This document shows, one piece after another, positions 1-34,242 of a stretch of DNA of 34,242 nt. Position numbers and translations under genes: made by a program. The notes beneath the pieces are model-generated. The model was not told where the DNA came from, made no database searches, and was given only the letters and a program-made list of their open reading frames with translations. This DNA comes from an uncultured Opitutia bacterium (GTDB lineage Bacteria > Verrucomicrobiota > Verrucomicrobiia > Opitutales > UBA953). The stretch is taken from positions 1-34,242 of the forward strand of contig CAIPVK010000037.1 of the NCBI GenBank assembly GCA_903868455.1. Reading direction: 5' to 3'. How positions within the stretch are numbered: the stretch's first letter is position 1; each line of letters starts with the position of its first letter.

Positions 1-1080
1 GCCGACGCCTGGCTCGGGCGCGGCGCGCTCGCCCCCGGCTCCGCCGAGTCTCCCGCGGACATCCTCGCCTGGCTCGCGCCCCTGCTCGCGCCGTGCGCCG
101 CGTCCGACATCCGCCTCGCCGGCTCGGGCATGGGCGCCGTCGCGGCCGCCGTCGACGCGGTCCGCGCCGTCCAGTCGCCCCGCCGCCGCGGCGTCTGGCT
201 CCAGCTCGGCTGGCTCTACGTCGACACCGCCGAGTACCTGCGCAAGACGCTCGCCCCCGGCGAGACGCTCGAGGTCCTGCCCGACGTCGCCGACCTCGGC
301 GCGCTCCGTCGTTTCTTCGACGCCCACCGCGGGCGCGTCGCCGGCGTGGTCGCCGAGCTGCCCAACAACCCGCTCCTCGCCTCGCCCGACCTCGACCTCC
401 TGCGCGAGCTCGCGCGGGCCGAGGGCGCGCTGACCGTTCTCGACCCCTCCTCGGCCGGCGTCGCCAACGTCGACCTGCTGCCCTGGGCGGACATCCTCGT
501 CACGAGCCTGACCAAGTATTCCGGCCACCGCGGCGACCTCATGGCGGGCCTGGTCGCCGTCCATCCGGCCTCGCCCGACGCCGCCGCGCTCCGCGCCGCC
601 GCGTTCCCCGCCGTCGAGCCGCTCGGCCACGGCGACCTGGCGGCGCTCGCCGCCCAGCTCCCCGGCATGGCCGCCGTCGTCGACGCGCAGAACCGCGGCG
701 CGCGCCGCCTCGCGGCCTTCCTCGAGCGGCATCCGGCCGTGAGCCGCGTCCTCGCGGCCGACCGCGGCCCCACCGCCGCGGCCTACGCGCGCGCGGCGCG
801 CGGCCCCGCCCGGCCCGGCTCCCTCATCACCTTCTCGCTCAAGGGCGACCTCGCGCGTTTCTACGACCGCGTCGAGCTGCCCAAGGGCCCGAGCTTCGGC
901 CTGGGCTTCACGTTGCTCGCGCCTTTCCTCTGGCTCTCGCACTTCGAGCAGGTGACGAGCGAGCGGGGCAGGGCGGAGCTCCGGTCGGCCGGCCTCGATC
1001 CCGACCTGGTCCGCCTGTCCGTCGGCGCGGAGGACCCGGAGATTCTCGAGCGCGCCCTCGACCTCGCCCTCCGCGGCTGA
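1..1080 (+). CDS. Cys/Met metabolism PLP-dependent enzyme (trans-sulfuration family), 5'-truncated by window edge
   Basis: Frame 1 is open from base 1 to the TGA at 1078-1080; contains ELPNNPLL...DPSSAGVANVDLLPWADILVTSLTKYSGHRGDLMAG, typical of the Cys/Met PLP family around the Schiff-base lysine. Confidence 0.8.
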   Translation, partial: ADAWLGRGALAPGSAESPADILAWLAPLLAPCAASDIRLAGSGMGAVAAAVDAVRAVQSPRRRGVWLQLGWLYVDTAEYLRKTLAPGETLEVLPDVADLGALRRFFDAHRGRVAGVVAELPNNPLLASPDLDLLRELARAEGALTVLDPSSAGVANVDLLPWADILVTSLTKYSGHRGDLMAGLVAVHPASPDAAALRAAAFPAVEPLGHGDLAALAAQLPGMAAVVDAQNRGARRLAAFLERHPAVSRVLAADRGPTAAAYARAARGPARPGSLITFSLKGDLARFYDRVELPKGPSFGLGFTLLAPFLWLSHFEQVTSERGRAELRSAGLDPDLVRLSVGAEDPEILERALDLALRG

Positions 1081-1086
1081 GGGCGC

Positions 1087-2061
1087 TCAGCGCGGCGGAC
1101 GCGCGCGGTCCCCGCGGCCCTTGCCGCCGCCGCGCCTGAAGACCGTCGGCTCCTTGGCGTCGGCGAACCAGACGAGCACCTCCGCGTCGCGCGCCACCCA
1201 GCGCAGGCTGAGCTTCCGTCCGCCGTGGCTGTAGTCGAGCCGCCAACCCTCGCCTTCGGGAAGCCGCACCTTCTCGCACGCCAGCAAGGTCGCGCCCCGC
1301 AGCGGCTCGCCCGCCGGCCGGATCGGCTCGGCCCTCGGCTGAGGGTCCACCTGCCCGCCGGCCTCCGTCACCTTTCCCCGGAAGGCGGCGAAGACATAGG
1401 GCGTCTTGCCGGTGCCGTGGTAGTGGTAGCCATGGACCGGGTCGTCATGGCCGCCGCAGGCGTCCAGCGGCCGCATCGGCTTCCCATCGGGCTCCCTCAG
1501 GCCGTAGACGGGGTAGCCGTCGAGCGCGAAGGCCACCGGCAGCGCGTCGCCGGTGCGCTCCGCGAGATGGAGGGGGATGATGTGGTAGTGGTAGTCGTCC
1601 GCGCGCCCGCAATGGCCGCCCCATCGGTCGAGCTCGCCGATGTCCTGGGAGATCTCCCCGCGGTTGTTCTGGGGGTTGAAGATGGGGATCCCGTTCGCCG
1701 CCAGCGCCACGGCGCCCCGCAGGAAGCGATCCCGCAGCGGGGTCGGCGCCGCGGCCTTGGTCGGATGAAGCGGGATCTTCCACGCGTTGGCCCCCTTGTA
1801 CGGCTGGGGCAGGGGAATCTGCTGCTGCCACGAGGTGATGCCCGCCATCATCGGGTGCTCGGGGAGCCCGGTCGACTCGACGACCATCCATTCGCCCGAG
1901 ACCGAGGCCTTGGCGGTGCCGAACCGCGCGAACGCCGCGGCCGTCGCCGGCAATCCCTGCGCCACGCCCCCCGGGGAGGCCTCGGGCGCGGAGGCGACGA
2001 GGTGGGCGTGGAGCGCGGCGCCGGACATCAGGAGGGCCGGCACGAGAAGGGGTTGTCCCAT
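1087..2061 (-). CDS. YHYH domain-containing secreted protein
   Basis: Starts MGQPLLVPALLMSGAALHAHL (signal-like); contains GHCGRADDYHYHIIPLHL and DDPVHGYHYHGTGKTPYVF. The longer ORF upstream to 2568 has no signal-like N-terminus and looks like read-through. Confidence 0.85.
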   Translation of the reverse strand: MGQPLLVPALLMSGAALHAHLVASAPEASPGGVAQGLPATAAAFARFGTAKASVSGEWMVVESTGLPEHPMMAGITSWQQQIPLPQPYKGANAWKIPLHPTKAAAPTPLRDRFLRGAVALAANGIPIFNPQNNRGEISQDIGELDRWGGHCGRADDYHYHIIPLHLAERTGDALPVAFALDGYPVYGLREPDGKPMRPLDACGGHDDPVHGYHYHGTGKTPYVFAAFRGKVTEAGGQVDPQPRAEPIRPAGEPLRGATLLACEKVRLPEGEGWRLDYSHGGRKLSLRWVARDAEVLVWFADAKEPTVFRRGGGKGRGDRARPPR

Positions 2062-2099
2062 GACAGGACAACCCCGGGCTCGGACGGAAGTCTCGGCGA

Positions 2100-2516
2100 T
2101 CAGGACTCGCCGTCCTCCTCGCCCTTGTCCTTCCCGTCCTTGCGCGACTTCTCCATCCGGGCCCGGAAGGCCGCGCGCTCCTTCTCGACCAGGGCCGCCG
2201 CCGCGGGGTCGGCCTTGGCCATCGCCTCGGCCAGCAGGCGCCGGTGCGCCTCCTCGGAGGCCGCCGACTTCTCGCGCAGGGCCTTGTAGTCGAGGTACAG
2301 TTTGCGGACCTGGGCGCGGTCGGCCTTGGCCTGCTCCTCGGCGGCGAGCACCTCGGGCTTGTCCGACGCGACCCGGCGGGCGGCGGTCAGGCGCTGGCGC
2401 TCCTCCGCGCTCAGCTCGGGGGCGTCGGCCGCGCGGGCGGACGGGATCAGGGTGAGGACCGCGAGCAGGGCCGCGGCCACGAGGGGGGTCTTGGGGGTAT
2501 GCATGGTGGGGTTCAT
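2100..2516 (-). CDS. Small secreted, highly charged helical protein of unknown function
   Basis: MNPTMHTPKTPLVAAALLAVLTLIPSARAADAPE signal peptide, then Ala/Glu/Lys/Arg-rich helix to the stop at 2100; 38 bp upstream of the YHYH gene on the same strand. Confidence 0.65.
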   Translation of the reverse strand: MNPTMHTPKTPLVAAALLAVLTLIPSARAADAPELSAEERQRLTAARRVASDKPEVLAAEEQAKADRAQVRKLYLDYKALREKSAASEEAHRRLLAEAMAKADPAAAALVEKERAAFRARMEKSRKDGKDKGEEDGES

Positions 2517-2582
2517 GGGAACGGGCTTGAGCCCAATCGCTCCGCCGCCGACGCTCAATCGCCCCCATCCGGGGTCTTTTCC

Positions 2583-3269
2583 ATGGGTAGAATCCTCTCC
2601 GAAGCGCTGGGTGTCTTCCTCCTTGTCCTGGCCTCGCTCATGGGCAACCACCTCGCCGCGGCGCTAGCCTTCGCCGTCGCGCTGGCCTGCCTCGCCTCCG
2701 CCCCCACCGGCGCCTTCAACCCGGCGTTGACGCTCGCGCTCGCCGCGCGCGGCAGGCTTCGCTGGAAGTGGGCGCTCGCCTTCGTGGCGACCCAGCTCGC
2801 CGCCGCCCTGCTCGCCGCGACCTTCACCGGCCTCATGGCAGGACATGACGCCTCCCATCTCGCGCCGGACGCCGCGGGCGCGATTCCCCCGGCTTGGTTC
2901 GCCACGCTGGCGGCGGAGGCCGTGGGCACGGCCGCCCTCTCCCTGGCCGTCCTTTCCGTCCTGGCCTCCCGCCGGACCGCGGGAAGCGTCACGGCGCCCC
3001 TCGTCGCCGGCTTCGCCCTCTTCGCCCTGCTCGAGACGTTTCGCACCTGGACGGCCTTCATGAACCCGGCCGTCCTGCTCGCCTGGGGCTTCCACGACCT
3101 CGTCTCCTCGCTGAGGGCGGACTCGGTCGCCTCGGCCCTCCCGGCGGAGGCCGTCCGCTTCGGTGCCTTCCTGCCCTGGGCCCTCGTGGTCGGGCTCGCC
3201 CAGCTCGGCGGCGCCGTCGCGGGGTGGGTCCTCTTCCGTCTCACCCATCCCGAGGACCGCGCATCCTGA
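2583..3269 (+). CDS. Aquaporin/MIP-family-like membrane protein
   Basis: Hydrophobic multi-TM protein with two NPA boxes: PTGAFNPALTLALA and AFMNPAVLLAWG, in the two half-repeats. Confidence 0.75.
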   Translation: MGRILSEALGVFLLVLASLMGNHLAAALAFAVALACLASAPTGAFNPALTLALAARGRLRWKWALAFVATQLAAALLAATFTGLMAGHDASHLAPDAAGAIPPAWFATLAAEAVGTAALSLAVLSVLASRRTAGSVTAPLVAGFALFALLETFRTWTAFMNPAVLLAWGFHDLVSSLRADSVASALPAEAVRFGAFLPWALVVGLAQLGGAVAGWVLFRLTHPEDRAS

Positions 3270-3318
3270 TCGCCCGATGGCGCTTGCGGGCGCCCGGCCT
3301 TCCCCCACCGTCCCGCCC

Positions 3319-3705
3319 ATGGACATCCTCGCCAAGATCCACAAGCACTACGGTTCCACCCTGCTCCTGCTGGTTCTCATCGGCGCCCTGCTCGCGGTGA
3401 CGAAGGGCCCCAGGGTGACCTACCAGCGGATCGTGGCCGTCCTGGTCGACATCAACGTGGTCGTCGGCCTGGCCGCCCTCTGGCTCACCACCCGTCCGGT
3501 CTCCTGGTTCCACCTGATCTTCGCCCTCGGCGCCGTCGGTCTCCTCCACGCCTCGGCCAAGTCCGACCAGCCTCGCAAGGTCGCCACCTGCTGGTTCCTG
3601 GCCGCCCTCCTGCTGGTCGCCGCCTGGTCGGCCAACGCCGCCTGGGGCCCCGCCTTCTTCAAGGAGGGCTGGCAGCTGATCGTGCCCGCCGCCCCCGCGG
3701 CCTGA
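3319..3705 (+). CDS. Small multi-TM membrane protein, unknown function
   Basis: MDILAKIHKHYGSTLLLLVLIGALLAVTKGP... about 128 aa with several hydrophobic segments. Confidence 0.65.
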   Translation: MDILAKIHKHYGSTLLLLVLIGALLAVTKGPRVTYQRIVAVLVDINVVVGLAALWLTTRPVSWFHLIFALGAVGLLHASAKSDQPRKVATCWFLAALLLVAAWSANAAWGPAFFKEGWQLIVPAAPAA

Positions 3706-3729
3706 TTTTTCGAACAGCCGTTTGACTCG

Positions 3730-3742
3730 GCGCCCGGGGCGC
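3730..3742. promoter_or_regulatory. Perfect 13-bp palindrome GCGCCC-G-GGGCGC upstream of tetR-like gene; candidate operator
   Basis: gcgcccggggcgc at 3730-3742, immediately after a TTTGAC (-35-like) at 3721-3726 and 13 bp before the regulator start. Confidence 0.35.
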
Positions 3743-3755
3743 TTCCTGCTGGGGC

Positions 3756-4373
3756 ATGAACCTGAGGGTCGTCCCGGCCACCGACACGCGTGAGCGCATC
3801 CTCGCCCACGCGGGCGCCCTCTTCGCCCTGCACGGCCTCGAGGGGCTGGGCGTCCGCCAGCTCGCCAAGGCCGCCAAGGTCAACCTCGCCGCGGTCAATT
3901 ACCACTTCGGCTCCAAGCAGGCGCTCTTCCGCGAGGTCTGCCTGCGCCATCTCCGCACGCTCGACGCCTCGCGCACGCGCGCCCTCGACGCGCTGGGGGC
4001 GGGCCGGGCGCGTCCCACGGTCGAGCGCATCCTCGAGTGCCACCTGCGCCCCCTCGTGGCGTTCGCCCGCTCCGGCGACCCGACCAACCTGCTGTTCCTC
4101 CGCCTCGTCATGGCCCAGGTCGCCCGGCGCGACGACGCCCTGCTCGCCGCCCTCGCCCGCGAGGGGGCGCCCGTCCGCGAGCGCACGCTCGGCCTGCTCG
4201 CCCGCGCCCTGCCCGGCGCCTCCCCCGAGGATCTCCGCGTCGGACTGGTCCTGGCCAACGGCGCCGCCACCCATCTCCTGATGACCGAGGGCGCCGCCCG
4301 TCGCCGCCCGTCGGCGGAATCCACCCTGCGCCGCCTCGTCGCCCACGCCGCCGCCGGCCTGCGCGCCGCCTGA
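3756..4373 (+). CDS. TetR/AcrR-family transcriptional regulator
   Basis: N-terminal HTH: TRERILAHAGALFALHGLEGLGVRQLAKAAKVNLAAVNYHFGSKQALFREV. Confidence 0.92.
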   Translation: MNLRVVPATDTRERILAHAGALFALHGLEGLGVRQLAKAAKVNLAAVNYHFGSKQALFREVCLRHLRTLDASRTRALDALGAGRARPTVERILECHLRPLVAFARSGDPTNLLFLRLVMAQVARRDDALLAALAREGAPVRERTLGLLARALPGASPEDLRVGLVLANGAATHLLMTEGAARRRPSAESTLRRLVAHAAAGLRAA

Positions 4374-4376
4374 ACG

Positions 4377-5567
4377 ATGTACCGCCTCGCCCTCAACATG
4401 CTCTTCGGGGACCGCGCCAAGCTGGCGATGCTCCTCGTCGGCCTGAGCTTCTCCGCGCTGCTCATGGCGCAGCAGAGCTCGGTCTTCTTCGGCATCATGA
4501 GCTGGACCTACACGCCCATGGTCAACATCCGCTCGGCCGTCTGGGTCAGCGACCCCCTGGTCGAGCAGGTCAACGACGCCCAGCCGATGCGCGACACCGA
4601 CGTCACCCGCGTCCGCTCGGTCGACGGCGTCGCCTGGGCCGCGCCGCTCCACACCTCGATCCTCCAGGCGCGCCTGCCCAACGGCAACTTCAAGCTCATC
4701 TCGCTCGTCGGGATCGACAGCGACACCTTCGCCGGCGCGCCCGCCGTGCTCACGGTCGGCCGGATCGAGGACCTCCGCCTGCCCAACACCGTTCTCATCG
4801 ACGAATGGGGCGCCAACCTCCTCGGCCGACCCGAGACGCTGGCCGACGGCACCGTGCGCCAACGCCCCCTCGGCGTCGGCGACACCTTCGAGCTCAACGA
4901 CACCGAGGCCCGCATCGTGGGCGTCTGTCGCGTCAAGCGCGCCTTCACCGGCGGGCCCTTCGTCTACACGACCTACGACCGGGCCAAGGCCTACACCGCG
5001 GGCGTCCGACGCACGCTGAGCTACGTCCTGGTGGAGCCCCGGCCGGGCGTCGCGCCGGCCGACCTCTGCGCCCGCATCGAGGCCGAGACCGGCCTCAAGG
5101 CCTGGACCTCCGACACCGACCTCTGGTCCTGGGGCGAGCGCAGCCTCGCCAAGAGCACCTTCTGGTGGTTCTGGCGCAACACGGGCATCCCCTTCTCCTT
5201 CGGCACCGCCGTCCTCCTCGGCCTCTTCGTCGGCATCGCCATCTCGGGCCAGACCTTCTATTCCTTCGTCCTGGAGAACCTGCGCTACTTCGCCGCCATC
5301 AAGGCGATGGGCGCGGGCAACGGCGTGCTCCTGCGCATGCTCCTCCTCCAGGCGCTCGCGGCCGGCCTGCTCGGCTTCGGCCTCGGCGTCGGCATGGCCC
5401 AGGGCATCGGGCGCGCCATGATCGAGAAGGGCATGCCACCCTTCGTGATGTACCCGCAGGTCCTCGTCGCCACCCTCGTCCTCGTGCTCGGCATCAGCCT
5501 TTGCTCCGCCCTCATCGGCATGGCCAAGGTAGCGCGCGTCGACCCCGCCTCCGTCTTCCGTGCCTGA
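4377..5567 (+). CDS. FtsX-like/DevC-like ABC transporter permease
   Basis: N-terminal TM, periplasmic domain, C-terminal TM bundle with VLENLRYFAAIKAMGAGNGVLLRMLLLQALAAG; ends VARVDPASVFRA. Confidence 0.88.
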   Translation: MYRLALNMLFGDRAKLAMLLVGLSFSALLMAQQSSVFFGIMSWTYTPMVNIRSAVWVSDPLVEQVNDAQPMRDTDVTRVRSVDGVAWAAPLHTSILQARLPNGNFKLISLVGIDSDTFAGAPAVLTVGRIEDLRLPNTVLIDEWGANLLGRPETLADGTVRQRPLGVGDTFELNDTEARIVGVCRVKRAFTGGPFVYTTYDRAKAYTAGVRRTLSYVLVEPRPGVAPADLCARIEAETGLKAWTSDTDLWSWGERSLAKSTFWWFWRNTGIPFSFGTAVLLGLFVGIAISGQTFYSFVLENLRYFAAIKAMGAGNGVLLRMLLLQALAAGLLGFGLGVGMAQGIGRAMIEKGMPPFVMYPQVLVATLVLVLGISLCSALIGMAKVARVDPASVFRA

Positions 5568-6279
5568 CCCCACCTCCATCCGGATACGCGGCGTCGACAA
5601 GTCCTTCGGCGCCGGGGAGGCCCGCGTCTGGGCGCTCAAGCAGGCCGACTTCGAGGCGCGCCCCGGCGAGCTCATCATGCTCGTCGGCCCCTCCGGCTGC
5701 GGCAAGACGACGCTCCTCTCCGTGCTCGCGGGCACCCTCACCGCCGACGCCGGCGAGGTGGAGGTCCTCGGAAGACGCCTCGACGGTCTGTCGCAGGCCG
5801 AGCTCACCGCCTTCCGCCGCGCCAACCTCGGCTTCGTCTTCCAATCCTTCAACCTCATACCGACCCTGACCGTGCGGGAGAACGTGATGGTCCCCCTGCT
5901 CGTCCAGGGTGTCGCCCGCGAGGAGGCCGAGGCGCGCGCCGGCGCGCTCCTCGCCAAGGTGGGCCTGGGCGGCCGCGAGGACGACCGCCCTGGCGGCCTC
6001 TCCGGCGGCCAGCAGCAGCGCGTGGCCATCGCGCGCGCCCTCGTCCACGACCCGCGCCTCCTCATCTGCGACGAGCCGACCTCGGCCCTCGACAAGGACA
6101 CCGGCCAGAGGGTCATGGAGATGATCCGCGAGCTCTCGCGCTCGCCCGACCGCGTGGTCGTTGTCGTGACCCACGACCACCGCATCTTCCGCTTCGCCGA
6201 CCGCATCGCGGAGATGGAGGACGGCCGCATCCGCCGCGTCCTCGACGACCCCTCCCTCATCGATTCCCCCTCCCACTGA
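5560..6279 (+). CDS. ABC transporter ATP-binding protein (DevA/LolD/MacB-type)
   Basis: Walker A GPSGCGKTTLL, signature LSGGQQQRVAIARAL, Walker B LLICDEPTSALD; GTG start, overlaps the permease end by 8 bp. Confidence 0.95.
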   Translation: MPDPTSIRIRGVDKSFGAGEARVWALKQADFEARPGELIMLVGPSGCGKTTLLSVLAGTLTADAGEVEVLGRRLDGLSQAELTAFRRANLGFVFQSFNLIPTLTVRENVMVPLLVQGVAREEAEARAGALLAKVGLGGREDDRPGGLSGGQQQRVAIARALVHDPRLLICDEPTSALDKDTGQRVMEMIRELSRSPDRVVVVVTHDHRIFRFADRIAEMEDGRIRRVLDDPSLIDSPSH

Positions 6280-6283
6280 GACC

Positions 6284-7165
6284 ATGAAGCGACCTCCCTT
6301 CCGACTCGTGCTCGCCGCCGTCGCCCTCGCCGGCGCCGTCGCCGCGACCCAGCTCGCCCTCCAGGCCAACCAGGAGCCGCCCGCCGCGCCGCCCACCTAC
6401 CAGCCCGCCGTGCGCGACAAGGACGGCCTGCTCGCGGCCTCGGGCCTCGTCGAGTCCGTCGCCGAGAACACGCTCGTCGGCGTGCCGTTCCCGGGCCTCG
6501 TCGCCGAGGTGCCCGCCAAGGTCTCCGCGCGCGTCAAGGCCGGCGACCCGCTGCTCGTGCTCGACACGCGCGAGCTCCGGCCGGCCGCCGAGGCCGCGCG
6601 GGCCGCGGCCGAGCGCGCCGAGGACCAGGCGCGCCGCCTCGCCTCCCTGGCCGGGACCGGCGCCGTCGCCGAGCGCGCGGTGACCGAGGCCGCGCTCGCC
6701 GCCCGCGAGGCCCGCGCCCGCGCCGACCTCGCCGCCGCCCAGCTCGAGCGCGCCACCGTGCGCTCGCCCATCGAGGGCACCGTCCTCCAGGTGGGCGTCC
6801 GCGCCGGCGAGTTCGTCGCCGCCGGCGGCAAGGCCCCCGTGGTGGTCGGCGACATCTCGCGCCTCCAGATCCGCTGCGACATCGACGAGCAGATGGCCCC
6901 GCGCATGCGCGAGAACCTGCCCGCGCGCGGCTACCTCAAGGGCGAGGCCGCCCGCGCCGGCGCCGCCGCCCGTCCCATCCCGCTTCGGTTCGTCCGCATC
7001 GAGCCCTTCGTCATCCCCAAGGCCTCGCTCACCGGCGCGAGCACCGAGCGCGTCGACACGCGCGTCCTCCAGGTCATCTACCAGTTCGATCGCCCGCAGG
7101 ACCGCCCCGTCTTCGTCGGACAGCAGATGGACGTCTACATCGACACCGCCCCCGATGCGAAGTAA
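6284..7165 (+). CDS. HlyD/DevB-family periplasmic adaptor subunit
   Basis: N-terminal TM anchor, lipoyl-like GLVAEVPAKVSARVKAGDPLLVLD, coiled coil, then ATVRSPIEGTVLQVGVRAGEFV. Confidence 0.9.
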   Translation: MKRPPFRLVLAAVALAGAVAATQLALQANQEPPAAPPTYQPAVRDKDGLLAASGLVESVAENTLVGVPFPGLVAEVPAKVSARVKAGDPLLVLDTRELRPAAEAARAAAERAEDQARRLASLAGTGAVAERAVTEAALAAREARARADLAAAQLERATVRSPIEGTVLQVGVRAGEFVAAGGKAPVVVGDISRLQIRCDIDEQMAPRMRENLPARGYLKGEAARAGAAARPIPLRFVRIEPFVIPKASLTGASTERVDTRVLQVIYQFDRPQDRPVFVGQQMDVYIDTAPDAK

Positions 7166-8555
7166 GGCCCTGCTCCTCGCCGCCGCCCTCGCGGGCTGCG
7201 CCTCCGGCGACCCCTCTATCCGCCCCGACCTCGCCCCGCTCGCCGCGGAGGCCCGTCTCTCCGGCGGCGGCGAGCGCGCCGCCGCCGCCTGGTGGCGCGC
7301 CTTCGGCGATCCCGACCTCGCCGCGCTTGTCGAGCAGGCGCTCCGCTCCAACCCCGACCTCGCCGTCGCCGCCGCCCGCGTGAGCGAGGCCCGCGCCGCC
7401 CTCGTGGCGGTCGACGCCGACCTGCTCCCGCGCCTCGACGCGCAGCTCGCGCTCGCCTCGCGCCGCCTCTCCAACCAGACGGGCCAGAACTTCCCCGGCA
7501 TGCCGCGCCGCACCGACGTCGGCTCGGCCGGCGTCCAGCTCTCCTGGGAGATCGACCTCTGGGGCCGCGCGTCCGACCGCTCGGCCGCCGCGCTCGGCGA
7601 CGCCGAGGCCGCCGCCTTCCGCGCCGCCGCGGCCGAGGTCTCGCTCGCCGCGTCCGTCGCGCGCTCCTGGTTCGCCGTCCGGCTCGCCCGCGAGGAGCTC
7701 GCCTGCCTCCGCGGCGAGTTCGCCTCGCGCCTGGAAGACGCGGGCCTGACCGAGCGCCAAGCCGCGGCCGGCGTGGTCGACGGCGACGCCCTCGCCGCCG
7801 CCCGCCTCGCCGCCGCGCAGGCCAAGGCCGACGAGCTCGACGCCGTCCGCCGTCTCGGCGCCGCCGAGAACGCGCTGCGCGTCCTCGTCGGCCTCCCCGC
7901 CGGTTCTCCGCTGCCGGGCGCCCTTCCCGACACCGCCGCCCCCGCCGTCCTCGCGCGGCAGCCCGCCTTCGGCGCGGGGCTGCCCTCCGAGCTCCTGCTC
8001 GCCCGGCCCGACCTGCGCGCCGCCGCGCGCGCCCTCGACGCCGCCCTCGCCCGCGAGGGCTCGGCCCGCGCGGAGTTCTACCCGCGCCTCATGCTGGTCG
8101 GCGACGCCGGCTGGTCGGCCGACCCCGCCTCGCGCGTCGGCAAGCCCGGCTCGGGCTTCTGGGGGCTCACGCCCTCCCTGTCCGTCCCGATCTTCGACGC
8201 CTCGCGCAACCAAGCCGGCCTCGAGGTCGCGCAGGCGCGCGTCGACCAGGCCGCCGCCGAGTGGCGCAAGGCCGTGCTCGAGGCCTTCCGCGAGGTCGAC
8301 GACGCGCTCGTCGACCTCCGCGAGATCGCCGTCCAGGAGGATCTCGCCGCGCGCGTGGTCGCCGCGGTCGGCGAGCGTCTCGCCAACGCCGAGGCCCGTC
8401 TCAAGGCCGGGCTCGCCGACCGGCTCGAGGTCGAGGCCGCGCGCCGCGACACGCTCCTCGCGCGTCGCACGCACGCCGGCTACGCCTGGCAGCGTCGCCA
8501 AGCGGCCGTCCGCCTCGCCGCCGCCACCGGCGGGGGGTTTCCGGCGGGGGAGTGA
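7155..8555 (+). CDS. NodT/OprM-type efflux RND/ABC outer membrane factor lipoprotein
   Basis: Lipobox LLLAAALAGCASG; two OEP-like repeats (WWRAFGDPDLAALVEQALRSNPDLAVAAARVSEARA; LLLARPDLRAAARALDAALA); 11-bp overlap with the adaptor. Confidence 0.92.
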   Translation: MRSKALLLAAALAGCASGDPSIRPDLAPLAAEARLSGGGERAAAAWWRAFGDPDLAALVEQALRSNPDLAVAAARVSEARAALVAVDADLLPRLDAQLALASRRLSNQTGQNFPGMPRRTDVGSAGVQLSWEIDLWGRASDRSAAALGDAEAAAFRAAAAEVSLAASVARSWFAVRLAREELACLRGEFASRLEDAGLTERQAAAGVVDGDALAAARLAAAQAKADELDAVRRLGAAENALRVLVGLPAGSPLPGALPDTAAPAVLARQPAFGAGLPSELLLARPDLRAAARALDAALAREGSARAEFYPRLMLVGDAGWSADPASRVGKPGSGFWGLTPSLSVPIFDASRNQAGLEVAQARVDQAAAEWRKAVLEAFREVDDALVDLREIAVQEDLAARVVAAVGERLANAEARLKAGLADRLEVEAARRDTLLARRTHAGYAWQRRQAAVRLAAATGGGFPAGE

Positions 8556-8585
8556 GGAGCGCGGAGTGAGGAGCGAGTTAGGAGC
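8551..8585 (+). repeat. Left arm of heptad array (AGTGAGG AGCGCGG AGTGAGG AGCGAGT TAGGAGC)
   Basis: Phased 7-mers starting inside the last codons of the outer-membrane-factor gene (GAG TGA GGA GCG). Confidence 0.65.
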
Positions 8586-8611
8586 TGGGCGTGAGTGCCT
8601 GGCCAATTCGC

Positions 8612-8635
8612 CCCCTTGGCATTAGGACGAAGGGG
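8612..8635. terminator. Candidate hairpin between convergent genes
   Basis: CCCCTT (8612-8617), 12-nt loop, AAGGGG (8630-8635); lies between convergent ends at 8555 and 8787. Confidence 0.35.
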
Positions 8636-8754
8636 AGCGGCCTGAAGCTTGTTGAGCTCCCGAAAGACTCTTCCCGACCTCGATTACGCGCCGTCGAGCC
8701 GTCGATCTGCCAATCCAAGTGGCTCGGGTAGTCGAATGGCTCCACGGGCTATCC

Positions 8755-8789
8755 GCCCGCTCCCCGCTCCTCACTCCCCGCTCCTCTTA
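8755..8789 (-). repeat. Right arm of heptad array (inverted; GCCCGCT CCCCGCT CCTCACT CCCCGCT CCTCTTA)
   Basis: Phased 7-mers on the complementary strand; last unit contains the gnd stop codon (tta, 8787-8789). Confidence 0.7.
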
Positions 8790-10286
8790 ACCCTCCAGCT
8801 GCGGGCGCTTGGGGTCGGGCCAGTCGATGTGGAAGAACTTCCCGCGGGGCTGGTCGACGCGCTCGTAGGTGTGGGCGCCGAAGAAGTCGCGCTGCCCTTG
8901 CAGGAGGTTCTGCGGGAGGTTCTCGGTGCGGTAGGAGTCGAAGTAGGCCAGGGCCGAGCCGAGGGTGGGGACGGGGATGCCGTGCTTCACCGCCAGGCCG
9001 ATCACCTTGCGCCAGTTCTTCTGGGCCTTGCGCATGGTCTTCTTGAAGTGGCCGTCCAGCAGGAGGTTGGCGAGGCGGGGCTTCTTCTCGAACGCCTCGG
9101 TGATCTTCTGGAGGAAGCGGGCGCGGATGATGCAGCCGCCGCGCCAGATCTGGGCGATCTCGCCGAAGTTGAGCTTCCAGGAGTATTCCTTCTGGGCCTC
9201 GCGCATGAGCTGGAAGCCCTGGGCGTAGGAGCAGACCTTCGCGCAGTAGAGCGCGTCGGCGATCATCGCCACGACCTTGGCGCGGTCGACCTTGCCGGCC
9301 ATGCGGGGCTTGGGGCCGCGCAGGGACTTGGCGGCGGCGACGCGCTCCTCCTTGATGGCGGAGAGGCAGCGGGCGAACACCGCCTCGGCGATGGTCGGGG
9401 CGGCCACGCCCATGTCGAGGGCGTTGGCGCTCGTCCACTTGCCCGTGCCCTTCTGGCCGGCGGTGTCGAGGATGACGTCCACGAGCGGCTTGCCGGTGAC
9501 GGGGTCCTTCTGGCGGAGGACCTTGCCGGTGATCTCGATGAGGAAGGAGTTCAGCTCACCCTGGTTCCACTCCTCGAAGACCGCCCCGATCTCGTCGGGC
9601 GTCATGCCGAGCAGGCCGCGCATGAGGTCGTACGCCTCGCAGATCATCTGCATGTCGCCGTACTCGATGCCGTTGTGGACCATCTTGACGTAGTGGCCCG
9701 CGCCGTCGGCCCCGATGTGGGCGACGCAGGGCACGCCACCCTGGATGGGCTTGCCCGGCTTGGCGCCGGTCAGCTCGACCCCGGTCACGGGGTCGACCTT
9801 GGAGGCGACGGCCTCCCAGATGGGCTTGAGCTCGGCCCAGGCCGAGGGGTCGCCGCCGGGCATCAGGGACGGGCCGAAACGGGCGCCTTCCTCGCCGCCG
9901 GAGACGCCGGAGCCGATGAAGCGCAACCCTTTGGCCTTCAGCGCCTTCTCGCGGCGGATGGTGTCCGTCCAGAGGGCGTTGCCGCCGTCGATGATGATGT
10001 CGCCGGGCTCGAAGACCTTGGCCAGCTCGTCGATCACCGCGTCGGTGGCCGCGCCGGCCTTCACGAGGATGACGGCCTTGCGGGGGCGCTTGAGGGAGGC
10101 GGCGAACTCGGCGACCGTGGCGGCGCCCGTCAGCTTGCCCGGGGTGGAGCGGTTGGCGGCCACGAACTCCTCCGTCTTGGAGGCCGTCCGGTTGTAGACG
10201 GTGATGGCGAAGCCGTGGTCGGCGATGTTCAGGGCGAGGTTCTGGCCCATGACCGCGAGCCCGATGAGACCGATGTCGGATTGCAT
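8787..10286 (-). CDS. gnd: 6-phosphogluconate dehydrogenase (decarboxylating)
   Basis: [34 protein letters not shown]...[17 protein letters not shown]...[21 protein letters not shown]...[23 protein letters not shown]...[26 protein letters not shown]. Confidence 0.98.
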
Positions 10287-10468
10287 GATGAGTCCGAGGG
10301 GTGGCGGCGGGAAGCGGGGCTGGCAAACGGAAAAACGGTCCCGACCGGCCCACCCCCGAGGGGCCATCCGCGCTTGCCTCCCGCGGAGGGGAGGCCAAAC
10401 CTCCGAGGCTGGACGCGACCGACCCGGGACCCCACCGCCCCGGGCTCGCCCCGCGACCCCCGACACCG

Positions 10469-13400
10469 ATGGCCCTCACGTTCCGCAATCCCTCCCCCCT
10501 CTGGCGCCCCGACATGGAGCGCGACGCCTGCGGCGTCGGCTTCATCGCCAACCTCAAGGGGGAGCGTTCCCACGCCCTGGTCGAGCGCGCCCTGGAGGGC
10601 CTGCGCAACCTGGCCCACCGAGGCGCCATCGACGCCGACTCGGTGACCGGAGACGGCGCCGGCCTCCTCACCCAGATTCCCCACGAGATCATCCGCCGGT
10701 TCCTGACCTCCAAGGGCAAGATCCTGCCCCGCGAGGCCGACACCGCCCTCGCCATGATCTTCCTCCCCCGGGAGGACTACCCCCGCTCGCACGCCAAGCA
10801 GATCGTCGAGGAGGCCGTGCTCAAGGAGGGCCTCTCCTTCGTCGCCTGGCGCCAGGTGCCCGTCGACCCCGCCTGCCTCGGCAAGAAGGCCGAGCTCACC
10901 CGACCCGACATCTGGCAGGCGATCGTCGCCCGCAAGGCCGACGCCGAGTCCGCCATCAGCGACGACGAGTTCGAGCGCCGCTGCTTCCTCGCCACCAAGG
11001 TCGCCGAGCGCCGCGCCGCCGAGGCCAAGGTCGAGGGCTTCTACATCTGCTCCTTCTCGAGCCGCACCGTCACCTACAAGGGCCTCTTCAACGCCCCCCA
11101 GGTCCGCAAGTTCTACACCGACCTCAAGGACCCGGCCTTCTCGACCGCCTTCGTCCTCTTCCACCAGCGCTTCGCCACCAACACGCTGCCCGACTGGACC
11201 AAGGCCCATCCCTTCCGCTGCATCGCCCACAACGGCGAGATCAACACCATCCGCGGCAACCGCAACATGATGCGGGCCCGCGAGTCCTCCGACATCGCCG
11301 GCAAGTGGGGCGAGCGCTACGCCGACCTGCGCCCGATCATCCAGCCCGACATGTCGGACTCGGCCTCGTTCGACAACGCCTTCCAGCTCCTCGTCGCCGA
11401 CCTCCCTCCCGCCAAGCGCTGCGGCATCGTCGCCGCGTCCATGATGATGCCCGCCGCGTGGGAGAACGACGCCTCGCTCCCCGAGCGCGTCCGCAACTTC
11501 TACCATTACCAGTCGCTCGTCATGGAGCCCTGGGACGGCCCCGCCGCCGTGGTCTTCACCGACGGCCGCCTCGTCGGCGCCTCGCTCGACCGCAACGGCC
11601 TCCGCCCCCTGCGCTTCAAGCAGTACGCCGACGGCACGGTGGTCGCCGCCTCCGAGGCCGGCCTCATCGCGCCCTGGGGCTCGCCCGTCGTCCGCTCCGG
11701 CCGCCTCGGTCCCGGCCGCATGTTCGCCCTCGACCTCGCCGCGGGACGCTTCCTCGACGACGCCGACTGCAAGCAGGTGCTCGCCGACCGCCGCGACTAC
11801 GGCGCCTTCCTGCGCGAGTCCGTGCTCGACCTCCACGCCCTCGCCAAGGGCAAGTCCGCGGACGTCGCGCCCTCGCCGGTCGACCTCCAGCTCGCCTTCG
11901 GCTCCGACCTCGAGGAGCGCGACCTCATCCTCGCGCCCATGGCCTCGACCGCGCAGGAGGCCGTCGGCTCGATGGGCGACGACACGCCCCTCGCCGCGCT
12001 CTCGCGGCGGCCGCGCCTGCTCTACACCTACTTCAAGCAGCTCTTCGCCCAGGTCACCAACCCGCCCATCGACCCCATCCGCGAGTCGCTGGTGATGTCG
12101 CTGACCAACTACATCGGCGGGCAGATCGGCATCTACGAGACGCTCCAGGACCGCCGCACCTTCCTCCAGGTCGACACGCCCTTCCTCCTGCCGCACGAGG
12201 CCGCCGAGATCCCCGCGCGCTTCGCGGGCAAGCTCCTCGACCTCGACGCGACCTTCGCCGCCGCCGGCGGCCCCGCCGCGCTCGAGCCCGCGCTCCGCTC
12301 GCTCGCCGACGCGGCCGTCGCCGCCGTGCGCGACAAGGGCGCCCGCGTGGTGCGCATCTCCGACCGCGCCGTCTCCGCCGACCGGGCCCCCGTGCCCATG
12401 CTGCTCGCCGTCGGCGCCGTCCACCAGGCGCTCGTCCGCGCCGGCCTCCGCCTGCGCTGCGGCATCGTGGTCGAGACGGGCGAGGCCCGCGACGTCCACC
12501 AGCTCGCCTGCCTCATCGGCTACGGCGCCACCGCCGTGTACCCGTGGCTCGCCTACGCCATCCTCGCCGACCTCCACGCCGGCGGGAAGCTCGACCCCAA
12601 GGTCGACCTGCCCAAGGCCTGGGAGAACTACCGCAAGGCCGCGGGCAAGGGCCTGCTCAAGATCATGTCCAAGATGGGGATCTCGACCCTGCTCTCCTAC
12701 CAAGGCGCCCAGGTCTTCGAGGCCCTCGGCGTGGGCGACAAGGTCATCGCCGACTGCTTCGCCGGCACGCCCTCGCCCATCGGCGGCGTCGGCTACGAGG
12801 AAATCGCCGGCGAGACGCTCCGCCGCCACGCGCGGGCCTTCCCCGCCGCCCCCGCGGAGCTGCCCAACGAGGGCTGGTACCTCGTCAACAAGAAGGGCGA
12901 CGGCGAGGCCCACGGCTGGAGCCCGAAGGTCGTGGCCGGCATGGGCAAGTTCCTCAAGTCGGGCGGCGACGCCGCCGGCTGGGCCGAGTGGCGCACCGCG
13001 GCCGACGACCACGCGCCCATCACCATCAAGGACCTCCTCCAGCTCAACTTCGCGCCGAAGGCCCTCGACCTCGCCGAGGTCGAGCCCGCCTCCGCCATCC
13101 GCCGACGGTTCACCACCGCCGGCATGTCCCTCGGCGCCATCTCGCCCGAGGCCCACGAGTGCCTCGCCATCGCGATGAACCGCATCGGCGGCAAGTCGAA
13201 CACCGGCGAGGGCGGCGAGGATCCCCGCCGCTATCGCCCGCTGGAGAACGGCGACAACGCCAACTCCGCCATCAAGCAGGTCGCCTCCGGACGCTTCGGC
13301 GTGACCGCCGAGTACCTCGCCTCCGCCAAGGAGATCGAGATCAAGGTCGCCCAGGGCGCCAAGCCCGGCGAGGGCGGCCAGCTGCCCGGCCACAAGGTCT

Positions 13401-14983
13401 CGCCGCTCATCGCGACGCTCCGCTACTCCGTCCCCGGCGTCACGCTGATCTCGCCGCCGCCGCACCACGACATCTACTCCATCGAGGACCTGGCGCAGCT
13501 CATCTTCGACCTCAAGTGCGTCAACCCGCGCGCCAAGGTCTGCGTCAAGCTCGTCTCCTGCTCCGGCGTCGGCACCGTCGCCGCCGGCGTGGCCAAGGCG
13601 TACGCCGACGTCATCCTGGTCTCCGGCCACGAGGGCGGCACCGGCGCGTCGCCGCTCTCCTCGGTCAAGAACGCGGGCTCCGCCTGGGAGATCGGCATCG
13701 CCGAGGCCCACCAGGTCCTGATGATGAACGACCTCCGCGGCCACGTCACCCTCCGCACCGACGGCGGGATGAAGACCGGCCGCGACATCGTCGTCGCCGC
13801 CATCCTCGGCGCCGAGGAGTTCAACTTCGGCACCGCCGCGCTCATCGCCGCCGGCTGCGCCATGTTCCGCGTCTGCCACCTCAACACCTGCCCGGTCGGC
13901 GTCGCCACCCAGCGCGAGGACCTGCGGGCGAAGTTCCGCGGCAAGCCCGAGAACGTCATCCACTTCTTCAACGCCGTGGCGGAGGACGTCCGCGTCATCC
14001 TGGCCAAGCTCGGCCGGCGCTCGCTCGAGGAGGTCGTCGGCCGCACCGAGCTCCTGCGCTTCGTGCCCGACGCGGAGAATCCCAAGACCGCCCGCCTCCG
14101 CCTCGACGGCCTGCTCTTCGACCCCGATCCCGCCGGCGACGCCGCCCGCGTCCACACGCGCGACCGCAACAACCCGCCCGGCCACGACCTCGTGGTCGAC
14201 GACGTCGTCCTGCAGGACGCGCGCCACGTGCTCGTCCACAAGGAGCCCGGTTTCCGCGGCTCCTACAAGGTCCGCAACGTCCACCGCAACATCGGCACCC
14301 GACTCGCCGGCGAGATCGCCTACCTCCACGGCAACAAGGGCCTGCCCGAGGGCCTGATCGACCTCACCTTCGAGGGCAGCAGCGGCCAGTCCTTCGGCAC
14401 CTTCTGCGTCCAGGGCATGCGCCTGCGCCTCGTCGGCGAGGCCAACGACTACGTCGGCAAGGGCATGAACGGCGGCGAGATCACCCTGCGCCCCTCGCCC
14501 GAGGCCTCCTTCGCCTGGCACGAGAACATCATCATGGGCAACACCTGCCTCTACGGCGCCACGGGCGGCGCGCTGTTCGCCGCCGGCCGCGCCGGCGAGC
14601 GCTTCGGCGTGCGCAACTCGGGCGCCACCGCCGTCGTCGAGGGCGTGGGCGACCACGGCTGCGAGTACATGACGGGCGGCGTCGTCGCCGTCCTCGGCCC
14701 CGTCGGCCGCAACTTCGGCGCCGGCATGTCCGGCGGCCTCGCCTTCGTCTGGGACCCCGAGCGTCGGCTCGATGCGCTGGTCAACCCGGAGATGGTCGAG
14801 CTCCGCGCCGTCGAGGCCTCGGAATCGGACGCGCTCCGCGCGCTCGTCGCCCGCCACGCCGAGGCCACCTCCAGCCCGCACGCCGCCGCCCTGCTCGCCG
14901 ACTGGCCCAAGGCGCTCGCCGCCTTCCGCCGCGTCACGCCGCACGGCAGCACCGCGACCCTCGCCGCGCCCGCCAAGGTCTGA
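10469..14983 (+). CDS. gltB: Glutamate synthase large subunit
   Basis: [17 protein letters not shown] (Cys Ntn amidotransferase N-terminus after a short propeptide), [76 protein letters not shown]-terminal GXGXG-type domain. Confidence 0.98.
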
Positions 14984-15007
14984 CCGTCGGGAGGACGTCC
15001 GCGCACA

Positions 15008-15036
15008 GGGGCCCGGGAGACCGGGCCCCTTCGCTT
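15008..15036 (+). terminator. Intrinsic-terminator-like hairpin after gltB
   Basis: GGGGCCCGG-GAGA-CCGGGCCCC: perfect 9-bp stem with a GAGA tetraloop, followed by ttcgctt. Confidence 0.7.
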
Positions 15037-15382
15037 AGCCGCGCCGGGACCCCATCCAGCCGCCGAGCGCCGCGCACCCGGAAAGGACGACCAGCCCGAG
15101 AAGCGTCGTGCCGAGCGGCTCGCGCGACAGGAGGAGCGTGATGGCCGAAAGGACGCCGACCACCTTGGCCAGGTGCGCCGCCAACCCTTCCGCGCCGCGC
15201 ACCTTGCCGATGAGGAAAAAGGCGAGGAGCACGAGGACCAAGCCCGCCGCCGCCAGCCCGTGGCCGCCGGGGACGACGAGCCCGGCCAGGACGCTCCCCA
15301 CCTTGGGGAGCAGGAGCGCGATCACGCTGTCGAGGGCGACCTCGCCCCAGCCGGGGACGCGCGCGGAGGGCCGGTCTTCCAT
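15035..15382 (-). CDS. Small multi-TM membrane protein, unknown function
   Basis: MEDRPSARVPGWGEVALDSVIALLLPKVGSVLAGLVVPGGHGLAAAGLVLVLLAFFLIGK...GCAALGGWMGSRRG, about 115 aa. Confidence 0.65.
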   Translation of the reverse strand: MEDRPSARVPGWGEVALDSVIALLLPKVGSVLAGLVVPGGHGLAAAGLVLVLLAFFLIGKVRGAEGLAAHLAKVVGVLSAITLLLSREPLGTTLLGLVVLSGCAALGGWMGSRRG

Positions 15383-15423
15383 GCGCGGAACATGGGGGCG
15401 CCGCCGCCCCGCCGCCAGCCCGT

Positions 15424-16752
15424 TCAGGCCCGCGCGCCGTCGAGATAGGTCTGCCCCGCGCCGGTGATGCGGACGTCCACCAGCTCGCCGATGAGCGAGG
15501 CGGGGCCGTCGAGCACGACCCGCCGCTCGTTCTCGGTGCGCCCCATCAGGCGCCCGCCGCGCCGGTCGGGTCCCTCGACCAGCACGCGCTGGGTCGTCCC
15601 GACCTGCCGTAGGTTCTCCGTCGAGGAGCGCAGGGCGAGGATCTCCTGCAAGCGCGCGAGGCGCGCCTCCTTCTCCGCCGCCGGGACGTTGTCGCCCAGG
15701 GCGAAACCCGGCGTCCCGGGCCGCGGCGAGTACTTGAAGAGGAAGCCGTGCTCGAAGCCGAGCTCGCGGAACAGCGCCTCGGTCCGCGCGAAGTCCTCCT
15801 CCGTCTCCCCGGGGAAGCCGACGATCACGTCGGTCGAGAGCGTCATCCCGGGGCGCGCCTCGCGCAGCGCGGTCGCCAGCCGCCGGATGCGCTCCGCGAG
15901 GTAGGGCCGGTTCATCGCGCGCAGGATGCGGTCGGAGCCGGACTGGAAGGGCAGGTGGACGTGGCCGCAGAGCTGCGGGAGCTCGGCGTGCGCCGCCACG
16001 AGGTCCGGCCGGTAGCCGATCGGGTGGCAGGCCGTGTAGCGGATGCGCGCGATTCCCGGCACCTCGGCCACGCGGCGGAGCAGGGCGACGAACGGGCTGA
16101 CGCCGCCCTCCGCGCGCTGCGACCCCCGCCCGTACTGGTTCACGATCTGCCCGAGCAGCGTCACCTCGCGCGTGCCCGCCGCCGCGAGCGCGCGCACCTC
16201 GGCGAGGATGGATTCCGGCGAGCGCGAGCGCTCCCGCCCGCGCGTGCGCGGCACGACGCAGTAGGCGCAGCGCATGTCGCACCCCTGCTGGATGCTGACG
16301 AACGCCGCGACCTGCCGGGCCTCGTCGCGCCCGGGCAGCGCGTCCTCGAACCCCGCCTCCTCCGCGACGTCGACGCGCGCCGCGGGCGCGGGCTCGCCGA
16401 GCAGGCGCCCGAGGTGGTCCGGGATGTGGCGCAGGCGTTGCGTGCCGACGACGAGGTCCAGGTCCGGCAGCCGCTCGAGCAGGTCCGCGCCGCGGTTCTG
16501 CGCCATGCAGCCGAGGATGCCGACCAGCCGGGGCCCCTTGCCCGCGCGTCGGTCGCGCAGGAGATGGTCGGCCTTGCCGATCGCCTTCTCCTCGGCCAGG
16601 CCGCGGATCGAGCAGGTGTTGATCAGGACGATGTCCGCGCCCGCCTCTTCCGCCTGGACCTGGTAGCCCTTCGCCCGCAGCAGCGCCGCGACCCCTTCCG
16701 AGTCGCGCTCGTTCATCTGGCAACCGTAGGTGCGGATATGGACGCGGTGCAT
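15424..16752 (-). CDS. miaB: tRNA-2-methylthio-N6-dimethylallyladenosine synthase (MiaB)
   Basis: MHRVHIRTYGCQMNERDSE N-terminus, radical SAM cysteines GCDMRCAYCVVPRTRGRERSR, LSTDVIVGFPGETEEDF, GFLFKYSPRPGTP, C-terminal TRAM-like region. Confidence 0.96.
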   Translation of the reverse strand: MHRVHIRTYGCQMNERDSEGVAALLRAKGYQVQAEEAGADIVLINTCSIRGLAEEKAIGKADHLLRDRRAGKGPRLVGILGCMAQNRGADLLERLPDLDLVVGTQRLRHIPDHLGRLLGEPAPAARVDVAEEAGFEDALPGRDEARQVAAFVSIQQGCDMRCAYCVVPRTRGRERSRSPESILAEVRALAAAGTREVTLLGQIVNQYGRGSQRAEGGVSPFVALLRRVAEVPGIARIRYTACHPIGYRPDLVAAHAELPQLCGHVHLPFQSGSDRILRAMNRPYLAERIRRLATALREARPGMTLSTDVIVGFPGETEEDFARTEALFRELGFEHGFLFKYSPRPGTPGFALGDNVPAAEKEARLARLQEILALRSSTENLRQVGTTQRVLVEGPDRRGGRLMGRTENERRVVLDGPASLIGELVDVRITGAGQTYLDGARA

Positions 16753-16794
16753 TCGGTCGGAGAATTCAGAGGAAAGATTTCAAAGTAAAGAGGG

Positions 16795-16863
16795 TACGGG
16801 GAGCGAGGAGCGAGGAGTGGGGTACGAGGAGCGGGGAGCGGGGAGCGAGGAGCGGGGAGCGAG
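16795..16863 (+). repeat. Ten phased 7-bp units (consensus AGCGRGG), left arm of inverted heptad pair
   Basis: tacgggg agcgagg agcgagg agtgggg tacgagg agcgggg agcgggg agcgagg agcgggg agcgag. Confidence 0.85.
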
Positions 16864-16952
16864 CCCATGAAATTCCAGCCCCGTTGTCTGGGCGGCTACG
16901 ATGCTTCCCTCGCTCGAGATTCAGGGGAGCGCGATTTTCCTTTCAGCCCGTC

Positions 16953-17001
16953 ACCCACTTCTCGCTCCCCGCTCCCCGCTCCCCGCTCCTCACTCCTCAA
17001 C
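16953..17001 (-). repeat. Seven phased 7-bp units, inverted right arm
   Basis: acccact tctcgct ccccgct ccccgct ccccgct cctcact cctcaac; last unit contains the stop codon of the response regulator. Confidence 0.85.
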
Positions 17002-17728
17002 GTCCCGGCTCATACCAATACCCGATGCCGTGGATCGTTCGGAAGCAGGCGAGGCTCTCGCCGTTCTTGCCGAAGAGGTCGCGGATCTTCACCACGTACT
17101 GGTCGAGCGAGCGGCTTCGGATGTTCGCGTGCTCGCCCCAGACCGCGTGGATGAGGGCGTGGCGGCTGACGATCACCCCGGGGTTCGCCTGCAGGTGGAA
17201 GAGGATGCCGAGCTCCTTGCGCCCGATCTTGCCGCGGCCGCCGCCGCTGAACTCCACCTCGAGCCGGTCCGGGTGCACGTTGGCCGCGCCGAAGGCGAAG
17301 GCGCCGGTGGCGAGCTCGGTGTTGCGCGTCAGGCGGCCGTCGCCCGCGGTCTCGGTGCGCCGGAGGACGGCGCGCAGGCGGGCGACCAGCTCGGCGCGCT
17401 CGAAGGGCTTGCGCACATAGTCGTCCGCCCCGGCGTCGAGCGCCTGGCAGATGACCGCCGGGCTGTCCGTCGCCGAGAGGATCACGACCGCCGGCGGCGT
17501 GGGCAGCTTGCGGACGCGGGCCAGGACCTCGAGACCGTTCAGGTCGGGCAGGGAGAGGTCGAGAAGCACGAGCGAGACATGCTCCTTCTCGACGTGGCGG
17601 AGGAAGCTGGCGGCTTTGTGGAAGAGATGGGTGGCGAAACCGTTGGTGCCGAGTTGGTCCGCGAGCAGGGTTGCCAGGCTGCGGTCATCCTCGACGACGG
17701 CCACCACGGCTTTCTGCTTGGGGTTCAT
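16997..17728 (-). CDS. OmpR/PhoB-family response regulator (receiver + winged helix)
   Basis: VVAVVEDDRSLATLLADQLG, LVLLDLSLPDLNGLEVL, VVILSATDSPAVICQALDAGADDYVRKPFERAELVARL; C-terminal RKELGILFHLQANPGVIVSRHALIHAVWG...IRDLFGKNGESLACFRTIHGIGYWYEP. Confidence 0.95.
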   Translation of the reverse strand: MNPKQKAVVAVVEDDRSLATLLADQLGTNGFATHLFHKAASFLRHVEKEHVSLVLLDLSLPDLNGLEVLARVRKLPTPPAVVILSATDSPAVICQALDAGADDYVRKPFERAELVARLRAVLRRTETAGDGRLTRNTELATGAFAFGAANVHPDRLEVEFSGGGRGKIGRKELGILFHLQANPGVIVSRHALIHAVWGEHANIRSRSLDQYVVKIRDLFGKNGESLACFRTIHGIGYWYEPGR

Positions 17729-17797
17729 GCAGGCCTGGGGCGGGGTAAGACTGCGGGGTAGGCCTAACGGATACTTTGGCCGAGGGGCTCGGACAAG

Positions 17798-17815
17798 TGT
17801 AAATCCGATTGTAAA
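17798..17815. promoter_or_regulatory. Direct repeat TGTAAA-N6-TGTAAA in the regulator/autotransporter intergenic region; candidate response-regulator site
   Basis: TGTAAA at 17798-17803 and 17810-17815 (12-bp period); reads TTTACA-N6-TTTACA upstream of the regulator. Confidence 0.4.
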
Positions 17816-17974
17816 ACCCCTTCCACCCGTCCACGCTTGGCATGTGGACGACCGTCTTCGCCGCCGCCTGACGCGCTCCTTGGTCATCCTCATGTTGATC
17901 ACCGCCCTGTGGGGGGCTTGGGTCATGGCCAAGAACGGGGGTCGACGGGGCCGTATCGGCATCCCCAAGGACCC

Positions 17975-18035
17975 ACAAAAAGTTTCACAAGTGATTAATA
18001 ATCATAGTTTTGTGGAAATATATTCTTATTTATAT
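17975..18035. promoter_or_regulatory. AT-rich island with dyad, upstream of autotransporter gene; candidate promoter/regulator site
   Basis: acaaaaagtttcacaagtgattaataatcatagttttgtggaaatatattcttatttatat; GATTA-A-TAATC nested in TTTCACAA...TTGTGGAAA. Confidence 0.45.
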
Positions 18036-18112
18036 CCCGGTCCCGCCCGGGGAATCGCAGTTTGACACCCCTTCACCCCCTCCAAGACACTCCTCATCCC
18101 TACTTTGGCCCC

Positions 18113-21100
18113 ATGAGACTCACCAAGACCGCCTTGGTTGCCGCCGCCTGCGCGCTGACCGCTTTCCAAGTCCGAGCCCAGGCCCAAGTAGGCCCCGTCA
18201 CCGTCCTCGACCCCGCCATCACGATCGCGGTCGACACCACCCTGACCAATCCCGCCGGGGGAGGCACCATCGCCATCACGCCGGGTGCGACCCTGACGAT
18301 CTTCAGCGAGTATGCCACGACGGTCGACGCCGCCTTCCTCGAGAACGGCGACACCGCCGCCGCCAACCTGACCCCCGTCGACGGCGTCGTCTTCAAGGTC
18401 GATCCGCTCACCGGTCTCCCGACGGGCGGCAACGTCGTCAAGGAGGGCGGAGGCGTCCTCCAGATCAACTCATGGACCGTCCTTTCCGGCACCCAGCGCG
18501 CCGGCACGGCCTGGTGGGCCGACACCGACGGCGCCCTCGGCTACGACGATCCTTTCACCGCCTCCTCCCACCTCGTCGGGGGCGACAGCATCAGCGATCT
18601 CCAGCCCACCGTCACGGGCGATCCCGACGGCCGCAACGCCACCCGCCTCAACGGCCTGCAGGGCACCTTCACCATCAACCAGGGCACGGTCCGCCTCGCG
18701 GGCTTCCTCAACGTCTGGCACGATCAGGGCGACAACGACACCATCAACCTCGCCCCGCTCGGCCCTCCCCCTCGCTTCACCGTCGAGAACGCCGACCAAG
18801 CCCCGCTGCTCTCGCAGCGCATGACCGGGGTCTCCGCCATCATCCTCAACGGTTCGTCCGTCCTTGAGCTGACGAACTCGCCGCTCAATATCCCGACCGG
18901 CACCTCCAACGTCGTCACCCAGGGCAACGCCCTGCGCGTCCAGTACCTTCGCAACCTGCAGGCCGGCCTCGACGCCGACACCGGCGCGGAGCACGACCAG
19001 ATCCAGACCGAGCTCGTCGTCGGCACCACTTCCGAGTACCGCGCCCTCGTCCACATCGACCAAGGCCGCACCGGCTCCATCGGCATCCTCGCCGGCGCGG
19101 GAGACGTGGTGAAGTCCGGCGCGGGCGATTTCCTCGTCATCAACGAGTCGCGCCTCACCGGCAACGTCACGGTCGCGGGCGGCCGTCTCATCCTCGATTC
19201 CGCCGAGGGGCGCGCCCTCGCCAGCGCGGCGAGCGTCACGCTGGCCGGCACGGTCGACGCCACCGACCTCGCCGCGGCCTCCGACACCGCCATCTCCACC
19301 GGCTCCCGCCGCGGCGCCCATGTCCGCTACCTCGAGCAGGACATCGACACCAACGGCGACGGGATCGACGAGCCCCGTTACAAGCCCGCCTACGCCCCCG
19401 CCCCCGGCACCCGGATCCTCACGTCCGTCGACGCCGCCGGGGTCATCACCTGGTCCGAGACGCTCTCCGGCGCCGAGCTCGAGATCCGCGGCGACCAGAC
19501 GATCCGCAACTTCCAGTCCAACTTCGCCCTGTCGGCCGCGCCCGACACCGCCGGCACCTTCGCCAACACCGCCGCCTCCGCCGTCCAGCGCGCGGCCGAC
19601 GTCACCAACCGCGGCGAGCTCGTCATCGCCGGCACCGGCAAGGGCGCCGCCGTCATCCTCGGCGGCCATTCCCTCACCGTCCGGCAGGACAAGGGCCGCG
19701 ACGGCCTCTACGAGGGCAAGATCCTCGGCGGCTTCGACTACGCCGCCACGCTGACCGACGAGGGCGCCGGCTCCTACCTGCTCGCCTTCGACGCGCTGCC
19801 CTCCTTCGGCACCTTCCAGCTCCGCGTCACCGGCTCGGAGGATGGCGCCGCGCCGCGACTCACCGCCGCGACCGACGTCACCTCGGCCGACGAGATCCGC
19901 TCCAACATCGCCTCCGCCCTGGGCATCGCCCCCGCCTCCGTCACCGTCACCGACGTCAGCGCCCTGACCGGCGACGCCCTCGCCTGGCGCGTAGACGTCG
20001 GCGCCTCGGGCACCCTCGACCAGGCCCTCAACCTCCGCGCCGGACGCCTCGTCCTCGACGCGACGTCCGCCGACGCCAAGCTCGCGCTCAACCTCGAGGA
20101 GTCGACCTTCGGCGAGATCGAGACCCGCGCCGGCGCCCTCATCGTCAACGCCGTCGGGCTCGGCAACTCCCGCGTCAACGTCGCCTCCGGCGAGCTCCGC
20201 CTCTTCCAGAACGACACCGGCACGCTCGAGGCCTCCGTCCTCGGCGCCGGCACCCTCCGCGTCGTGGCCTTCGCGGAGATCGACAACGGCTCGGGCACGC
20301 CCATCCAGATCAACTCCGAGGGCACGCGCGGCACGCTCAACTTCGCCCAGCAGCAGCTCGGCTTCACCGGCGAGCTCGTGGTCAACGACGGCGTCAACGT
20401 CTCCCTCTCCGCGGTCGGCGGCCCCGGCGCGATCGTCGACACGCTCGCCAACGCCTCCGCCATCACGCTCGACGGCCAGGGCGGGCCCGGCTCCACGCTC
20501 AGCTTCAACGACACCAACCAGCTCGTCCGCAACCTCTCCGGCGACGCCGCCTCGCGCATCGAGCTCGGCCGCGGGACGATGACGCTCGTGCAGGCCGACG
20601 GCTCGCGACGGTTCCTCGGCGAGATCACCGGCGTGGGCAGCATCCTCAAGGAGGGCTCGGCCGACTTCGCCTTCCGCGGCGTCGACGCCCTCGGCGTCGC
20701 CGGCAGCGACTTCACCGGCGCCCTCGCCGTCCGCCAGGGCTCCGTCTCGCTCGCCACCGCCGACACCCTGCGCTCCGTCTCCGGCGTCGCGCTCGTCTCG
20801 GGCGCCACGCTCGCCTCCTCCGGGACCAACCAGACCTTGGGGGCGCTCTTCGGCGAGGCCGGCAGCACCGTCAACCTCGGCGCCGCCACCCTGAGCGTCG
20901 GCTTCACGCCGGCCCAGCTCGCGGCCTTCCGCCAGCAGCTCGAGACCTCCTTCGGCCTGCAGCTCACCCTGGCCCACAACTACCTCGGCACGACCGGGAA
21001 CGCCTACGACCTGCTCCGCTTCACGCCCCCGCTCGCCGCCTCGCGCCTGCTCGAGGCGGGCGACCTCGACCGCACCCCGCTCAACATCACGGTGGGCGAG

Positions 21101-24100
21101 GAGATCGACTTCCTGGCCGGCGACCTCGGCATGGCCGACCAGACCCGCATCTACCTCGAGCGCGTGCTCTACCGCCTCGACCGCGACGGCGACGGCTCCA
21201 TCTCCGCCGGGGAGGAGGCGACCGCCGCCGCGTCCGCCGCCACCCTCGGCTTCGCCGGCTCGATCATCGCCACCGGCGCAAACCAGTCCGTCGCCTTCGG
21301 GGGCGAAACCGTCGTCGCCAAGGTCGCCCTCAGCAAGACGGGTTGGGAGACGCTCCGCCTGCTCGGATCCTCCAACCAGCTCGGCGGCGCCGCCGTGGTC
21401 GTCCGACAGGGCGTCCTCGAGGCCGCGCCCGCCGCCCTCGCCACCGCGGGCTCGGTCGTCGTCCTCGCCAACTCCGCCACGCTCGACCTCGACGGCGACG
21501 GCGACATCGACGCCGACCTCGCCCTCGGCGGCGTGGATGTCAACAACGACGGCGCCTTCGACGACGCCGACCGCGTCGTCGACGGGACGCTCGCCCTTTT
21601 CGTCGACGCGGGCTCCGTCGACTGGACCCTGCCCATCCTCGGCGACGGCAACCTGCGCAAGACCGGCGCCGGCACCCTCAGGCTCTCGCCCACCTCGGCC
21701 CTCCACACGGGCCTGACCGAGGTCGAGGGCGGCACGCTCGAGCTTACGCTCCTCCGCGCCTCGGCCGACCCCCTCGTGCTCGACGCCACGCTCGGCGCCG
21801 CCACCGTCTCGGCCGACGCCACCCTCGCCCTGCGCACCGACTCGGCACTTACCGGCGTCGGCACCGACTTCGCCTATGTCGCCGCCGGCGGCATCGCGGG
21901 CGACGGCACCCTGGCCAAGCTCGGCCGCGGGACCCTCTCCATCGACGGCTCGCTCGTCGCCGTGACCGGCGGTCTCCGCGTCGACGGCCTCGGCGCGCCC
22001 CTCACCACCCTTTCCCTCGACGTGCGCGAGGGCGCCTTGCGCTTCACCGGCGAGCTGCCCTTCGGCGGCTTCGTCGGCCGCTCCGCCATCGCCGAGGGCG
22101 CCGCCCTTGTCCTCGACCTCGACGCGGGCGACACCGCGACGCTCTCCGCAGAGCTCTCCGGCGCCGGCACGCTGCGTCGCACCGGCGCGGGCGTCCTCGC
22201 CCTCGACACCGACCCGACCTACGCCGCGCCCGCCACCCTCGGGTCGCTCGGCTTCACCGGCAGCCTCGAGCTCGCCGGAGGCGAGACCTCGATCGAGAAC
22301 GCCGGCGCCTTCGCCAACGCCAAGGTCGCCGTGCTCGGCGCGGGAACCACGCTCACCCTCCGCGCCGGCGCCTATCGCTTCGCCGGCCTGACCGGCGAGG
22401 CTGGCACGATCTTCGCCCTCGACCCCGCGACCGTCCTCACGCTCGACGTCACGACGCCCGCCGGCGCCGCCACGCCCCGCCTCGACACCTTCCTCGGCCG
22501 GTTCACCGGCTCGGGCGACCTTGTGAAGACGGGCGACGGCATCCTCAGCCTCGAGCCCGACGCGGCCAACGCGCTCGGCGGCATCACCGTCGCCGCCGGC
22601 ACGCTCCGCGCCAGCATCGACGGCATCGGCTCGGCCACCTCCCTGGCCGTGGACGCCGGCGCGTTCCTCGAGTTCAACGTGGCCACCGGCGCCGACGAGA
22701 CCTACCTCGCCGCCATCACGGGCGCCGGCGCGGTCTCCAAGTTCGGTGACGGCATCCTCCGCCTCCTCGGCGACTCGACCCTGTCCACCGGCGACCTGCG
22801 CGTCCTCGGCGGCGCCTTGGTCGTCGACGACCGCCGCGTCGGCGGCGTCATCCCCGCGGCCGCCGTCTCCGAGGGCGCGACCCTCGAGGTCCTGCTCACC
22901 GGCGACCGCAGCCTCGCCTCCCAGGTCACCGGAGCCGGCAACCTCGCCTTCGACGGCGACGGCGTCGCCCGGACCGTCACCCTTCTCAACGCGCCCGCCC
23001 ACACCGGGCTCGTCTCCCTCAAGGGCCTCGCCTCGCTCGCCTTTGACGCCGCCGTCGGCGACGTCACCCTCGGCGGCTTGGCCGCCGACACCGGCAGCGT
23101 CGTGACGCTCAACGGTGGCCAGACGCTGACCCTCGACCAGACCTCCGACGGGTCGTTCCTCGGCTCCTTCGCCGGTTCCGGCAACCTCGTCATCCAGGGC
23201 GAGGGCGTCTTCGCCTACGAGGCCGACTCGGGCGACCTCGGCGCCTTCGGCGGCACCGTCACGGTCGACGGCGGCAAGCTGCAGGTCGGCGTGGCCAACA
23301 CCAAGGAAATCGCCCTCGCGGACGGCTCCACCCTCCTGATCGACGTCGCCGATCCCCTCGCGACCGCGGCCTACGCCGGCCAGCTCGAGGTGCTCTCCGG
23401 CACCGCCTCGCTCGTCAAGGTGGGCGCGGGCACGCTCGACCTCACCGCCGGTATCCCGCGCGACCCCCTGTCGCCCGGCGGCATCGACACCCTGACCGTC
23501 TCCGAGGGTCGCGTCCTCGCCGGCGTGGTGGCCGGCGCCATCCTCGACGGCGCCGACATCATCCTGGCCGACGGCGGCTCGCTCGCCGTCTCCGTCGCCG
23601 CCGACACCACCGTCTCCATCACCGAGCTGATCACCTCGGATGGCTCCGGCGGCGGCGCCTTCGAGAAGGACGGCGCCGGCACGCTCGTGCTCGAGAAGGG
23701 GACTTCCACCGCCGACCTGACCGTCACGGCCGGCACCCTCCAGCTCGGCCTCCCCGCCGCGACCGCCGCGGTCGGGGGCGATGTCACCGTCGCGACCGGT
23801 GCCGCGCTCACCGGCGCGGGTTCCGTCTCCGGCGACCTCGCCAACGCGGGCACCCTCGCTCCGGGGTATTCCCCGGGCACGCTCACCGTCGCGGGCGATT
23901 TCACCAACTCCGGCAACCTGGTCATGGAGCTCGGCGCCGCCGACAATGACCGCATCCGGTTCGCGGGCGCCGCCACCCTCAATGACGCCGGGACCGGGAC
24001 GCTCGAGCTCGTCCGCTTCGGCGCAGGTTCCCTCTTCGGCCGCCGAGCCGACCTTCTTGTCGACACGGCCTCGCCCGGCGCCCCCAGCTTCGTCGACGCC

Positions 24101-25378
24101 GGATCAGGCGCGCGCTTCGCCGATGTCGTCACGCGCACCTCGGACAACCTGCGCACCCTGGTCTTCTACCCCTCCTCCCTCGCGTCCGATCCCCGCCTCG
24201 CGGTGAGCGGCCTCGCGCGCGACGGCGAGGTGGCCGCCTATGCCGTCCGATCGGACGCCGAGTACGCCGCGCTCCTCGCCGGCAATCCCTACCTCGCGAC
24301 CATCCAGGCCGCCGCCCGCGTCGACCTCGTCGCCGACCCGGTCGACGGCGCCATCAGCCGCTCCACGCTCGCCGGCACCTTCACCGCCTTCGGCGCCCGC
24401 CTCGCGGTGCTCTCGGACGACGCCCTGCGCACGGCCGTGGCGAACTTCTCGCCGCGCGGCCATGCCGCCGCCCTCTCCGGAGCGGTCGCAGGATTCCGCT
24501 CGCACGCCGACACCCTCCAGCGCCGGCTCGAGCAGCGCCGGTTCGACGGCGCCGACATGTCGGTCAAGTCCAACGACTGGTTCGTCGACGCGACCGCCGG
24601 CCAGCTCGACCTCGACAACGGCGGCGAGGCCCGCAACAGCGGCGCCACCGCCGGCCTGATCCGCCCCATGGGCGTGGACGGTTACTGGGCCGTCACCCTC
24701 GGGGTCGAGACGCTCGACGCCGAGGCCGGTTCGGCCGGTTACAAGGGCGCCGGCTTCCGCGTCGGAGGCGCCGTGGGCGTGATGAACGTCAACCGCACCC
24801 TCTCCCTCGACGCCGGCGTCTCCCTCGCCTCGCTCTCCGGAGACCTCTCGCGCAGCTCGCTGCTGGGCGGCTCCAATGTCACCGATCCCTCGGCCACCGG
24901 CATCGGCCTCTGGGTCAGGGGCTCCGCCGCCGTCGCCGTGGGCGACCTCGCGCTGACACCCTTCGTCTCCCTGGAGCATTCCAAGACCTCGCTCGACGCC
25001 ACCCGAGAGTCCAACCCCGGCGATTCCCTGGCCGTGTCCGACATCGACCATACCCAGACCGCCGCCCGCGCCGGCTTCGGCCTTCACCGCAGCTGGGTCT
25101 CGGATGCCGGCGACTGGCGCTATCGCCTCGGTCTGGAGGTCGCCTACGCCCTCCAGCTCGACGGCGACGACGCGACCATCGTCTCCAGCCACGCCCAGCT
25201 CGGCGGCGGCGACGTCTCCTCGACCTTCGGCGTCCTGCCCGGCGACGGCCTCTCCGTCGCCCCCACGTTCACCTTCGGCCCCTCGCCGGACAGCACCTTC
25301 ACCCTCGGCCTGCGCCTCGAGCAGGGTTCCGAGGGCGAGGCCACCTCGCTCCAGCTCGGCTATCGCCGCAAGTTCTGA
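18113..25378 (+). CDS. Giant autotransporter (type V secreted) with PATR beta-strand repeats and C-terminal beta-barrel, copy 1
   Basis: Signal peptide MRLTKTALVAAACALTAFQVRAQA; many units of the type GSGDLVKTGDGILSLEP..GGITVAAGTLRAS; APGYSPGTLTVAGDFTNSGNLVMEL before the barrel; ends FTLGLRLEQGSEGEATSLQLGYRRKF. Confidence 0.93.
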   Translation: MRLTKTALVAAACALTAFQVRAQAQVGPVTVLDPAITIAVDTTLTNPAGGGTIAITPGATLTIFSEYATTVDAAFLENGDTAAANLTPVDGVVFKVDPLTGLPTGGNVVKEGGGVLQINSWTVLSGTQRAGTAWWADTDGALGYDDPFTASSHLVGGDSISDLQPTVTGDPDGRNATRLNGLQGTFTINQGTVRLAGFLNVWHDQGDNDTINLAPLGPPPRFTVENADQAPLLSQRMTGVSAIILNGSSVLELTNSPLNIPTGTSNVVTQGNALRVQYLRNLQAGLDADTGAEHDQIQTELVVGTTSEYRALVHIDQGRTGSIGILAGAGDVVKSGAGDFLVINESRLTGNVTVAGGRLILDSAEGRALASAASVTLAGTVDATDLAAASDTAISTGSRRGAHVRYLEQDIDTNGDGIDEPRYKPAYAPAPGTRILTSVDAAGVITWSETLSGAELEIRGDQTIRNFQSNFALSAAPDTAGTFANTAASAVQRAADVTNRGELVIAGTGKGAAVILGGHSLTVRQDKGRDGLYEGKILGGFDYAATLTDEGAGSYLLAFDALPSFGTFQLRVTGSEDGAAPRLTAATDVTSADEIRSNIASALGIAPASVTVTDVSALTGDALAWRVDVGASGTLDQALNLRAGRLVLDATSADAKLALNLEESTFGEIETRAGALIVNAVGLGNSRVNVASGELRLFQNDTGTLEASVLGAGTLRVVAFAEIDNGSGTPIQINSEGTRGTLNFAQQQLGFTGELVVNDGVNVSLSAVGGPGAIVDTLANASAITLDGQGGPGSTLSFNDTNQLVRNLSGDAASRIELGRGTMTLVQADGSRRFLGEITGVGSILKEGSADFAFRGVDALGVAGSDFTGALAVRQGSVSLATADTLRSVSGVALVSGATLASSGTNQTLGALFGEAGSTVNLGAATLSVGFTPAQLAAFRQQLETSFGLQLTLAHNYLGTTGNAYDLLRFTPPLAASRLLEAGDLDRTPLNITVGEEIDFLAGDLGMADQTRIYLERVLYRLDRDGDGSISAGEEATAAASAATLGFAGSIIATGANQSVAFGGETVVAKVALSKTGWETLRLLGSSNQLGGAAVVVRQGVLEAAPAALATAGSVVVLANSATLDLDGDGDIDADLALGGVDVNNDGAFDDADRVVDGTLALFVDAGSVDWTLPILGDGNLRKTGAGTLRLSPTSALHTGLTEVEGGTLELTLLRASADPLVLDATLGAATVSADATLALRTDSALTGVGTDFAYVAAGGIAGDGTLAKLGRGTLSIDGSLVAVTGGLRVDGLGAPLTTLSLDVREGALRFTGELPFGGFVGRSAIAEGAALVLDLDAGDTATLSAELSGAGTLRRTGAGVLALDTDPTYAAPATLGSLGFTGSLELAGGETSIENAGAFANAKVAVLGAGTTLTLRAGAYRFAGLTGEAGTIFALDPATVLTLDVTTPAGAATPRLDTFLGRFTGSGDLVKTGDGILSLEPDAANALGGITVAAGTLRASIDGIGSATSLAVDAGAFLEFNVATGADETYLAAITGAGAVSKFGDGILRLLGDSTLSTGDLRVLGGALVVDDRRVGGVIPAAAVSEGATLEVLLTGDRSLASQVTGAGNLAFDGDGVARTVTLLNAPAHTGLVSLKGLASLAFDAAVGDVTLGGLAADTGSVVTLNGGQTLTLDQTSDGSFLGSFAGSGNLVIQGEGVFAYEADSGDLGAFGGTVTVDGGKLQVGVANTKEIALADGSTLLIDVADPLATAAYAGQLEVLSGTASLVKVGAGTLDLTAGIPRDPLSPGGIDTLTVSEGRVLAGVVAGAILDGADIILADGGSLAVSVAADTTVSITELITSDGSGGGAFEKDGAGTLVLEKGTSTADLTVTAGTLQLGLPAATAAVGGDVTVATGAALTGAGSVSGDLANAGTLAPGYSPGTLTVAGDFTNSGNLVMELGAADNDRIRFAGAATLNDAGTGTLELVRFGAGSLFGRRADLLVDTASPGAPSFVDAGSGARFADVVTRTSDNLRTLVFYPSSLASDPRLAVSGLARDGEVAAYAVRSDAEYAALLAGNPYLATIQAAARVDLVADPVDGAISRSTLAGTFTAFGARLAVLSDDALRTAVANFSPRGHAAALSGAVAGFRSHADTLQRRLEQRRFDGADMSVKSNDWFVDATAGQLDLDNGGEARNSGATAGLIRPMGVDGYWAVTLGVETLDAEAGSAGYKGAGFRVGGAVGVMNVNRTLSLDAGVSLASLSGDLSRSSLLGGSNVTDPSATGIGLWVRGSAAVAVGDLALTPFVSLEHSKTSLDATRESNPGDSLAVSDIDHTQTAARAGFGLHRSWVSDAGDWRYRLGLEVAYALQLDGDDATIVSSHAQLGGGDVSSTFGVLPGDGLSVAPTFTFGPSPDSTFTLGLRLEQGSEGEATSLQLGYRRKF
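24455..25378 (+). repeat. Copy-1 C-terminal barrel region, long direct repeat with 30687-31622
   Basis: Colinear with copy 2 apart from a 12-bp (4-aa) length difference; includes ttccgctcgcacgccgacaccctccagcgccggctcgagcagcgccg, identical at 24494 and 30726. Confidence 0.8.
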
Positions 25379-25400
25379 TCCCCCTTCCACGCCCCTTCCC

Positions 25401-28400
25401 ATGCGCCTCAGCCGCACCTTCCTCGCCCTCGCCGCCGGCCTCGCCGGCAACGCCTCGGCCGCCAACATCACGGTCGACGGCGACCGGACGATCACATCGC
25501 TCTCGGAGATGACGGGCAACAACTTCGCCCTCGGCAACGGGGCGACCCTGGTCATCGACCTCCAGAACGCCCTCGGCGCGCCGATCGACGGCACGTTCTC
25601 GGGAGCGTTCCAGGATGGTTCCTACGACGGCACCGGCGCCCTCAACCCCGGCCTCGACCGCACTGGCACCCTCGTGAAGGCGGGCGGCGGCACGCTGCAG
25701 TACAACGGCTTCTCCAACCTCGGCTACCTCGGAAACCGCTCGTTCGACGGCGGCCTGCTCTCGCCGCTACCGACCGACCTCCGCCCGCTCGTCGCCGGCG
25801 GGACCTCCAACGCCGGCGCCCAGCAGGGCTTCGGCGGCATCGTCATCATCCAGCAGGGCCAGCTGCAGGTCTCGGGCTACATCAACCAGTGGGCCGACTA
25901 CGGTCCCTTCAACGCCGCCTTCGGCGTCGGGGGCGTCATGCTCGGCGCCGCCGCGACGGTGGTCGACGCCGGCGGCAAGATCTCCTTCCGCAACACCGCG
26001 CTGAACCTGCCCGGCGCCGCCGCCAACCTCGACGACACCGAGCACAACAACCCGGCCACCCCGCTGGTCGGCCGCCTGAATTACCTCAACAACCTCCGCG
26101 CCTCCACCGCCTCGCGCGTCGAGACCGGTGCCGACGACACGCACATCCTCGTCCTCCATTCCGACATGGACGCGGTGGGCCTGCCCTTCGCGGAATCGAC
26201 CCTCGGCGTCCTCGAGGGCAAGGGGCGCGTCTACAAGACCGGCGCGAGCGACCTGCGCGTCACCAACTCCTCGACCTTCTCCGGCGAGTTCGTCGCCAAC
26301 GGCGGGCGTCTCATCCTCGCCGCCGGCTCCGGCGACACCCTCTGGTCCGCCAAGTCCGTCAATCTGGCCTCGGGAGGGCAGGGCACCAACGTCGGCTTCG
26401 ACGTCGGCGACAGCCTGCACTGGAAGCCCAGCTACGCTCCCGGCAACGCCGGCCCCACCACCCTCGTCGTCCAGGGAGCCCAGCGACTCCGCAACTTCCA
26501 GTCGCTCTACGCCGACGGCGGGTTCACCTCGCTGCTCCTTCCCGGCACCGGCGCGGGCAACTTCGTCGAGCTCGCCTCCGCCGGCGACATCCTGACCGTC
26601 GACCACGAGGCGGGCTACGACGGCTATTTCACCGGCTCCGTCGTGGGCGCCGCCGACGCCGTGACCGGCGTCCGCGGCCAGGCCCTCGGCACGCTGGTCA
26701 AGACGGGCGAGGGCGCCCTCGCCCTCTTCTCGGTCGGCAACAACATGAGCCGTCTCGAGATCCGCGCCGGCCGCGTCGTCTCCAACGTCCAGAGCCTCGG
26801 CTCGGGAGAGGTCGTCCTCTCCGGCACCGGCTCGCTCAGCATCGTCCAGAACGACGCCGGCGCGCTGCGCGCGGTGATCCGCTCCGACTCGACCGCCACG
26901 ACGACCTCACTCGTCTTCCGCCCGACCGACAGCATCCAGTACCGCGGCGCCGACGGCGCCGACCTCGGCAACGCCGACGAGGGTCTCGCCGACATCGTCG
27001 TCGCCCAGCCGTTCTTCTACGGCCAGGTAATCGTCGAGGACGGCAACGACATCGCCTTCTCCGCCGGCAACAACAACGCCTTCGAGAACGCCTCCGCCAT
27101 CATCCTCAACGAGGGCGCGAGCGGCCGCGAGACCTCCATCCGCTTCAACGACACCAACCAGCTCGTCCGCAACCTCCAAGGTTCCGCCTCCTCCCGCATC
27201 TACCTCGGCCGCGGCGACATCACCTTGGTCAACGCCGCCTCCACCACCTACTCGGGCGGCATCTCCGGCGTCGGCAACCTGATCAAGTCCGGCGCCAACA
27301 CCTTCACCCTCGCCGGCTCCAACAACTACTTCGGCGCGACCGTCGTCACCGGCGGCTCCCTCGTCGCCTCCTCCGCCTCCGGCATCGGCAACACCTCCGG
27401 CCTCGTCGTCGACGCCGACGCCGTCTTCACCGCGACATCCGAACAAGCCATCGGCGGGCTCTTCGGCCTCGCCGGCGCCAAGGTCACCGTTTCCGGCGCC
27501 CTCACGGTCGGCGTCCCCGACGACCTCCGCGACCGTCTTGTGAGCGAGCTGGACAGCCTGCCCGGAACCGTCCCCGCCGTCTCCGCCGCCTACTATCTCG
27601 CGACCGAGTCCGCCGGCGTCCTGCCCGGCTTCGGCTTCTCGCCCGCCACCACGCTCGGCTATCTGGTGCGCCAGTACGGCCTTGTCGCCGCCGGCGCGAC
27701 TGAAGCCGAGGTCGCCGCCTACCTCGACGCCGACGGGTCCGGCTCGACGACCCTCGACGACCTCTCGGCAGGGGATATCGAGGCGAACCGCGACCTGCTC
27801 GCCTTCTCCGGCGCCCTGACGGTCGGCGGCGCCCTGACCAAGACCGGCGCGGAGCGGCTCACCCTCCTCGGGACGGTCACCTTCACCGGGGCGGATCGCC
27901 GCGTCATCGTCGAGCAAGGCACGCTCGAGGTCGCCCTCGCGACCCTCGGCTCCGCCTCCGCCATCGAGGTCGGCGCCGACGGCGCCATCGAGCTGGGCGT
28001 CTCGGCCGACAGCACCCTCGGACTCGCCCTTTCCGGCACCGGCACCTTCCGCAAGACCGGGGCCGGCGCCCTGCGTGTCGACCGCGGCGCGGGCGCGCCC
28101 GCCTTCGACGGTCTCTACGACGTCCTGGGCGGCGACCTCACCGTCGCCTTCCGTCCCTCCGCCCTCGCCGGCGTCGCCCGCGAGGGCTCCGTCGCGACGG
28201 CGGCCGGCACCTCCTTCACCGCCGAGGTCGCGACCGATCTGTCGTGGGCGGGCGAGGTGTTCGGTTCCGGCGATTTCATCAAGACCGGCGCGGGCTCGCT
28301 CACGATGACCTCCGAGGCCGTCTCGCCGCTCTTCACCACCGGCACCGTCCGCGTCGTCGGGGGAGCCCTCACGGCCGCCGCCACGCCCGAGGCCGACCTC

Positions 28401-31400
28401 GCCATCGCCGCCGGCGCCGCCTTCACCGCCGCGCTCCTCCAGGACGACTTCTTCGACGGCGTCCTCTCCGGGGCCGGCACCTTCGCCAAGACGGGGGCCT
28501 TCGACCTCCGCATGGAGACCGTCGCCACCTTCACCGGCGACGTCGAGGTGACGGAAGGCTCGCTCTCGCTGGGCGCCGCCGGCGTCCTCGCCACCGCCGG
28601 CTCCATCTCGCTGGCCGCGGGCACAACGCTCAATGTCCTGGACGGCCTCGCCCAGTCCCTGAACAACGTCAGCGCCGAGGACGGCACCGCCTCGGTCGTC
28701 GCCGAGGTCGCGGGCACCGAGCTCACGCTCGACGTCCTTGCGGGCGACGAGCTCGACTTCCCCGCCCAGATCCTCGGATCCCCCGTCATCCTCAAGACCG
28801 GCGCCGGCAAGCTCAGCTTCATTCGCGACGTCGGGGCGGATAACGTCATCCAGGCGATCGACATCCAGGGAGGCGAGCTCGAGGCCTCCCTCTCGGGCCT
28901 CGGCGGCGCGACGCTCAATGTCGGAGCGCTGGGAACCCTCCGGTTCTTCGCCGACGATGGCGTCACCGACACCTACGCCGCAGGCTTCACCGTCACGGGC
29001 GATGGAAAGGTCGCCAAGTCGGGCGCCGGCACGGTCGACCTCGCGGCCGCCGACCTTTCCACCATCTCCGCTGACTTCGACATCTCCGGCGGCACGCTCG
29101 TGCTCTCCCGCGCCGCCCTCGGCGCGCGCCTGCCCGCCGCCACCGTCGCGGAAGGCGCCACCCTCGCCTTCGAGACGGACGCCGACATCACCCTCGACGC
29201 CGACGGCATCACGGGCGGTGGCAATCTCGAGCTCCGCGGCGCCTTCGGTATCGACCTCACCCTGGGCGACGCGGGTTCCCCGGGTTACACCGGCTCCACG
29301 GTCCTCGCCGACGGCGTGACCGTGCGTCTCGCCTCGCCCACCGGTTCCGCGGCATTGGGTGGCCTTTCCGCCGAGGCCGGAACCACCCTCGACACGAGCC
29401 TGCTCGGCGACCTTGAGCTCACGCTCGACGGCGACACCGCCTTCGATGGGGCGCTTGTCGGCTCGGCCGACCTCGTCCTCGCGGGCGAGGGCGCGCTCGA
29501 CTTCACCGACGGCGACACCGGCGGCGACCTCGCCGGCTACCTCGGATCCATCACCCTTGACGGCTCATCCGCCATCCTCTCCACCGGAAACACCAAGGAT
29601 CTCGCCCTCTCGAACTCCGCCCGCGTGGTCCTGACCGGCGCGGCCTCCCAGGCTTACGCCGCAGGCTTGTCGGGAGACGGGACCGGGATTGTCGCCCTCG
29701 GCGCCGCCGCCACCCTCGACCTGGTGGCCAACCCCCTCACCTCGCTCGACGACGGCTTCGTCGCCAAGGTCGAGCTTCTCGCCGGTTCCACGCTGACCAT
29801 GGGGCTTTCCGGCATTTCCCTCGACAAGGTCGTCGACCTCTCGCTTTCCGGCGGCACCTTGGAGCTGGGGCTCACCGAGGCCACGGGAACCCTCGACCTC
29901 GCGGCGCCGCTTGCGGGCGCGACCGGCGGCGACCTGGACATCGCCACCGCCTTGGGCTCGGCTCGCGTGGACATCACAGGTTCCCTCGCCGGCAACCTCA
30001 CCCTCGGCGACAAGGTCACCCTTGGCGGCACCCCCACCGTCGTCGGCACCCTTACCGTCGAGACTGGCGCGCGCATCGCCCCCGGCTTCTCCCCCGGCAC
30101 CGTCACGACCACCGACTTTGTCAACGCCGGCACCCTTGTCATGGAGCTGGGTTCCTCCTCCAACGACCAGATTCTCTTCTCCGGCACCGCGGACCTCAAC
30201 AACGGCGGGACGGGCCGGCTCGAGCTTGCCCTCTACGGCGCCGGAAACCTCTTCGGCCGCCGCCAAGTCCTGCTGGCCGACACCGCGTCTCCGGGAGCCG
30301 GAAGCTTCATCGGCGCCGCGCCCAGGTTCGCCACGGTCGTCTCCACCGATGCCTCCCCCCTGCGCGTCCTCCTCGTCTATCCCTCCCAGTTGCAGGCGGG
30401 ATTGGACGGCATCTTGGGCAACGCGGACGACGCCGCCGACCCGCTCGGCTTCCTTGCGACTCCGGGGCAGGTCGCCGCGTATGTCGTGAGGTCGGGCGCC
30501 GATTACGACGCCACCCTCGCCGGCTCCCCTTACCTCGCCGCCATCAAATCGCGCGCCCAGGTTGACCTGACTCCCGTCGCCGGCGGTTCCTCGTCCAGCC
30601 TGGCGCCCACCTTCAACTCCTACGGCGCGCGTCTGGCCATCCTTGGCGACACCGCCTTGATCGCCGCGGTCGACAACCTCAGGCCCCGCGGCCATGCCGC
30701 CCTGCTCTCCGGGGCGGCCGCCGGGTTCCGCTCGCACGCCGACACCCTCCAGCGCCGGCTCGAGCAGCGCCGATTCGATGGCGCCGACATGTCGGTGAAA
30801 ACCGCCGACTGGTTCGTCGACGCCACCCACGGCCAGCTCGACCTCGACAACTCCCACGAGGCGCGGAACACCGGCGCCACCGCCGGCACCATCCGCCCGA
30901 TGGGCGTCGACGGCTACTGGGCCGTCTCGCTCGGCGTCGAGAACCTCAAGGCCGACGGAGGCGCCACCTCCTACAAGGGCAACGGCTTCCGCCTCGGCGC
31001 CGCCGCCGGCGTGATGAACGCCGCCCGCACGCTCTCGCTGGACGCCGGCCTCTCCTACGGCTCGCTCTCCGGCGACCTCACGCGTCCCTCGCTGGTCGGC
31101 GGCAACAATGTCACCGATCCCAAGGCGGAAACCCTCGGTCTCTGGGTCCGCGCTTCCGCCGCGACCTCGGTCGGCGGGCTCGCCGTCACGCCGTTCATCT
31201 CGCTTGAGCACGCCAAGACCTCGCTCGACGCCACCCGCGAGACGGGCGCGGCCGACCCTCTCGGCGACTCCCTCGCCGTGCGCGACGCCGACCACACCCA
31301 GACCGCCGCCCGCGCCGGCCTGGGCCTTCACCACAGCTGGGTCTCGGACGGCGGCGATTGGCGCTACCGCCTCGGCCTGGAGGTCGCCTACGCCCTCCAG

Positions 31401-31622
31401 CTCGACGGCGACGAGGCCACGCTCGTCTCCAACCACGCCCAGCTCGGCGGCACCGACGTCTCCTCGACGTTCGGCGTCCTGCCCGGCGACGGTTTCTCGG
31501 TCGCCCCGACGTTCACCTTCGGCACCTCGCCGGATAGCACGTTCACCCTCGGCCTGCGCCTCGAGCAGGGATCCGAGGGCGAGGCCACCTCGCTCCAGCT
31601 CGGCTACCGCCGGAAGTTCTGA
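25401..31622 (+). CDS. Giant autotransporter with PATR beta-strand repeats and C-terminal beta-barrel, copy 2 (paralogue)
   Basis: Signal peptide MRLSRTFLALAAGLAGNASAA; PATR-type units (GVGNLIKSGANTFTLAGSNNYFGATVVTGGSLVAS); APGFSPGTVTTTDFVNAGTLVMEL; barrel colinear with copy 1, same final residues LQLGYRRKF. Confidence 0.93.
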   Translation: MRLSRTFLALAAGLAGNASAANITVDGDRTITSLSEMTGNNFALGNGATLVIDLQNALGAPIDGTFSGAFQDGSYDGTGALNPGLDRTGTLVKAGGGTLQYNGFSNLGYLGNRSFDGGLLSPLPTDLRPLVAGGTSNAGAQQGFGGIVIIQQGQLQVSGYINQWADYGPFNAAFGVGGVMLGAAATVVDAGGKISFRNTALNLPGAAANLDDTEHNNPATPLVGRLNYLNNLRASTASRVETGADDTHILVLHSDMDAVGLPFAESTLGVLEGKGRVYKTGASDLRVTNSSTFSGEFVANGGRLILAAGSGDTLWSAKSVNLASGGQGTNVGFDVGDSLHWKPSYAPGNAGPTTLVVQGAQRLRNFQSLYADGGFTSLLLPGTGAGNFVELASAGDILTVDHEAGYDGYFTGSVVGAADAVTGVRGQALGTLVKTGEGALALFSVGNNMSRLEIRAGRVVSNVQSLGSGEVVLSGTGSLSIVQNDAGALRAVIRSDSTATTTSLVFRPTDSIQYRGADGADLGNADEGLADIVVAQPFFYGQVIVEDGNDIAFSAGNNNAFENASAIILNEGASGRETSIRFNDTNQLVRNLQGSASSRIYLGRGDITLVNAASTTYSGGISGVGNLIKSGANTFTLAGSNNYFGATVVTGGSLVASSASGIGNTSGLVVDADAVFTATSEQAIGGLFGLAGAKVTVSGALTVGVPDDLRDRLVSELDSLPGTVPAVSAAYYLATESAGVLPGFGFSPATTLGYLVRQYGLVAAGATEAEVAAYLDADGSGSTTLDDLSAGDIEANRDLLAFSGALTVGGALTKTGAERLTLLGTVTFTGADRRVIVEQGTLEVALATLGSASAIEVGADGAIELGVSADSTLGLALSGTGTFRKTGAGALRVDRGAGAPAFDGLYDVLGGDLTVAFRPSALAGVAREGSVATAAGTSFTAEVATDLSWAGEVFGSGDFIKTGAGSLTMTSEAVSPLFTTGTVRVVGGALTAAATPEADLAIAAGAAFTAALLQDDFFDGVLSGAGTFAKTGAFDLRMETVATFTGDVEVTEGSLSLGAAGVLATAGSISLAAGTTLNVLDGLAQSLNNVSAEDGTASVVAEVAGTELTLDVLAGDELDFPAQILGSPVILKTGAGKLSFIRDVGADNVIQAIDIQGGELEASLSGLGGATLNVGALGTLRFFADDGVTDTYAAGFTVTGDGKVAKSGAGTVDLAAADLSTISADFDISGGTLVLSRAALGARLPAATVAEGATLAFETDADITLDADGITGGGNLELRGAFGIDLTLGDAGSPGYTGSTVLADGVTVRLASPTGSAALGGLSAEAGTTLDTSLLGDLELTLDGDTAFDGALVGSADLVLAGEGALDFTDGDTGGDLAGYLGSITLDGSSAILSTGNTKDLALSNSARVVLTGAASQAYAAGLSGDGTGIVALGAAATLDLVANPLTSLDDGFVAKVELLAGSTLTMGLSGISLDKVVDLSLSGGTLELGLTEATGTLDLAAPLAGATGGDLDIATALGSARVDITGSLAGNLTLGDKVTLGGTPTVVGTLTVETGARIAPGFSPGTVTTTDFVNAGTLVMELGSSSNDQILFSGTADLNNGGTGRLELALYGAGNLFGRRQVLLADTASPGAGSFIGAAPRFATVVSTDASPLRVLLVYPSQLQAGLDGILGNADDAADPLGFLATPGQVAAYVVRSGADYDATLAGSPYLAAIKSRAQVDLTPVAGGSSSSLAPTFNSYGARLAILGDTALIAAVDNLRPRGHAALLSGAAAGFRSHADTLQRRLEQRRFDGADMSVKTADWFVDATHGQLDLDNSHEARNTGATAGTIRPMGVDGYWAVSLGVENLKADGGATSYKGNGFRLGAAAGVMNAARTLSLDAGLSYGSLSGDLTRPSLVGGNNVTDPKAETLGLWVRASAATSVGGLAVTPFISLEHAKTSLDATRETGAADPLGDSLAVRDADHTQTAARAGLGLHHSWVSDGGDWRYRLGLEVAYALQLDGDEATLVSNHAQLGGTDVSSTFGVLPGDGFSVAPTFTFGTSPDSTFTLGLRLEQGSEGEATSLQLGYRRKF
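30687..31622 (+). repeat. Copy-2 C-terminal barrel region, long direct repeat with 24455-25378
   Basis: See copy 1; same protein ending EGEATSLQLGYRRKF. Confidence 0.8.
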
Positions 31623-31651
31623 CCGCCCGTCCGCCCCTCCGGCGCCCGTCC

Positions 31652-32422
31652 ATGTCCCTGGTCGTCTCCTGGAACGTGAACGGCGTCCGGTCGGCGCTGG
31701 GCAAGGGGATGGCCGGCTTCCTCGCGTCGGCCAAGCCCGACGTCCTCTGCCTGCAGGAGACGAAGTGCGAGACCGCCAAGGCCCGCGCGATCGACTTGGG
31801 ATATGCCCACGCGTCCTGGCATGAGGCCGACAAAAAGGGCTACTCCGGGACGGCCATCCTCTCGCGTGTCGCGCCGATCGCGGTCGAGGCCGACATTCCC
31901 GGCGACCATCCGCGGGAGGGCAGGGTGCTGACCGCCGAGTTCCGGGACCTCTTCGTCGTCTCGGCCTACGTCCCCAACTCCCAGCGCGAGCTCGTCCGGC
32001 TCGATTACCGCCTGAAGTGGGACGACGATTTTCGCCGACATCTCTCGCGCCTCGCCAAGCGCAAGCCCGTCCTCGTCTGCGGCGACTTCAACTGCGCCCA
32101 CCGCGAGATCGACCTCGCCAACCCCAAAGCCAACCGCCGCAACGCGGGCTTCACCGATGAGGAGCGCGCCTCCTTCGGGCGCCTCCTGACCGACGAGGGC
32201 TTCGCCGACACCTTCCGCGAGCGGAACCCCGACCTCGCGGGAGCTTATTCCTGGTGGACGGTCCGCACCGACGCCCGCGCGCGCAATATCGGCTGGCGCC
32301 TCGACTACTTCCTCGCCTCGCCCGGCCTCGCGGGCGCTTGGTCCGACCCCGCCATCCATGCCGACGTCATGGGCTCGGACCATTGCCCGGTCTCGGTGCG
32401 CCTCGCCGCCACCCTCGCCTGA
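31652..32422 (+). CDS. xth: Exodeoxyribonuclease III / AP endonuclease
   Basis: VVSWNVNGVRSALGKG, DVLCLQETKC, YSGTAILSR, VCGDFNCAHREIDLANPKANRRNAGFTDEERA, YSWWTVRTDARARNIGWRLDYFL, SDHCPVSV. Confidence 0.97.
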   Translation: MSLVVSWNVNGVRSALGKGMAGFLASAKPDVLCLQETKCETAKARAIDLGYAHASWHEADKKGYSGTAILSRVAPIAVEADIPGDHPREGRVLTAEFRDLFVVSAYVPNSQRELVRLDYRLKWDDDFRRHLSRLAKRKPVLVCGDFNCAHREIDLANPKANRRNAGFTDEERASFGRLLTDEGFADTFRERNPDLAGAYSWWTVRTDARARNIGWRLDYFLASPGLAGAWSDPAIHADVMGSDHCPVSVRLAATLA

Positions 32423-32431
32423 TTCGCCCTC

Positions 32432-32519
32432 GGTAGGGCTGGCTCGCCGAGCCGGCCGTGCATCGGGTAGGGCTGGGTCTCCGACCCGGCTGCGGTCGCC
32501 TCGGTGAGACGACCCTACC
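32432..32519. repeat. Intergenic element with nested hairpins bounded by GGTAGGG...CCCTACC
   Basis: GGTAGGG at 32432 and 32466, CCCTACC at 32513-32519; internal hairpins GGCTGGCTC-gcc-GAGCCGGCC and GCTGGGTC-tcc-GACCCGGC. Confidence 0.7.
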
Positions 32520-32693
32520 CATAGTAATATGCCTAACGGTGGCAGCGGGTTAGCTGCCTGCGGGTCAGCTGGACAGCGGGCTCGGCGGGGTCAGCGGTGC
32601 TAGCGAGAGAGAACTCCCTTCGCTCGTTTCCTCCAAATACTCCGCCTCCTCGTCTTCCTCGTCATCCCCCTATCCCCCTAGTCCCCATCCTCC

Positions 32694-34205
32694 TCACCTT
32701 CCCATCATCCTCCTCACCCACGGCGCAATCGCGACCAATCCCGCCGTCAGCCCGAGAACCACCAGCGCCTGGTTCATGAAGAAGCCCGCCAGGGCGGCCG
32801 GATCCGAGCCCTCGTAGCCGGCCGACAAGGAGCCCGCCAATTTGTTGCCGAGCGCGCCCGCGAGGAACCACACCCCCATGATCATCCCGTTGAGACGCCG
32901 CGGCGCCAGCTTGGTCATCGTGCTCAGCCCCACCGGGCTCAGGCACATCTCGCCTACGGTCTGTAGGAGGTAGACGCCCAGCAGCCAGAGCGGGCTCACC
33001 TTGCCCGCGGCGGTCGCCTGGGACGCGGGCACCATGAGCAGGAAGGAGAAGGCGAGGAAGAGCAGGCCGAGGGCGAATTTCACCGGGACCGACGGCTCAT
33101 GCCGGCCGAGCCGCACCCACGTCCAGGCGAAGACCGGCGCGAGCGCCAGGACAAACAGGGCGTTCGCCGATTGGAACCACGACGAGGGGAAGGCGACCCC
33201 GCCGACCTCGTTGCGCGTCAGCTGCTCGGCGAAGAGCGCCAGCGTCGAGCCCGCCTGCTCGAACAGCGCCCAGAAGGCCACGGCGGAGGCGAAGAAAACG
33301 AGGATGGCCCCCATGCGCGGGCGTTCGTCGGGACGCAGCAGGCCGGTGAGGTGGGCGAGCTTGGCGACGGCCACCACCGCCACGGCCCAGGGAGCCCAAG
33401 GCCAGCGCTCGGCGTTGCCGATCAGGATGAGGAGCAGGGCGGTGCCCGCGGCGATGATCGCCAGTTGACCCCAAGGTCTCGGCTCGTCGCGCGCCGGCGC
33501 CGCTCCCGCCCGCCCGAGGTCGCCCAGCCGGCGCGCGTAGACGACCATGCCCGCCGTCATCCCCAGCGCTGCCGCCCCGAAGCCCCAATGCCAGCAGCCG
33601 TTGGGGTCCAGTCCCCACGAGACGAGGATATCCCTGAAGCCCGCGGATTGCGCGAGCCAACCCGTGACCAAGGGGGAGAGGAAGGCACCGAGGTTGATGC
33701 CCATGTAGAAAAGCGAGAACCCCGCGTCGCGCCGACGGTCGTCCGGGCGATAGAGCGCGCCGACGAGCGTGCTGATGTTGGGTTTGAGCAAGCCCGTGCC
33801 CAGCGCGACCAACCCCAGCCCCGCGTAGAAGCAGGGCAGGGAGTCGACCGCCAAGGTGTAGTGGCCCGCGGTGATGACGAGACCCCCGACGAGCACCGCC
33901 CGGCGCGCGCCGACGAAGTTGTCGGCCAGGAACCCGCCCAGGATGCAGAGCAGGTAGCAGGCCATAGTGTAGTTGCCATAGACCCAGGCGGCGTCGGCCT
34001 GCGAGAACCCCAGGCCCCCGACGTCCACCGAGGCCACCATGAAGACCATCAGGATCGCCCGCATCCCGTAGAACGAGAACCGCTCCCACATCTCCGCGAA
34101 GAACAGCATGGTCAGCCCCTTGGGGTGCCCCCCGATGCCCCCCATGTCGCCCGCCTCCGGAACGTGGGGGGCGGGGTCCGGGACGGGGAGGCGGCTTGGG
34201 GTCAT
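32694..34205 (-). CDS. POT/PTR2-family proton-dependent oligopeptide transporter
   Basis: GHPKGLTMLFFAEMWERFSFYGMRAILMVFM (ExxER-type motif), GGFLADNFVGARRAVLVGG, GTGLLKPNISTLVGALY, RRDAGFSLFYMGINLGAFLSPLVTGWLAQ, SPVGLSTMTKLAPRRLNGMIMGVWFLAGALGNKLAG. Confidence 0.95.
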   Translation of the reverse strand: MTPSRLPVPDPAPHVPEAGDMGGIGGHPKGLTMLFFAEMWERFSFYGMRAILMVFMVASVDVGGLGFSQADAAWVYGNYTMACYLLCILGGFLADNFVGARRAVLVGGLVITAGHYTLAVDSLPCFYAGLGLVALGTGLLKPNISTLVGALYRPDDRRRDAGFSLFYMGINLGAFLSPLVTGWLAQSAGFRDILVSWGLDPNGCWHWGFGAAALGMTAGMVVYARRLGDLGRAGAAPARDEPRPWGQLAIIAAGTALLLILIGNAERWPWAPWAVAVVAVAKLAHLTGLLRPDERPRMGAILVFFASAVAFWALFEQAGSTLALFAEQLTRNEVGGVAFPSSWFQSANALFVLALAPVFAWTWVRLGRHEPSVPVKFALGLLFLAFSFLLMVPASQATAAGKVSPLWLLGVYLLQTVGEMCLSPVGLSTMTKLAPRRLNGMIMGVWFLAGALGNKLAGSLSAGYEGSDPAALAGFFMNQALVVLGLTAGLVAIAPWVRRMMGR

Positions 34206-34242
34206 GCTCAACCCTTCCGCCGCCCAACCTCGGAGGCAATCC

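Follow-up and report, generated by a model that had tools for sequence, protein, structure and literature searches.

Paired inward-pointing heptad arrays with a fixed polarity form a dispersed family in an Opitutia genome and recur in other bacteria

Two loci of tandem 7-nt repeats were found in the stretch of DNA analysed here, and both are members of a genome-wide dispersed family of heptad arrays that occur in pairs and point inward. The stretch, referred to below as the window, is 34,242 nt long and is contig 37 of a 1.66-Mb assembly in 301 contigs; its genome is designated G000, a genome of the same genus G002, and a genome from another genus of the same family G024. Between a response regulator gene and a miaB-type gene, the first-pass annotation had described phased arrays of ten units and, inverted, of seven units, and a re-reading of the sequence gave exactly these, with arms at 16795-16864 and 16953-17001. 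The left arm, on the + strand, is composed of the ten units TACGGGG, AGCGAGG, AGCGAGG, AGTGGGG, TACGAGG, AGCGGGG, AGCGGGG, AGCGAGG, AGCGGGG and AGCGAGC, and the inverted arm, read directly on the - strand from 17001 down to 16953, of the seven units GTTGAGG, AGTGAGG, AGCGGGG, AGCGGGG, AGCGGGG, AGCGAGA and AGTGGGT, the unit type of both being AGYGRGG. The spacer, previously estimated at about 90 bp, measures 88 nt, and on comparison it had no similarity to the spacer of the second locus, as had also been remarked; the interval cited at that time for the latter (8586-8754) corresponds approximately to the spacer of the 8547-8577/8756-8786 pair. The features of the two loci are as follows.

7155 to 8555, + strand: gene for an outer membrane efflux protein (OEP), convergent with the 6PGD gene
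8547 to 8577, + strand: left array of the second pair, including the stop codon of the efflux gene (TGA, 8553-8555)
8756 to 8786, - strand: right array of the second pair, ending exactly at the 6PGD stop codon (8787-8789)
8787 to 10286, - strand: gene for 6-phosphogluconate dehydrogenase (6PGD), whose open frame reaches 10466
15424 to 16752, - strand: miaB-type gene (UPF0004, Radical_SAM and TRAM), transcribed away from the left array
16753 to 16793, - strand: AT-rich repeat CTTTACTTTGAAAT CTTTCCTCTGAATT of about 14 nt (2 x 7), between the left array and miaB
16795 to 16864, + strand (purine strand): left array of ten AGYGRGG-type heptads, antisense to miaB and some 44 nt upstream of its start
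16865 to 16952, no strand: spacer between the two arrays, unlike other spacers and without an Rfam match
16953 to 17001, - strand (purine strand): right array of seven heptads, sense to the response regulator gene and including its stop codon
16997 to 17728, - strand: gene for an OmpR-type response regulator (Response_reg and Trans_reg_C), with its TGA (16999-16997) inside the outermost array unit

The response regulator and miaB genes are in tandem, both on the - strand, while the OEP and 6PGD genes converge. The presence of a stop codon within the outermost unit of one arm, to which the earlier reading had drawn attention, was confirmed for the response regulator and proved to be an instance of a general rule and not a coincidence. 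The two arms at this locus gave array scores of 59 and 39-42, against a best score of 14 in 2000 shuffles of the same intergenic region, and two-unit matches with at most one mismatch numbered 16 in the window where 1.3 were expected. A scan of the whole window against Rfam matched no family. The AT-rich repeat beside the left array can be written as CTTTACTTTGAAAT / CTTTACTTTGAATT, that is 14 nt or 2 x 7, and its motif was found again at L058, L072, L080 and L085 of the window genome; another AT-rich heptad array, ATTAAGAATTAAGAATTAAAAATTAA, is identical at L072:3565-3590 of G000 and L158:4-29 of G002. Elsewhere in the window, positions 18113-25378 and 25401-31622 are occupied by adjoining giant genes of about 2400 and 2070 aa, the former with a weak autotransporter-type PATR repeat. 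A G002 sequence gives matches of about 70% to the 3' end of each, which suggests a C-terminal domain common to the two.

A count of such arrays across the genome, on which the proposal of a repeat family had been made to depend, went far beyond two loci. The exact three-unit pattern gave 72 matches on 26 contigs of G000 and its reversed form a single match, and a 340-kb sample of this genome (38 kb of it masked) held 59 arrays, as opposed to 0-2 in each of five Markov shuffles. These shuffles replaced the reversed or complemented sequence as the null control, which was dropped because AGCGAGG is nearly identical when read backwards. When any period-7 array in noncoding DNA of G000 was searched for, almost solely the AGYGRGG unit family was recovered. 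Among 57 genomes searched the pattern was present in three (G000, G002 and G024) and absent from 54, and a class-wide search of 141 genomes gave five with a match, G000 included, so that the distribution within the class is sporadic. The G002 sequence was identical to that of the metagenome-assembled genome SFB_Fresh_Co_44 (JAURJZ010000047.1) across the 8-kb stretch compared, which places the genus in Verrucomicrobiota. Arrays of this AGYGRGG type also occur in named isolates of other phyla, such as Spirosoma fluviale DSM 29961, and together with the same-genus genome these bear out the earlier suggestion that the two window loci represent a repeat family.

The arrays are strongly constrained in their polarity. 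Inward ('+-') pairs outnumbered outward ('-+') pairs by 17 to 0 in G000, 5 to 0 in G002, 16 to 0 in S. fluviale and 10 to 1 in G024. When strong inverted repeats were sought with no use of the unit sequence, four genomes gave 45 purine-first and no pyrimidine-first cases, and 400 kb of another Spirosoma, chosen regardless of arrays, gave 7 to 0, or 52 to 0 altogether. With respect to genes, the arrays lie in the sense direction after stop codons and antisense upstream of starts, a rule followed at 47 of 49 positions in G000, 20 of 22 in G002 and 25 of 26 edges in the named strain S. fluviale DSM 29961, which belongs to another phylum. In G000 the arrays after stop codons were sense in 24 cases and antisense in 2, mostly within -11 to +15 nt, and those upstream of starts were antisense in 23 cases and sense in none; genes were called in these counts by a simple caller of our own, and the number of arrays within ORFs is conditional on an open frame. 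Since the rule is valid whether neighbouring genes converge, diverge or lie in tandem, gene orientation is not its cause. According to Rehm et al. (2015; PMC4692102), the GGGAATC repeats of Xanthomonas obey equal rules, including convergent pairs and overlap with stop codons, and the paired inverted heptamer architecture is thus a kind already known. The purine-first polarity regardless of unit sequence appears to be new among the open papers searched.

In relatives the pairs were also found inside genes. Called genes contained 36 of the 38 arrays of G024, and ten element pairs of this genome lie within open frames, in most cases with known domains on either side; the hosts include UvrA, MetH (two elements), the NAD-dependent DNA ligase LigA, a Mur ligase, a CobW-like protein and a MiaB/RimO-like protein. 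These in-frame elements are located on L223-L242 (for example L236:2553-2741, L242:5013-5194 and L234:10745-10936), and the G024 elements have in common a subterminal GGGGAG(GAA/ATA)GTGCGG and inner AAGGGCA or AAGGGAT heptads. The UvrA element of G024 replaces a short native loop of its congeners, reading KLVRFL[element]LLLDEPTTGLH as opposed to KLVRFLGAFDTNKHALILLDEPTTGLH. In S. fluviale an AGYGAGG pair (folding z -16) occupies a different loop of UvrA, and at that loop other Spirosoma species carry purine-first pairs of AGTGAAG/AGTTAAG (z -9.8), of AATGGAT type or of AGGGCAT type, or weak remnants; the inverted repeat before SHT[IL]DFLTG differs by species across L255-L279, which provides a natural turnover series. 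Strict AGTKAAG and AGGGCAW patterns gave almost no matches in Spirosoma, probably owing to greater variation of those units there. Several S. fluviale proteins (L205, L207, L215, L218 and L222) have C-terminal tails encoded by an array, for example LGARSEE* or RSEE*. That the heptad unit of the UvrA loop changes between species while its polarity is kept speaks for viewing the pairs first of all as insertions or mutations that unconstrained sequence can tolerate, and for tracing the orientation rule at gene edges to the pairs themselves and not to the genes. In-frame insertion was not found in the G000 sample, unlike in G024 and Spirosoma, and its occurrence in housekeeping genes of two phyla appears to be new within the open literature searched.

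The order of the units bears on how the arrays are built. Slippage would yield neighbouring units that are alike and arms that are unlike one another. In G000, identical neighbours occurred at a frequency of 0.153 where 0.170 was expected, the choices at position 3 (C/T) and position 5 (G/A) had autocorrelations of -0.05 and -0.23, neither of them positive, and there was no heterogeneity between arms at these positions (P 0.54 and 0.95), which indicates that the arrays were built otherwise. Copying of a fixed element would yield a common unit order, but the order shared among G000 arms amounted to 2.75 units, hardly above the 2.61 +/- 0.09 units of shuffled arms, and the arms are therefore not such copies. 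No covariation of arms within pairs was found in G000 or G002, the two arms of a pair being no closer than arms of different pairs, and the G000 spacers did not share a core: apart from one match of 92 nt, their similarities were short, scattered and of low complexity. To judge from the open papers searched, this lack of a slippage or copying signature in the unit order of G000 also appears to be new. In G002 unit identity was raised at lag 2 (small n). In S. fluviale, arms of the same pair were somewhat more alike than chance (P 0.025), and AGTTAGG tends to be outermost and AGTGAGG innermost, which suggests copying or foldback there.

Turnover by whole units was observed between G000 and G002. 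At the orthologous pair L058/L177 the spacer is conserved and the arrays differ by whole heptads, at L064/L157 the arrays are kept and the spacer has diverged, and the OEP-6PGD arrays (absent in G002) and L073 are present in only one of the two genomes. The L058:184-268 and L177:3176-3259 spacer is 92% conserved beside arrays that differ by many units, and it is possibly a promoter or a small RNA. The AGYGRGG arrays of G000 have as their counterparts in G002, at L144:9712-9931 and L129:800-1560, loose G-rich repeats of another type (GGGGCAC, GGGGCTC), in which the unit may have been replaced or have decayed. The response regulator-miaB junction was not seen in G002, in which both genes have other neighbours. 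Both the G002 and the UvrA comparisons revealed unconstrained sequence that had been replaced, with no clean empty site. Arrays were not significantly enriched at breaks of synteny, in a count that took L053 and L058 as broken although they are syntenic.

Tentatively, and at somewhat short of an even chance, we propose that the pairs result from a polar process that lays or inserts heptads and is tolerated in unconstrained DNA. Such a process would insert or overwrite DNA in a manner that places a purine-rich run of heptads 5' on either strand and its pyrimidine complement second, and the pairs would survive solely where sequence is unconstrained: right after stop codons, some tens of bases upstream of starts, and in protein loops of relatives. 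The runs of G000 resemble what independent draws from a unit degenerate at two positions (A-G-C/T-G-G/A-G-G) would give, although selection by a binding protein for unit degeneracy could mimic them. We infer a process that is mutational or insertional, not selected for regulation, with a molecular actor that may lengthen 3' ends with heptads. Read-through transcripts would fold into a very stable hairpin, by which transcripts might secondarily be protected or separated, and any hairpin function of the pairs is probably secondary. Against the polar process stand the failure to identify an enzyme or mobilising gene, the enrichment of arrays in convergent gene pairs (P 0.002), as a 3'-end function predicts, and the lack of a significant enrichment at synteny breaks, which an origin in break repair predicts. 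In a more specific form, which we regard as quite unlikely, a DNA-synthesis activity of several phyla would add degenerate purine-rich heptads to free 3' ends before these are rejoined, for example at breaks or gaps, and would leave inward-pointing arrays around a filler at unconstrained places. Such scars would be a bacterial analogue of the interstitial telomeric ones made by telomerase, of which we know no bacterial counterpart.

The pairs could instead be selected as bidirectional transcript-end structures or insulators. A transcript running into the intergenic region from either gene would contain the purine arm followed by the pyrimidine arm and would fold into a long hairpin, by which transcripts are terminated, stabilised or kept apart. 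The window pair has a predicted RNA fold of -128 kcal/mol (z -7.9), convergent regions made up 11 of 28 array-bearing regions against 5 of 57 others (P 0.002), the arrays adjoin stop codons in the sense direction, and only 3 T-tract terminators, where 5.5 were expected, were found over the initial 18.5 kb of the window. We nevertheless consider this explanation unlikely, as pairs also lie between divergent genes, in the tandem gap between the response regulator and miaB and in frame within housekeeping ORFs of relatives, the arms do not covary within pairs in G000, and most members of the class have no such arrays; the pairs within ORFs and the UvrA loop series are not predicted by a regulatory cause. 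Nor is the window hairpin followed by a T-tract, and no rho-independent terminator, a GC hairpin with a T-tract, was found at 16795-17001. Given the stable predicted fold and the enrichment in convergent gaps, the pairs may plausibly help, as a secondary role, to end transcripts or keep them apart. Formation of G-quadruplexes in DNA or RNA, considered for the simple repeats of Xanthomonas and Nostoc, would fit G-rich heptads with equal positional preferences (PMC4692102), and a canonical quadruplex is possible in 28 of 38 G024 arrays. Four tracts of at least three G, however, were present in only 14 of 59 arrays in G000, 2 of 30 in G002 and none of 38 in S. fluviale, and the position rule applied regardless; quadruplex formation is therefore not the common cause, and we hold it to be highly improbable as a reason for which the arrays are kept.

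We also consider it unlikely that the pairs are mobile elements resembling MITEs or Rickettsia palindromic elements (RPEs), mobilised in trans and with the heptad arrays as terminal inverted repeats. Dispersed pairs with inverted ends, in-frame insertions in ORFs as for RPEs (PMC10969869), the common subterminal motif and inner AAGGGCA heptads of G024, and the outermost AGTTAGG and innermost AGTGAGG tendency in S. fluviale are all consistent with it. A core common to spacers, however, was found only partly in G024 and not in G000, where the arms are not copies either, and the boundaries fall at stop codons and not at random positions. A REP-associated transposase, which the first-pass annotation had thought worth looking for, is not supported as the driver, since the sole Y1_Tnp match in G000 was below the cut-off and array-rich G024 had none; G002 had one above the cut-off. 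REP sequences, defined as 20-40 bp palindromes with a GTAG/CGTC tag in PMC3733652, have no equivalent in these arms, which are heptad arrays without such a unit. Ordinary microsatellites arising from chance seeds by polymerase slippage, with inverted pairs produced through foldback, would explain why orthologous arrays of G000 and G002 differ by whole units, and a 7-nt polymerase footprint has been put forward (PMC4679880, PMC4692102). We judge this very unlikely, because G000 has neither an excess of identical neighbours nor heterogeneity from arm to arm, one unit family is present at dozens of dispersed places, and polarity is fixed. That the arrays are an artefact of assembly or binning, an objection anticipated from the start, has a likelihood close to nil: the window does come from a fragmented assembly, but arrays of the same kind recur in independent assemblies, in G002 at an orthologous position, and also in S. 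fluviale DSM 29961, a named strain.

Heptamer repeats have long been known to be over-represented in bacteria, without an explanation, and slippage with a 7-nt footprint and G-quadruplexes are the standing ideas (PMC4692102, PMC4679880). Here one architecture with one polarity recurs with differing units in Verrucomicrobiota and Bacteroidota, housekeeping genes included, and in G000 the unit order is at odds with both slippage and the copying of a fixed element, so that the origin of heptamer repeats becomes open to direct test. New protein loops and C-termini also arise from heptad pairs, as in UvrA, LigA and MetH and in the 'LGARSEE*' tails of Spirosoma.

The STRR repeats of cyanobacteria are heptanucleotide tandem arrays dispersed in intergenic DNA, and to our knowledge a paired inverted architecture is not part of their definition. 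They resemble the present arrays in being tandem, heptanucleotide and dispersed, with a different unit, and are a looser parallel than the Xanthomonas repeats. The likeness to STRR first proposed stood for unit length and was otherwise incomplete, the paired convergent heptamers of Xanthomonas being closer (PMC4692102). TAACTGA heptamers of Beggiatoaceae, Cyanobacteria and Bacteroidetes (PMC4679880) are likewise sporadic arrays in unrelated phyla, some over stop codons or within ORFs; unlike ours, they are nearly all direct (a single case is inverted), mostly point to the start codon and have another unit. Rickettsia palindromic elements (Ogata et al.; PMC10969869) are palindromic DNA in frame in unrelated housekeeping genes, a likeness seen in G024 and Spirosoma, but RPE families have a conserved peptide, whereas here the heptad arms are degenerate, the spacers unrelated and the G000 pairs intergenic. 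Mammalian interstitial telomeric sequences, inserted at double-strand breaks (PMC2246262, PMC7215372), are also polar short-unit repeats at internal sites and offer an analogy for addition at 3' ends, although they are eukaryotic and made by telomerase, for which no bacterial counterpart was found here. Closest are the inverted heptameric G-rich repeats of Xanthomonas (GGGAATC) and Nostoc (GGGGAYT), as presented by Rehm et al. (2015; PMC4692102). Like the present arrays, these consist of 7-nt tandem units, G-rich on one strand, in dozens to hundreds of dispersed arrays; they form convergent (inward) pairs in Xanthomonas, lie on the coding strand at most 50 bp after stop codons, or overlapping them, and on the non-coding strand upstream of starts, vary in length between relatives and belong to no functional gene class. 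Whereas their unit is GGGNATC or GGGGAYT and four G tracts are preferred, here the unit is AGYGRGG, in the phylum Verrucomicrobiota, and most arrays have no canonical quadruplex (14 of 59 do). The G000 arrays, for their part, have a unit order with no slippage signature, and the relatives studied here differ from those systems in carrying in-frame pairs inside housekeeping genes.
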